DNA of 60,821 nucleotides from Ruminococcus sp. (GTDB lineage Bacteria > Bacillota > Clostridia > Oscillospirales > Ruminococcaceae). This document shows positions 1 to 60,821 of this stretch, piece after piece. The notes below the pieces were generated by a model. The model saw only the letters and a list, made by a program, of their open reading frames with translations. It did not search any database and was not told the DNA's origin. How positions within the stretch are numbered: the stretch's first letter is position 1; the number at the start of each line of letters is the position of its first letter. The position numbers and the translations under genes are program-made. The stretch is from positions 1 through 60,821 of the forward strand of contig JAISIH010000012.1 of the NCBI GenBank assembly GCA_031262105.1, given 5' to 3'.

Positions 1-173
1 TTTTCATATGTACAACCTCTATAATGAAAAGTAATAATTGATAACCATTTAAATTATATCGCTGAAAAAATCTATAAAAAACGTTTTTATATTACAGAAA
101 TATGAATGTACTGTAAAATCAAGTATTTTTAAACAGTGTTTCTAAAAAACGTAGAAATTTTACATTTTGATGC

Positions 174-209
174 TAAAAAAGAGAGTGCATCCCATTAGGA
201 TACACTCTC
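174..209 (-). terminator. Rho-independent terminator of pnp
   Basis: On the minus strand GAGAGTGTATCC-TAAT-GGGATGCACTCTC is followed by TTTTTT, just after the pnp stop. Confidence 0.85.
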
Positions 210-221
210 CGAAGAGGTTTT

Positions 222-2345
222 TTATTCGGCAGTCTTCGCGGCGTTCTTAGCTTCAAGCTGTGCAAGCGCGGCGATAAGCGAGAGGTTAATTCTGCCTTGG
301 CTGTCAATCTCCATAACCTTTACGGGGATTTCGTCGCCGATATTTACGACGTCTTCAACCTTCTCAACACGCTGTCTTGCAAGCTTCGAGATATGAACGA
401 GACCGTCTTTTCCGGGGGCGATTTCAACGAACGCGCCGAAAGTCATTATACGGACAACCTTGCCCTTGTAGATTGCGCCGACTTCCGGGTCGTTAACGAT
501 AGTGTTAATTATGCGGATTGCCTTGTTGCAGTTATCGGCGTCAATTCCCGATACAAACACGCTTCCGTCGTCTTCAATGTCGATTTTAACGTTGCAGTCG
601 GCAGTAATCTTCTGAATAACCTTGCCGCCCGAACCGATAACCTCGCGGATTTTATCGGGGTGAATCTTAATCTGCATCATCTTCGGAGCATACTTGCCGA
701 CTTCGGGGCGAGGCTCCGCAATTGCCTTAAGCATAATTTCGTCAAGAATATAATCACGCGCCTTGTGGGTCTTCGCGAAGGCTTCCTTGATAATATCAAT
801 CGTCAAGCCGTCAACCTTTATGTCAACTTGAATCGCGGTTATGCCGTTTTTAGTTCCGCCGACCTTGAAGTCCATGTCGCCGAAGAAATCTTCAAGCCCC
901 TGAATGTCAACCATCGTCGCGTAGCTTCCGTCGTCCTTAGTGATAAGTCCGCAGGAAATCCCCGCAACCGGCGATTTTATCGGAACGCCCGCGTCCATGA
1001 GAGCGAGTGTCGAGCCGCAGATTGAACCTTGGGAGGTTGAACCGTTTGAAGAAAGAATTTCGGAAACAAGGCGGATCGCGTAGGGGAAGTCTTCGACCGG
1101 CGGGATAACAGGCTCGAGAGCCCTTTCCGCCAAGGCTCCATGCCCTATTTCACGTCTGCCCGGACCTCTCGAGGGCTTCGTTTCGCCGACGGAGTATGAG
1201 GGGAAATTGTAGTGGTGGATATAACGCTTGAATTCCTCTTCGTCGATACCGTCAAGCTTCTGCCTGTCTGAAACAGGACCGAGTGTGCAGACGGTGAGGA
1301 CTTGAGTTTGTCCGCGGGTGAATATTCCCGAGCCGTGTACACGGGGGAGAACCGCAACTTCCGCCGCAAGGGGGCGAATCTCGTCGATACCGCGTCCGTC
1401 AACGCGCTTGCCTTCATAAAGCCAATTTCTTACAATCTTCTTCTGAAGCTTGTAGATACATTCGTCAATCATTGCGGTTTTGTCGGGATAAGCTTCGTCA
1501 AACGCCGCGTGGATTTCGTCCTTGATGGGTTGAAGACGTGCTTCGCGGATATTCTTGTCGTCTGTATCAAGCGCAATCTTAACCTTTTCGGCTGCAAGCT
1601 CTTCAATTTTATCGAACAGATCGTGGTCAACATCCATGGACTGGAACTGTATCTTCGGCTTCCCGATTTCTGCCTGAATGGACTTTATAAACTCGACTAT
1701 CTTCTTAATTTCAGCGGGTCCGAGTTCGATAGCTTCAATCATCTTGTCGTCCGGCACTTCGTTTGCGCCGGCTTCAATCATTACAACCTTTTCGGCAGAT
1801 GCCGCAAGGGTGAGGTTAAGGTCGTTGTGTCCGCGCTGTTCGAGGGTCGGATTTAGGACAAGTTCCCCGTCAACAAGCCCGACGGAAATTCCGCCGATAG
1901 GTCCGTTCCAAGGAATGTCGGAGATTGAAATTGCAATCGAAGCGGCAATCATACCCGTGATTTCGGGGGAATTGTCCGGGTCAACCGACAGCACGGTCAT
2001 TACAACCGAAACATCATTCCGCATATCCTTCGGGAAAAGCGGGCGAATCGGGCGGTCAACCACACGGGAGGTTAAAATTGCCTTTTCGGAGGGCTTCCCC
2101 TCGCGCTTCATGAACGAGCCGGGGATCTTCCCGACAGAATAGAGGCGTTCTTCAAAGTCAACCGAGAGGGGGAAGAAGTCGATGCCGTCGCGGGGCTTGG
2201 CAGACATGGTAACATTGCCCATTACAACGGTGTCGCCGTAACGTACCCAACAAGAGCCGTTTGAAAGCTCGCAGGTTTTCCCGGTTTCGACGGTTAATTC
2301 GCGTCCGGCGAATGTGGTCTTAAATGTTCTTGCATTCTCAAACAT
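222..2345 (-). CDS. pnp: Polyribonucleotide nucleotidyltransferase (PNPase) with KH and S1 domains
   Basis: Full-length 707 aa ORF; RNase PH repeats, KH motif (IGSGGKVIQKI) and S1 domain (GAIYKGKVVRIMTFGAFVEIAPGKDGLVHIS). Confidence 0.97.
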   Translation of the reverse strand: MFENARTFKTTFAGRELTVETGKTCELSNGSCWVRYGDTVVMGNVTMSAKPRDGIDFFPLSVDFEERLYSVGKIPGSFMKREGKPSEKAILTSRVVDRPIRPLFPKDMRNDVSVVMTVLSVDPDNSPEITGMIAASIAISISDIPWNGPIGGISVGLVDGELVLNPTLEQRGHNDLNLTLAASAEKVVMIEAGANEVPDDKMIEAIELGPAEIKKIVEFIKSIQAEIGKPKIQFQSMDVDHDLFDKIEELAAEKVKIALDTDDKNIREARLQPIKDEIHAAFDEAYPDKTAMIDECIYKLQKKIVRNWLYEGKRVDGRGIDEIRPLAAEVAVLPRVHGSGIFTRGQTQVLTVCTLGPVSDRQKLDGIDEEEFKRYIHHYNFPSYSVGETKPSRGPGRREIGHGALAERALEPVIPPVEDFPYAIRLVSEILSSNGSTSQGSICGSTLALMDAGVPIKSPVAGISCGLITKDDGSYATMVDIQGLEDFFGDMDFKVGGTKNGITAIQVDIKVDGLTIDIIKEAFAKTHKARDYILDEIMLKAIAEPRPEVGKYAPKMMQIKIHPDKIREVIGSGGKVIQKITADCNVKIDIEDDGSVFVSGIDADNCNKAIRIINTIVNDPEVGAIYKGKVVRIMTFGAFVEIAPGKDGLVHISKLARQRVEKVEDVVNIGDEIPVKVMEIDSQGRINLSLIAALAQLEAKNAAKTAE

Positions 2346-2453
2346 ATTTTTACAAACCTTTCATTTCGGACGGCACCAAGCACAAAATCCTATCTATAAA
2401 ACAGTTATAAACACGATTTTATGCTAATTATACCGTCCGTAAAATTTAGAATC

Positions 2454-2475
2454 AGGGCGGTTTTAACACCGCCCT
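2454..2475 (-). other. Intercistronic hairpin between rpsO and pnp
   Basis: AGGGCGGT/ACCGCCCT inverted repeat, 8 bp stem, without a strong U-tract; could be a processing site or weak terminator. Confidence 0.6.
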
Positions 2476-2491
2476 TACTCTGCTTAAAATT

Positions 2492-2758
2492 TTACTTTCT
2501 GATGCCGAGTTTTTCGATAATTGCTCTGTAACGGCTGATGTCTGTCTTCATGAGGTAACCGAGCAGGTTACGTCTCCGCCCGATCATCTTAAAGAGTCCG
2601 CGACGGCTGTGGTGGTCTTTTTTGTGGATTTTGAGGTGTTCTGTCAGGTCGTTGATACGGCGCGTGAGGATCGCAATCTGCACCTCAGGCGAGCCTGTGT
2701 CCTTGTCCGACAGCCGGTTTGCTTCGATAACGGCTGTTTTTTCATCTTTGAGCATCAT
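2492..2758 (-). CDS. rpsO: 30S ribosomal protein S15
   Basis: 88 aa; [50 protein letters not shown] is diagnostic of S15. Confidence 0.97.
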
Positions 2759-2869
2759 GGTAAAAATACCGCCTTTTTAATTTTTCCGCTGACTAAGACA
2801 GGGTAAACGGGTCTGCGGCTTGCTCCCTTGTCTGAGTTCAGGGTAACTATTGCTTTGCGCAACGTTACT

Positions 2870-2898
2870 ATTATACCATATTAATTTTATTTTGTAAA
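2870..2898 (-). promoter_or_regulatory. Sigma70-type promoter of rpsO-pnp
   Basis: Minus strand TTTACA - 17 nt - TATAAT. Confidence 0.65.
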
Positions 2899-2950
2899 TG
2901 CTTTAATAGAAAATTACGAAAAAATTTTTAATTAATTTACAATTAAAGCA

Positions 2951-3919
2951 TTATTTTTTGTAAATATCTGCTATAATCCGCTCCATCGGCAGTTCCTTAA
3001 CCGAAATGTCGGTAATTTTTAAGGTTGTCGAAAGGTTTTGTAAGAATTCGCGGATTGAAACGCGTTCCATGTCTGCTTCGATTGTGATTTGAAGATCGGA
3101 GCGGCGTTCGATTATATTAAGCCCCGTCTCGTCGGTCAGCGGTTTCGCTAACGTCAGTTCGATTATCTTCTTCCGCCCGAGATAATGCTGTAAACCCTCG
3201 AGTTCTCCGTCGAAGACTTTGTCACCCTTGTTTATGATTATAACACGCTCTGCAAGCTCGCAAACGTCGTCCAAGTCGTGCGTTGTGAGGATAAAAGTCG
3301 TACCCTGTTTGTTCATATTCGCGATAAATTCGCGGACGCTTGCCTTCGCGATAACATCAAGCCCGATTGTCGGCTCGTCAAGGAAAACAATCTTCGGCGC
3401 GTGAAGCATCGCCATGATAAATTCGCACTTCATACGCTCGCCCAGCGACAGAACGCGTGTCGGCTTTTTTACCACATCGGCAACGTCGAGGAGCTTTGTC
3501 ATGTTCGCGAGGCGTTCGTTATAGTCTGAACGCGGAATGTCGTATATTGCGCGGTTGAGGTTGAAGCTGTCCTCGGGGGGGATGTCCCAGATAAGCTGTG
3601 ATTTTTGCCCGAAGACAGCCCCGATTTCGTGGACATAGTGCCTTCTGTCGCGGGCGGGGGAAAATCCCGCCGCTTCAATCCGCCCGGATGTCGGATATAA
3701 CGCGCCGCAGAGCATCTTAACGGTTGTCGATTTCCCCGCACCGTTCGGTCCGAGAAGCCCGCAGATCTGCCCCTCGGGTATCTCGAAAGAGATGTCGTTA
3801 ACGGCGTTTACGACAACCTTTTTGCGCTTAAAAAAGCTCTTTACCGTCTCACGAAAGCCGCTTCCGCGCTTGTATGTAGTATAAGTTTTGACTAAATTTT
3901 CGACCGTGATTATTGCCAT
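2951..3919 (-). CDS. ABC-2 type transporter ATP-binding protein
   Basis: Walker A GPNGAGKST, signature LSLGERMK, Walker B IVFLDEPTIGLD. Confidence 0.9.
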   Translation of the reverse strand: MAIITVENLVKTYTTYKRGSGFRETVKSFFKRKKVVVNAVNDISFEIPEGQICGLLGPNGAGKSTTVKMLCGALYPTSGRIEAAGFSPARDRRHYVHEIGAVFGQKSQLIWDIPPEDSFNLNRAIYDIPRSDYNERLANMTKLLDVADVVKKPTRVLSLGERMKCEFIMAMLHAPKIVFLDEPTIGLDVIAKASVREFIANMNKQGTTFILTTHDLDDVCELAERVIIINKGDKVFDGELEGLQHYLGRKKIIELTLAKPLTDETGLNIIERRSDLQITIEADMERVSIREFLQNLSTTLKITDISVKELPMERIIADIYKK

Positions 3920-4749
3920 TATCCGCCCACCCCCTCGTAAAGCCTAATCATATGGTTATAAAACCAGATAGCAAACATTAAGAATAATGCCGCCGGAATT
4001 ATCAGCAGAATATTAATGTAATCGAACCGCCCGAGGAGAATTTCCGCCGGGAAACAGCCCATCGCCGCGTAAGGCAGGATAAATGTTACCGCAAACCGAA
4101 GCGCAGAGGGGAAAATCTTCACAGGATAAATCCCGAAATTTTCAAAGCTCATGCGGATTTCAGAAAGGCGCGAATTCGCAACCCACTTAAAGCTTGCCGC
4201 GGCGGAGATTAGCGAAGCGGCGCTGTTAACCGCAAAACCGGCGGCGAATATTAATATGCAAAGCGGAAGACTTATTGCCATTATTTCGCAGTTCCCCGCC
4301 GCAATAAGCGTTAAAACAAGACCGCCCAAAAGCCCCCCGAAACTGTCTAACCTGAAACTTGTCGAAACCATGTAGAGTATCGGCGGCATAGGCTTAAGAA
4401 GAACCGTTTCGAGACTGCCTTCCCGCACATGATTCATCGTTGACCAGACGATATTTTCAACAAACACCGCGCAGAGTGCCGACGAAAGCTCAAAAAGCCC
4501 CTGCATCAGCATTACTTCCCAAAATGTCCAGCCCGGAAACGAAGCCCCCGAGCCGTAAATAAGGATTGTAACAAGCGGCGCGGCAACAGCCCAAACAAGG
4601 TCAAAAAGATTCATAAGCAGAAAGTTTACGCGATAGGCGGCGGCAGACTTCATGCTCGCCCCAATCCCGGCAAGATAAACCCGCCCAAAACCATGATGTG
4701 TATGCTTTTTTCTGTATTCTGTATTCTCGCCTCTGTATTCTGCATTCAT
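3919..4749 (-). CDS. ABC-2 type transporter permease (true start may be internal, near 4653)
   Basis: Hydrophobic multi-TM ORF coupled to the ATPase; the N-terminal residues NAEYRGENTEYRKKHTHHG come from a low-complexity repeat. Confidence 0.8.
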   Translation of the reverse strand: MNAEYRGENTEYRKKHTHHGFGRVYLAGIGASMKSAAAYRVNFLLMNLFDLVWAVAAPLVTILIYGSGASFPGWTFWEVMLMQGLFELSSALCAVFVENIVWSTMNHVREGSLETVLLKPMPPILYMVSTSFRLDSFGGLLGGLVLTLIAAGNCEIMAISLPLCILIFAAGFAVNSAASLISAAASFKWVANSRLSEIRMSFENFGIYPVKIFPSALRFAVTFILPYAAMGCFPAEILLGRFDYINILLIIPAALFLMFAIWFYNHMIRLYEGVGG

Positions 4750-5630
4750 GCCCCCACCCCCGAAAAACGGCGTATCGAAAGCCGATAAAAAATCTCACTT
4801 ATCACGTACATGAAACAAACCGCGATAAGCTGAAAAGCTATGGCAAGATAACCGTTCATAGTTATCCCCCCGAGGGTGAAATGCCCGGTCGTCCAGATTA
4901 TCGTCGGCGCATACCCCATATAGGTAAACGGCAGGAATAAAAGTATATACTGCGCCCAATCCGGGAATAGCGTCAGCGGCACAAGCGTACCCGAAAATAT
5001 ATTCGTCAAAATCCCGACAAACCGACTTATACCCCCCGCATCAACAAGCCAAAACCCAAGAAGCCCAAGGGTATAGTTAACGTAAAAGTTAACGAAAAAT
5101 GCCAAAATTATTGACATAACCGTAATCAGTATATTTTCCGGCATCATGTCAATCCGGAAAAGCAGTATAAATATTATCAGGCACGGTATAAACTCAACCA
5201 AAAGCCCCAGCACTCGATGCCCGAACTTCTGCGACAGCGCGAAAAACCGATGATGTATCGGACGCAGCGTAAACGTCAAAAATTTCCCCGTCCTAACAAG
5301 CATCTGCAAATTCCAATCCGCAAAATCCATCGTGACATACCCGATAAGCGACGATGCACCAAAATAACGTATCATCTGCTCCAAATTAAGTCCGCCAAGC
5401 GTCTCAACCCCACCGTACACAGCCGTCCATATAAAATACTGCACCAAAAGAAAGATAGGTCCGACCAAAATCGACACCATCGAATGTGACCGATATGCCG
5501 CCCACTCCTTATATGTAGCTTCCGCTACAGCAAGACATACGTCGAGACTATGGGGGAGACGTTGGGGGGAACCTCTCTGAGGAGAGGTTCCCCCCAAACC
5601 CCCCTCCAGAGACTTTTTAATTCTATTCAT
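4746..5630 (-). CDS. ABC-2 type transporter permease (N-terminus overlaps a palindromic element)
   Basis: Six-TM-like ORF overlapping the next permease by 4 nt; the core seems to start around VCLAVAEATYKEWAAYRSHS. Confidence 0.8.
   Translation of the reverse strand: MNRIKKSLEGGLGGTSPQRGSPQRLPHSLDVCLAVAEATYKEWAAYRSHSMVSILVGPIFLLVQYFIWTAVYGGVETLGGLNLEQMIRYFGASSLIGYVTMDFADWNLQMLVRTGKFLTFTLRPIHHRFFALSQKFGHRVLGLLVEFIPCLIIFILLFRIDMMPENILITVMSIILAFFVNFYVNYTLGLLGFWLVDAGGISRFVGILTNIFSGTLVPLTLFPDWAQYILLFLPFTYMGYAPTIIWTTGHFTLGGITMNGYLAIAFQLIAVCFMYVISEIFYRLSIRRFSGVGA
5562..5597. repeat. Perfect 16-bp palindrome with a 4-nt loop
   Basis: TTGGGGGGAACCTCTC-TGAG-GAGAGGTTCCCCCCAA. Confidence 0.9.
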
Positions 5631-5711
5631 ATATAATAATTCTTAATTACACCGCTATTCGTAAAGCCTTTTCGTTTTTGCGTTGAATAATAAACAAGTC
5701 TAACTTTAAAG

Positions 5712-5790
5712 TCTTTCGGGGTGGGGGTTTGGGGGAGGGGGGCGCATTTGCCGCAGCAAATGCCGGTCACTACAAGCGCCCCTCCCCCAA
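5712..5790. repeat. GC-rich composite palindrome related to the 5562-5597 element in inverted orientation
   Basis: Outer arms GGGGGAGGGGGGCGC/GCGCCCCTCCCCC; inner hairpin GCATTTGC-CGCA-GCAAATGC. Confidence 0.75.
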
Positions 5791-5818
5791 CGTAGCCCCC
5801 AATGCCCTACCCGTATCC

Positions 5819-7003
5819 CTATATAACCCCCGACCAGATAACGTTTTGGGCGTTCCATAGGGGGTCGGGACACCAGTCGCCTTTGTTCCATGGGGTAAAC
5901 CACGCGGCTACGAGGTCGTAGGTGCGGTCGACGTAGATGGCGGAAGCGCCTGCGCCTTCGTGGGAGAAGGAGTCGGCTGAGAGGGTGAATGCGGAGGTTA
6001 GGCGTTTGTCGAAGCCGATGCCGTATTTGCGGTTGAGATTGTTGGAACCCCAGCAGAATTCGGGGATACCTACGAGCTGGTCTGCGGTGATTACTGATAC
6101 GGAGGGTCTGCCTAAGATGTGGGCGCCGTTCTGGGCTGTGCCGTAATTTTTGATTGTTTCGCCGAATTTAACGAGATCGGGGAGGGTAGAGAATGCGCCG
6201 CCGCCGGTTCCGGGGATTTTTTTCCAGATGTCGGGTTCGTCATCACCGTCATTGAGCGTTCCGTCGGCAATGGCATCGAGCCTTTCGCGTTGTTCTTTCT
6301 CCCACGCGAAGGATTTTTTCGCGAGAGCGGGGTTAGGACCGATTGTGGTGAAGTCCATGCCGATGGGCTTGAAGACACGCTCTGCTAAGTAATCTTTGGA
6401 GTCCATGCCGGTAACGCGGTTAATTATTTCGCCTAAAAGCACGAAGCCGAATGTGTTGTACATCCATTCTACGTTCGGGGGGCGGCGGCGGCCGGCGGTA
6501 AGACCTACCTTGACCCAGTCGAAATCGCTGCCGTGGAGTTTTACGGCATCTTCTATAAACTCATACCAAGCCGGAACGTGATCGTCGGGGAAGCAACCGC
6601 CGTCGGGGTGAAGCCCGGAGGTGTGAGTGAGGAGCTGATAGGGGGTAATGTCGCCGAAGGGGAATTCTTTTATGTATCTTGCGACAGGCTGATCGAGAAG
6701 GATAAGCCCGTCTTCAACAAGTGTCATAACGGCAACGGTTGTAAATAATTTTGTAATTGAAGCGATACGGAAGTGAACGTCCGGACTCATTTTAACGGAT
6801 GAGTCGTAGCCTGAACCCGCGCCGACCGCGCCTTTTGCGATAATATTCCCTTTATGGGAAACGCACCAAGCCGCGCCGTGGATACATTCGTTGTTCACAA
6901 GGCGTTCAAAATGTTTGTCGATTGCGGGGATACGGTCGGGGTTATAACCGTTTGCGAGGATCTGTGCGGCAGTCATGCCGACATTGTCGATAATTTTGTT
7001 CAT
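5819..7003 (-). CDS. Serine beta-lactamase-like / class C esterase family protein
   Basis: 394 aa; SITK (SxxK) in FRIASITKLFTTVAVMTLVEDG and downstream YNTFG (YxN-like) region. Confidence 0.85.
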   Translation of the reverse strand: MNKIIDNVGMTAAQILANGYNPDRIPAIDKHFERLVNNECIHGAAWCVSHKGNIIAKGAVGAGSGYDSSVKMSPDVHFRIASITKLFTTVAVMTLVEDGLILLDQPVARYIKEFPFGDITPYQLLTHTSGLHPDGGCFPDDHVPAWYEFIEDAVKLHGSDFDWVKVGLTAGRRRPPNVEWMYNTFGFVLLGEIINRVTGMDSKDYLAERVFKPIGMDFTTIGPNPALAKKSFAWEKEQRERLDAIADGTLNDGDDEPDIWKKIPGTGGGAFSTLPDLVKFGETIKNYGTAQNGAHILGRPSVSVITADQLVGIPEFCWGSNNLNRKYGIGFDKRLTSAFTLSADSFSHEGAGASAIYVDRTYDLVAAWFTPWNKGDWCPDPLWNAQNVIWSGVI

Positions 7004-7201
7004 TTAGTGAAACCTTCCTTTGTTTTTTTTTGCAGCCGCGAAGGTAAAACTCATTATATATCATATATGCTATAATGTCAATACTAATTTTACTATAACC
7101 TTTATTATTTACAAAAAGTTTAAAAAATGTTCCGGCTTAACAGTCACCATTCGAGAGCTTTTTCATAGAATGTAAACACTATGCGAAAAGAGGGCTTTAT
7201 T

Positions 7202-8551
7202 ATGAGAGACATGACGAAAGGGAAACCGTGGAGCCATATATTAAGGCTTTCGCTGCCGATTTTAGTCTGCGTAATATTCGGGCAGAGCGGACTTATAAAC
7301 AGCTTCGCGGCGGGGCGATTCTTGGGCGAAGACGCGCTTTCGGTTATCGGGATTGTTACCGCCATAACCGAAATTTTTATGATTTTTGCATATGGAATGA
7401 ATGTGGGCGGGTCGGTTGTGGTTTCCCAGCTTTGCGGCGCGGGGAGGAATGACGACAAGAATTTGGCGATATGCACCCTCTTTATAGCAGGTGCGGGTTT
7501 CGCGATAATTATAACAATCCTCGGGACAATCTTTTCGAGGGCGATGTTAACGGCAATCGAAACCCCGGCGGAGATTTATGCCGACTCGCACGAATTCTTG
7601 CGCGTAATACTTTTAAGCCTTATTTTTATGTACATATTTAACATTGCGAGCGGGGTTTTTACGGCTCTCGGCGACAGCCTTACCCCCGCCGTTTATCTTA
7701 TCCTCTCGAATGTAATTAACTTTGTACTCGACTTGTTTTCGGTTTTTTATACAGACCTCGGCGTTGTCGGGCTTGCGTGGGCGGGGTTTATTTCGCAGGG
7801 GCTTGCCGCCGCCGCCGTGTTTTTTACCCTTGCGGTAAAGCTTCGAGTTTGGAAAAAGCTAAAGAAAAGCACGCCTGTTTTTACGCTCAAATGCTTTTTT
7901 TATCTGATGAAAAATATCGTTCCGGCGATGCTCCATTCCTCCGTTTCGGCAATTGGAAACGTGTTTATCCAAGGGGTTATAAACCCGATGGGGACGGCGG
8001 TTATCGCTGGGTGTGCCTTAGGCGGGAAGATAAACGGCTTTGCCGGGAACTGTATCGACAGCATCCCCGACGGGAATTCTGCTTTCGCCGCCCAAAATAT
8101 CGGCAGCGGCGACTTTAACCGCGTAAAAGAGGGTTTTCGTGCCGGGCTTATTATGGTTACATTTCTTTCTGTTGCCTTTTCGCTCGCGATAATATTTTTT
8201 TATGATTCGATAATAAGCTTCTTCGTCGAAAAAGGGACGTCGAAAGAAGCGGTCGATATCGCCGCACATTACATAATAACAGCGGCGGCGGTCTATCCGC
8301 TTATGGGGATAAAATACCTCTGCGACGATATTTTACGCGCCGCCGGCAGGATGAAACTCTATCTCTTGACGACGGTGAATAACCTCGGAATACGCGTTTT
8401 GCTTGTTTATATTTTAGCTCCGAAACTCGGCGCGGCGGCAATTTATGTAAGTTACAGTGCCGCGCTTGCAGTTACGGCAATAATTTCAATAATTATCTAT
8501 CGCAAGGGAATATGGAGAAAAAAGCTTTATAGTATACATAATTTGCATTAA
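7202..8551 (+). CDS. MATE family efflux transporter
   Basis: About 450 aa, 12-TM MATE-like: KPWSHILRLSLPILVCVIFGQSGLINSFAAGRFLG...; internal ATG 7202 has a GAGGG RBS. Confidence 0.9.
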   Translation: MRDMTKGKPWSHILRLSLPILVCVIFGQSGLINSFAAGRFLGEDALSVIGIVTAITEIFMIFAYGMNVGGSVVVSQLCGAGRNDDKNLAICTLFIAGAGFAIIITILGTIFSRAMLTAIETPAEIYADSHEFLRVILLSLIFMYIFNIASGVFTALGDSLTPAVYLILSNVINFVLDLFSVFYTDLGVVGLAWAGFISQGLAAAAVFFTLAVKLRVWKKLKKSTPVFTLKCFFYLMKNIVPAMLHSSVSAIGNVFIQGVINPMGTAVIAGCALGGKINGFAGNCIDSIPDGNSAFAAQNIGSGDFNRVKEGFRAGLIMVTFLSVAFSLAIIFFYDSIISFFVEKGTSKEAVDIAAHYIITAAAVYPLMGIKYLCDDILRAAGRMKLYLLTTVNNLGIRVLLVYILAPKLGAAAIYVSYSAALAVTAIISIIIYRKGIWRKKLYSIHNLH

Positions 8552-8613
8552 TGTTAAACGATTATATATGCAAAATGCACAATTTATTAACGAAATATTC
8601 TACAGAAATAGTC

Positions 8614-8642
8614 TTGATTTTACCTTGTCGTTATGATATAAT
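8614..8642 (+). promoter_or_regulatory. Sigma70-type promoter for the CheY-like/MshEN-CheX-like pair
   Basis: TTGATT - 17 nt - TATAAT, located upstream of the ATG at 8689. Confidence 0.7.
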
Positions 8643-8688
8643 GAAGACAACAAATGTAAAAGTATATCAATATGAAAAAGGTAAAAAA

Positions 8689-9081
8689 ATGTATTCGGGT
8701 TTGAAGGTTCTTCTCTGTGATGATTCGCTGATGATAATCAAAAAAATGGGTGACGTCTTAAAGTCGCTCGGCGTTTCTGTTTTGCAGACTGCGCTTGACG
8801 GAGAGCAGGCGGTTAAGCTCTTTAAGCTGACGAAGCCCGATGTGGTTTTCATGGATCAGGTTATGCCCAACAAAACCGGGCTTGAAGCCTTAAAAGAGAT
8901 TAAAGCTTATCATCCCGACGCAATCGTTTTCATGCTTTCGTCGATGGGTACAATCTCGAAGCGTGAAGAAGCCGAGAAGCTCGGCGCAAGAGGTTTTCTT
9001 CAAAAGCCCGTCAGCGCCGATGATGTTAAAACAATACTTGAACTCGTTAAAGCCGAACTTGAGAGCAAAAACGAAGAATAG
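8689..9081 (+). CDS. CheY-like single-domain response regulator
   Basis: LKVLLCDDSLMIIKKMGDVL, VFMDQVMP, MLSSMG, LQKPVS receiver motifs; the longer ORF start at 8551 would run through the promoter. Confidence 0.92.
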   Translation: MYSGLKVLLCDDSLMIIKKMGDVLKSLGVSVLQTALDGEQAVKLFKLTKPDVVFMDQVMPNKTGLEALKEIKAYHPDAIVFMLSSMGTISKREEAEKLGARGFLQKPVSADDVKTILELVKAELESKNEE

Positions 9082-9099
9082 AATGGAGATAAAACATAT

Positions 9100-9924
9100 A
9101 TGTTGACTCAACTTTTCGGTAATTATCTGTTAAAACAACACTTAGTTTCGCCGTCACACCTTATCGAAGCACTTCGCGAAAGCTCTTCGACCCGTGTTAA
9201 ACTCGGGGTTTTAGCGATTGATGCAGGGCTTATGACGCCCGAACAGGTTGACGAAATTCACGAACTTCAAAGGATTATGGACAAACGTATCGGCGACCTT
9301 ATGGTAGAAAAAGGTTATCTTTCTCCCGAACAGATTGCCGTACTGCTTAAATCGCAAAAGAGCGGGCACCTTATCCTCGGACAGGCGCTTATCGACAACG
9401 GACACATGACAACCGCCCAGTTCGCGGACGCAATACGCCAATTTAAGATTGACAACAACATCACCGACGACGATTTTTACGACGTTAAGGACGAACTCAC
9501 CGAAAAGATGCTCGGGAGGTTTTATAAACTTAACGGGAATGTTGCCGGGGAAGAACACCTTGTCGAATATGTTTCGCTTCTGTTTAAGAACCTTATCCGC
9601 TTCGTCGGCGACGATTTTGTTCCGAATAAGATTGAGAAGCTTGACACAACCGCTTCCGGCGCAAAACAGCGTATCCGCCACGGTCTTTCCGCGATAACGA
9701 TTATTGATGCGGACGAGAATACGATGGTTGAATTCGCTTCGCGCTTCTCGAACGAATCCCTGTCCATGAACGACGACTACACAAAAGCCTGCATAAGCGA
9801 GTTCCTTAACCTACATAACGGGCTTTTCGCGGTCAAGCTTTCAAACAACGAGGGTCTCGAAATCGAGCTTGAACCCCAAAAATACTACGAGCAGATGGAC
9901 CTTTCAGGTCTCGGAAACCTCTAA
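9100..9924 (+). CDS. Protein with four MshEN-like 24-aa repeats and a CheX-like C-terminal domain
   Basis: Four 24-residue repeats with 5-residue spacers in aa 5-115; C-terminal SEFLNLHNG fits ExxNxxxG of CheC/CheX-type phosphatases. Confidence 0.7.
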   Translation: MLTQLFGNYLLKQHLVSPSHLIEALRESSSTRVKLGVLAIDAGLMTPEQVDEIHELQRIMDKRIGDLMVEKGYLSPEQIAVLLKSQKSGHLILGQALIDNGHMTTAQFADAIRQFKIDNNITDDDFYDVKDELTEKMLGRFYKLNGNVAGEEHLVEYVSLLFKNLIRFVGDDFVPNKIEKLDTTASGAKQRIRHGLSAITIIDADENTMVEFASRFSNESLSMNDDYTKACISEFLNLHNGLFAVKLSNNEGLEIELEPQKYYEQMDLSGLGNL

Positions 9925-9980
9925 GTTTTCCCGGTTAACTTCACCTTCGGGAACGTTAACTTTATCGTTGCGATGTAGAT

Positions 9981-10033
9981 AATACCCTGACTAAACTGAC
10001 AAAATACATTTTTGTCATTAAAGTCAGGGTATT
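9981..10033. repeat. Hairpin repeat copy 1
   Basis: AATACCCTGACT...AGTCAGGGTATT outer arms plus an inner TGACAAAA/TTTTGTCA helix. Confidence 0.9.
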
Positions 10034-10172
10034 TTTATAATTAAATTTTGCTCTGCCTATGAAAATATGCAAAATTGGTTAAATATGATTTTTAATTTAA
10101 CGCTTTAGTGCGATGATTATTATTTAGGCGAGCGGATTTAAGATTTGTTTTAGATTAAGATTTATTTTATAG

Positions 10173-10227
10173 AAATACCCTGACTAAACTGACTAAATTC
10201 ATTTTTGTCATTAAAGTCAGGGTATTT
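10173..10227. repeat. Hairpin repeat copy 2
   Basis: AAATACCCTGACT...AGTCAGGGTATTT, near-identical to copy 1; inner helix interrupted by substitutions. Confidence 0.9.
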
Positions 10228-10248
10228 TTAAATTTAACAATTTAACGC

Positions 10249-10277
10249 TTGACTTTTGCTAATCTTTATGTTAAACT
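10249..10277 (+). promoter_or_regulatory. Sigma70-type promoter of the DEAD-box helicase gene
   Basis: TTGACT - 17 nt - TAAACT upstream of ATG 10315. Confidence 0.55.
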
Positions 10278-10314
10278 TATATTTTGTGATAATAGAATAA
10301 AAAACGGAGAAACT

Positions 10315-12102
10315 ATGCAATTTAATGAAATCACTTGGGGCGAGGAGTCCCGAACGCTTCCCGAATATATCCTAAAGGCAGTCGAAGAACTCGGCTACAC
10401 GGAGATGACGGAAATCCAAGAACGCACAATCCCGCTTATACTTTCTGAAAATGATGTTATCGGACGTTCCCACACCGGCACAGGGAAAACCGCCGCATTC
10501 GGCATTCCGACGATTATGCAGGTTGACGAAGAAATCCGCGGAGTGCAGATTCTTGTGCTTTGCCCCACGCGAGAGCTTGCTATGCAGGCGGCGGACGAGA
10601 TTAGAAAATTCGCAAGATTTATGCCGCATATCCACCCAGTCGCAATCTTCGGCGGTGCAGATATAGAAAAGCAGATTTGGAATCTGCGGCGCGGCGCAAA
10701 TATAGTCATAGGCACGCCCGGCAGGGTTATCGACCATCTCGAGCGAAAGACATTGAAGCTTGATGCCGTGCGGACTGTTGTCCTTGATGAGGCGGACGAA
10801 ATGCTTAACATGGGCTTTCGCGAGGATATTGAAAAGATACTTGCGACTGCGCCGGAAGAGCGGCAAACCATATTATTTTCGGCAACGATGCCGGCACCGA
10901 TACTTAACATTACAAAGAAATTCCAGAAAGACCCGGTGCTTGTCGGGGTTGAGCAAAAATCCCGCACCGTTGACAGCGTTACCCAATACTACGTTGAAGT
11001 GCCTATCGGGCATAAGGACGATGCGCTAAAAATGCTTCTCCTGTCGCTTGAGCCGAAGCTTTCGATAATCTTTTGCAACACGAAGATTAAGGTAAGCGAG
11101 CTTACCGACCTCCTTGTGAGCAACGGTTTCAAGGCAGCCGGGCTTCACGGCGACATGAAACAGCAAAACCGAACACAGGTTATAAACTCCTTCAAGTCCG
11201 GCAAATTGGGTATCTTAATCGCTACCGATGTTGCGGCGAGGGGGATTGACGTTGATGATGTTGACATGGTTTTTAACTACGATATACCGCAGGATAATGA
11301 ATATTATATCCACCGCATAGGCAGAACCGGGCGTGCAGGGAAAACCGGCGTTTCGTACACCCTTATTTCGGGGCGGAAGCAATATTATGAACTGCGCGAT
11401 ATTATCTCGTTTATAAAGGCAGAGATTGTTAAAAAACCGCTCCCGACCCGCGAAGATATTATCGAAAATAAGCTTAAACACCTCGGCGAGCGGATTTTAA
11501 GTGTTAACGAAACCGGCAGATACCAAAAATACAACGATTATATCGCAAGGCTTATCGAAAATTCCGAGCTTACCACCGACGAAGTCGCACGCGCCCTTCT
11601 CGGTATGCGCATATCGAAAGAACTCAAAAATATCCCCGAAAACATCGCGGCGGCAACCTTTGATGAGCGCAAGCCCCGTCAGGGCGGGCGGAGTTACGGC
11701 GGCGGCTACGGCGGTTACGGCAGAGACAGGGGTAGAGACGGCGGCGGATATAACCGAGACGGCGGCAGAAACGGCGGTTATGGCAGAGACGGGAGCAGAG
11801 ACGGCGGCAGAAGTAGGAGCTTTGACCAAGGCAACAAGAATTTTGACCGTGTCCCTCGCGGGAATATGTCGAAGGTTGAAATTTCCCTCGGGAAAGAACA
11901 GCGTATCGAGCCGCGTTTCGTTCTCGGCGCATTAACCGACGCGACAGGCTTGCCCGGACGCTCTTTCGGGAAAATCGACATTAAGGGCAGCTACACAACC
12001 GTCGAAGTCCCGGTTAATGACCGCGAACACGTCATATCCTCCATGACCGGGAAATCAATCGCAGGGCAGAAGATAAAAATTAAGCCTTACAAAAACGCTT
12101 GA
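10315..12102 (+). CDS. DEAD-box ATP-dependent RNA helicase with Gly/Arg-rich linker and DbpA-like RNA-binding domain
   Basis: Motifs TGTGKTA, PTRELA, DEAD, SAT, HRIGRTGRAG; linker GGRSYGGGYGGYGRDRGRDGG; C-terminal DbpA-type RBD. Confidence 0.95.
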   Translation: MQFNEITWGEESRTLPEYILKAVEELGYTEMTEIQERTIPLILSENDVIGRSHTGTGKTAAFGIPTIMQVDEEIRGVQILVLCPTRELAMQAADEIRKFARFMPHIHPVAIFGGADIEKQIWNLRRGANIVIGTPGRVIDHLERKTLKLDAVRTVVLDEADEMLNMGFREDIEKILATAPEERQTILFSATMPAPILNITKKFQKDPVLVGVEQKSRTVDSVTQYYVEVPIGHKDDALKMLLLSLEPKLSIIFCNTKIKVSELTDLLVSNGFKAAGLHGDMKQQNRTQVINSFKSGKLGILIATDVAARGIDVDDVDMVFNYDIPQDNEYYIHRIGRTGRAGKTGVSYTLISGRKQYYELRDIISFIKAEIVKKPLPTREDIIENKLKHLGERILSVNETGRYQKYNDYIARLIENSELTTDEVARALLGMRISKELKNIPENIAAATFDERKPRQGGRSYGGGYGGYGRDRGRDGGGYNRDGGRNGGYGRDGSRDGGRSRSFDQGNKNFDRVPRGNMSKVEISLGKEQRIEPRFVLGALTDATGLPGRSFGKIDIKGSYTTVEVPVNDREHVISSMTGKSIAGQKIKIKPYKNA

Positions 12103-12190
12103 CAAATTATTTAATTTAGGTTAAAATGTTAATATACCTTAGAACTTTTGGTAACAATAATATCCGACAATATCGGAGGTTTAAATAGTA

Positions 12191-13375
12191 ATGAAGATAG
12201 CTAAACTCTCTTTGGCGGCTTTACTGTCGCTTGCGATGTTAACCGCCTGCGGGGCAGATACAACAACGTTCGGGACCGTTAACGGCGTAGAAATCCCCGT
12301 TGGTATCTACATTAACTACCAATATATGGCGTATAATAATGCGCTTAGCAAGATTGCCGAAAAACAGGCGGCGACAACCGAAGCCGCAGAACCTGCCGCG
12401 CCGTCTCTGCCTCTTCCGGGTGCGGAAGCAAATACAGTTACACTGCCGTTTATGCAGGATTCAATCGACGGAATTCCCGTCCGCGACTACATCACCGAAG
12501 AGGCAATCGAGGACGTTCGCGAATACACGGCGATTAACGACAAATTCGCATCACTCGGCTTAACCTACCAAAACAATGAAGACCGCGAAGTCAAAAATTA
12601 TATTGACCAAAACTGGGAGTATTTCAGCGAAACCCTCACAAAGCTCGGTATCAGCAAGGCTTCGTACGAATACGTTATGCTCGGCAGTCTTAAACGTCAG
12701 GAAGTTTTCATGTATTATTACGGTCCGGGCGGCGAAAAAGCCGTGCCTGACGAGATAATTAAGGAGAAGCTCCTTGAAGATAATGCGCGGATAAACTATA
12801 TCCCGATGGTACTCAAGGACGGCGAGGGTAACCTTCTCAAATCCGAGGGCAAAGCAGAGCAGATGAAGATGGCGGAGGATTTTGTTGCACGTGCAGAGGC
12901 GGGCGAAAATTTCGACAGCCTCCTTGCCGAATACAACGACTACTATGCGGCTCTCCAAGCGGCGGCAACCCCGGCGGACGAGACGGAAACAGATGATACT
13001 GCAACGGACGAAATTGACCCCAACGCCGAGACCCAAACCGTAACCAACGAAATGGTTATATCAAAGGGCGACGAACTGCCGACTGCGGCGGTTGCGGCAC
13101 GAGCTTTTGAAGAACAGGCGGCGAACCCGGGCGAGACACGTTACTTTATTGTTGAGGATGCGGGCGGCGAATTCTACTATGTTGTGAAGCTTGCAGACCT
13201 TTTCTCCGACCCGACCTATATTGACGTTAACCGCGAGACGATTATAAGCGAGCTTTATTCGACCGAATTTGACGAGACGGTAAAGGCTTGGGCGGCAGAA
13301 CAGCAGGTTATCCTTAACGAAAAATCAATCGCACGTTATAAGGTTGAAAAACTCGAAGAACTGAATGCAGAATAA
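12191..13375 (+). CDS. Lipoprotein, probable SurA/PrsA-like peptidyl-prolyl isomerase or foldase-type protein
   Basis: Signal peptide with lipobox LTAC; FGTVNGVEIPVGIYINYQY SurA_N-like region; C-terminal parvulin-like region. Confidence 0.6.
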   Translation: MKIAKLSLAALLSLAMLTACGADTTTFGTVNGVEIPVGIYINYQYMAYNNALSKIAEKQAATTEAAEPAAPSLPLPGAEANTVTLPFMQDSIDGIPVRDYITEEAIEDVREYTAINDKFASLGLTYQNNEDREVKNYIDQNWEYFSETLTKLGISKASYEYVMLGSLKRQEVFMYYYGPGGEKAVPDEIIKEKLLEDNARINYIPMVLKDGEGNLLKSEGKAEQMKMAEDFVARAEAGENFDSLLAEYNDYYAALQAAATPADETETDDTATDEIDPNAETQTVTNEMVISKGDELPTAAVAARAFEEQAANPGETRYFIVEDAGGEFYYVVKLADLFSDPTYIDVNRETIISELYSTEFDETVKAWAAEQQVILNEKSIARYKVEKLEELNAE

Positions 13376-13391
13376 TTAAATCGGGCGAAAG

Positions 13392-13425
13392 AAAATCGGG
13401 GGAATGTGAATCCCCCGATTTTTTC
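13392..13425. terminator. Bidirectional rho-independent terminator
   Basis: AAAATCGGGGGAATGTGAATCCCCCGATTTT between convergent genes. Confidence 0.85.
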
Positions 13426-14944
13426 ATATTAATGAATTAATCTTATCGAGCAATGCTTTCTTCGAGTCTATGGACGAAAGCCCGGATTTTATAACCTTTT
13501 CTGCACGGAAGCGAACGTATTTTTCAAAGAGCTTTGTTGCAAGAAGGTTTTCGATAACGAAGCGGTTGTATGAGGCGGCATCCATGTTGCCCGAAACGGC
13601 AGGGAGGAGAAGCTCCAACACATACATCTTCGCGTCGTTGCCGGTATCGTCCGCCATCGTCGCCTTAATTCTGTCAACGAGATCCTTCTTGTCCTTCCTT
13701 ATAACGAAGGTCGAATCGGGAAGCCCGCCGAGGGTGCGTACAACATCGGTCTTGAACGCCGGTGTCGAGAACTGATACATTGAAAGCGGAAGGTCGTTTT
13801 CGTCAATCTCTATGTAGATGCTGTCGTGCAGTGCCGGGAAGAGGTTATAAAGATAAATTTCGGAGATGTGATAAATCCCGGCGGATTTCGTTATAAGCGG
13901 GTAGAGGAAACCGTTATTGCTCCCCGACAGGGAATAATCGGCGTGGAAACGGGTTTCGTCGGAATATGAACTATCGAAATCTTCGTTGCATTTTTTGTTG
14001 ATAAGCTCGGTTATGTATTCGGGGGTGAAGATGCCGAAATCTTCGCGGTCACCGTCGGTGAAGGTTCTTATGCCGCCGAAACAGGTGCGGAAGAAGCTGT
14101 CGGCGAATGCAGGCGCGGAGACGAATTCTTTCCCTAATTTCTCGAATAATTCGCAGATAATGTTATCTCTTATGAGGTCGTCATTCACGCTGTCTTCGTA
14201 ATCGACGGTGATTATATTTTGAATCTCGCTTCGGATTTTTAAGCGTTCTCTGTCGGAAATCCCGGTGAGGTTAAAACGCCCGGTTATAATATCAAGCACA
14301 AGAGAGAGCGGAAGTTCGCCCGAGATATACTTGAAGCGGTCATTTTCAAGGAGCTTGCTCATGCGGGGGAGCATCTTCATGCTCGCCGTCCCGGAAGACG
14401 GAATCTTATTCGACATAATCCCGAGGCAGACAAGAAGCTCGGCATAATCGCGCATGATAAGCTGTTCGGATATGTAATTGAAAAAATAGCCGTAAATATA
14501 ACCCGCGAAGAAATCTTTTAAGGCTATAAAACTTTCGGGATTTGTCGAAAGATAGTTCAAATATTTCTGCTTAACGGCGGGAATTTCGGTAACGGTTATC
14601 TTCGGGGAACCGTCATTCGCGGCGATGAAATATTTTTCTTGAGACTTGCAGAAAAGTTTCAGATAGTTGAAGTAATTCCTGTCGGAGTCGGTGTCGTTGT
14701 TGTTAAAGGTCCAACACAGGAAGGCGCGTTGCATATTTGTGAGGGTATCTTTTGAAGAATCGACAAGCGCGGCGGTGTCAATCTCCATGCCGAAGATGCC
14801 GGTTTTGTTAAATTCAGAGAGAATCTTAACAATCTCCTCGGAAAACGCCATGTACGCCGGACTGTTATCCATGAATACGACAAGCTCTAAAAGTTCCGCG
14901 CCGATTACCGTAATATCAAACGTTGCTCCCACTGATAAAACCAA
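13424..14944 (-). CDS. Hypothetical protein, no recognisable family
   Basis: Uninterrupted 506 aa ORF with coding-like composition. Confidence 0.7.
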   Translation of the reverse strand: MVLSVGATFDITVIGAELLELVVFMDNSPAYMAFSEEIVKILSEFNKTGIFGMEIDTAALVDSSKDTLTNMQRAFLCWTFNNNDTDSDRNYFNYLKLFCKSQEKYFIAANDGSPKITVTEIPAVKQKYLNYLSTNPESFIALKDFFAGYIYGYFFNYISEQLIMRDYAELLVCLGIMSNKIPSSGTASMKMLPRMSKLLENDRFKYISGELPLSLVLDIITGRFNLTGISDRERLKIRSEIQNIITVDYEDSVNDDLIRDNIICELFEKLGKEFVSAPAFADSFFRTCFGGIRTFTDGDREDFGIFTPEYITELINKKCNEDFDSSYSDETRFHADYSLSGSNNGFLYPLITKSAGIYHISEIYLYNLFPALHDSIYIEIDENDLPLSMYQFSTPAFKTDVVRTLGGLPDSTFVIRKDKKDLVDRIKATMADDTGNDAKMYVLELLLPAVSGNMDAASYNRFVIENLLATKLFEKYVRFRAEKVIKSGLSSIDSKKALLDKINSLI

Positions 14945-15009
14945 CCCTTCAAAATATAATCGTTTTAATTTAACTCACAAATCCCGTAACTGATACCGAA
15001 TAGAGCCCG

Positions 15010-15660
15010 CTAAACGCCGTAATTTTCTCTGTATTCCATAATCTTCGGAAGATACTCCGCACCCGGAATAACACCTGTTTTAATTGCATCAATTATGTCA
15101 AGAATAGTTACAATAGGGTAGATGTTAAACCCGAATTCGTCGTAAACGTCAGCGACAGCCGACTTCCCGGACGCAGTTTTTTCCATCCTGTCAACCGATA
15201 TAATCATCCCGGCTATGGTTATGTCCGCCGTCTGACGAAGCACCGGTAATGTCTGGCGAATTGCTGTCCCGGCGGTAATAACATCCTCGACGATTAATAC
15301 ACGTTCACCGTCGGTGAGTTTTTTCCCGACAATAACGCCGCCCTCGCCGTGGTCTTTGGCTTCTTTGCGGTCAAAGCAATAGTTCAAATCAATGTTATAT
15401 TTGTCAAAAAGCGCGGAAGCGGCGGCGACGGCAAGCGGAATCCCTTTATAAGCGGGACCGAAAAGCGTGTCTGCCGAAAGATTGTTTTCACGAATACAGT
15501 CGGCGTAAAACTCCCCGAGCTTTTTTATCTGCGACCCGGTGCAGTATTCGCCGGTGTTTATAAAATACGGCGCAAGCCTTCCGCTCTTGAGCGTGAACTC
15601 CCCGAATTTCAAAACATTACATTCATGCATGAATTTTATAAACGCCTGTTTGTACGTCAT
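15010..15660 (-). CDS. pyrE: Orotate phosphoribosyltransferase
   Basis: LKSGRLAPYFINTGEY; PRPP motif RVLIVEDVITAGTAI; start at ATG 15660 behind GGAGG. Confidence 0.93.
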   Translation of the reverse strand: MTYKQAFIKFMHECNVLKFGEFTLKSGRLAPYFINTGEYCTGSQIKKLGEFYADCIRENNLSADTLFGPAYKGIPLAVAAASALFDKYNIDLNYCFDRKEAKDHGEGGVIVGKKLTDGERVLIVEDVITAGTAIRQTLPVLRQTADITIAGMIISVDRMEKTASGKSAVADVYDEFGFNIYPIVTILDIIDAIKTGVIPGAEYLPKIMEYRENYGV

Positions 15661-15864
15661 CTTTACCTCCGGACTGCATACAATATCACAGATATATTGT
15701 AACATACTTTTTAACCAATGTCAAGAGCTATTTTTGACAAAATTTTTAATAACAAAAAATATGTTCGATTTTTTTGTAATAACTATTGCTTTTTTACAAA
15801 ATTCATGATATACTAATATTAACAACAAAAATAGCACAAACAAACTGTTAAAAATGGTAATAAT

Positions 15865-16401
15865 ATGATTGCATTTGAAGAAACAATTTCATCGGAACTT
15901 ATTTACAAAGGGAAGATTATCGAGGTCAGAGTCGAGCAGGCAAAGCTTTTTGACAGGGAAGTTACGAGGGAACTTGTGCTTCATAACGGCGGGGTTTGTG
16001 TCGCGGCTTTTACCGACGATGATGAAATTATCCTTGTGAAACAGTTTCGTTATCCCTTCAAAGAGGGTTTAATTGAACTTCCGGCGGGGAAGCTTGAAAA
16101 GAATGAAGACCATTATTCTGCGGGGCTTCGCGAGCTTGCCGAAGAGGTCGGAGCGACGCCCGATATATATGAATATCTCGGCGTGCTTTACCCGTCTGTC
16201 GCATATCTTTATGAAAAAATTCATATATATTATGCAAAATCTCTGCATTTCGGGGAGACGCATTTTGACGACGACGAATATATAGAGGTGCTGAAAGTAC
16301 CTTTTGAAGAAGCCGTGGAGATGGTGCTTAACAACGAAATTAAGGACGCAAAAACGGCGGCAGGGATACTGATGATTGCAGCAAAACGCAACAAAAAATA
16401 A
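15865..16401 (+). CDS. NUDIX hydrolase, ADP-ribose pyrophosphatase type
   Basis: Nudix box GLIELPAGKLEKNEDHYSAGLRELAEEVGA. Confidence 0.92.
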   Translation: MIAFEETISSELIYKGKIIEVRVEQAKLFDREVTRELVLHNGGVCVAAFTDDDEIILVKQFRYPFKEGLIELPAGKLEKNEDHYSAGLRELAEEVGATPDIYEYLGVLYPSVAYLYEKIHIYYAKSLHFGETHFDDDEYIEVLKVPFEEAVEMVLNNEIKDAKTAAGILMIAAKRNKK

Positions 16402-16475
16402 ACAACGAAACCCATGTGGATTTCGTTGCGAAAAACGTTTGGATGTCTCGTCTGCGCAAAGTTCATGCGATACCT

Positions 16476-16509
16476 CGCGGATGCGCCGTGCACGCGGATG
16501 CGCTGTGCA
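16476..16509. repeat. Two tandem 17-bp units
   Basis: CGCGGATGCGCCGTGCA then CGCGGATGCGCTGTGCA. Confidence 0.85.
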
Positions 16510-16539
16510 AATATCGGCGAATTCCGGCGGAAGTTCTCC

Positions 16540-16613
16540 TTTACAGACCCATTTTGTTAGCCTCGGATTCGCTAACTTTTACAGACCCATTTCGTCGGCT
16601 TCGGATTCAGCGG
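16540..16613. repeat. Imperfect 38-bp direct duplication of the spoVG 3' end
   Basis: TTTACAGACCCATTTTGTTAGCCTCGGATTC versus TTTACAGACCCATTTCGTCGGCTTCGGATTC, offset 38 bp. Confidence 0.85.
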
Positions 16614-16875
16614 CAATCTGAGCCATATGTTCCTCGTAAGCCTTGAGGATAGTACCTTCGATGATTGCGCGGGCTTCCGGACTGATGGGGTGAACAATAT
16701 CTCTGAAATTGTTGCTTTCATCTTTACGGGAAGGCATTGCAACAAAAAGTCTCTCCTCGCCTTGAACTACCTTAATGTCGTGAACTGCGAGCATATTATC
16801 TATTGTGATTGAAATAACTGCTCTGAGTCTTCCGTCAGGAATAATTTTCCTGATTTTGATATCTGTAATGGTCAT
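16579..16875 (-). CDS. spoVG: Septation/RNA-binding regulator SpoVG
   Basis: MTITDIKIRKI...RAVISITIDNMLAVHDIKVVQGEERLFVAMPSRKDE is diagnostic. Confidence 0.95.
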   Translation of the reverse strand: MTITDIKIRKIIPDGRLRAVISITIDNMLAVHDIKVVQGEERLFVAMPSRKDESNNFRDIVHPISPEARAIIEGTILKAYEEHMAQIAAESEADEMGL

Positions 16876-17070
16876 GAGTATGACGTCCTCCTTCGAGTAA
16901 TCCCGATAGTGAAATTTCGTGCTGTACCTTTGTTTTTCCCCGCACGCGGTAAGTTATTCAAGAATAATTTTTTATTTACAATCATACACCTATGTATAAT
17001 TGCTTGAATTCCTTACTCGACATATTATAACAAATATTTATTAAAATAGTTAGATAAGAATATTGATGAG

Positions 17071-18546
17071 GTGTGTTTTTTGGATAAACATTTTATGAAC
17101 TCCAACGAAATAAAAACACAATTTGGTAATAAAGTGTTCGATTTTAAGAAGCGTTTTGTAAATGATATTAACGCCGCTCATATACATTTTATCGGAATCG
17201 GCGGCTCGGGAATGTACCCCCTCGCGCAGATACTTCATAGTGCCGGTTTTTACCTTACCGGGTCGGATAATAACGAGACTGAGACGGTCGAAGCGGTTCG
17301 CTCCATGGGGATAAAAGTTTTTATCGGGCAGAGGGCTGAAAACCTTTCCGGGGCTGACCTTATAATCTACACGGGTGCTGTATCGGAGAGCAATCCCGAG
17401 CTTCGTGCGGCGCGTGATTCCGGCGTAAAAATCCTTGAACGAAGCGAGCTTTTAGGGCTGTTGACGGGGTATTTTGACAATACGGTATGCGTTTCGGGGA
17501 CTCACGGGAAGACGACCGTTACCTCGATGATAACTGAAATTTTAGTTGACGCCAGGGTTGACACAAGTGCCGTTATCGGCGGCAAACTCCCATGTATAGG
17601 CGGCTCCGGGGTTTTCGGGAAGTCCGATATTTTCGTCGTTGAAAGCTGTGAATTCAAGGATCATTTCCTAAAACTTTCGCCCGATATTGCCGTGATCCTC
17701 AATATTGATGAGGACCACATGGACTATTTTCAGACATTTGACCGTCTGTGTCAGTCCTTCAGGGCGTTTGCGGAGAGTGCATCAAAGGTTTTGATAATAA
17801 ACGGTTCTGATAAAAACACCGTTAAAACTATGGCAAATATAGACAAACAAGTGTTAACATTCGGCGATAATTCATCATATAATTTTTATCCGAACAATAT
17901 ACAAATAGTTAACCCATTATTAACGAAATTCGACATTTTTAAGAATAAAAAACTTTTCTGTAAAGTCGAGTTACACGTTCCGGGGCATCATAACATTATT
18001 AATGCGGTTGCGGCGGCGGCGGCGGCGGATTACCTCGAAATTTCCCCCGAACTCATAGCGGCAGGGCTTTCAAATTTTCACGGCGCGGGCAGGCGGTTTG
18101 AAAAGTACGGCGAAGCGGGCGGCATAACTGTCGCGGACGATTATGCTCACCACCCGGCGGAAATCTCCGTAACGCTTGATGCGGCGCTTTCGATGGGGTA
18201 TAAAAACGTCTGGGCGGTGCATCAGCCCTTCACGTTTTCGCGTACAAAAACCCTTCTCGACGACTTCGCGAAGGTTCTTGCTAAGGCTGACAAGGTTTTA
18301 TTAACTGCGATTATGGGCGGACGCGAGGAAAATATTTACAACATTCACACCCGCGACCTTGCAAAGCTTATTCCCGATGCCGTCTATTTTGAAAATGAAG
18401 ACCATGACGAAAACTTCGACTTGACAGTTGATTACATTATAGAGAATGCAAAACCCGGCGATCTTATTTTAACGCTCGGTTGCGGCGACATTAATAAAGT
18501 TGCGCGGAAGGTTACTGCAAAACTTAAGGAAAAATATGCCGAATAA
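17071..18546 (+). CDS. murC: UDP-N-acetylmuramate--L-alanine ligase (start may be TTG 17080)
   Basis: HFIGIGGSGMYPLAQIL, SGTHGKTTVTSM, HHPAEI motifs. Confidence 0.95.
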   Translation: MCFLDKHFMNSNEIKTQFGNKVFDFKKRFVNDINAAHIHFIGIGGSGMYPLAQILHSAGFYLTGSDNNETETVEAVRSMGIKVFIGQRAENLSGADLIIYTGAVSESNPELRAARDSGVKILERSELLGLLTGYFDNTVCVSGTHGKTTVTSMITEILVDARVDTSAVIGGKLPCIGGSGVFGKSDIFVVESCEFKDHFLKLSPDIAVILNIDEDHMDYFQTFDRLCQSFRAFAESASKVLIINGSDKNTVKTMANIDKQVLTFGDNSSYNFYPNNIQIVNPLLTKFDIFKNKKLFCKVELHVPGHHNIINAVAAAAAADYLEISPELIAAGLSNFHGAGRRFEKYGEAGGITVADDYAHHPAEISVTLDAALSMGYKNVWAVHQPFTFSRTKTLLDDFAKVLAKADKVLLTAIMGGREENIYNIHTRDLAKLIPDAVYFENEDHDENFDLTVDYIIENAKPGDLILTLGCGDINKVARKVTAKLKEKYAE

Positions 18547-18659
18547 TCTGACTGCCGTATCGAAAGCGGCAATATATTGTAGAAAATGCACGAAAATACG
18601 GAAATAATATAGCAGTAATGCACAAATTATTTCCGAAATCTTGCGGAGGTTAAAGCAAA

Positions 18660-19238
18660 ATGAAAGATAAACTAAGGGCGGTTTACGATTTCATCAAAGG
18701 TAAGATCGAAACGGAAGGTTACGCACCGTCTGTTCGGGAGATTTGTGCGGCACTTGACATAGGCTCGACTTCGACCGCCGCAAGGTATATCAACAGCCTT
18801 GTGGAAGAAGGTTTGCTCGAAAAATCGGACGGAAAGAACCGTGCTGTGAAGCTCACGGGAAAATATTCCACGCGTATACCGCTAATAGGCACAATTACCG
18901 CCGGACAGCCGATTACTGCCCTTGAAGACGTGACGGATTACATAAATTTCCACACGGACAAGAAGTATTACGGCAACCTTTTCGCACTGCGTGTTCGCGG
19001 CGACAGCATGATTAAAGCCTATATTATGGACGGGGACATTGCGGTTATCGAAAAAGCCCCGACCTGCGCAAACGGCGAAATTGCCGCAGTTATGCTTGAC
19101 GGTTCCGCGACGCTCAAACGTTTCTACAAAGAAAACGGCAGATACCGCCTCCAGCCCGAAAACGACTCCATGAATCCGATCCTCACCGACACCTGCGAAG
19201 TCTTAGGGAAATTAGTATCAATTTTAAGATATTATTAA
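18660..19238 (+). CDS. lexA: LexA SOS repressor
   Basis: N-terminal wHTH; cleavage site TAGQPI; catalytic RGDSMI. Confidence 0.95.
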   Translation: MKDKLRAVYDFIKGKIETEGYAPSVREICAALDIGSTSTAARYINSLVEEGLLEKSDGKNRAVKLTGKYSTRIPLIGTITAGQPITALEDVTDYINFHTDKKYYGNLFALRVRGDSMIKAYIMDGDIAVIEKAPTCANGEIAAVMLDGSATLKRFYKENGRYRLQPENDSMNPILTDTCEVLGKLVSILRYY

Positions 19239-19343
19239 TAATATAGCATAAAAAACCTCTTGATTTTTGAGTTTGAATATGTTATTATAATAGTATTGAA
19301 ACGAAAAAACAGAAGTGTAAAAAACTACCTCAGGAGTAAAATA

Positions 19344-19523
19344 ATGAAAGCTATAAAAACCCCCGAAAACGATTGTCTCATCGGATATCTGAAAAAATAC
19401 GCGCCTCTTGCCTGTGCTTTGCTTGTTTTTCTGCTCTCCGCAGGGTTCATTTTCTGTAAACTTATCAGTTTAAAACGCTACAACGAGCGTTGGGCAGAAT
19501 ATGATGAGTGCGGTGCATTATAA
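19344..19523 (+). CDS. Small single-TM hypothetical protein
   Basis: 60-codon ORF with a hydrophobic segment; stop overlaps the next start as TAATG. Confidence 0.5.
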   Translation: MKAIKTPENDCLIGYLKKYAPLACALLVFLLSAGFIFCKLISLKRYNERWAEYDECGAL

Positions 19524-20767
19524 TGGTAATTATCGGCGATAAAATCTATATGCCGGGCGGGAATTTTATCTCCGGCGCGATTTATATTGCAGACGGGAAA
19601 ATTACCGAAATTAGGAAAATCCCTGTAGATGAGATTAATGCTGATATTGATGCTCGCGGGTGTATAGTTTATCCCGGTTTCATTGATTGCCACACGCATC
19701 TCGGGCTTTACGGCTCCGGGATCGGTATTGAGGGCGACGACCTTAACGAAGACTCCGACCCTGTCACGCCCCAACTTCGTGCGATTGACGCGCTTGACCC
19801 GTTCGAGCCGGAATTTGCGGCGGCGTGTAAAGCCGGGATAACGACCGTTGTAACCGGCAGCGGTTCTGCGAACGTTATCGGCGGCGATCTTATCGCGGTA
19901 AAAACCTTCGGGAGTATCGCCGACGAGATGCTCATTAAGCCTGTCGGGATAAAATTCGCTCTCGGCGAAAATCCGAAAGCAGTCCACGGGGACAAAAATT
20001 CGCCCCCGGTTACAAGGATGGGGATTGCCGCACTGATACGCGAGGCACTTTTGAAGGCGGCGCGTTATCGTGATGACCTTCTTGCGGCGGAAGGCGACAG
20101 TGATTTTTGCTGTGGTGTCTCCGGCAACGGCAGCTCCGGTAACGTTGGCTTAGACAACAGAGTTTCCGAAAGCAGAGTTTCAGACATTAGAACTTCCGAC
20201 AACGGCGATATTGACCGCCCGGAATTTGACATAAAATCCGAAGCCTTGCTGCCGCTTCTTCGCGGCGAGGTTATGGCGCATTTCCACTGCCACAAGGCGA
20301 ACGACATCGTTACCGCAGTTCGGATTGCGGAGGAATTTAACCTAAAATATACCCTCATTCATTGCACAGAGGGGCATAAAATCGCCGATTTTCTGGCAAA
20401 AAAAGGTGCTTCCGCCGTTATCGGACCGATTATCTCTTCAAAATCGAAGCCCGAGCTTGCCGAAGTTACCGAACAAAACGCCGGAATCCTCAAAAATGCC
20501 GGGGTTAACGTCGCAATCTGCACCGACCACCCCGAAATCCCCGAGCATTACCTTCTTTACTCTGCGGAAATTGCCGCTGCGAACGGCTTAACCGACCCTA
20601 TTGCCGCGATAACCTCCGAGGCGGCGAAGATTGCCGGAATTGACGACCGTGTCGGTTACATAAAGCCCGGTTTCGATGCCGATTTTGTAATCGCGGAGGA
20701 GAATCCGTTCAAAGTTAAATACACTATTATTAACGGAAAATTAATAAATTATGAAAACGCGCAATGA
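19523..20767 (+). CDS. Amidohydrolase family protein (imidazolonepropionase/dihydroorotase-like)
   Basis: PGFIDCHTHLGLYGSG, AHFHCHKA, HCTEGHK, CTDHPE metal-site motifs. Confidence 0.88.
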   Translation: MVIIGDKIYMPGGNFISGAIYIADGKITEIRKIPVDEINADIDARGCIVYPGFIDCHTHLGLYGSGIGIEGDDLNEDSDPVTPQLRAIDALDPFEPEFAAACKAGITTVVTGSGSANVIGGDLIAVKTFGSIADEMLIKPVGIKFALGENPKAVHGDKNSPPVTRMGIAALIREALLKAARYRDDLLAAEGDSDFCCGVSGNGSSGNVGLDNRVSESRVSDIRTSDNGDIDRPEFDIKSEALLPLLRGEVMAHFHCHKANDIVTAVRIAEEFNLKYTLIHCTEGHKIADFLAKKGASAVIGPIISSKSKPELAEVTEQNAGILKNAGVNVAICTDHPEIPEHYLLYSAEIAAANGLTDPIAAITSEAAKIAGIDDRVGYIKPGFDADFVIAEENPFKVKYTIINGKLINYENAQ

Positions 20768-21080
20768 TTTTGATGTTCCTGTTTTTGAATATTACGACAA
20801 CGGCGGAAAATACAGCGGTTCTCGCCGCGGCACCGAAAAAGACGATTTTAACTACAAAACAGCGATAGTTAAAACAGACGATAAAAAGGTATTTACTGCC
20901 GATATTTGGTATGGGCTTCTAAACCTTGAATCTTCCGAAAAGGTTTCGGGCGAAACATTTTCAGCCGACAAAGACGGACTTTCAAAGGCTTACGAGTTCA
21001 TCGACGCGGCTTATGACGTTTGGCTTAAAACACACGAACCGATTTTATTTGAGAAAATCGACGACGAATATGATGAATAA
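20751..21080 (+). CDS. Hypothetical 109 aa protein
   Basis: Overlaps the upstream amidohydrolase end; coding-like composition. Confidence 0.5.
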   Translation: MKTRNDFDVPVFEYYDNGGKYSGSRRGTEKDDFNYKTAIVKTDDKKVFTADIWYGLLNLESSEKVSGETFSADKDGLSKAYEFIDAAYDVWLKTHEPILFEKIDDEYDE

Positions 21081-21179
21081 AATCACGGCGCGGATTAATA
21101 AAATTCGCGTCTTTTTTGTTTTTTCGGTAACTAAAGAGTGGATTATCCATATTATAGTAAAAAGTAATACTATAGGAGT

Positions 21180-21932
21180 GTGGACACTTTGCCGAAAGTT
21201 TTTTTAAGCCCATCAACACAAGAATGGAATAAATATGTCAACGGCGGAACCGAAGAACAGTACATGAATATCCTTGCCGATTATATGGAACCGCTCCTGC
21301 AGGCTTCCGGCATCGACTATGTTCGCAACGACCCGGCGAAAAATGTGCTGGGGGCGATTGACGACTCAAACGCCGGGCAATATGACGTACACCTTGCGCT
21401 TCATTCAAACGCCGCCGGCGGAAACTATGCAGGGAGAATTCAGGGCGTTGACGTTTACTATTCGCCGTATTCGGAATTTTCAAAAAAGCTTGCCGACATA
21501 ATCGCCGCAAATATGAAAGACGGTACATATCCCGACCCCTCAAGGGTTAAGACCGAGCCCACGACGAGCCTTGCGGAGGTTAACCGCACAAAAGCCGTGT
21601 CAGTCCTCGCCGAACTCGGTTATCACGACAACGTTACCGACGCCGAATGGATAAAAAATAACATTCCGCAGATTGCCGAATCTCTCGTGAAGTCCCTCGC
21701 CGATTACTTCGGGATACCATTCATAAACGGCGGCAACGTCCGTTACGGAACCGTTGTAACCGACGGCAGCGGGCTTAATATCCGTGAATTCCCCGCTTCT
21801 ACCGCCGCTGTTGTCGGCTCTATCCCCGCAGGAGCAACCGTTACAGTCCTCGGCGACGCGGGAGATTGGTATGTTGTGAATTATAACGGCACTCGCGGCT
21901 ATTCTTCAAAACAATACATACAAATGAATTAA
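21180..21932 (+). CDS. N-acetylmuramoyl-L-alanine amidase with SH3b domain (start may be TTG 21189)
   Basis: FLSPSTQEWNKY..., HLALHSNA, ELGYHDN amidase_3 motifs; C-terminal SH3b (GSGLNIREFPASTAAVVGSIPAGATVTVLG). Confidence 0.9.
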   Translation: MDTLPKVFLSPSTQEWNKYVNGGTEEQYMNILADYMEPLLQASGIDYVRNDPAKNVLGAIDDSNAGQYDVHLALHSNAAGGNYAGRIQGVDVYYSPYSEFSKKLADIIAANMKDGTYPDPSRVKTEPTTSLAEVNRTKAVSVLAELGYHDNVTDAEWIKNNIPQIAESLVKSLADYFGIPFINGGNVRYGTVVTDGSGLNIREFPASTAAVVGSIPAGATVTVLGDAGDWYVVNYNGTRGYSSKQYIQMN

Positions 21933-22120
21933 TCTACAAAAAAAAGATTTGCAGCGCCGCAAGTCTTTTTTTTTACGTTGTAAATGATGTAAAATTAAAA
22001 AAGCACGCTATGTTCACAATTTGTGCATGAATATTGTTAACAGGAGGTGTATAATTTATATATAGATAAATTGTATAACTCAACGAAGCGTTAAAATTGT
22101 CAATTTCTCGGAGGTAAGAA

Positions 22121-24184
22121 ATGAATAAACGGACAAGCATTAAGAACAGAATTATGTTTTCGGTCCTTGCAATAATTATCGCATTGATGCTCGTCATGGT
22201 GGTAACGATTTCGCTTGTTTCATCTAACACAACGACTTCGCTCGTGACTGATTTGGTTGACAATCGCGTTCAGGCGTACGCCGCACAGCTTGAAACAATC
22301 AACGGCGAATCCTACTCTACGGTTGAACTCCTCCGAGAACAGGTTTATGAAACGCTTAATTCAAGCGACACGGGTTTACAGAAGTCGAACAGAATTGTGG
22401 CTATGCTTGAAAGCGCGCTTGCTTCAAACGGCGATGCGGGGGCTTATTGGGCGGCGTTCGAGCCGGATATCCTCCCTGAGGCGGTTTTTTCAAGCTCGAC
22501 AATTGTAACGGACACTAATCTGCGCTTTGTTCCCTGCGTTTCGCGTAATTCCGACGGCTCATTTTTAATCGAACCGCTTGCAGGAATCGGAGACCCGGCT
22601 ACGGAATTTTACGAGGGTGCGAAAAATTCCGGAAAACCCTACATAACAGAACCTTTCGCATACGCGTACGGCGGCGTTGAGTCGAATGTTTATTCAATCT
22701 GCCTCCCGATGATACAGGGCGGAAAAGTAATCGGTGTAATCGGCGCAGACATTATGCTTGTGAGTGCGGACGAACTTATGGCGGACGCGAAAATTTTAGA
22801 GAACGGTTACGTATTCCTCCTTTCCTCCGGCGGCACAGTTATAACAAGCCCCACGCCGGAATATGTTCTACAGCCCTATTCATCAATTTCCTATCTTGAG
22901 GAAGTCGGGGATAAAATCGAACAGACCGCGAAAGACGGCACAGAATGGTACGGCGAAGCAGAGGGAAGGATGCTTTATTTCATCCCGGTAAAGACCGGCG
23001 ATGTGCCGACCAATCTTGTAATGGGCGGAACGGTGCTTAATTCGGAATTTAATTCTTCGACAACGGCTCTCACGGTTATTATCGTAATTTTCGGGGTTGC
23101 AATTGTGCTGCTTGTTGCGCTGGCGGTGTTTATTACCGTTAATCGGGCAATTAAGCCGCTTGAAGAAATTATCGACGGCGCAAGGCATATAAGCGTCGGC
23201 GATACGGCTTCTATTACAATTCAAAAAACCGATGCTAATACAAAGAATGAAATTGAGCTTCTTGCGAATGCTTTCGTTGTTATGGCGGACAGCATTAAGG
23301 AGCAGGCGAAGCTTATCACGGCGGTTTCCGAGGGCGATTATTCCTCCCACGTTGCGGTGCGTTCGGACGGCGACATAATGAATATTGAAATTAACCGCAT
23401 GATCGACTCACTCAATGTTACATTTGAAAAAATCCGCTCGTCGTCGCTTCAGGTTAAAAACGGCGCGGAGCAGATTAGCAACGCCGCAGAGTCGCTCGCT
23501 TCGGGTTCTCAAGAGCAAGCCGCAACCATCGAGGAACTCAATGCAAGCCTCACCGATGTTGCTTCACAGGCAAATCAAAACGCCGAAATGGCGCAAAATG
23601 CATATGCGCTTTCCGAAAAAATCCGCACGAATGCACAAAAGGGCAACGCACAGATGAACGACCTTAAAACGGCGGTTGGTGAGATTGAGTCTGCATCGCA
23701 CGACATATCAAAGGTTATAAAAGTTATCGACGACATAGCCTTCCAGACAAATATTTTAGCCCTTAATGCGGCTGTCGAAGCGGCGAGAGCGGGCGAAGCT
23801 GGGAAAGGCTTCTCGGTTGTTGCGGACGAGGTTAGAAACCTTGCATCAAAATCCGCAGAAGCGGCGAAGGAAACCGGCGCATTAATCGAAAATTCCATTC
23901 AAAAATCGAATCAAGGCGCAGCAATAGCGGCAGAAACCGCCGCATCGCTTGATGAAATTGTTGCGGGGATTAACGAAAGCGCGGCGGTTGTCCACAACAT
24001 TTCAGAGGGTTCAACGGAGCAAAAAACAGCCCTCATAAACATCAACACCGCCCTCGAGCAGTTCTCCGACGTTGTTTCAAGAAACTCCGCAACCGCCGAA
24101 GAAAGTGCCGCCGAAAGCGTCGAACTTACCGAACAGGCAGAGCTTCTTGACGAAAGCATTAAAGAATTTAAGCTTGCGAAGTAA
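22121..24184 (+). CDS. Methyl-accepting chemotaxis protein with Cache-type sensor and HAMP
   Basis: TM-Cache-TM-HAMP; hairpin tip [49 protein letters not shown]. Confidence 0.95.
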
Positions 24185-24195
24185 TTAAAATAGAA

Positions 24196-24254
24196 GTGCT
24201 TAGCCGGAAGGCTAAGCACTATGCTTTTGCCGTTATAAGACTAAGCACTTTTTT
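24196..24254. terminator. Three-armed terminator-like structure between convergent genes
   Basis: GTGCTTAGCC-GGAA-GGCTAAGCAC plus a third arm CTAAGCACTTTTTT at 24241. Confidence 0.7.
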
Positions 24255-24259
24255 GCGGT

Positions 24260-25006
24260 TTACAGGACGTTGATTTTTTTCGTGAAGACCCAATTTGTGA
24301 AGTGGAAGAATCCGACCGTAACTGCAATTGCTACAACAGTGTCAACGCCGTACAGCACAATTTCGGTTGCCGTACTGCTGCTGAATTCAACTAATCCGTT
24401 AAATATAATCGAGTACAGCACGTATATCAGAAAGACAGCAATTTCAAACAGGGCTTCTGCAACCTTTCTTTTTGTGCCGAAAAGATGTCCGAACGCTCCG
24501 CCCGCGCATACAAAACCATAAAAGCTAACAATCCCTAACAGAGAACGAATCATGAGAGCGACAGCTATAAAATAACCGGCTTCGGAACTAATGCTTTGAA
24601 TTATTAATTCGAGAAAATTATAAGCTTCGGAGAACGGCGTGAAATTCATAATCGACAAGGACATACAAAGAAGCGCGAAGAAAAATGAGAGCAATGTCGT
24701 GATGAAAAAGAACAGAGTTTTTGAAAAAAGCAGATTATTAAACTTCACCGGAAGCATAGAAATAAGGTAGGATGTCTTGCCGTTTAAGTCGCTGTCAAGC
24801 CATAACAAACTTAAAGCAAAGGTCCCGACAACTATAACCATTGAACCGAGAGAACCGACAAGCAAACGGAGTGTAAACCGCAAGTCTTCATCCAGATTTC
24901 CGGTCATAGCGTAGAACAAAATCGGGATAATTACTCCAAAGCCGAAGATAAGTGCAAACGGAAGCCACCGCGTTTTCAGATCGTATTTTATAACTTTTCT
25001 TAACAT
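24260..25006 (-). CDS. ABC-2 type permease
   Basis: Six-TM-like 248 aa protein next to an ATPase and a GntR/YtrA regulator. Confidence 0.8.
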   Translation of the reverse strand: MLRKVIKYDLKTRWLPFALIFGFGVIIPILFYAMTGNLDEDLRFTLRLLVGSLGSMVIVVGTFALSLLWLDSDLNGKTSYLISMLPVKFNNLLFSKTLFFFITTLLSFFFALLCMSLSIMNFTPFSEAYNFLELIIQSISSEAGYFIAVALMIRSLLGIVSFYGFVCAGGAFGHLFGTKRKVAEALFEIAVFLIYVLYSIIFNGLVEFSSSTATEIVLYGVDTVVAIAVTVGFFHFTNWVFTKKINVL

Positions 25007-25701
25007 TTGAAAACCTCCCTGAAATAAGCGTCAACCGACATTCCGTGGGTTTCGCGGATTTCGTCGGAAGTCGAGTGTAAAAAGAGTTTCCCGTACTTTA
25101 TAAAGATAACTTCGTCGAGTGTGTTTTCAATATCGCTTATGAGATGCGTCGAAATTATCACGCTTGAATCGGCGTTATAATTGCTGATAATTGTGTTTAA
25201 TATGTAGTCACGCGCCGCCGGGTCAACGCCGCCGATCGGCTCGTCAAGAAGATAAAGTTTCGCTTTTCTACTCATGATAAGCACAAGCTGAACCTTTTCC
25301 TGTGTGCCTTTTGAAAGGGTTTTGAAGGTCTCCGAGCCGTCAATATCGAGCCGCTTTAACATTTCGTAAGCCGCGTTCATATCGAAGTCGGCGTAAAATT
25401 CGCGGAAAAAATCAATTATCGCGAAAACCTTCATATATTCCGGCACAAAAGTTTTGTCCGGGAGGTATGAGACAACCGCCTTCGTGTCCGGTCCGATATT
25501 CATGCCGTCAATGGTTATGCTCCCGGCGGTTGGGGTTAATAAACCCGCCGCAAGCTTTATCAGCGTAGTTTTTCCGCTTCCGTTCGGACCGCAAAGCCCG
25601 ATAATTTTCCCCGATTCGATGTTAAGGCTAACGTCGTCGAGGGCGATTTTTTTCTTTCCATACGCCTTTGTAAGCCCGACAGTCTCTAAAATTGCCATCA
25701 C
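25000..25701 (-). CDS. ABC transporter ATP-binding protein (YtrB-like)
   Basis: GPNGSGKTTLIK, LSKGTQEKV, LYLLDEPIGGVD. Confidence 0.92.
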   Translation of the reverse strand: MMAILETVGLTKAYGKKKIALDDVSLNIESGKIIGLCGPNGSGKTTLIKLAAGLLTPTAGSITIDGMNIGPDTKAVVSYLPDKTFVPEYMKVFAIIDFFREFYADFDMNAAYEMLKRLDIDGSETFKTLSKGTQEKVQLVLIMSRKAKLYLLDEPIGGVDPAARDYILNTIISNYNADSSVIISTHLISDIENTLDEVIFIKYGKLFLHSTSDEIRETHGMSVDAYFREVFKC

Positions 25702-26066
25702 TTTTCCTCCTTGAATTCGGTTAAATAATTCGTCAAAGCCGCCTTGTCAAAACCTAATTTTCTCATCCTCGCGATATAATCGACGGTTGCACCTCGCGCA
25801 AGGTCGTGATTGAGTTTATTAAGAATGTCGGGGTTATCGTTCACGAACCGCCCGCCGTTGCCGCGTTCAGAAGCAACAAGCGCGGAGGATTCAAGCTCGG
25901 ACAAGGCACGCTGGACGGTGTTCGGGTTAACGCCCGCCGTCTCTGCAATCTCGCGGACTGTGGGGATTTTCCCGCCCGGCGGCAATTCCCCGGAGGCAAT
26001 CTGTGTGCGTATTCGCTCCGCGATTTGAAGGTAGATGGGTGTCCCGTCGTCAAATTTCCAACTCAA
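25698..26066 (-). CDS. GntR family regulator (YtrA subfamily)
   Basis: PIYLQIAERIRTQIASGELPPGGKIPTVREIAETAGVNPNTVQRALSELE. Confidence 0.93.
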   Translation of the reverse strand: MSWKFDDGTPIYLQIAERIRTQIASGELPPGGKIPTVREIAETAGVNPNTVQRALSELESSALVASERGNGGRFVNDNPDILNKLNHDLARGATVDYIARMRKLGFDKAALTNYLTEFKEEK

Positions 26067-26097
26067 TTTCTCATCTCCTCTTGTATTGTTGTACTAA

Positions 26098-26117
26098 TGT
26101 ATTAATGTCATAATACA
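26098..26117. promoter_or_regulatory. Candidate GntR/YtrA operator
   Basis: Perfect inverted repeat TGTATTA-ATGTCA-TAATACA just upstream of the regulator. Confidence 0.55.
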
Positions 26118-26249
26118 ATAATACACCCCTCGATGTAAATTGTCAAGGGGTTTTGTAATTGTTTACAAAAAATTAATATTTGCGTTGCGGGGATAGGGCG
26201 GGGAACCCAGATTTTTCAGATACCGAAATATGTTTATCTTGTTTTAGTT

Positions 26250-28856
26250 TTAGCTTAATGTTCTGCAAAGTTTTGCCGCTTCTTCAAATTCGGCGTGTAA
26301 GATTTGCGCCGCAATTTCGGTGATAACCTCTTCTGTCTGCTCAAGCCAATCCTTTTCGCGGAGTGCCGCGATGAGTTTGTCCGCTGTGTCGGTGTCGTAA
26401 TTATCGCAGGCGGCGGCGATTTCAAAAAGCGTTTTATGCAAAAATTCGGTGTCTTCTGTTTGCGTTTCGTTCTTTTTTTGGGGCGTGATTTTTTCGGTAA
26501 AGGCGGTTAATTTTTCGATAAAATTGGGCGTGTTTTTTTCGATATAATCATGATTTTCTTCACGCCCGGCGGTTTCAAGAAGCCTTGCAAGCTCGGACAG
26601 CTCGTTGTTGCCGACGTTTGCGAGGGCGGATTTCATGGCATGGGCGGTTGTTACAAAAAGCTCGTTTTTCCAAAGCTCCGATAGTATCGGAATTGCCTTT
26701 TTTGCGTCGCGTAAAAATACTTCGATAAGTTTCGGTGAAATGCCGTCGTTCGCAGGTTCGGGCAGGGGTAAATTTTTCGCCGTGTTAAATTCGGCAGCCT
26801 TTTTTTCATTTCGTACAAAACGATTGAGAGAGGTGTTCAGGCGGCGAATATCAATCGGTTTTGAGATAAAATCGTCGAAACCTTTTTCGCGAAACATCGC
26901 TTCATTCCCGGTCAGCGCGTTCGCCGTCAGCGCGACAATCGGCAGTTTATACCCGCCGGCGCGGAGCTTCTCGACAGTTTCAATGCCGTCCATCTGCGGC
27001 ATCATATGGTCCATGAAAATTATGTCGTAAGTCTTCCCGGAGTTAACGAGATCAATCGCCGCAAAACCGCTTGTGACGGTCTCAACCGTAATTCCGTACG
27101 GTCTTATAAGCCCCTCTGCGACATAAAGATTTGTCTCAACGTCGTCAACAACAAGCACCTTTCCGTACGGCATATATTCGCGGATAACCTGCATTTTTGC
27201 GGTCTGTTTATCGCGGGAATATGAAAAGTTTGAAAGATTCGCGGCAAGTTCCGCACCGATAATTTTATCCGCCGAGACTTTTTGCGGAACGCTTACCGTA
27301 AAGGTACTCCCGACGCCGTATTCAGACTCAATCGTCATCGTTCCGTTCATGAGAACGAGGAGGCGTTTTGTGATACTCATTCCGAGCCCTGTTCCCTCGG
27401 TTGTGCGGTTTGTTTCAAGGTTAAAGCGGGCGAATTCGTTCCCGAGAACCGCCGCATCCTCGGGCTTCATGCCCTGCCCGGTGTCGCTGATGCTGATTAT
27501 GAGGTTAACGCCGGTTGCGGTTTTTTCGGACGAAACGTCCATTTTAACGCTTCCGCGGTCGGTGTATTTGAAGGCGTTTGTTAAGATATTGCCGAGGATT
27601 TGTTTTATACGAAGCTCATCGCCGAAAAGTTTTGCGGGGGTATCTTCTGAAATTTTAAGGAAAAATTCGATCGGTTTTGAACCAATCCGCGTGATATTAA
27701 GCTGAATTGTATCGTTAATGAGGGACGGCAGATCGTATTTCGCCGGCAGGATTTCAAGCTTGCCCGTTTCAATCTTTGAGAGGTCTAAAATGTCGTTTAT
27801 AATCCCGAGAAGACCATGCCCGGAAGAGTAAATTTTCGTGATTGCTTCGACTGTATCGTTCGGCAGATCATTCCGCCCCATCTGCATCTGCGATATGCCG
27901 ATAATTGCGTTCATCGGCGTGCGGATTTCGTGGGACATTGTCGCTAAAAATTTCGATTTCGATATATTTGCGCGGACAGCGTTTTCCTTTTCGCGTTCCG
28001 CTTCAATCTTCGCTTCAACCATTGCGGAAACTTCCGTCACGTCGATGAACATTCCGCTTGTTTCACCCTCAAGTTTATCGCAGACTATCTTAAAATAATG
28101 CGGCACGCCGTTCACGTCAATTTTTTCAATGCCTTCAAAAAAACCCTCGTTTTCGATAATATGCGCGAACATTATTTTTATCTCGAAATCGCGGAAAAGA
28201 TCAAGCGCAGGTCTCCCGACAGCGTAGCGTGACGGGCAATCGGCGAACTCCGCCATCTTTTCGGAAATGTAAGAAATCCTCCGCATATCGTCAACGATAA
28301 GCATCATATTCGGCGTCGATTGAAGCAGTGAAGCAAGCGCATCCAAGCCCTTTTGCGCAGCGGTATTACGGACGGAAAGGCGATACGAGAGAATCATCAT
28401 GAATATGAAGCCGTAAAGGAACAGCAAACCGTCGATAAGCATCTCGCGCATATCGGCAACGCCCGGAATTCGGAGGACTGTGAAATAGAGCGGAAAATTA
28501 ACGACAATTGTTATGATAAAGAAGGTAACAACGGACTTAAAATTAAGGTAGATACAAACAATTCCGACGGTACAAAGCATTGATATGTAATAATACTCGA
28601 AGTCGTGAAAATATATTGCGCCGCCTAAGAATACGCCCATAATTACAATGCCGGTAACTATCGGAACGTATCTGCTGCTCTTAAGGCGCGTCTGCGTTAT
28701 AATTAAAATTGCCGTTGTAATTGTGCAAAGTACAATTAAACTTTCGCCGTATTCGATGTTTTGCCCGGTGATTATTCCTTCGAGATACCGAAGTATTCCA
28801 TAAAGCATAACACCGAAACGTCCGACATGATTTGCGATTTTATATTCACTGCTCAT
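26250..28856 (-). CDS. Membrane hybrid histidine kinase (TM-PAS-HK-REC-Hpt)
   Basis: MSHEIRTPMNAIIG H-box, GTGLGMSI G-box, VVDDVETN/FMDHMMPQMDG receiver, TAHAMKSALANVG Hpt. Confidence 0.93.
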   Translation of the reverse strand: MSSEYKIANHVGRFGVMLYGILRYLEGIITGQNIEYGESLIVLCTITTAILIITQTRLKSSRYVPIVTGIVIMGVFLGGAIYFHDFEYYYISMLCTVGIVCIYLNFKSVVTFFIITIVVNFPLYFTVLRIPGVADMREMLIDGLLFLYGFIFMMILSYRLSVRNTAAQKGLDALASLLQSTPNMMLIVDDMRRISYISEKMAEFADCPSRYAVGRPALDLFRDFEIKIMFAHIIENEGFFEGIEKIDVNGVPHYFKIVCDKLEGETSGMFIDVTEVSAMVEAKIEAEREKENAVRANISKSKFLATMSHEIRTPMNAIIGISQMQMGRNDLPNDTVEAITKIYSSGHGLLGIINDILDLSKIETGKLEILPAKYDLPSLINDTIQLNITRIGSKPIEFFLKISEDTPAKLFGDELRIKQILGNILTNAFKYTDRGSVKMDVSSEKTATGVNLIISISDTGQGMKPEDAAVLGNEFARFNLETNRTTEGTGLGMSITKRLLVLMNGTMTIESEYGVGSTFTVSVPQKVSADKIIGAELAANLSNFSYSRDKQTAKMQVIREYMPYGKVLVVDDVETNLYVAEGLIRPYGITVETVTSGFAAIDLVNSGKTYDIIFMDHMMPQMDGIETVEKLRAGGYKLPIVALTANALTGNEAMFREKGFDDFISKPIDIRRLNTSLNRFVRNEKKAAEFNTAKNLPLPEPANDGISPKLIEVFLRDAKKAIPILSELWKNELFVTTAHAMKSALANVGNNELSELARLLETAGREENHDYIEKNTPNFIEKLTAFTEKITPQKKNETQTEDTEFLHKTLFEIAAACDNYDTDTADKLIAALREKDWLEQTEEVITEIAAQILHAEFEEAAKLCRTLS

Positions 28857-29818
28857 TATGACAAATACTCCTTAAAAGGCTTGTATGTAACGCCCTCAGG
28901 CGCGATTATCCGTACAGCTTTCGGGTAGATTTCGACATCGAGTTCCGATGTATAAAATGCCTCGCCGTCAACACACATTCGTAACGGTTCATCCGATGAT
29001 ACGTGAAGTTTTTTAAAGCGAAGGTGAAAGAATCTGTCGGGGTATTTTTCAAACTTGCCGCGAGTATATCCGCTGACGCTGAAAAGGCTTTCTATAAACG
29101 GCATATATTTTATAAAAACTGCATCTAAAATACCGTCATCAGGCATTGCATATGGGTTAGAACAGCATTTCGCACCGTTCCCGTAACTGTTTCCTAAATT
29201 GACACCGATATATTCGCCGGAATAATCTTCTCCGTCAACTTCAATACTGTAATATTGGCAGCGAAGGTTTTTGTTAAACAGTGCAACCACCGCACCGAGG
29301 GTGTAAAGTGCCGGGATTAATTTTCGCAAAAACGGCATTTTTGAAAGCCTTTTCGACATCTTATCGGTTATTAAAACCGAGGCACTTTCAATCCCCAAAG
29401 AGGCAATTGATATGCCGTAATTTTCGCCGCAGCGGTATAAATCTGTCGGGATTGAGGGCGATTCCGAAAGGAGTTTTATGTCGCGGAAAAGCGGGACATT
29501 TTCTGGCCCGAATGCGCGTAAAAAATCGTTTGCATTGCCGTATGGGATACTTGCAAGCTCGTGTTCGGGGTACTTTACCATACCGTTTAGGCAATCGAAA
29601 AGTATTCCGTCGCCGCCGACTGCGTAAACGCGAACCTGCTCTTTGCGGTTTGTTGCTTCCTCCAAAAAATCGTTTACTTTTGAGATTGCAAAACGCGGAT
29701 AAGGCGATAAAATTGTAGTTTGAGTCTCACCTAAAACTTCCGCAGCGTAAGCGATGAATTTCTGCAATTCTTTTTTATCGGGGAAGGATTTCGGGTTGAT
29801 TACAATAAGATGTTGCAT
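28856..29818 (-). CDS. Diacylglycerol/lipid kinase family protein
   Basis: VINPKS start, AVGGDGILFDCLNG and PYGNANDFLRAFG motifs. Confidence 0.88.
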   Translation of the reverse strand: MQHLIVINPKSFPDKKELQKFIAYAAEVLGETQTTILSPYPRFAISKVNDFLEEATNRKEQVRVYAVGGDGILFDCLNGMVKYPEHELASIPYGNANDFLRAFGPENVPLFRDIKLLSESPSIPTDLYRCGENYGISIASLGIESASVLITDKMSKRLSKMPFLRKLIPALYTLGAVVALFNKNLRCQYYSIEVDGEDYSGEYIGVNLGNSYGNGAKCCSNPYAMPDDGILDAVFIKYMPFIESLFSVSGYTRGKFEKYPDRFFHLRFKKLHVSSDEPLRMCVDGEAFYTSELDVEIYPKAVRIIAPEGVTYKPFKEYLS

Positions 29819-29824
29819 AAAATG

Positions 29825-32641
29825 TTACAGCCTTTCGATGATTTTCGCTTCTGCCGTTTCAAATTCCGCATGAAGCAAATAATCTTCAATACTTTCGAGG
29901 AAAATCGTCATATCGCCGGAGAGTTCATACTCCCTCATCTTCGCTAAAACTCTATTTACACCGCTTTCGTCATAGTCACCGCAAAATTTCGATGCGGATA
30001 AGAGCAGCTCTTTTTGTACCTCTTCGGAAATACTGCCCATGCCGTTCTGCCTTTTAACGGGAGCATTTTTTTCTTCAAAAGCTTTTAGTTTTTCGAGCAG
30101 TTCCGGCAGTTTTTCCGATACGGTATTAATGTCGTTATCCTTCGCCGCGAATTCGATAGCTTTTGCGGCTTCCGAAATATCATCTTCGCCCACATTCGCC
30201 GCCGCCGATTTCATACCGTGGGCAGTTATCGCAAGGCTTTTTAAGTCTTTATTTTCAAAATCCTCGGGGAGCGAAACAAGTGCTTTTTTTATGTCTTTTA
30301 TAAAAATCGAAACGAGCTTAACATCAGGATTTTTCAGCGTCGCGGACGATTCGACGGGTCTTTCTTCTTTCGGGCGATTGCCGCGTACAAGATTTAAGAG
30401 AACACGATTAAGATCTCGAATATCAATCGGCTTCGAGATAAAATCGTCAAAACCGTTCGCTCTGAACATCTCATCATTTCCGACGATAACATTCGCCGTA
30501 AGCGCAACGATCGGCGCGGTGTAATTTTTACTGCGGATAATTTTTGTCGCCTCAATGCCGTCCATCTGCGGCATCATATGATCCATGAAAATTACGTCGT
30601 AAGTGTTGCCGTCGTCGATAAGGTTAATTGCCGCCTGACCGCTCGTTACCGTAGAAACCTTAATGCCGTATGGCTTAAGAAGCCCCTCCGCAACATACAG
30701 ATTTGTTTCGACATCATCGACAACAAGCACCTTTCCGTAAGGCATATATTCGCGGTTTATATGCATTTTTTCGGCACGATTATTCTGCGAATAACTAAAG
30801 TCACAAAGCTTTCCGGCAAGGTCGCTTCCGATAATCCGATCGGAGATTTTTTTCTGCGGCAACCTAACCGTAAATGTACTTCCGACGCCGTATTCGGACT
30901 GTATTTCCAGTTCGCCGTTCATAAGCGAAATAAGCTTTTTTGTGATGCTCATGCCGAGCCCGGTGCCTTCAAAATTGCGGTTTCTGTCGAGGTTAAAACG
31001 CACAAACTCGCTCCCGAGATTTTCTAAGTCTTCTTTCTTCATGCCCTGCCCGGTATCGGTAACAGAAAAGCTCAGGACTAAACCGTTGTCGGTGTCATTA
31101 GACGAAATATTAAGCACGACGCTGCCCTTGTCGGTATACTTAAATGCATTCGATAAAATATTGTTTAATATCTGCTTAATCCGCAGTTCGTCACCAAAAA
31201 GCGAAGCGGGGATTTTTTCCGAGACGTTAAGCTTAAATTCAATCGGTTTTGTACCGATGCGGGTGATATTTAGCATGACTGTATCGTTAATAAGCGACGG
31301 CAGATCGTACTCAATCGGGAGCAGTCCGAGCTTGCCGGTTTCAATCTTCGATAAATCCAAAATGTCGTTTATAATTCCGAGCAGACCGTAACCGGAAGTA
31401 TAAATTTTGCCGATTGCATCGACACAGTCAGAGGGCAGGTCTGTCCTGCTCATCTGCATCTGCGAAATGCCGATTATTGCATTCATAGGCGTGCGGATTT
31501 CATGAGACATTGTTGCAAGGAAGTTACTTTTTGCCTTGTTCGCCTGTTCTGCAAGTTCGGTAAGTTCCTTGAGTTCGGTATTCTGGCGTTCAACTTCATC
31601 AAGAAGCATGAAATATTCCGTAACGTCCGAAATTGTGACAGAATAATTTTTCTGATTTTCTGAAAAATAAACCCCGAATTTGTATTTTTTCATTACACCG
31701 CCGTCATTTACCGTTAATCGTCCCTCAGTTATGGTATTGTCGGGCGAAAAAAGGTTTTCCGGCTCAAATTCCGACACGCTGTCTTTAAGAAAACCTAAAA
31801 AATCTTGAATGGTTGTTTCGGACGGCTTTATTATAAATTTCGGGAAAAATACGTTGAGTGTTGCGTTTGCATCGAGGATAACATCATCTTCATCTCTGCA
31901 AAGCAAAATGCAGTCGTGGTAGGTGTCAAAAACATGGGTTAGGAGTGCACTTTTAAAGCTGAATAACTTGTTCTTATATAAAACAGCGAAGAATAATGCA
32001 ATCGTTATCAATGCGCCTATTGCCGTGAAATCATAATTAAAGCCGAAATTTGAAAAGACAACGTTAAATACGAAAGGTATCATCATGGCATAGCCGGAAA
32101 GCACAACTCCGCGTTTTACCCTTTTGTCGGTAACGGTTTTGATGCTGAAACGGGTCAGAATCAAGAGTACCAACACAAGCACGAAGTAGTCAACGTACAT
32201 ATGTATCTTAAAGAGAAGCCCTTCAATTGCGCCGCCGAAAGCAACATTATCGTATGATGCAAAATATTGGTAATGAAGCGGATTTGTTACTAAAAGGATA
32301 ATATCAATGAGCGGAACGATAATGCAGATATATCGGAGCAAACGCGATTTTGATAACGGCGAATCGACAAGGAACAGAATAAACCGCAAAAATGCCCACG
32401 GCAGAATACAGATCGCAACCATTTTCAGCGTGTAGATAAAAGGAATGACTTCATTGGAACTTATGTAAAGAAGCCCCGAAAACAAATTATAACAGGCGGT
32501 ATCAATGCCCAGAATAAAGAAACTCACGAGTCCCTTATTGCGATAGTCGGAAAAAGCCACACGGACAACAAAATACAAACACGCGGTCGCGCCTAAGACA
32601 GAAACTGCAAAATACAGAACAAGGAACACGGTTAAATCCAT
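29825..32641 (-). CDS. Membrane hybrid histidine kinase (7TM-like N-terminus, PAS, HK, REC, Hpt)
   Basis: Same HK/REC/Hpt motifs as its paralog; multi-TM N-terminus. Confidence 0.93.
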   Translation of the reverse strand: MDLTVFLVLYFAVSVLGATACLYFVVRVAFSDYRNKGLVSFFILGIDTACYNLFSGLLYISSNEVIPFIYTLKMVAICILPWAFLRFILFLVDSPLSKSRLLRYICIIVPLIDIILLVTNPLHYQYFASYDNVAFGGAIEGLLFKIHMYVDYFVLVLVLLILTRFSIKTVTDKRVKRGVVLSGYAMMIPFVFNVVFSNFGFNYDFTAIGALITIALFFAVLYKNKLFSFKSALLTHVFDTYHDCILLCRDEDDVILDANATLNVFFPKFIIKPSETTIQDFLGFLKDSVSEFEPENLFSPDNTITEGRLTVNDGGVMKKYKFGVYFSENQKNYSVTISDVTEYFMLLDEVERQNTELKELTELAEQANKAKSNFLATMSHEIRTPMNAIIGISQMQMSRTDLPSDCVDAIGKIYTSGYGLLGIINDILDLSKIETGKLGLLPIEYDLPSLINDTVMLNITRIGTKPIEFKLNVSEKIPASLFGDELRIKQILNNILSNAFKYTDKGSVVLNISSNDTDNGLVLSFSVTDTGQGMKKEDLENLGSEFVRFNLDRNRNFEGTGLGMSITKKLISLMNGELEIQSEYGVGSTFTVRLPQKKISDRIIGSDLAGKLCDFSYSQNNRAEKMHINREYMPYGKVLVVDDVETNLYVAEGLLKPYGIKVSTVTSGQAAINLIDDGNTYDVIFMDHMMPQMDGIEATKIIRSKNYTAPIVALTANVIVGNDEMFRANGFDDFISKPIDIRDLNRVLLNLVRGNRPKEERPVESSATLKNPDVKLVSIFIKDIKKALVSLPEDFENKDLKSLAITAHGMKSAAANVGEDDISEAAKAIEFAAKDNDINTVSEKLPELLEKLKAFEEKNAPVKRQNGMGSISEEVQKELLLSASKFCGDYDESGVNRVLAKMREYELSGDMTIFLESIEDYLLHAEFETAEAKIIERL

Positions 32642-32739
32642 TATACTAAAACTCCGGTAAAAGATGTTTGTTATGACTGCGTTTTGTATTTCTGTAAAAG
32701 TATGAAATTCTGCCGTATAAAAAACGCTATACCACTATA

Positions 32740-32768
32740 ACTATAACACTTTTTTTAGGCTATGTCAA
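32740..32768 (-). promoter_or_regulatory. Sigma70-type promoter of the HK-lipid kinase-HK operon
   Basis: Minus strand TTGACA - 17 nt - TATAGT. Confidence 0.7.
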
Positions 32769-32860
32769 GAGTTTATTGAGAATTTGATTATGATTTATTG
32801 CTATTTGTAAAAATATAGCAGATGCCATTATTAAAAATTATACAAATGTAAAAAAAAGAC

Positions 32861-32889
32861 TTGCAATTTGTCGCAAAATATGTTATGAT
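32861..32889 (+). promoter_or_regulatory. Sigma70-type promoter of the glycan operon
   Basis: TTGCAA - 17 nt - TATGAT. Confidence 0.6.
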
Positions 32890-32941
32890 TAGGTGGGTAG
32901 GAGTAAACCTTGACACTTATATTTTATGGAGACTCAATATT

Positions 32942-34657
32942 ATGAATAAAAATATCTTAGGTGAGGCTGTATTCGACAAGGTTACAGCGGAGGAAATTCT
33001 CGAAAAACTGGCTCTCGCGGAGGGTTATCGCGATGAGATTTTACATTGCAGTGACGTAAAAGTTTGTTTTTCGTTCCTTGATAAGATAACGGAGATTTTT
33101 TCAAAAATCTTAGAAATTAAGGAGAGTTCTGCTGTCGAACTTAAGAAAAATCGTCTGTTTTTGCAAGCTGAATGTGCTGTCTATTCGATTTTTAATGTTC
33201 GAGAGGATTATAAAAAATACAATTCGCTCGAAAAAGCAACGTACAGGCTCGAATTCGAGACTTTTCCGATTATCGAAATAATAATCGCAACCTTCACTTA
33301 CTTTAATTTCGCCGCGCTTGAAAAATCGTCCGAAGAAGAATTCTGGAATCCCGAAACCGGGAAAGCGAAGGATTTGTGGCGGAACAGATACATAGCGGAA
33401 AGCATAAAAACCGGCGAATATAAATACGAACTTTCGATTATGGTTGTAGCATTTAACAAATGGGAAATGACAAAACAGTGCGTTGAAAGTCTGTTAAAAT
33501 GGATGCCGGCGGATATTAACTACGAACTTATTTTAGTTAATCACGGTTCAACAGACGGCGTTAAAACGTATTTTGAAAGCGTAAAACCGACTAAACAGAT
33601 TGATATAAAGATTAACTCCTGTTCAATTGTACAATGCCTCGATAAAGTAATCGAGGGAAGATACTTTCTTTCGATATCAAATGACGTAATTATGACCCCG
33701 AATGCGGTTGAAAATATGCTTCGTGCCTGTAAAGAAGACCCGAAAATCGGCTTTATTGTGCCGACAACGCCGAACGTTTCGGGCAATCAGGCAATAAATA
33801 TCGGCGAGTATAAAACTGCCGACGAACTCGATGTTCTTGCGGCGAAAAATAATGTTTATAACCCGCTAAAACACGAGGAACGCGTCAGCCTCTGCAATCC
33901 GCTTTCGTTTTTGCCGACCGCTGTTTATTTTGACCCGGACGTTTATGCCGGCGGAAAAATCTACAGAATGGATGAACATAAATATTCTTTTCCGGACGAT
34001 TTATTATCAATGTCTGTTCGCAGAAAAGGATACAAAGTTATTCTGCAAAAAGACGCTTTTTGTCACCATATCGGGAGTGCTACGCTTAGAACTGAAACAA
34101 CGGCACAAGAAATGAATGAGTCGGTAAAAAGATACGTCCAAGGCGCGAAAAAGTACAAGAGGTATTACGGAATTGATCCTTGGGCAATCGGGAAATGCTT
34201 CACCGGAAGCCATCTAATAGCTATGTTGGACACGATTGAAAACTTCGGGTTCGACGGAAAGATAAATGTCCTCGGGATTAACTGCGGGCTCGGTTCAGAC
34301 CCGCTTAAAATTAAAGATATTTATAAAGAATACAAAGGCAACACCGACGTTCACGTAACAAATTTCACTAATTTCTCGCGGTTTGAAACCGACCTTAAAA
34401 CAGTCAGCGAACGTGCAGTTTACGCCGAGGATTTAATGGCTCTCTTAAAAGCAGAAACGCCGGAAAGTTATCATCATGTTGTCATGGAAATTCCGGCGAA
34501 TAAAGAGTATCATACGCAGGAATTTATAGATCAGTGTTTTGATCTTCTTACATACTGCGGCTCGCTTTTTATCTGGTGTGTTGAAGACTACGACGAGGAT
34601 AATGAGTGCAAGTCGAACTACAATGCTTATCCCTTTCACGCAATAGTAAAAAAATAA
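32942..34657 (+). CDS. Family 2 glycosyltransferase with C-terminal methyltransferase-like Rossmann domain
   Basis: GT-A core LSIMVVAFNKWEMTKQCVESLLKW...ELILVNHGSTDG; C-terminal INVLGINCGLGSDPL resembles SAM motif I. Confidence 0.75.
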   Translation: MNKNILGEAVFDKVTAEEILEKLALAEGYRDEILHCSDVKVCFSFLDKITEIFSKILEIKESSAVELKKNRLFLQAECAVYSIFNVREDYKKYNSLEKATYRLEFETFPIIEIIIATFTYFNFAALEKSSEEEFWNPETGKAKDLWRNRYIAESIKTGEYKYELSIMVVAFNKWEMTKQCVESLLKWMPADINYELILVNHGSTDGVKTYFESVKPTKQIDIKINSCSIVQCLDKVIEGRYFLSISNDVIMTPNAVENMLRACKEDPKIGFIVPTTPNVSGNQAINIGEYKTADELDVLAAKNNVYNPLKHEERVSLCNPLSFLPTAVYFDPDVYAGGKIYRMDEHKYSFPDDLLSMSVRRKGYKVILQKDAFCHHIGSATLRTETTAQEMNESVKRYVQGAKKYKRYYGIDPWAIGKCFTGSHLIAMLDTIENFGFDGKINVLGINCGLGSDPLKIKDIYKEYKGNTDVHVTNFTNFSRFETDLKTVSERAVYAEDLMALLKAETPESYHHVVMEIPANKEYHTQEFIDQCFDLLTYCGSLFIWCVEDYDEDNECKSNYNAYPFHAIVKK

Positions 34658-34669
34658 CTGAGGTTTTCA

Positions 34670-36454
34670 TTGAAAAAGAGAGTAGCGGATTTTATCGCGG
34701 ATTTCCTTGCCGACAACGGTATAACACAGCTTTTTTCCGTCGTCGGCGGGGGAGCAATGCACCTTAACAACGCTTTCGGCACAAACAAGCGGATTAATGT
34801 CATTTATAACCATCACGAGCAGGCGTCGGCGATCGCCGCTGAAGGGTATAGCAGGATTGACAATAGGATTGCGGCGGTTTGCGTTACGAGCGGACCGGGC
34901 GGAACGAACGCGCTTACCGGCGTTCTTTGCGCGTGGCAGGACAGCATACCTCTTATCGTCATAAGCGGGCAGGTTCGGAGCGATATTACCGTTGAAAGTA
35001 CGGGGCTTGACCTTCGCCAATTCGGCGAGCAGGAATATTATATCGTTCGTTCTGTAAAACCTATGACGAAATATGCCGTTACCGTTTTTGATGCGAATAT
35101 GATAAAATTCCATCTCGGAAAGGCGATATATCTTGCCGCGCACGGGCGGCGCGGTCCTGTCTGGGTCGATGTTCCGCTTAACATTCAGGGTGCAATTATT
35201 GAAACTGAAAACCTCCCGGAATTTGTCCCCGAAAACGAAATTTCGGTTTCGGAAGAAACTATCTCGAAGATAATAACTGAGATAAAAAATGCAAAACGCC
35301 CGGTGATTATTGCAGGCTCCGGGATTAGGACCAGCGGCAGTCTTAAGGCGCTCAAAAACCTCGCTAAAAGGCACAATATACCCGTTGTAACGCCGACTTC
35401 GACGGTCGATTATTTTTCAGCCGATTTTGAAAATTATTATGGAATGTACGGCACAATCGGGGGACGCTGCGGGAATTTTATAGTGCAGAATTCCGATCTG
35501 TTAATTTGCCTCGGCGCAAGAATGAGTTTTAAGCAGATCGGTTTTAACTATCAAAAATTTTCGCCCGATTCGCGTAAAATCGTCGTTGATGCGGACGGTG
35601 AAGAACTAAAGAAACCCACAATAAAAATAGACCTCCCTGTTTGCGCAGATGTCAGCGAGGTTATCGGAAAATTAATTGCCGTCGATTTTGATACGAAACA
35701 ATCGGAAAACTGGATTTCATACTGCAAATTTATTAAAGCAAAATACATTAACGAGCAAAGAAATTTTACCGAAAATATAAGCGCGTATCGTTTCGGAGAA
35801 GTGTTTTTAGAGAGTGCAGACAAAGACGTTATCGCCGTTTTAGGCAACAACTGCGCGGCGGTCAGTCTCTTACAACTCGGCATAAAAAAGCAGGGTCAGA
35901 GAATTTTCGGCAATGTTAACTGCGGAACGATGGGGTACGATATTCCGGCAAGTATCGGCGCGGCAATTGCAGCCGGCGGACCTGTATATTGCTTAACCGG
36001 CGACGGCAGTTTTCAGATGAATATTCAAGAACTTCAAACGATTGTTCACAACAATCTGCCGGTGAAAATTGTTGTCTTCAATAACTCCGCATATCAGGCG
36101 ATTGTTCAGACGCAGACGAATTTTTTCGACGGCGTTCTCAGCGGCTGTACTGCCAAAACCGGCGTAAGTTTCCCGAGTTTTGAAAAAATCGCGTATGCTT
36201 ATGGTTTTCCGTTTAAGAAAATTACGAAAACGAGCGAAATTGAATCAGCTGTAAATTGGCTCCTTAATGAAAAATCGTTTTGCCTTCTTGAACTTATACA
36301 GAATGAATCCGACCCGATTATTCCGAAGCTTTCGAGCAAGCGGCTCCCTGACGGCGGCATGGTTTCTCCGCCGATTGACGACCTCTTCCCGTTTTTGACG
36401 GAAGATGAATATAACGCCGCTTTGTATGAAAATTTTGAGGGCAAAGCGATATGA
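34670..36454 (+). CDS. Thiamine-pyrophosphate-dependent enzyme, acetolactate synthase-like (YerE-like)
   Basis: FSVVGGGAMHLNNAF, catalytic-Glu region NHHEQASAIAAEGYSR, TPP motif GDGSFQMNIQELQTIVHNNLPVKIVVFNN; TTG start. Confidence 0.85.
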   Translation: MKKRVADFIADFLADNGITQLFSVVGGGAMHLNNAFGTNKRINVIYNHHEQASAIAAEGYSRIDNRIAAVCVTSGPGGTNALTGVLCAWQDSIPLIVISGQVRSDITVESTGLDLRQFGEQEYYIVRSVKPMTKYAVTVFDANMIKFHLGKAIYLAAHGRRGPVWVDVPLNIQGAIIETENLPEFVPENEISVSEETISKIITEIKNAKRPVIIAGSGIRTSGSLKALKNLAKRHNIPVVTPTSTVDYFSADFENYYGMYGTIGGRCGNFIVQNSDLLICLGARMSFKQIGFNYQKFSPDSRKIVVDADGEELKKPTIKIDLPVCADVSEVIGKLIAVDFDTKQSENWISYCKFIKAKYINEQRNFTENISAYRFGEVFLESADKDVIAVLGNNCAAVSLLQLGIKKQGQRIFGNVNCGTMGYDIPASIGAAIAAGGPVYCLTGDGSFQMNIQELQTIVHNNLPVKIVVFNNSAYQAIVQTQTNFFDGVLSGCTAKTGVSFPSFEKIAYAYGFPFKKITKTSEIESAVNWLLNEKSFCLLELIQNESDPIIPKLSSKRLPDGGMVSPPIDDLFPFLTEDEYNAALYENFEGKAI

Positions 36455-37488
36455 AAAACTTTAACATAGGCAGTATCGAAGTCGGAGGAACGCCGCTCGT
36501 TATTCCCGAAATAGGGATAAATCACGGCGGTTCGCTTGAAGTTGCCTTAAAGATGATTGACGCGGCGGCGGCGGCGGGGGCAAGACTTATTAAGCATCAG
36601 ACGCATATTGTCGAGGATGAAATGTCACTCGCGGCGAGGGAGATTATCCCCGGGAATTCCGATAAATCTATCTACGAAATAATGGCGCGTTGTGCACTTT
36701 CTGAAGACGAAGAACGCGAAATGATGCAGTATACAAACGGCTTGGGACTCGAATTTATAAGCACTCCGTTTTCGAGAGCGGCGGCGATTCGCCTCGAAAA
36801 ATTTGGTGTAAAGGCTTATAAAATCGGCTCGGGCGAGATGAATAATCTGCCGCTTATAAAGCATATTGCGGCGTACGGAAAACCGATGATTGTTTCAACC
36901 GGCATGAATTCGATCGAAGCGATTGAAGAAACGGTCAATATTTTAGAGCAAAAAAATGTTCCCTACGCGCTTCTTCATACGACAAATTTATACCCGACAA
37001 AACCTTCGCAGGTGCGGTTCGGCGCGATGATGAAGATGGCTGAACATTTCCCGGGGATACCGTTCGGGCTTTCAGACCACACGCTTAACAATAACGCTTG
37101 TATCGGGGCTGCCGCACTCGGCGCAAGTATCGTTGAGCGGCATTTTACCGATGATAAAACCCGCCCGGGCGAAGATATAATTTGTTCAATGGACGGGCGT
37201 GAACTATCGGAACTTATAAATGCAACCCGTGAGGTTTATCAGATGCGAGGCGGCGAAAAAACCGCTCTCGAAGAAGAAAAGGTAACGATTGATTTTGCTT
37301 TTGCGACGGTTGTTGCAACTGACGATATAAAGAAAAATGAGAAATTTTCAGAAGAAAATATCTGGGTAAAACGCCCGGGGACGGGTGAAATTTTCGCAAA
37401 GGATTTTGAAAAAATTATCGGAAAAACCGCAGCATTTGACATTAAAAAAGATACACACTTAAAAAAGGGTATGATATGTACAGATTAG
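36451..37488 (+). CDS. N-acetylneuraminate synthase family (NeuB/LegI-like) with C-terminal SAF domain
   Basis: IPEIGINHGGSLEVA, KIGSGEMNNLPLI, YPTKPSQVR, GLSDHT motifs. Confidence 0.92.
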   Translation: MKNFNIGSIEVGGTPLVIPEIGINHGGSLEVALKMIDAAAAAGARLIKHQTHIVEDEMSLAAREIIPGNSDKSIYEIMARCALSEDEEREMMQYTNGLGLEFISTPFSRAAAIRLEKFGVKAYKIGSGEMNNLPLIKHIAAYGKPMIVSTGMNSIEAIEETVNILEQKNVPYALLHTTNLYPTKPSQVRFGAMMKMAEHFPGIPFGLSDHTLNNNACIGAAALGASIVERHFTDDKTRPGEDIICSMDGRELSELINATREVYQMRGGEKTALEEEKVTIDFAFATVVATDDIKKNEKFSEENIWVKRPGTGEIFAKDFEKIIGKTAAFDIKKDTHLKKGMICTD

Positions 37489-38645
37489 TGTTTTTGACCG
37501 GCACGAGGGCGGATTACGGTAAGCTTAAATCAATCATGCAGCTTTGCGAAAAGGACAGTTCTTTCGAGATTTACGTTTACGTTACGGGGATGCATCTTTG
37601 CAGTGAATACGGTCAAACGGCGGACGAAATAAAAAAGGACGGCTACAACAATATTATCATCAACGAAGACTATAAACAGACCGAAAAAATGGACGAAAAT
37701 ACCGCGCTTACAATGCTTGCTTTTTCAAAATTTGTCCGTGAAATAAAGCCCGATTTAATCGTAGTTCACGGCGACAGAACAGAGCCGCTTGCGGGCGCGG
37801 CGGTCGGAGTGCTTAATAACATAAAGGTTGCGCATATCGAGGGCGGGGAGGTTACGGGGACGGCGGACGAATTCATGCGGCACGCTGTCACAAAGCTTTC
37901 GAGCTATCATTTTGTCGCTAACGACGAAGCGAAATTCCGCGTTTTACAGCTTGGCGAAAAGGAAGAAAATGTGTTCGTAATCGGTTCGCCCGACATTGAC
38001 ATAATGCTTTCGGATAGCTTGCCGAAACTTATTGATGTCAAAGAAAAATACAGCGTTAATTTTGATAAATACAGCGTCTGCATTTACCACCCGGTAACGA
38101 CCGATAATGACACTGCGAAAAAGGCGGAAAATTTAGCGGAAGCACTAAAAAAATCAGAGAAAAATTACGTTATAATAAAATCGAATAATGATTTTAACAA
38201 TGAGATTATCATTGAAAAATTCGACAGATTAAGGGGCAATAAAAACTTTGTTTTTTATGATTCGCTTCCGTTTGAAGAATTCTTAACGCTTCTTAAAAAC
38301 GCTGAATTTATCATCGGGAATTCCAGCGCGGGGGTCAGAGAAGCGTGTGTGTACGGCGTTCCGGCGATTGATTTGGGGACGCGTCAGAACAAGCGTTATA
38401 ACACGCAAATCATGCGAAATATTATCCACACCGATGAAAACACAGACGAGATTTTAACCGCGATTAGCAAAGCAAATGAACATAGATTTTTTTCAAGATA
38501 TTTCGGCAACGGCAATTCTGCGACTTTATTCTGCGCGGCGATAAAAAACCGTTTGGCAAAAGAAGAAAGCGTGCAAAAAGTTTTTGTTGACCTTGAAGTT
38601 ACATCAAAATCTATCGAGAATTACATCAACGAGGTTTGTTATTGA
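37476..38645 (+). CDS. UDP-N-acetylglucosamine 2-epimerase, hydrolysing type (NeuC/LegG-like)
   Basis: LTGTRADYGKLKSIM, VHGDRTEPLAGA, HIEGGEVTGTADEFMRHAVTKLS, IGNSSAGVREA. Confidence 0.92.
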   Translation: MYRLVFLTGTRADYGKLKSIMQLCEKDSSFEIYVYVTGMHLCSEYGQTADEIKKDGYNNIIINEDYKQTEKMDENTALTMLAFSKFVREIKPDLIVVHGDRTEPLAGAAVGVLNNIKVAHIEGGEVTGTADEFMRHAVTKLSSYHFVANDEAKFRVLQLGEKEENVFVIGSPDIDIMLSDSLPKLIDVKEKYSVNFDKYSVCIYHPVTTDNDTAKKAENLAEALKKSEKNYVIIKSNNDFNNEIIIEKFDRLRGNKNFVFYDSLPFEEFLTLLKNAEFIIGNSSAGVREACVYGVPAIDLGTRQNKRYNTQIMRNIIHTDENTDEILTAISKANEHRFFSRYFGNGNSATLFCAAIKNRLAKEESVQKVFVDLEVTSKSIENYINEVCY

Positions 38646-39496
38646 AAAATGTTATTATCACGGGTGCGACAGGGTTTGTCGGGTTTGCGCTGACAAGGGA
38701 GCTTATAAAGCAGGGCTTTGACGTCACCGTCCTTTGCAGAAAAGGCTCTGAGAGGCGGCGGCGGTTCGACGGGCTGCCTGTAAAAATCATTGAGTGTGAC
38801 TTATCGAATGAAGAAAAATTTAGCCTTTGCGGCGAATTTGATACATTCTATCATCTTGCTTGGGAGGGCGGACGAAACGATTTTGAGAGCCAATACAAAA
38901 ATATTTCGCGGACGATTTTTTGTCTTGAACTTGCGAAAAAATACGGTTGCGAAAGGTTTATCTGCACCGGGTCGCAGGCTGAATACGGCGAGGTTCCCGC
39001 TGACGTTTTAATAACCGAAGATACTCCGTTAAACCCTGTGACAGCGTATGGTTCGGCGAAGGTTGCGGCGTATTATCTTGTGAGAGATTTCGCGAAACGT
39101 TTGGGGGTTGATTACTCATGGGTGAGAATTTTCAGCGTTTACGGTCAGAATGATAATCCGAATTCGCTTTTGCCACAGATTTTAGCCGCAAAAAAAGAGA
39201 ATCGCACCTTCAAAATGTCAACCGACGGCGAGCATATCTGGAACTATCTTCACGAAGACGACGCAGCAAGAGGGCTTATCGCAATCGGAAAATGTGCTGA
39301 AACGAACACAATTTTTAACCTTGCGGGGTCTGAAAATATGCCGCTTCGGTGGTTTATTTCTAAGGTTTATGACGGGGTAGAATACGGGACGGAGAGAAGT
39401 TTTATTAATCTTAATGTGAGCATTGAAAAATCGGTTGCCGCAATCGGTGAATATTCACATACAACATTTATTGATGATATACTAAGCGAAAAATAA
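38642..39496 (+). CDS. NAD-dependent epimerase/dehydratase (SDR family)
   Basis: NVIITGATGFVGFALTREL Rossmann motif, YGSAKVAAYYLVRDF YxxxK. Confidence 0.88.
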   Translation: MKNVIITGATGFVGFALTRELIKQGFDVTVLCRKGSERRRRFDGLPVKIIECDLSNEEKFSLCGEFDTFYHLAWEGGRNDFESQYKNISRTIFCLELAKKYGCERFICTGSQAEYGEVPADVLITEDTPLNPVTAYGSAKVAAYYLVRDFAKRLGVDYSWVRIFSVYGQNDNPNSLLPQILAAKKENRTFKMSTDGEHIWNYLHEDDAARGLIAIGKCAETNTIFNLAGSENMPLRWFISKVYDGVEYGTERSFINLNVSIEKSVAAIGEYSHTTFIDDILSEK

Positions 39497-39510
39497 TTGG
39501 AGGTACTGTA

Positions 39511-40659
39511 ATGAATTCATTACGTTCTTGTCCGATATGCGGTGAATACGAAACAAGATTTAAGATGGCGCAGATTTTCTCTATTATTGATTCTGTAGGG
39601 TTTTTAGAACAATTTAATGTTGTACAGTGTATGTGTTGCGGAATGTATTATGCAGACAGAGTTCCGGACCAGAATCAACTTGATTTATACTACAAGGAAT
39701 ACTCAAAATATGAGAATCATGATGATTTGAATTTTGATAATTCTCGTTATGAACTGATAACCGACACTATAAAACAAACTTTTCCGAACCGTGATATTTC
39801 TATTCTTGATGTAGGTTGCGGAAGAGGTAATCAACTATTGAGCTTAAAAGAATCCGGCTACAATAATATCACCGGACTTGAGGTTTCAAGTAATAACTGT
39901 GATTACATAAAAACGAGATACAGTATTAACACCATAAATTGCTCGCTGTTTGATATACCGCAAAAAATGCGAAATAATAAATATGACTGCATTATCGCCG
40001 ATGGTATTCTTGAACATTTAGGTGACGTACGAAGTGCCTGCAAAATCCTTTCAGGGTTATTATCCTTTTCGGGTGTTATGTTTATAGTAGTTCCGAATTC
40101 AGAAAAATTTATAGATAATGTCGGATTTCCTTTTGAGGAAATTTCCGGTGAACACATTAATTATTTTAATACTCATTCGCTGCAAAAACTAATGAGCTTA
40201 TATTCAATGAGTTTATTAAATAAAGTTTCGTTCTCTGCCCTGCAACCTAATATATTATGTACTTTTAGATTTGATGAGACTATGATTAATAATTCATTAG
40301 AACGATATTTTCAATTATCAGAAAAAGCTATTGAGAATTTCAATAGTATAATTGATGAATATGTTATTAATCAGATCCCGGTCTACGTTTGGGGTGCAGG
40401 TGCATTGTGCCAAAGATGTCTGGCTGCAACGAATTTAGTCAATGCAAATATAGTGAAAATCCTTGACTCAAATCAAAACATACAAGGTCACAAAATTCAA
40501 GATATACCGATTTGTTCTCCTGATATTATATTAAGTGAAAATGTTGAGGACATTATAGTAATTACGTATCATGCGGCAAATAGTATAAAACGGCAACTCA
40601 ATCAGTACAACTATAAGAAAAGGGTTATCTTTTGGCCGGACAACCCAAAGGAGAATTAA
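39511..40659 (+). CDS. Sugar C-methyltransferase-like SAM enzyme with N-terminal Zn motif
   Basis: CPIC...CMCC pairs, ILDVGCGRGNQLL SAM motif I, C-terminal VYVWGAGALCQRCL domain. Confidence 0.8.
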   Translation: MNSLRSCPICGEYETRFKMAQIFSIIDSVGFLEQFNVVQCMCCGMYYADRVPDQNQLDLYYKEYSKYENHDDLNFDNSRYELITDTIKQTFPNRDISILDVGCGRGNQLLSLKESGYNNITGLEVSSNNCDYIKTRYSINTINCSLFDIPQKMRNNKYDCIIADGILEHLGDVRSACKILSGLLSFSGVMFIVVPNSEKFIDNVGFPFEEISGEHINYFNTHSLQKLMSLYSMSLLNKVSFSALQPNILCTFRFDETMINNSLERYFQLSEKAIENFNSIIDEYVINQIPVYVWGAGALCQRCLAATNLVNANIVKILDSNQNIQGHKIQDIPICSPDIILSENVEDIIVITYHAANSIKRQLNQYNYKKRVIFWPDNPKEN

Positions 40660-40661
40660 AA

Positions 40662-41684
40662 ATGTCATCACTTAAACGCGCAAAGATATATTCAAGCAAA
40701 CGACTCAACCTCAGCTCGGTTTTGCCATTGGAAACCCCGTTATCGGTAGAGATTGATATATGCTCTATCTGCAATTTTGCGTGTAAATTTTGTTTTCAAC
40801 ACGATAAAGAGTCGTTAAAAAAATACGCTTTTAAGTTGAAAGCTATGGAATATGGGTTATTTACAAAATTAGTAGATGATATATGCAATTTTCCTCAAAA
40901 GCCAAAAAAACTAAAACTTTTTGAGTTCGGAGAACCGTTGCTTAACAAGAATATCGGCGAGATGATTTGTTATGCAAAATCCGTAAATTGTGTTGAAGCG
41001 GTTGAAATTACTACTAACGGCTCTTTGTTAACCCCGACAACTGTTGACTCAATTATTGACGCCGGGATTGACAGAATAAACATTTCTATAGAAGCGATGA
41101 ATGATTCTGACTACTGCGAAATAACAGGTAAGAACATTAAATTTTCTGACATTGTCAGTAACGTAAAATACCTATACAATAACAAAAAAAATTGTATAGT
41201 GTATGTGAAAATTGCAGACATAAACCTCTCTCAAACTGAACGCGAACGTTTTTACGAAGTTTTTCAAAATATATCAGATGAAATGTATATTGAACATATT
41301 TCACCTATATGGCGGGGTACCGATTCTGTCGGTTATATTAACGATGACGGAATCGGGTCTTATGGACAAGTAATAAAAAGCGATAAAAAAATATGCACAT
41401 TTCTCTTCACGCGATTAGTTATTAATTCTGACGGAGAAGCAGTGCTGTGCTGTGTTGATTGGAAAAGTCAATATATAATCGGCGATGCAAAAAAAGAAAG
41501 TCTATATAACATTTGGAATGGCAATGCTTTAAAATCGCTGCAATTAAAACACTTAAATCTGAACAAAGATAAAATTGAAATTTGTTCAAATTGTAATGTT
41601 TATAAAACTTCAACAATTGATGATATTGATTCCGGAAGAGAGTCTATATTGTCGCGTTTTGAAAGAAAAGATGAGGTTAAATAA
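40662..41684 (+). CDS. Radical SAM/SPASM protein A
   Basis: CNFACKFC (CxxxCxxC) and C-terminal cysteines CC...CSNCNVY. Confidence 0.9.
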   Translation: MSSLKRAKIYSSKRLNLSSVLPLETPLSVEIDICSICNFACKFCFQHDKESLKKYAFKLKAMEYGLFTKLVDDICNFPQKPKKLKLFEFGEPLLNKNIGEMICYAKSVNCVEAVEITTNGSLLTPTTVDSIIDAGIDRINISIEAMNDSDYCEITGKNIKFSDIVSNVKYLYNNKKNCIVYVKIADINLSQTERERFYEVFQNISDEMYIEHISPIWRGTDSVGYINDDGIGSYGQVIKSDKKICTFLFTRLVINSDGEAVLCCVDWKSQYIIGDAKKESLYNIWNGNALKSLQLKHLNLNKDKIEICSNCNVYKTSTIDDIDSGRESILSRFERKDEVK

Positions 41685-42679
41685 TGATTAGGGAAACAAA
41701 AACGCGTACTGATTTGGCAAAAGAAATCCCGCTTCAGACACCGCTCGTTGTACATATTGATACGAATAATACCTGCAATTTCAGATGCAAGTTTTGTACT
41801 ACCGGTGATCATGATCTTCTCAAAAAAAACAACAGACCTTTAGGTGAAATGTCCTATATTACTTTCTGCAAAGTAATTGACGACTTAACTCAATTTGAAC
41901 GTCCTGTTAAGGATTTGCTGATGCATAAAAACGGTGAGCCGTTATTACATAAAGATATAGCAAAAATGATTTCTTATGCGAAATCGAAGAATGTTGCGAA
42001 TCGCATTATCCTTGTTACAAACGGTTCAAAGTTAACACCGAGTTTATCAAGAGACCTTGCAGCTACAAACGTGGACATCATACAAATCTCAGTCTCTCAT
42101 GTAACAGACGAGGGCTATTTGAAAATTTCTAACGTTAATGTATCATATGATGATATAGTCGGAAAAGTTGCGTACTTATATGCAAACATTAATCATGATA
42201 AAACTCGTTTGATAGCAAAGCTGATGGATACCGGATTAACTGACGGCGAGAGGCAAAAATTCATTGATGATTTCAGTATTATAACTGACGAAGCAAATAT
42301 AGAACATCCGATTAGTTACACACAACCTACCGTAAAAGATACGTCGCTCGGACTCGGCAATGGGACAACAAACGATAATTACAGAGCGGTATATAAGGAT
42401 ATATGCACGCTGCCTTTTTATACAATGAATATAAATTTTAACGGCAATGTGTCTGCTTGCAGTTTTGATTGGCGGCATAAACACATCATGGGCAATGTTT
42501 TAGAAAATACATTATTTGAAATTTGGAACGGCGAAAAATACAGAAACTTCAGAATAATGCAAGCCTCGAAACAAAGAGACAAAAATGAATTTTGCGTCGG
42601 CTGTGAGGCGGTATATAATCTCATAGATAACATTGACAGCTTTGGTGATGACATATTAAAACGAATTAAAATAGAATAA
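41684..42679 (+). CDS. Radical SAM/SPASM protein B
   Basis: CNFRCKFC (CxxxCxxC) and C-terminal CSFDWRHKHIMGN...CVGC. Confidence 0.9.
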   Translation: MIRETKTRTDLAKEIPLQTPLVVHIDTNNTCNFRCKFCTTGDHDLLKKNNRPLGEMSYITFCKVIDDLTQFERPVKDLLMHKNGEPLLHKDIAKMISYAKSKNVANRIILVTNGSKLTPSLSRDLAATNVDIIQISVSHVTDEGYLKISNVNVSYDDIVGKVAYLYANINHDKTRLIAKLMDTGLTDGERQKFIDDFSIITDEANIEHPISYTQPTVKDTSLGLGNGTTNDNYRAVYKDICTLPFYTMNINFNGNVSACSFDWRHKHIMGNVLENTLFEIWNGEKYRNFRIMQASKQRDKNEFCVGCEAVYNLIDNIDSFGDDILKRIKIE

Positions 42680-42716
42680 AAGACAATGCCTCGTGAAAAA
42701 CTTAAGGAAACAAATT

Positions 42717-43619
42717 ATGCAGTACATAATGATAAACGGCGGACTCGCTAACCAACTTTTCCAGTATATTTTCTTCCGCTATATCGAAGAAACAACAGGC
42801 GACGAATGTATCTTAGACGACAGCGAATTTGTTGTAACTAATTTCTTTAACGGATATGAAATAGAAGATATTTTCGGATTAAAACCGAAAAGGCTTTCAC
42901 AGATTATGCCGCCCGACGAGTGGGATAAATTAATTGAAAGCAGTCACAAAACAAGTTTTAAAACTATTCCGGGCATATTATCCGAAAAAGAACCGCTTTC
43001 GGTTATACAGGAAGGCAATCTGTTTATAGACGCGACAACATCTTACAAAAATCAATTCGACGGAGAAATTTTTAACGCCACTCTTAACGAATATGTGCCG
43101 CAAGTTAAGGATATTGAGGGAAGTATCTATTATTTCGGTTATTGGATAAATCCATTTTGGTTTTATTATATCAGGGACATCATAATAAAGGAATTGACAT
43201 TCCCTCCTATTACAGATGATTTTAATATCAATATGCGCAACCGGATTTGTTCGACTAACTCTGTCGCAATCCACGTAAGGCGCGGCGAATTTATTGATAT
43301 CGGCAGAGCAACACCATCTGAATTTTACTATAATAAAGTTTTTGAAATGCGTTATAAAGTCCGCAATCCGACATTTTTTGTGTTTTCGGACGATCTGAAA
43401 TGGTGTATCGAAAACGCCGAAAACTTAGGCTTTATTAAGACGGATGAGATTGTATATGTTGACGGCAACAAGCTTAAGGACAGTTTCAGGGATATGCAGC
43501 TGATGTCGCTTTGTCAGAACATGGTTTTCGGCTCCAGCAGTTTCAGCTATCTTGCATCTCTTCTCAATCAAAACCCTAACAAATTTATAATTCAGCCGAC
43601 ACGCCAATACACTTTATAA
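42717..43619 (+). CDS. GT11 family (alpha-1,2-fucosyltransferase-like) glycosyltransferase
   Basis: MINGGLANQLFQYIFFRYIE, HVRRGEF motif, FGSSSFSYLASLLN. Confidence 0.88.
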   Translation: MQYIMINGGLANQLFQYIFFRYIEETTGDECILDDSEFVVTNFFNGYEIEDIFGLKPKRLSQIMPPDEWDKLIESSHKTSFKTIPGILSEKEPLSVIQEGNLFIDATTSYKNQFDGEIFNATLNEYVPQVKDIEGSIYYFGYWINPFWFYYIRDIIIKELTFPPITDDFNINMRNRICSTNSVAIHVRRGEFIDIGRATPSEFYYNKVFEMRYKVRNPTFFVFSDDLKWCIENAENLGFIKTDEIVYVDGNKLKDSFRDMQLMSLCQNMVFGSSSFSYLASLLNQNPNKFIIQPTRQYTL

Positions 43620-43653
43620 TCAAATAAATTTCATACGGGACGGTCTTAAAAAC

Positions 43654-44943
43654 TTGAAAAAAGAAGATATTCTGTCGCTTGTGCGTGAATACGCCCGCGA
43701 AGAACACAACAAAACATCCTTTTCGCACGGCGATAAACTGGGTTATGCCGGGCGTGTTTATGACGAAAAAGAGATTGTGAATTTAGTCGATTCTTCGCTC
43801 GAATTTTGGTTAACGGGCGGAAGATATACGAAAGATTTCGAGAAGAAATTGGCGGATTATATCGGCGTAAAACACTGCCTTTTCGTCAACAGCGGAAGCT
43901 CGGCGAATCTTTGCGCCTTTATGGCGTTAACCTCCCCGCTCCTCGGTGACAGGGCGATTAAGCGCGGCGACGAGGTTATAACGGTTGCGGCGGGTTTTCC
44001 GACAACAATTGCGCCGATTGTGCAGTTCGGGGCAGTTCCTGTTTTTGTTGACGTTACAATCCCACAGTATAACATTGACTCCTCTATGCTCGAAAACGCG
44101 CTTACGGACAAAACGAAAGCAGTTATTTCAGCACACACTCTCGGCAATCCGTTCGATTTATCCGCCGTAAAGAAATTTTGCGAAACGCATAATCTTTGGC
44201 TAATCGAAGACAACTGCGATTCGCTCGGCTCGCTTTATAACGGCAAAAAAACCGGCTCTTTCGGCGACCTTTCAACGTCAAGTTTTTACCCGCCTCACCA
44301 CATCACGACAGGGGAGGGCGGCGCGGTTTATACCGACAATCCGCTTCTTGCGAAGATTGCAAAATCGCTGCGCGACTGGGGACGCGACTGCGTTTGCGAT
44401 TCCGGCATAGACAACCTTTGCGGACACAGATTCGACGGGCAATACGGCGGTTTACCGAAGGGTTACGACCACAAATACGTTTATTCTCATTTCGGTTATA
44501 ACCTTAAGGCATCCGATATGCAGGCGGCTGTCGGCGTTGCACAGCTTGAAAAAATAGATGATTTTACGAAAAAACGCCGCGCGAATTTTGATAAATTGAT
44601 GCTTATTTTTAAGGCTTACGAAGATAAATTTATCCTGCCGGAAAGTGAAAAAAACAGCGAGCCGTCGTGGTTTGGTTTTCCGCTTCTATGCAGAGAGAAT
44701 GTCAGCCGAGAAAAAATCGTTCGCTTTTTTGAAGAAAATAAAATTCAAACAAGGATGCTTTTTGCCGGAAATATTACAAAGCAACCCTGCATGGAGGGCG
44801 TAAATTATCGTATCGCCGGGGAGCTTAAAAACACCGACCTTATCATGACAAACCTTTTCTGGCTCGGGGTTTATCCGGGTATTGACGATAACGCCGTGGA
44901 TTATATTTCGGAAATAATGCATAAAATGTATTCTAATTTATAA
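43654..44943 (+). CDS. rfbH: CDP-4-keto-6-deoxyglucose 3-dehydrase (E1; RfbH/AscC-type PLP/[2Fe-2S] enzyme)
   Basis: DegT fold with His instead of the PLP Lys (SSFYPPHHITTGEGG) and exact C-X57-C-X1-C-X7-C pattern; TTG start. Confidence 0.93.
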   Translation: MKKEDILSLVREYAREEHNKTSFSHGDKLGYAGRVYDEKEIVNLVDSSLEFWLTGGRYTKDFEKKLADYIGVKHCLFVNSGSSANLCAFMALTSPLLGDRAIKRGDEVITVAAGFPTTIAPIVQFGAVPVFVDVTIPQYNIDSSMLENALTDKTKAVISAHTLGNPFDLSAVKKFCETHNLWLIEDNCDSLGSLYNGKKTGSFGDLSTSSFYPPHHITTGEGGAVYTDNPLLAKIAKSLRDWGRDCVCDSGIDNLCGHRFDGQYGGLPKGYDHKYVYSHFGYNLKASDMQAAVGVAQLEKIDDFTKKRRANFDKLMLIFKAYEDKFILPESEKNSEPSWFGFPLLCRENVSREKIVRFFEENKIQTRMLFAGNITKQPCMEGVNYRIAGELKNTDLIMTNLFWLGVYPGIDDNAVDYISEIMHKMYSNL

Positions 44944-44957
44944 TAGGAGTAATTAAA

Positions 44958-46646
44958 ATGAATTCGATTTCAAAGATGATAACCTTCATCGCAGCAGGTG
45001 CGATTATTCTGACTGCGTTGACGCTTATTATTATAACGTCGCTTACGTCATATAACTTGGAGGTTGAGGCAATCGGGCAGACTGCCGAAATGTGCGCAAC
45101 GAGTATTGCGGCGTTTATTGACGGCGATCTCGCAGACGAAATAATGAGTGCGGGGGAGATGCCGCCCGAAAAACAGGCACTTTGGGACGAACAGAAAAAG
45201 GACATTGACGACGCCCTCGCGACGCTTGAAAAAAATAACGCAATCTATCTTTACGCAATGGTGCCTGTTGACGAAAACGGGAACACGCATTATTACCTCT
45301 CTGCCGACGACAAAACAGGCGATATTCCTTATTGGACAGAAGAACCGGCTGACGTTTTTGATACGGAACTTTTTGATATAGTAATCGGCGAGGGTAAATA
45401 TTATCACGGCGGAATCTACGACAGCGGCGATTACGGTATGTGCCTTTCGGGGTATGCGCCGGTGTATAATTCCGACGGAAAAGTAGTTCTCGGCGTCGGG
45501 CTTGATATGTCGATTGAACAGGTAACGAGCGAAGTAACCCGCTTCGTAATTATCTGTGCGGCAAGTGCATTGCTGCTCCTTATTATAGAGATAATTGTTA
45601 TTTCTGCGCTAATCCGCCGCAATATCGCGAACCCGATAAAGGAGCTTACCGGATACGCAAAGGCGGTTGCTTCCGGCAACACCGGCATAAAAATTACCAA
45701 AATAACCGGCAATAACGAAATATCGGATCTGAAACGTTCCTTCGCGTCGCTCATCGAAGTTGACGAAAAACAGGCTTCGGAAATTACGCGGATAGCTTCC
45801 GGCGACCTTACAACGGAGATTATCGTTCGCGATAAAAACGACTCTGTCGGGAATTCGCTTTCGCTGATGGAAAAATCCCTCCGCGAACTTATCGGAAAGA
45901 TAACTGCTTATGCCTCTTCTCTCGGCGGCAATACATACGACCTCGACAGGGCAACCGAGGAATTTTCCGTTAATGCCGCAACCGGCGTGCGTTCTGTCGG
46001 CATGATTAAAGAAACGACAACCGACTTCCAAAAGCAGATTAACAGCATCGCCGAAAAAACAGTAGTTGAAGCGGAAAACTGCATGAAGACCGCCTCCGTC
46101 ACTGATGACGGCAAGCAGAAGATGGAGGAACTTTCTGCCGCTGTTGCCGACATCAAAGACTCCGGGCAGCAGATCGGCTCGGTTATAAAACTGATTGACG
46201 ATATCGCGTTCCAGACGAATATTTTAGCACTCAATGCTTCTGTCGAGGCGGCGCGTGCCGGAGTTCACGGAAAAGGTTTCGCGGTTGTTGCGGAAGAGGT
46301 CAGGAATCTTGCCGCGAAGAGTGCGGGGGCGGCTAAAGACAGCCAGAAGCTGATAAGCTTAACGGTCGAAAAAGCCGATGCGGGTGTGAAAGTTTGTTCC
46401 GACGCGGAGAGTTATTTCGATAAAATTTCTGACAACGTTAAGGCTTCAAATGCGGGAATTTTAGACCTTTCGGATGAAATGCGAAAGCTCAATTCCGCAA
46501 TCGAATCAATCAGCCGCGACATTGACAACCTCTCCGACGTCTTGACGTCAAATTCAAATGATATCCAAAAGATTAACGCGCTTTCGGAGGAACTTAAGGA
46601 AACTTCCGCAAATCTCACAGAACAGGCGAATGTGTTTAAGCTTTAA
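44958..46646 (+). CDS. Methyl-accepting chemotaxis protein
   Basis: TM-sensor-TM-HAMP and [51 protein letters not shown]. Confidence 0.95.
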   Translation: MNSISKMITFIAAGAIILTALTLIIITSLTSYNLEVEAIGQTAEMCATSIAAFIDGDLADEIMSAGEMPPEKQALWDEQKKDIDDALATLEKNNAIYLYAMVPVDENGNTHYYLSADDKTGDIPYWTEEPADVFDTELFDIVIGEGKYYHGGIYDSGDYGMCLSGYAPVYNSDGKVVLGVGLDMSIEQVTSEVTRFVIICAASALLLLIIEIIVISALIRRNIANPIKELTGYAKAVASGNTGIKITKITGNNEISDLKRSFASLIEVDEKQASEITRIASGDLTTEIIVRDKNDSVGNSLSLMEKSLRELIGKITAYASSLGGNTYDLDRATEEFSVNAATGVRSVGMIKETTTDFQKQINSIAEKTVVEAENCMKTASVTDDGKQKMEELSAAVADIKDSGQQIGSVIKLIDDIAFQTNILALNASVEAARAGVHGKGFAVVAEEVRNLAAKSAGAAKDSQKLISLTVEKADAGVKVCSDAESYFDKISDNVKASNAGILDLSDEMRKLNSAIESISRDIDNLSDVLTSNSNDIQKINALSEELKETSANLTEQANVFKL

Positions 46647-46653
46647 TGAACAT

Positions 46654-46684
46654 AAAAAATCCCTCGTAAATGAGGGATTTTTTT
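46654..46684. terminator. Rho-independent terminator
   Basis: AAAAATCCCTC-GTAAAT-GAGGGATTTTTTT. Confidence 0.9.
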
Positions 46685-46689
46685 GTTAC

Positions 46690-46761
46690 TGGGGTACAGG
46701 GATTCGAACCCCGGAAGTGCCTGAGTCAGAGTCAGGTGCCTTACCGCTTGGCGATACCCCA
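46690..46761 (-). tRNA. tRNA-Gln(CTG)
   Basis: Minus strand TGGGGTA...CCTGA-CTCTGAC-TCAGG...GGTTCGAATCC...TACCCCA; anticodon CTG; no encoded CCA. Confidence 0.95.
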
Positions 46762-46783
46762 AAATAAAAGTATCTGCCGGGAC

Positions 46784-46855
46784 TGGGATAGGTGGATTTG
46801 AACCACCGAAATGACGGAGTCAAAGTCCGTTGCCTTACCGCTTGGCTATATCCCA
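46784..46855 (-). tRNA. tRNA-Gln(TTG)
   Basis: Minus strand TGGGATA...ACGGA-CTTTGAC-TCCGT...GGTTCAAATCC...TATCCCA; anticodon TTG; no encoded CCA. Confidence 0.95.
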
Positions 46856-46871
46856 ATGTTGAGACTAATAT

Positions 46872-46900
46872 ATTATAGCACTTTAGAGGGGTTGTGTCAA
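46872..46900 (-). promoter_or_regulatory. Perfect-consensus sigma70 promoter of the tRNA-Gln pair
   Basis: Minus strand TTGACA - 17 nt - TATAAT. Confidence 0.85.
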
Positions 46901-46958
46901 CATTGACGGGGGAAAATCGGCAAAATAGCTAAAAAGGGCGGGCTAAAATTGTTAAAAG

Positions 46959-47558
46959 TTATAACTCATTACGATTTTGAAGGGCGCGGAAAAGGGTAAT
47001 GCTGTCGGTGTATTCTAAAACTGCGCCTACGGGGATACCGAGTGCGAGGCGTGTTACCTTTATGCCGAGGGGTTTTAAGAGCTTCGCGATGTATATTGAG
47101 GTCGCTTCGCCCTCGACTGTGGGGTTTGCCGCCATGATTACTTCGGTTACTGCCTGTTCGCCGGAGACACGGTTAAGAAGCTCTTTTATGCGGATATCGT
47201 CGGCGGTTATGCCGTCCATGGGGGATAAAAGCCCGTGAAGCACGTGGTATGTGCCGTGGTATTCGTTCGTTTTCTCGAAACTTTCGATGTCTTTCGGGAG
47301 TTCGACAACGCATACGGTTGAACCGTCGCGGCGCGGGTCGGCACAGACGGAGCAAATTTCTTTGTCGGTAAAATTGCAGCAGATTTTACATTCGTGAAGC
47401 GAACCGTGAACGTTAACAATCGCTTCGGCGAAGCTTTCGGCATCCTCTTTGCTCATTCGCATGACGTGGTATGCAAGCCTCCCGGCGGTTTTCATGCCGA
47501 TTCCCGGGAGCTTCGCGAATTGTTCGGATAGGATTATTAACGGGAGGGGAGTTGCCAT
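46959..47558 (-). CDS. recR: Recombination mediator RecR
   Basis: LPGIGMKTAGRLAYH, C4 zinc motif CKICCNFTDKEICSVC, Toprim region. Confidence 0.96.
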   Translation of the reverse strand: MATPLPLIILSEQFAKLPGIGMKTAGRLAYHVMRMSKEDAESFAEAIVNVHGSLHECKICCNFTDKEICSVCADPRRDGSTVCVVELPKDIESFEKTNEYHGTYHVLHGLLSPMDGITADDIRIKELLNRVSGEQAVTEVIMAANPTVEGEATSIYIAKLLKPLGIKVTRLALGIPVGAVLEYTDSITLFRALQNRNEL

Positions 47559-47641
47559 TATTTTACCTCGAAAATAGGGTTTTACGCAACGGTTAACACT
47601 GCGGCGAGAATTATATCACTGCGGTGGGTTGGACTATACTA

Positions 47642-47992
47642 TTAAAATAACCCCGGGAGCGATACTCCGCCGGTAACCTTTTCCATTTCGGTTTCGGTTA
47701 CGCGGGTGATTTCAGACACGCCTTGGTTAAACGCGCTTAGGATAAGGTCTTCGAGGGACTCAACGTCAGCAGGGTCAACAACTTCGGGCTTGATTTTAAG
47801 GGACTTAACCTCTTTTTTACCGCTCATAACCATTTCAACCGCGCCGCCGCCGACGGAAACGTTAAAATCGCGTTCTTCAATATCGTTTTGAAGATCGGTA
47901 ATCTTCGACTGCATCTGCCTTGCTTGGGTTATCATCTGGTTCATGTTCTGGGCGCCGCCCTGTTTGAATTCGTTCGGTAATCTGACCTTCAT
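47642..47992 (-). CDS. YbaB/EbfC nucleoid-associated protein
   Basis: NMNQMITQARQMQSKITDLQNDIEE...VEMVMSGKKEVKSLKI. Confidence 0.94.
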   Translation of the reverse strand: MKVRLPNEFKQGGAQNMNQMITQARQMQSKITDLQNDIEERDFNVSVGGGAVEMVMSGKKEVKSLKIKPEVVDPADVESLEDLILSAFNQGVSEITRVTETEMEKVTGGVSLPGLF

Positions 47993-48014
47993 TTTTTATA
48001 ATTCCTCCGAGGTT

Positions 48015-49661
48015 TTATTCATCTGAATTTACGGGAATGTTGTTGTTTTTTGCGGTTTCGATAATTCTTGCCGCCGGGCTTGTCTCCTTGGATATGTCGG
48101 GTGCCAAGCATTTTGCGCGGATATTAAATTGCCTCCCGGTTATGTTCAAAAGCACAGCCCGAAGCCGCTCGGCGTTCTCCTTGCGCTTTAGAAGATCGAG
48201 GAAAAATTTGTTTTCCGCGAAGATTAACAGGTTATTTTCGTAGTATAACGCGCTTGAGCCGGAAAGCGTTGCGGATATATGCGGCTCTATTTCGGCGAAA
48301 CGGGCTAAAACGTCCTCCCACTCGGGAAGCGGCGAAAAATCACTGATTGTAAGCGTCGGGGCTGGGGTCGGCGGCGGGGGAACTGCCGGAGCTGTGTTTG
48401 CCGGGGCGGGGTTTGTATATGCGGAGCCGGCAGGGGCGTAGTTTATATTAGCAGAATTTGCAGGCGTGGGGGGCGTTACTGTCCGCTGTTCATACATAGC
48501 GACACGCATTTCGAGCTGTCTTATCCGCTCAAGTAAGGCTGTATCCGGCGCGGCGTTTGTTTGTACGGCGTTGGTTTCGGGTATATCCGCGCAGAGTTTT
48601 ATTATAGCAATCTCGAACGCAGTCCGCTTTTCAATCGTCCTCGAAAGGCTTTCCGAAAGCTTTTGAAGCGTGATAATAATCGACGTTATCCGCTCCATCG
48701 GGAGTTTTTCCGCAAGTTCACAGAGTGTGATAATCTCTTCCGGGAGAGCCGCGATAGTATCCTTCCCCTCCGGTAGAGCCTTTATCATCATTATGTTGCG
48801 GTATTCTGTCACAAGCTCGATAACAAGCCGCAGAAGATCCTTCGAGTCGGCGTAAAGTCTGTCAACCGTTTTTATCGCTTCCGGCGAATTTTTATCGGCA
48901 ATCGCTTTTATGAGTTCAAAGAGCTGTGAACGCCCGGCAATTCCGGCGGCGGCTGAGACAATATCGAGTGTGACGTCGCTTGAATACGCCATACAGGTGT
49001 CGAGCATCGAAAGCCCGTCGCGCATACCGCCGTCTGCGGTTTTTGCGATAAGCTCCGCCGCATCGTCTGTGAGGCTGATATTTTCGAGGGCGGCGACGTA
49101 TTTAAGCCTGTCCGCTATGTCTTTGACAGCAACCCTGTGGAAATCGAATCGCTGACAGCGCGAAATAACGGTTGGGATAACTTTATGAAGTTCGGTTGTG
49201 GCTAAGATGAATTTAACGTGGGGGGGAGGCTCTTCCATAATCTTCAAAAGAGCGTTAAACGCATCCTTTGTAAGCATATGAACCTCGTCGATGATGTAAA
49301 TCTTAACCTTGCATATCTCGGGGGTATAAACGCTGCCTTCGCGAAGATCGCGGACGTCGTTGACGCTGTTATTCGACGCGGCGTCAATCTCGATTATATC
49401 GGGGAGCGACCCGACATCGGCTTCTTTGCAGATTTCACACTCAAGGCACGGGTTGCCGTCCTTCGGGTTTCGGCAATTTATAGCCTTCGCGAAAATCCTC
49501 GCGCAGGTCGTCTTGCCTGTGCCGCGAGGTCCTGTAAAAAGGTAGGCGTGGGCGGTTTTTTCGGACTTGATTTGATTTTGAAGCGTTGTTGTAATGTGTT
49601 CTTGTGCGATAACGTCCGTGAATGTCCTCGGGCGATACTTCCTGTAAAGTGCCTGATACAC
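48015..49661 (-). CDS. dnaX: DNA polymerase III gamma/tau subunit
   Basis: MYQALYRKYRPRTFTDVIAQEHI, FTGPRGTGKTTCARIFAKAINC, Zn motif, DEVHML. Confidence 0.97.
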   Translation of the reverse strand: MYQALYRKYRPRTFTDVIAQEHITTTLQNQIKSEKTAHAYLFTGPRGTGKTTCARIFAKAINCRNPKDGNPCLECEICKEADVGSLPDIIEIDAASNNSVNDVRDLREGSVYTPEICKVKIYIIDEVHMLTKDAFNALLKIMEEPPPHVKFILATTELHKVIPTVISRCQRFDFHRVAVKDIADRLKYVAALENISLTDDAAELIAKTADGGMRDGLSMLDTCMAYSSDVTLDIVSAAAGIAGRSQLFELIKAIADKNSPEAIKTVDRLYADSKDLLRLVIELVTEYRNIMMIKALPEGKDTIAALPEEIITLCELAEKLPMERITSIIITLQKLSESLSRTIEKRTAFEIAIIKLCADIPETNAVQTNAAPDTALLERIRQLEMRVAMYEQRTVTPPTPANSANINYAPAGSAYTNPAPANTAPAVPPPPTPAPTLTISDFSPLPEWEDVLARFAEIEPHISATLSGSSALYYENNLLIFAENKFFLDLLKRKENAERLRAVLLNITGRQFNIRAKCLAPDISKETSPAARIIETAKNNNIPVNSDE

Positions 49662-50555
49662 CTATTCATCACCCCCGACAAACTTCGCGGGATCAATATA
49701 GAGCTTCGGTTTCGCCTTAACGCCGATTTCGTCTGAAACGCCCTGAGTTTCGGCAACATTTATATAGTATTCGGTGAAGCCCTCGACGTCGTCAATGTTG
49801 TTGAGCACCGCCTGACCGAAGAAAAACTTCGCGTTCCCCACATCTTTTTTGAGAAGATAGGCAAGCGCACAGCCCCCCATCGCAAAAGCATAGTTCAGGT
49901 GCTTTTTAACGGAGGTCGAGAATGCCTCTAAAGCCTTTTCAGGCTCGTTCGCCTTTATGTAAAGCATTCCCATATCTGTGTAGATATAATCGGAATCTGA
50001 ACCTTTTTCGAGAAGCTCGTTGTAGACATCTTCGGCGGCTGAAAAATTCCCGCAGGAAACCATTTCGCGTCCGCAGAGGGTATAAACTTCGTCAACCTCA
50101 ATCCCGCTGTCGATCGACTCGCGGAATTTCTGCGAAGCGTTCGTGGCGTAGCCCATGAATTGGTAACATCTGCCGATATAAAAGCTTAAAACAGCACTCT
50201 CGCGGTCGCGAAGGTTATATTCCTTTATCTCGTTAAATATACTCAGAGCCTCGTTAAAATCGCTTTCCTGATAGAGCTTATACGCCTTAAAAAACAGGCG
50301 GCAGCGTTTCCCGCCGCTCTGAAAGCTGTCGCGGATAATCCGCCTGTCGTAGGACGGCGGCAATTCACTGCCGTTATAGGCGGTGAAGAAGAAGCTGTAG
50401 CCGATTATGACTATCATTGTAACATAAAAAGACCGCGTTACCTGCTCGTTTTGCGGAAAAGCCCACTCACAAACAGCGGCAATGATTACAATTAACATGA
50501 GCCAAAAAAGCGTATTCGGTGCGTTTTTTGCCCACCTTGAAAAAAATTTTCTCAC
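49662..50555 (-). CDS. Membrane-anchored TPR-repeat protein
   Basis: Two N-terminal TM segments then TPR-like repeats. Confidence 0.75.
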   Translation of the reverse strand: MRKFFSRWAKNAPNTLFWLMLIVIIAAVCEWAFPQNEQVTRSFYVTMIVIIGYSFFFTAYNGSELPPSYDRRIIRDSFQSGGKRCRLFFKAYKLYQESDFNEALSIFNEIKEYNLRDRESAVLSFYIGRCYQFMGYATNASQKFRESIDSGIEVDEVYTLCGREMVSCGNFSAAEDVYNELLEKGSDSDYIYTDMGMLYIKANEPEKALEAFSTSVKKHLNYAFAMGGCALAYLLKKDVGNAKFFFGQAVLNNIDDVEGFTEYYINVAETQGVSDEIGVKAKPKLYIDPAKFVGGDE

Positions 50556-50589
50556 AATAAATCTTCTTGAAAAAAGGAATTAAGCAGAC

Positions 50590-50730
50590 GTAATCGCAAT
50601 CCGACTCAAAGGCATACGGGCGTACCGTCGGACACATCGGACACGCTTAGTGCTGCTCGATTCCTCGCCTGACACGGTTCACGGTACTTTGCCCCGGGGT
50701 GCCCGCACACCTTTCAATCGGATTGCGGTA
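50590..50730 (-). ncRNA. ffs: Signal recognition particle RNA (bacterial type)
   Basis: Minus strand GTGAACCGTGTCAGG-CGA-GGAA-TCG-AGCAGCAC matches SRP domain IV; closing helix CGCAATCCGA/TCGGATTGCG. Confidence 0.9.
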
Positions 50731-50735
50731 AAAAT

Positions 50736-50764
50736 ATTATAGCACAAAAAGCCTGTAATTGCAA
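50736..50764 (-). promoter_or_regulatory. Sigma70-type promoter of SRP RNA
   Basis: Minus strand TTGCAA - 17 nt - TATAAT placing +1 next to the RNA 5' end. Confidence 0.8.
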
Positions 50765-50807
50765 TAGTTAAGCATTTATTTTTACAATTTATACATAAGT
50801 TAATGAA

Positions 50808-51890
50808 TTATATCCCGAACGAAATTCCGATCTGTTTCGCCGTCTTAATCGGCTGGCAGTCTTCCGGCACGGGTTTTGATATTCCGGCAATATCCGCAAG
50901 CTTATTTTCGGTGATAATTTCATCCTTAACCGCAACCGAAACGCCGAATGTGCCGCTCTCGATAAGCTTCGCGGCTCTTGCGCCGATTGCTGTTGCAAGA
51001 TAACGGTCGTAAGCGGATGGAGTTCCGCCCCTAAGCATATGCCCGGGGACACAAACGCGTGCTTCAATCCCTGTCGCTGTCTCAATCTGCTTCGCAATCC
51101 GCTCTGTGGCGGTAGTTATGCCCTGCTCCTCGCGGAGTTTCGCGCGGTCTTTCCGCTTAAGTTTCGCCTCGTCCTTGTCGAAAGCTCCCTCTGCAACGGC
51201 GATGATTGAGAATTTTTTGCCCTGTTCTGCACGGTCTTTCACAGCTTCGATTACATTTTTAATGTCGTAGGGACATTCCGGGATAATTATCACGTCTGCT
51301 CCCCCCGCGATGCCCGAATAGAGGGTCAGCCAGCCGGTCTTGTTCCCCATAATCTCCGCGAGGATAACCCTGCTGTGGCTTTCGGCGGTTGTATGAAGCC
51401 TGTCGATAACGCCCGCAGCCGTTTCAAGGGCGGTGTGGAAGCCGAAGGTTACGTCCGTTCCGTAGATGTCGTTGTCGATTGTTTTCGGCAAGCCTATTAC
51501 GTTAAGCCCCTCGCTTGAAAGGAGGTTCGCGGTCTTGTGCGTGCCGTTGCCGCCGAGGGTTATAAGGCAGTCGAGCTTTTGCTCCTTATAGGTGTTCTTC
51601 ATCGCCTTAACCTTGTCAACGCCGTCGTCCGTTGACGTAAGCATCTTAAAGGACTGGCGCTTTGTCCCGAGGATTGTTCCGCCGAGGGTTAAAATCCCGG
51701 AAAAATCGGAGGGCTTCATCTCTTTCGCGATGTTGTTAATAAGCCCGTAGTAGCCGTTTTTTATCCCGACAATCTGAATGTTTTTCGTGCCGAATCTGTC
51801 ATAACACGCCTTAACCGCGCCGCGCATTGCGGCATTAAGCCCCGAGCAATCCCCGCCGCTTGTTAAGATACCTATACGTAATACTGCCAT
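50808..51890 (-). CDS. 6-phosphofructokinase
   Basis: GILTSGGDCSGLNAAMRG, GGNGTHKTANLL, PKTIDNDIYGTDVTFGF, MGNKTGWL. Confidence 0.92.
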   Translation of the reverse strand: MAVLRIGILTSGGDCSGLNAAMRGAVKACYDRFGTKNIQIVGIKNGYYGLINNIAKEMKPSDFSGILTLGGTILGTKRQSFKMLTSTDDGVDKVKAMKNTYKEQKLDCLITLGGNGTHKTANLLSSEGLNVIGLPKTIDNDIYGTDVTFGFHTALETAAGVIDRLHTTAESHSRVILAEIMGNKTGWLTLYSGIAGGADVIIIPECPYDIKNVIEAVKDRAEQGKKFSIIAVAEGAFDKDEAKLKRKDRAKLREEQGITTATERIAKQIETATGIEARVCVPGHMLRGGTPSAYDRYLATAIGARAAKLIESGTFGVSVAVKDEIITENKLADIAGISKPVPEDCQPIKTAKQIGISFGI

Positions 51891-51920
51891 AAAACAAACC
51901 GCCTTTTTATAATAGTAATT

Positions 51921-53573
51921 TTACGCTGTTTTTGTTTTTTCTGCCATTGCCAAAACCAAAACGTCATTATCTGTTATAACAATGTTGCCGTTCGGTACGA
52001 GGGTTCTTACGCCTTTTTTAGTCGTCCGTTTAATGAGTACAACAAGCGCGTTGCGTAAAAATCTTATGTCCGAAAGCTTCTTCCCGCAGGCGTAGTGGTC
52101 GCTGTCAATTCTAAGCTCCGTAAGGTCAATCTTCCTTTCATCGAGATATTCGTTCCCGACAAGGATTAAAACGTCGCCCGCCAAAATCTGGGTATCGCCC
52201 TTCGGAATAACCTTTTCGTCGCCGCGAAGTATCATAACCGCACGTATATCCGGCGGGAAAACGACCTTCTTCACAAGCTTATTTGCCCAAGGATGATCTT
52301 CTGTAACCTCCGCCGAGACGAATTGCAGGTCTGTTTCGGACTGATAATCCGAGAAGGTTTTCATTACGTCGTCCCGATCGTCAACCATCTTCAGTTCCTT
52401 TGAAAGATACGGCAGAAGCGTACCCTGTACAATTATTGACAGTAAAACAATGCAAAATACAATATGGAAAACATCGTTATTTGTCGTTACGCTCGCAAGC
52501 TGTATAATTATGGCAAATGCAATCGACGCTGCGCCGCGAAAACCCGCAATATTAACGATAAGCTGTTGCCGAAACGGTGCCTTAAACGGCGTTAAGATAA
52601 TCGCAACGGCAATCGGTCGCGCAATAAGCGTTAAAAATAACATTACAAGGATTGATGTACCGATTACTGCGGGAATTTCTCGCGGGGTTGAAAGCAGCCC
52701 CAAGAGGAAGAAAAGCGCGATCTGGAGAAGGTTTGTGACACCGTCGAAGAAGTGAACGGAGGCGATTTTTTCCTCAGAATTTATTCGTGCGTTCCCGAGG
52801 ACAATTCCGACGATATAGACGGAGAGGAAACCGTTCCCCTCGAACATTGACGGAAGCGCATAGGCAAGGAGGGCAATCGCAACCATGAGGATTGAGGTTA
52901 TACCCGCCGCAGAAATTTTCTTAAAAAGTCTCACCGATAAAACCGAGATAATCGCGCCGAATCCGACTCCGAAGAGAACCTGCCTTAAAACGAGTTCCGC
53001 AAATATCTCCGCGACAGAGCCGTCTCCGACCGCGCCTTGCATCTGCATGACTTGCAGCATTATTATCGTTAACATATAGGACCACGGGTCATTCGAGCCG
53101 CTCTCGAGTTCGAGCATCGGCGCTGTTCCCATTTTAAGGTTAAGTTTTTTCGAGCGGAGGATGAAGAAGACCGTTGCCGCATCGGTCGAAGCTATTACCG
53201 CGCCGAGAAGAAGCCCTTCAAAGAGCTGTAGTTTTAGAACAAAATGGCAGAAAAGCCCGACAAGCCCCGCCGTAATAATTACCCCGACAGAGGAGAGAAG
53301 CCCCGCCTTTACCGCCTGTTTTTTCGCGTGTTCCCAGTTCGTGCCGAAGCCGCCGTAAAACATTATGAAGATAAGGCAGACTGTCGAAACCTGTTCGGCG
53401 ATTTCAAAATTCTCGAAGGGAATACGCATCCCCGGGATCGGACCGTCCTCGCCGACAAGCATACCGAGGATGATAAAAACCACAAGCATCGGTACGCCGA
53501 GTTTGATCGAAATCCGCCCCAAGAATGTACAGGCAATTATTACGACAGCTATAAACGCTAAAATATATATCAT
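51921..53573 (-). CDS. Potassium/proton (NhaP2/CvrA-like) antiporter with C-terminal TrkA-C domain
   Basis: 12-TM CPA1 profile and C-terminal RCK_C-like region. Confidence 0.88.
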   Translation of the reverse strand: MIYILAFIAVVIIACTFLGRISIKLGVPMLVVFIILGMLVGEDGPIPGMRIPFENFEIAEQVSTVCLIFIMFYGGFGTNWEHAKKQAVKAGLLSSVGVIITAGLVGLFCHFVLKLQLFEGLLLGAVIASTDAATVFFILRSKKLNLKMGTAPMLELESGSNDPWSYMLTIIMLQVMQMQGAVGDGSVAEIFAELVLRQVLFGVGFGAIISVLSVRLFKKISAAGITSILMVAIALLAYALPSMFEGNGFLSVYIVGIVLGNARINSEEKIASVHFFDGVTNLLQIALFFLLGLLSTPREIPAVIGTSILVMLFLTLIARPIAVAIILTPFKAPFRQQLIVNIAGFRGAASIAFAIIIQLASVTTNNDVFHIVFCIVLLSIIVQGTLLPYLSKELKMVDDRDDVMKTFSDYQSETDLQFVSAEVTEDHPWANKLVKKVVFPPDIRAVMILRGDEKVIPKGDTQILAGDVLILVGNEYLDERKIDLTELRIDSDHYACGKKLSDIRFLRNALVVLIKRTTKKGVRTLVPNGNIVITDNDVLVLAMAEKTKTA

Positions 53574-53590
53574 TCGGATAACCTGCTATT

Positions 53591-54790
53591 TTAGATATTC
53601 GCCTTAACCGCGTCTAAAAATTCTTCGGTTGATACAGACTTTTTGTTTTCGAGGGAGGATAGGCTGTAGAGGTCGCCGGTCATTATTCCGCCCTCGATTG
53701 TCTTTATAACAGCCGCCTCAAGTTTGTCGGCGAATTCCATAAGCTCCGGTATTTTGTCAAGCTCGCCGCGTTTTCTTAAGGCTCCGCTCCACGCATAAAT
53801 TGTCGCAACGGAGTTTGTTGAGGTAGGCTCGCCCTTGAGGTGCTTATAATAGTGGCGTTGAACGGTGCCGTGGGCGGCTTCGTATTCATAGATGCCGTCG
53901 GGAGAAACGAGAACGGAACTCATCATGCCCAGACTCCCATAAGCCGTCGCAACCATATCGCTCATAACGTCGCCGTCATAGTTCTTGCAAGCCCAGATAT
54001 AGCCGCCCTGCCCGCGGATAACCCTTGCGACAACGTCGTCGATAAGGGTATAGAAATATTCTATACCTGCCGCTTCAAATTTATCCTTATACTCCGCCTC
54101 AAACATATCAGCGAAGATGTCCTTGAAGTGGTGGTCGTATTTTTTCGAGATGGTGTCTTTTGTCGCGAACCATAAGTCTTGCTTTGTGTCGAGAGCGTAG
54201 TTAAAACAGGTGCGGGCAAATGCTGAAATGGATTTGTCGGTATTATGAACGCCCTGTACTATCCCCGCGCCGTCCGAAAAATCGTGGATAAGTTCGTGTG
54301 ACGTTGTTCCGTCCGGGTTTGTAACGACGATTTCCGCCTTTGCCCCGGTCTGCACCTGTAGCTCGGTGTTTTTATAGATGTCGCCGTATGCGTGACGGGC
54401 AATCGTTATCGGCTTCGTCCATGTGGGAATAAATGGGCTAATGCCCTTGACAATTATCGGTGTTCTGAAAACCGTGCCGTCGAGGATTGCCCTTATCGTA
54501 CCGTTCGGGGATTTCCACATCTCTTTTAAATTATATTCAGGCATACGCGCCGCGTTCGGGGTAATTGTCGCGCATTTAACGGCAACTCCGTATTTTTTCG
54601 TCGCTTCTGCGGAATCGAAGGTAACTTTATCGTCCGTTTCGTTGCGGTGAACAAGCCCGAGGTCGTAATATTCCGTCTTCAGGTCAACATAGGGGCAGAT
54701 TAAAACGTCCTTAATCATCTGCCAGATTATGCGTGTCATCTCGTCGCCGTCCATCTCAACAAGCGGTGTCTTCATCTGTATTTTAGCCAT
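53591..54790 (-). CDS. icd: NADP-dependent isocitrate dehydrogenase, homodimeric eukaryote-like type
   Basis: [24 protein letters not shown]...[14 protein letters not shown]...[12 protein letters not shown]. Confidence 0.95.
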
Positions 54791-55304
54791 TTTTATTGTA
54801 CCTCTTTAACATTTCGATTATTATCGGAATAATTATTCCGAAGCCTACGCCGAGCAGGATATATGCCCAAACGCTGTCGGGCGACTCAGGGATAATATGG
54901 TAATCACCGCCGCCCAGCGCGTAAAACCAGTTTAAGCCTCCGCCCGTAATCCCGGCAAGGAGCAACCCGGTTAAAGCGCCGATTGTTCCGCCGAGGGCTA
55001 ACATACGAATAACCCTTATCCGCTCGTCTTCTCTGGAATCTTTTTTAAGCCGCAGACGTTCGAGCCTCTCGCCGTCGTCGCCGGTATCGGGATCGAGGGA
55101 TATGTCGAGGAGGAGTTCGCAAGGAAAATCTTTACAATACGAGCAGTCCGAAACGCCCTTAACCATTGCGCAGTTTTTTATCTCGCAGACCCCGTCCCAA
55201 TAGGGCGTATCCATCGCCTTACAGCCTTCGCAGTTAACGCTCTCGCGTATTTCGCAATCAGAGCAGTCAAGCCCGCAGAAGCTGATATTGTCATTTTGTT
55301 CCAT
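54783..55304 (-). CDS. DUF3795-like Cys-rich protein with C-terminal TM segments
   Basis: [21 protein letters not shown]...[23 protein letters not shown] then two TM helices. Confidence 0.75.
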
Positions 55305-55374
55305 AATCTTTCAAACAAGCCTAACCTGTGAGCTTTAAGTCAGCCGCCTTGAGCCTTTAATCGACCGCCTGTCC

Positions 55375-57309
55375 CTACTTCGCAAGCTTGTCCCTTGTGT
55401 AGTCAAGCAGCCCGCCCGCAAGCATTATCTCGCGGTTTCTGTCCGAAAGCTCGCACAAAACTGTGTACTGTTCGTTCGCGGTTTTGTTGACAAGGTTAAA
55501 TTCGTTCCTGCCGGCTTTAATCGCTTCCGCAATCCCGGGAAGCGAAAGCTCGTCGCCCTCGGAAATCTTGCCGTAGTCGGCTTCATCGGCGAATTCAAGC
55601 GGCAGTATCCCCGCGTTGATAAGGTTTGCGCGGTGAATTCGCGCGAAACTCTTTACGACAACTGCCTTAACCCCGAGGTAAAGCGGCGCAAGGGCGGCGT
55701 GTTCGCGGCTTGAACCTTGCCCGTAGTTAACCCCGCCGACAATTATGCTTTCTCCCAAGCTCTTTGCGCGTTCGGGGAATTTTTCGTCGCATACGACAAA
55801 GCAGTGCTTGGAAATTTCAGGGATATTAGACCGAAGCGGTAATATTTTCGCTCCCGCCGGCATAATATGGTCGGTAGTGATGTTATCGTCAACTTTCAGG
55901 CTTACCTTCGCGGAAATTGTCTCCGCAAGCGGCGCAGTCTTCGGATACGGCTTAATATTCGGTCCGCGTATAATCTCGACGTCGGCTGATTCTTCCGCCG
56001 GCAAAGTTATCATGTTGTCGTTAATGTCAAATTTATCCGGGAGCTTAAACTCCGGCATTTCGCCAAGCTCGCAAGGGTTAGAAAAATAACCGTTAATCGC
56101 CGAGAGAGCCGCCGTTTCGGGCGACACAAGGTAAATCTGCCCGTCCTTGGTTCCCGAACGTCCGAGGAAATTTCTGTTAAATGTGCGGAGTGACACACCG
56201 CCCGTATTCGGCGACTGACCCATACCTATGCACGGTCCGCAGGCACTTTCAAGGATTCTCGCCCCCGCGTCAATCATATGAGCAAGCAGTCCGTTTTTCG
56301 CAAGCATCTCAAGAACCTGTTTTGAACCCGGCGCAATCGAAAGCTGCACGTCCGGGTGAACGGTTTTTCCCTTGAGAATATGCGCAACCTTCATCATATC
56401 AAGGAGCGAAGAGTTCGTGCAAGAGCCGATACAGACTTGATTTATCTTAATCTTCCCGATTTCGTCAGCCGATTTGATATTGTCCGGCGAATGTGGGCAA
56501 GCCGCAAGCGGAACAAGTTCCGAGAGGTTAATTTCGATAGTTTCGTCATAAACTGCATCTTCGTCGGCTTTCTGCTCTGTCCAGACTTCTGCGCGGTTTT
56601 CCTTTTTAAGGAAATCGAGCGTAATTTCATCGGAGGGGAAGACACTCGTCGTCGCGCCGAGCTCCGCACCCATGTTGGTAATCGTTGCCCGTTCCGGCAC
56701 AGACAGCGTTTTAACCCCATCGCCGGTATATTCGATAATCTTCCCGACGCCGCCCTTAACGGTAAGCCGGCGCAGAACCTCGAGGATAACGTCCTTCGCC
56801 GAAACGTAACCGCGAAGTTTCCCCGAAAGTTTTACATTAACAATCTTCGGATAAGTTATATAGTACGCGCCGCCGCCCATAGCAACCGCAACGTCAAGCC
56901 CCCCCGCGCCGATCGCGATCATTCCGATACCGCCGCCCGTCGGTGTATGGCTGTCCGAGCCCAAAAGCGTCTTCCCCGGAATCCCGAACCGTTCAAGATG
57001 CACCTGATGACATATCCCGTTCCCCGGTCTCGAATAATAAACCCCGAATTTTTTCGCCGCCGACCCTATAAAAAGGTGGTCGTCCGCATTCTCAAAACCG
57101 CTCTGGAGCGTGTTATGGTCGATATAAGCAACCGACCGCTCCGTCCTCACCCTCGGAAGCCCCATCGCCTCAAACTCTAAGTACGCCATCGTACCCGTCG
57201 CGTCCTGAGTGAGCGTCTGGTCAATCCTAATCCCGATTTCCGTCCCCTTTATGAATTCCCCGTCCGTCATATGCGCCTTAAGTATCTTTTCTGCAAGAGA
57301 AAGTCCCAT
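55375..57309 (-). CDS. Aconitate hydratase (LeuC-LeuD-fused type)
   Basis: GSDSHTPTGGGIGMIAIGAGG, IGSCTNSS, CGPCIGMG, NYGQGSSREHAALAP; ATG 57309 behind RBS. Confidence 0.94.
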   Translation of the reverse strand: MGLSLAEKILKAHMTDGEFIKGTEIGIRIDQTLTQDATGTMAYLEFEAMGLPRVRTERSVAYIDHNTLQSGFENADDHLFIGSAAKKFGVYYSRPGNGICHQVHLERFGIPGKTLLGSDSHTPTGGGIGMIAIGAGGLDVAVAMGGGAYYITYPKIVNVKLSGKLRGYVSAKDVILEVLRRLTVKGGVGKIIEYTGDGVKTLSVPERATITNMGAELGATTSVFPSDEITLDFLKKENRAEVWTEQKADEDAVYDETIEINLSELVPLAACPHSPDNIKSADEIGKIKINQVCIGSCTNSSLLDMMKVAHILKGKTVHPDVQLSIAPGSKQVLEMLAKNGLLAHMIDAGARILESACGPCIGMGQSPNTGGVSLRTFNRNFLGRSGTKDGQIYLVSPETAALSAINGYFSNPCELGEMPEFKLPDKFDINDNMITLPAEESADVEIIRGPNIKPYPKTAPLAETISAKVSLKVDDNITTDHIMPAGAKILPLRSNIPEISKHCFVVCDEKFPERAKSLGESIIVGGVNYGQGSSREHAALAPLYLGVKAVVVKSFARIHRANLINAGILPLEFADEADYGKISEGDELSLPGIAEAIKAGRNEFNLVNKTANEQYTVLCELSDRNREIMLAGGLLDYTRDKLAK

Positions 57310-57451
57310 TATCTCACCCTCATCATATATTTCTCCTCTATTATACATTATAATTGTCCCCTTGTCAACCCTTCAAAACACAATTCTCTTGTCATACTGC
57401 ACAAAAAACTACCCCCCCATTTATTCTATTTGTAAATTTTTTGTGAAAGTA

Positions 57452-57480
57452 TTGACATTCGCATTTTCATCTGCTACAAT
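57452..57480 (+). promoter_or_regulatory. Sigma70-type promoter of the sugar ABC locus
   Basis: TTGACA - 17 nt - TACAAT about 350 nt upstream of the binding-protein start. Confidence 0.75.
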
Positions 57481-57834
57481 AGAGTCAATGCGAACGGTGA
57501 ACAACCTGTGAAATCGGCGTGCAATTAGTGTGACGGTAGGTAAAATCGGTGCGGCGGCGGGTAAAATCGCTGTGAAAACCCCACTTAATCGTTTTTGCAG
57601 TACATAAACATCATTTTTCCTCGGTATTTCCGGTGTGCGAAGAATCCAACCGCCGGATTTTGCGGTGCAATATTATATAAGAAATATTTCGCATCGCACA
57701 TTTATTTTTGTAGACTGTACCCTTGTGTGGACTTTTAATAGGTTTGGTTCATGCAGAGTATTATCTAAATAATGGTTAATTAATAGGTTTTAGTTAACTA
57801 AAAATTTGTTTACCCCATAATTTAGGAGGTTTCA

Positions 57835-59280
57835 ATGAAAAAAAGAATTCTTACAGCCGTGTTATCTGTTGCTATGATTGCTTCTTTAGCAGCTTGTAAC
57901 ACAGCCGGCGACACAACCGCAACAACCACAGCACCTGCTGCTGGCGGCGGCGACGCAACTACCGCAGCTGGCGACGCTGCTACTCCCGCTACTCCCGATG
58001 CTGCTACTCCCGCAGGCGACAAAACAGTCCTCAATGTAATGTCCTTCACAGTCGAAGTTCCCGATATGTTCAAGAAATATTTTGAAGTATATCCGGAACG
58101 CGCTGCTCAGTACGAACTCAACACAACCATCATCGCTACCACAGACGGCGCTTACGAGCCTGCTCTTGACCAAGCACTCGTATCCGGCGGCACAGCTGTT
58201 CCCGACCTTTACTGCGCAGAAATCGCTTTCGTTCTTAAGTATACTAAGGGCGATATGTCCGCTTACGCTGCTCCTTATAAGGATCTCGGTATCGACGTTG
58301 ACGCTCTCATTTCCGCAGGCGACATCGCTCAATACACCGTTGACCTCGGTACTAACACCAACGGCGACCTCGTTGGTCTCGGTTATCAATCCGCAGGCGG
58401 CGCGTTCATCTACAGATCTTCCCTCGCTATCGACACATGGGGAACAGATGATCCTGCTACTATCGCTTCTAAGATCGGCCCGGGTTGGGATAAATTCTTA
58501 GGCGCAGCTGCTGAACTCAAGGCTAAGGGCTACGGCATCGTTTCCGGCGACGGCGACGCTTGGCACGCAATCGAAAACTCCTCCTCTTCTCCTTGGATCG
58601 TTGACGGCAAACTCACAATCTCTCCCGAACGTGATGCATTCTTTGAACTTTCCAAACAGCTCAAGGACGGCGGCTACCACAATGATACAACCGACTGGAC
58701 AGACGCTTGGTACGCTGATATGCAGGGCATCGGTGCTCAGCCTATCTTCGGCTTCTTCGGTCCTGCTTGGCTCATTAACTACGTAATGGCAGGCAACTCC
58801 GGCGGTTCCGCACCCGGCGAAGGCACATACGGCGACTGGCGTGTATGCGAACCTACACAGGGCTTCTTCTGGGGCGGCACATGGCTCCTCGCTTCCAAGG
58901 ATTCACCTAACAAGGAAGCTATCGGCGACTTCATCGAGTGGGTTACACTTGATACTTCCGATACAGGCTTACAGTATTTCTGGGCTAACGGTTCCGGCGG
59001 CATCAACGCAACCGGCACTAAGGATGCAGTTTCTTCCGGCGTAGTTATGGCTAAGTCTGATGGTACAATGGACTTCTTAGGCGGCCAGAATATGTTCGAC
59101 GTATTCGTACCCGCTACAGCATTCGCAAAGGGTGATACTCTCACTCAATACGACCAGACCATCAACGGTTACTTCCGTGATGCAGTTCGTCAATACACTG
59201 CAGGCACTCTTACAAAGGACGAGGCTCTCGCTCAATTCAAACAGCAAGTAGCTGACAACCTCGACGTTGTAGTAGAATAA
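57835..59280 (+). CDS. ABC transporter extracellular substrate-binding lipoprotein (sugar type)
   Basis: Lipobox SLAACN, Thr/Ala linker, family 1-type solute-binding fold; upstream of two permeases. Confidence 0.93.
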   Translation: MKKRILTAVLSVAMIASLAACNTAGDTTATTTAPAAGGGDATTAAGDAATPATPDAATPAGDKTVLNVMSFTVEVPDMFKKYFEVYPERAAQYELNTTIIATTDGAYEPALDQALVSGGTAVPDLYCAEIAFVLKYTKGDMSAYAAPYKDLGIDVDALISAGDIAQYTVDLGTNTNGDLVGLGYQSAGGAFIYRSSLAIDTWGTDDPATIASKIGPGWDKFLGAAAELKAKGYGIVSGDGDAWHAIENSSSSPWIVDGKLTISPERDAFFELSKQLKDGGYHNDTTDWTDAWYADMQGIGAQPIFGFFGPAWLINYVMAGNSGGSAPGEGTYGDWRVCEPTQGFFWGGTWLLASKDSPNKEAIGDFIEWVTLDTSDTGLQYFWANGSGGINATGTKDAVSSGVVMAKSDGTMDFLGGQNMFDVFVPATAFAKGDTLTQYDQTINGYFRDAVRQYTAGTLTKDEALAQFKQQVADNLDVVVE

Positions 59281-59297
59281 AACCGCAAAGTGTAGCA

Positions 59298-59336
59298 GCG
59301 GGGATAGCGGCACAGCACCTGTGATGCTATCCCCGC
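59298..59336 (+). other. Intercistronic stabilising hairpin
   Basis: GCGGGGATAGC/GCTATCCCCGC 11-bp stem without a U-tract between binding protein and permease. Confidence 0.75.
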
Positions 59337-59428
59337 GCTTACTTTAAAAAGGCGTAATACCGTATCTTAAACTTTTATTGGTTTAATATTCGTTAAATAC
59401 AGTTTACGTACTCGGAGGGAGCGATAAA

Positions 59429-60415
59429 ATGAAACGCAGGAAACGCTTAAGCTATGCAAAATACGGATATATGTTCAGTATCCCGTTTGTTGTAGCTTTC
59501 TTGCTGTTTTCCCTGTACCCTACACTCTACACGGTAGTAATCGGATTTATGGGTGCAAAGGGTGTTGATAACGCACTGTGGACAACTCTGGACAATCCAT
59601 TTCAGAACTACATAACAATTATTAATAACAAAACTTTCCGTGATTCAATCGGCAATACCCTTTGGATCTGGGTTATGAACTTTATCCCGCAAATTCTTCT
59701 GTCACTTTTACTTACCGCATGGTTTACAACAAGACGTACAAAACTCAAAGGGCAAGGGTTTTTCAAGGTTGTCTTCTATATGCCCAACATCATAACCGCT
59801 GCAACCATCGCTATCCTCTTCTCCTCCTTCTTCGGTTATCCGGTGGGTCCGGTCAACGATTTACTCGTTAGATTCGGTTTTGTTGACAGTCCGGTAAACT
59901 TTATCGTTGACCAATCAATTTCGCAGGTTATTGTTGCCTTTATCCAGTTCTGGATGTGGTACGGTTACACAATGCTTATCCTTATTTCCGGCGTTTTGGG
60001 TATTTCCCCCGATATTTTTGAGGCTGCCGATATTGACGGTGCAAACACCTTCCAGCAATTCTTCGGCATAACCCTCCCGAATATCCGGACAATCCTCATC
60101 TACACCCTCGTAACAAGCCTCATCGGCGGTCTTAATATGTACGATATCCCGAGACTGTACCTAAACGGCGGTCCTTCGGGCGCGACAACCACCGCCTCAG
60201 TATTCATCTATAATCAGGCTTTCGCAGGAAGCTATATGTACGGGCGTGCTTCCGCCGCAAGTATGATTATGTTCGTTATTATTGTTGCTGCGTCTCTCCT
60301 CCTCTTCTGGCTCATGCGCGATAAGGACGAAGTCGCACAAAACAAGATGCTTAAACAAAATCGCAAGGCACAAGCACTCGCTGATAAAACTGCCGGGGGG
60401 AGGGGTCTTCTGTGA
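59429..60415 (+). CDS. Sugar ABC transporter permease (MalF/UgpA-like)
   Basis: Six-TM-like; EAA-loop ISPDIFEAADIDGANTFQQFFGITLPNI. Confidence 0.93.
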   Translation: MKRRKRLSYAKYGYMFSIPFVVAFLLFSLYPTLYTVVIGFMGAKGVDNALWTTLDNPFQNYITIINNKTFRDSIGNTLWIWVMNFIPQILLSLLLTAWFTTRRTKLKGQGFFKVVFYMPNIITAATIAILFSSFFGYPVGPVNDLLVRFGFVDSPVNFIVDQSISQVIVAFIQFWMWYGYTMLILISGVLGISPDIFEAADIDGANTFQQFFGITLPNIRTILIYTLVTSLIGGLNMYDIPRLYLNGGPSGATTTASVFIYNQAFAGSYMYGRASAASMIMFVIIVAASLLLFWLMRDKDEVAQNKMLKQNRKAQALADKTAGGRGLL

Positions 60416-60821
60416 ATAAAACAAGTACAAGTACACGAAATGCAAGCATAGCATTCAAAATCTTCGCTTACACGCTCTGTATTTTCCTTACCATTCTTTC
60501 AATACTCCCCTTCCTCATAATGTTTGTTAACGCAACACGTTCTACAATTGACATTCAACAACACGCCGTTTCACTCTTACCCGGCGGTGACTTAATGAAA
60601 AACTTCGCCGTTTATACCGGCAAGACGTTTAATCCGATGCGCGGTTTCAAGAACTCGATGATTATCTCAACCGGTGCAACCGTGCTCAATATCTACTTCT
60701 CGACCCTCACAGCATACGCGCTCGTTGCATATAACTGGAGAGCAAGAAGCGCGTTCTTCTCTGTAATCATGGGCGTAATGATGATCCCCGCGCAAGTTAC
60801 CTCTATCGGTTTCTATCAGTT
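60412..60821 (+). CDS. Sugar ABC transporter permease (MalG/UgpE-like), truncated by the window edge
   Basis: GTG start overlapping the previous stop; open frame to window end MNKTSTSTRNASIAFKIFAYTLCIFLTILSILPFLIMFVNATRST... Confidence 0.88.
   Translation, partial: MNKTSTSTRNASIAFKIFAYTLCIFLTILSILPFLIMFVNATRSTIDIQQHAVSLLPGGDLMKNFAVYTGKTFNPMRGFKNSMIISTGATVLNIYFSTLTAYALVAYNWRARSAFFSVIMGVMMIPAQVTSIGFYQ

Follow-up and report, generated by a model that had tools for sequence, protein, structure and literature searches.

What is known of the links between chemosensory pathways and c-di-GMP comes mostly from Gram-negative bacteria. That the c-di-GMP module MshEN occurs together with CheX was mentioned in one clause by Wang et al. 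2016 (PMC5013675), and a full-text literature search for the combination of MshEN and CheX found it only in this paper. In CheX an asparagine orients the water and an acidic residue forms a salt bridge with the lysine of the response regulator (PMC3035606). A pair of CheY and CheC, DifD/DifG of Myxococcus xanthus, belongs to a pathway connected with behaviour that depends on type IV pili (PMC4671073). Here we describe a gene of Ruminococcus sp. in which four MshEN-like repeats precede a CheX-like domain. The best reading of its product, judged from the sequence, is a putative c-di-GMP-gated phosphatase of the chemotaxis type, as had been proposed in the original prediction; the CheY partner, the pilus association and a premature stop go beyond the content of that prediction. 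New here are the pairing with CheY, the pattern of the catalytic residues, the association with PilB plus CheA and the stop in the analysed copy. In the literature searched, which covered few subscription journals, we found no description of the CheY pairing, the conservation pattern or the pilus association.

The window, i.e. the whole stretch of DNA that was analysed, comprises 60,821 nucleotides of contig JAISIH010000012.1. The positions of the gene, of its partner and of the features within and around them are given in Table 1.

Table 1. Coordinates of the CheY/MshEN-CheX gene pair and its features in the window.
Feature	Position	Strand	Details
Promoter-like site upstream of the CheY/MshEN-CheX pair	8614..8642	+	TTGATT, 17 nt, TATAAT preceded by TG; consensus match alone
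Stand-alone CheY-like response regulator	8689..9081	+	130 aa; 18 bp upstream of MshEN-CheX; Pfam Response_reg 3.1e-23
MshEN(x4)-CheX gene	9100..9924	+	274 aa; ends at in-frame TAA, codon 275, 9922-9924
Repeat 1	9112..9183	+	residues 5-28; LFGNYLLKQHLVSPSHLIEALRES; in relatives F/L, F, G at positions 1-3
Repeat 2	9199..9270	+	residues 34-57; KLGVLAIDAGLMTPEQVDEIHELQ; conserved His/Asn at motif position 21
Repeat 3	9286..9357	+	residues 63-86; RIGDLMVEKGYLSPEQIAVLLKSQ; most canonical of the four
Repeat 4	9373..9444	+	residues 92-115; ILGQALIDNGHMTTAQFADAIRQF
CheX-like domain	9553..9921	+	shortened in the window copy; Pfam CheX and Foldseek
Catalytic ExxNxxxG motif	9799..9822	+	E234, N237, N240, G241
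Open frame behind the TAA	9925..9975	+	in relatives the end of the CheX domain

The promoter-like site is weak because 13 such sites are present in the region and 4.4 are expected. Two copies of a strong 64-nt hairpin, 94% alike, lie 3' of the MshEN-CheX gene (9981-10044 and 10174-10237; about -27 kcal/mol, z -7.5 and -8.3); exact matches to their 17-nt core were found, among 140 loci, solely in the window's own records. Elsewhere in the window there are genes for two methyl-accepting chemotaxis proteins (22121-24184 and 44958-46646), one with a dCache sensor, and for two hybrid histidine kinases with receiver domains (26250-28856 and 29825-32641), which flank a diacylglycerol-kinase-like gene. 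A NeuB-like sugar synthase gene (36451-37488) is located within a same-strand run (32861-44943) that is possibly a nonulosonic-acid glycosylation cluster.

The four 24-residue repeats had been predicted with a spacing of 24-5-24-5-24-5-24, and this spacing is exact: together with three 5-residue spacers the repeats occupy residues 5-115 of the protein. The BLOSUM62 score among the four repeats was 132 and the maximum of 20,000 shuffles was -9, which rules out a chance repetition. Self-alignment of the protein gave a positive value for lag 29 alone among lags 20 to 39, and the 111-residue repeat block could be aligned across 34 homologues with zero gaps.

Both profiles and fold comparison back the assignment of these repeats as MshEN-like. 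NCBIfam NF053729, a profile for an MshE-related c-di-GMP motif with a curated cut-off of 38 bits, matched the protein in two stretches (8.5e-23, 79.9 bits), and each pair of repeats exceeded the cut-off in isolation (39.8 bits for repeats 1-2, 42.9 for repeats 2-3 and 48.9 for repeats 3-4). Thermus PilF and Vibrio MshE were retrieved when solved structures were searched by sequence. A structure model of the repeat block is of low confidence (pLDDT about 59); its best Foldseek match was MshE with c-di-GMP (5htl, rmsd 1.9 A over 55 columns), with a probability of 1.00 but an E value of 0.14, followed by the c-di-GMP-bound PilF GSPII-B (rmsd 1.4).

The C-terminal half had been described as CheX-like, and this assignment is supported by Pfam profile matches and by Foldseek. 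The Pfam CheX profile matched the window protein at residues 198-267 (0.0016, 18.9 bits) and a full-length neighbour with 19.1 bits, both below the cut-off of 27. This cut-off was exceeded by two distant relatives (L119 with 30.8 and L127 with 31.1 bits), and all 11 members of the first alignment (A2) matched the profile, at best with 9.4e-07. Matches to Fumarase C-terminal, DUF3867, DUF4388 and ZapA were dismissed, each being under its own cut-off. The structure model of the full-length neighbour, which is based on 7 sequences, is of low confidence (pLDDT about 59). With this model the top 13 Foldseek matches were CheX or CheC-like proteins (best E 2e-06). These matches show TM values to the target of 0.57-0.69 at an identity of 13-16% and include 3hzh, the Borrelia CheX-CheY complex; FliM was listed too.

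The ExxNxxxG motif is present as predicted, with E234, N237 and G241, and it contains the single ExxN motif of the protein sequence. Comparison of 57 homologues revealed E or D at residue 234 in 56 of them, and N237 and G241 are invariant. In copies with an adjacent CheY, residue 234 is always an acid (55/55; Glu 52, Asp 3) and N237 is present in all. Among five copies without an adjacent CheY, Glu 234 is exchanged for Asn in L107, L135 and L136 and for Asp in L134, and it is kept in L125. The copies in L107 (5935-6810) and L134 (4233-5120) are divergent and come from one genus, with no CheA found and no adjacent CheY; their exchange of the Glu is possibly a natural loss of the phosphatase site. 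L135 (3986-4906) and L136 (4511-5416), likewise from one genus, carry second, degenerate paralogues with Asn at the Glu position and no adjacent CheY.

At 55 of 57 loci the gene for the CheY-like response regulator adjoins the MshEN-CheX gene, on one side or the other. Each of the 34 loci examined from the host's family and Clostridium has it directly upstream and on the same strand, usually within 60 bp and once at a distance of 256 bp. The class-wide set has an adjacent CheY in 21 of 23 loci, the CheY being upstream or directly downstream depending on the family; it is absent from the neighbourhood of the other two loci, and in L117 the CheY frame is broken. The adjacency in both orders argues for function and not for inherited position alone. 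The reversed order, with CheY downstream, was observed in L118-L120, L123, L124 and L126-L133, many of which have lost the Gly at position 3 of repeat 4.

All 34 partner CheY proteins compared have invariant D11, D12, D56 and K106, and S/T84 is present. The window's own genome yielded 20 receiver matches, of which only the partner CheY is a stand-alone protein, and the same holds for G106, G108 and G182 among the matches listed. The Che operons inspected contained CheA and mostly CheW, CheR and CheB; no CheY was found in them. We consider it quite probable that MshEN-CheX is the partner and the phosphatase of the adjacent CheY.

The length of 274 aa results from an in-frame truncation, since relatives extend 18 residues further and the frame of the window copy stays open past the TAA to 9975. 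Among the 33 holder genomes of the family search, the window's copy is the only one with an internal stop. The complete CheX domain is not found in this copy; the lost 18 residues correspond to the last two strands in the low-confidence model, and the window allele probably lacks the complete CheX fold. The codons differ from those of the nearest relative at 105 synonymous and, counting the stop, 5 non-synonymous positions, which argues for strong purifying selection until very recently, or for the stop being an error. The window allele may be inactive, or the stop may be an error of sequencing or assembly.

Within the host's family, 199 genomes were analysed for the distribution of the protein, and 33 of them hold MshEN-CheX. 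PilB is present in 32 of the 33 holders, counting one gene split over two contigs, compared with 44 of the 166 other genomes. The corresponding numbers are 30/33 and 40/166 for CheA, and 22/33 and 46/166 for FliG; three holders have no detectable CheA and one has no PilB. MshEN-CheX was found in 29 of the 40 genomes with both PilB and CheA and in 4 of the 159 others, the genomes being related, so that such co-occurrence counts are not independent events. In the presence of PilB, CheA and FliG the protein occurs in 19 of 30 genomes (11 are without the pair), and in the presence of PilB and CheA without FliG in 10 of 10. It is rare in genomes having CheA without PilB (1/30; 1/29 for CheA plus FliG without PilB) or PilB alone (1/33), and it is absent from the 87 genomes with none of the three. 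MshEN-CheX tracks PilB plus CheA, not flagella.

The ten holders with PilB and CheA but without FliG belong to six genera, the window's own included. The window genome is 80% complete and its sister genomes carry FliG; it can therefore not be counted as flagellum-less, and the ratio becomes 9/9 instead of 10/10. The nine further holders of this type have a completeness of 92-100%. In a class-wide search 25 of 393 genomes, from seven families, hold the protein. Placement within a pilus or Che operon was rejected, as the pair is located in neither of them, and the link to the pilus therefore rests on co-occurrence among related genomes.

Repeats 1 and 4 had been regarded as the more degenerate ones in the original prediction, which is only partly right. 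Repeat 1 reads F/L-F-G, so that the Leu of RLG is invariably replaced by Phe, and the basic residue is missing. Repeat 4 is degenerate in family f49, where the Gly at position 3 is absent, but in the host's family it is mostly L/I-L-G and fits the extended motif (R/K/L)LG of PilF GSPII-B (PMC11731258). Repeat 2 carries a conserved His or Asn at position 21; in MshE, a Leu stacks on the ligand there. Repeat 3 keeps R-I/F-G in the host's family, and in 26 of 34 members it fits the relaxed pattern published by Wang et al. 2016.

Inspection of the ligand residues R1, L2, G3, L17 and L21 in the host's family revealed that the pair 3-4 has conservative substitutions only; its first residues are R and L, and hydrophobic residues are found at every stacking position. 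The pairs 1-2 and 2-3 carry His/Asn at position 21. Single-sequence and profile scores point to repeats 3-4 as the ligand pair, and the family profile aligned to MshE points to repeats 2-3. Repeats 3-4 are most likely the best candidate c-di-GMP site in the host's family. Binding of c-di-GMP by the repeats is plausible, best for this pair, and for the host's family we rate its chance slightly above even. Each holder genome tested has 7-32 GGDEF matches.

Our main reading is that the protein dephosphorylates CheY~P under the control of c-di-GMP and thereby acts on pilus output, and we assign to this reading a probability of roughly 40%. The two genes would form a module of a single-domain CheY and its own phosphatase, the latter consisting of a CheX-like catalytic domain with an N-terminal doubled MshEN. 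CheA would phosphorylate the partner CheY on D56. The CheX domain would place E234 into the active site of CheY, with a salt bridge to K106 of CheY, and N237 would orient a water molecule there, and the phosphate would be removed. Binding of c-di-GMP to the MshEN repeats, most likely to repeats 3-4 in the host's family, would switch or tune the phosphatase, and the level of CheY~P would become a readout of both chemosensory input and c-di-GMP level. The main output would most likely be the behaviour of type IV pili and not flagellar rotation; we lean towards a pilus output. The more general proposal, a widespread and as yet undescribed module of Clostridia through which c-di-GMP has direct control over how long CheY~P persists and a chemosensory kinase steers type IV pili, also in bacteria without flagella, is put forward as tentative.

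The repeats of a genuine CheY~P phosphatase might also be unable to bind c-di-GMP any longer and serve for docking or dimerisation, positioning the enzyme for example at the pilus ATPase with its MshEN-like N-terminus. The tight linkage to PilB would fit such a role, and so would the conserved departures from the motif in repeats 1 and 2 and the loss of the Gly of repeat 4 in f49, given that comparable changes abolish c-di-GMP binding in XpsE (PMC5013675). The hydrophobic stacking positions of repeats 3-4 argue against it, as do their R and L starts, which the extended motif allows (PMC11731258), and the scores of all repeat pairs above the NF053729 cut-off; we regard docking repeats as rather unlikely. 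The CheX-like domain, for its part, might be a non-enzymatic output adaptor in vivo that binds CheY~P and c-di-GMP and relays both to the pilus machine. A stand-alone CheY needs a target, and FliM, a relative with the CheX fold that binds CheY~P without hydrolysis, is also among the Foldseek matches. However, a pure binder would not require the catalytic acid and the Asn, which are kept in 55/55 copies next to a CheY, with the Glu mostly lost where CheY is missing, and this makes an adaptor quite improbable.

A module for flagellar chemotaxis, like CheX, CheC and FliY elsewhere, would reduce the correlation with pili to shared ancestry or lifestyle. Two thirds of the holders (22/33) do have FliG, and the sister genomes of the host are flagellate. 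Among genomes with CheA, however, holders have FliG less often than non-holders do, and MshEN-CheX is missing from 28 of the 29 flagellate genomes that have CheA and no PilB. With the nine nearly complete holders besides the window's genome that have CheA and PilB without FliG, we give this explanation little credit, and a flagellar-only role is disfavoured by the FliG-less genomes. The gated phosphatase with pilus output would be a compact candidate of two genes in Clostridia, among them flagellum-less species whose CheA has no obvious output. If c-di-GMP gates the phosphatase, both signals would be integrated in a single protein, and the role of CheA in non-flagellate Clostridia would become directly testable.

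Compared with the MshEN-CheX combination of Wang et al. 2016 (PMC5013675), the likeness lies in the presence of both domains in one protein; there it is listed, and the main text is without operon, distribution, conservation or function. With DifD/DifG the pair would share a CheY with its own CheC-type phosphatase and a pilus-linked pathway, but DifG is CheC-like and not CheX-like, a c-di-GMP module is not mentioned for it, and the pair described here sits apart from cheA. The CheX proteins of Thermotoga and Borrelia (PF13690; 1xko, 3hzh) resemble the C-terminal half in fold, in the single ExxN motif and in the adjacent CheY as presumed substrate; they differ by the N-terminal sensor block found here, by the low identity of 13-16% and by the absence of the last two strands from the window copy. 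With the MshEN modules of Vibrio cholerae MshE and Thermus PilF GSPII-B and with NF053729, the repeat block has in common the 24-residue motifs, the 5-residue spacer and the helical topology, and every repeat pair passes the curated profile. In contrast to these, the protein described here has four consecutive motifs instead of two and no ATPase; the Leu of the motif is replaced by a conserved Phe in repeat 1, and position 21 is His/Asn in repeat 2.
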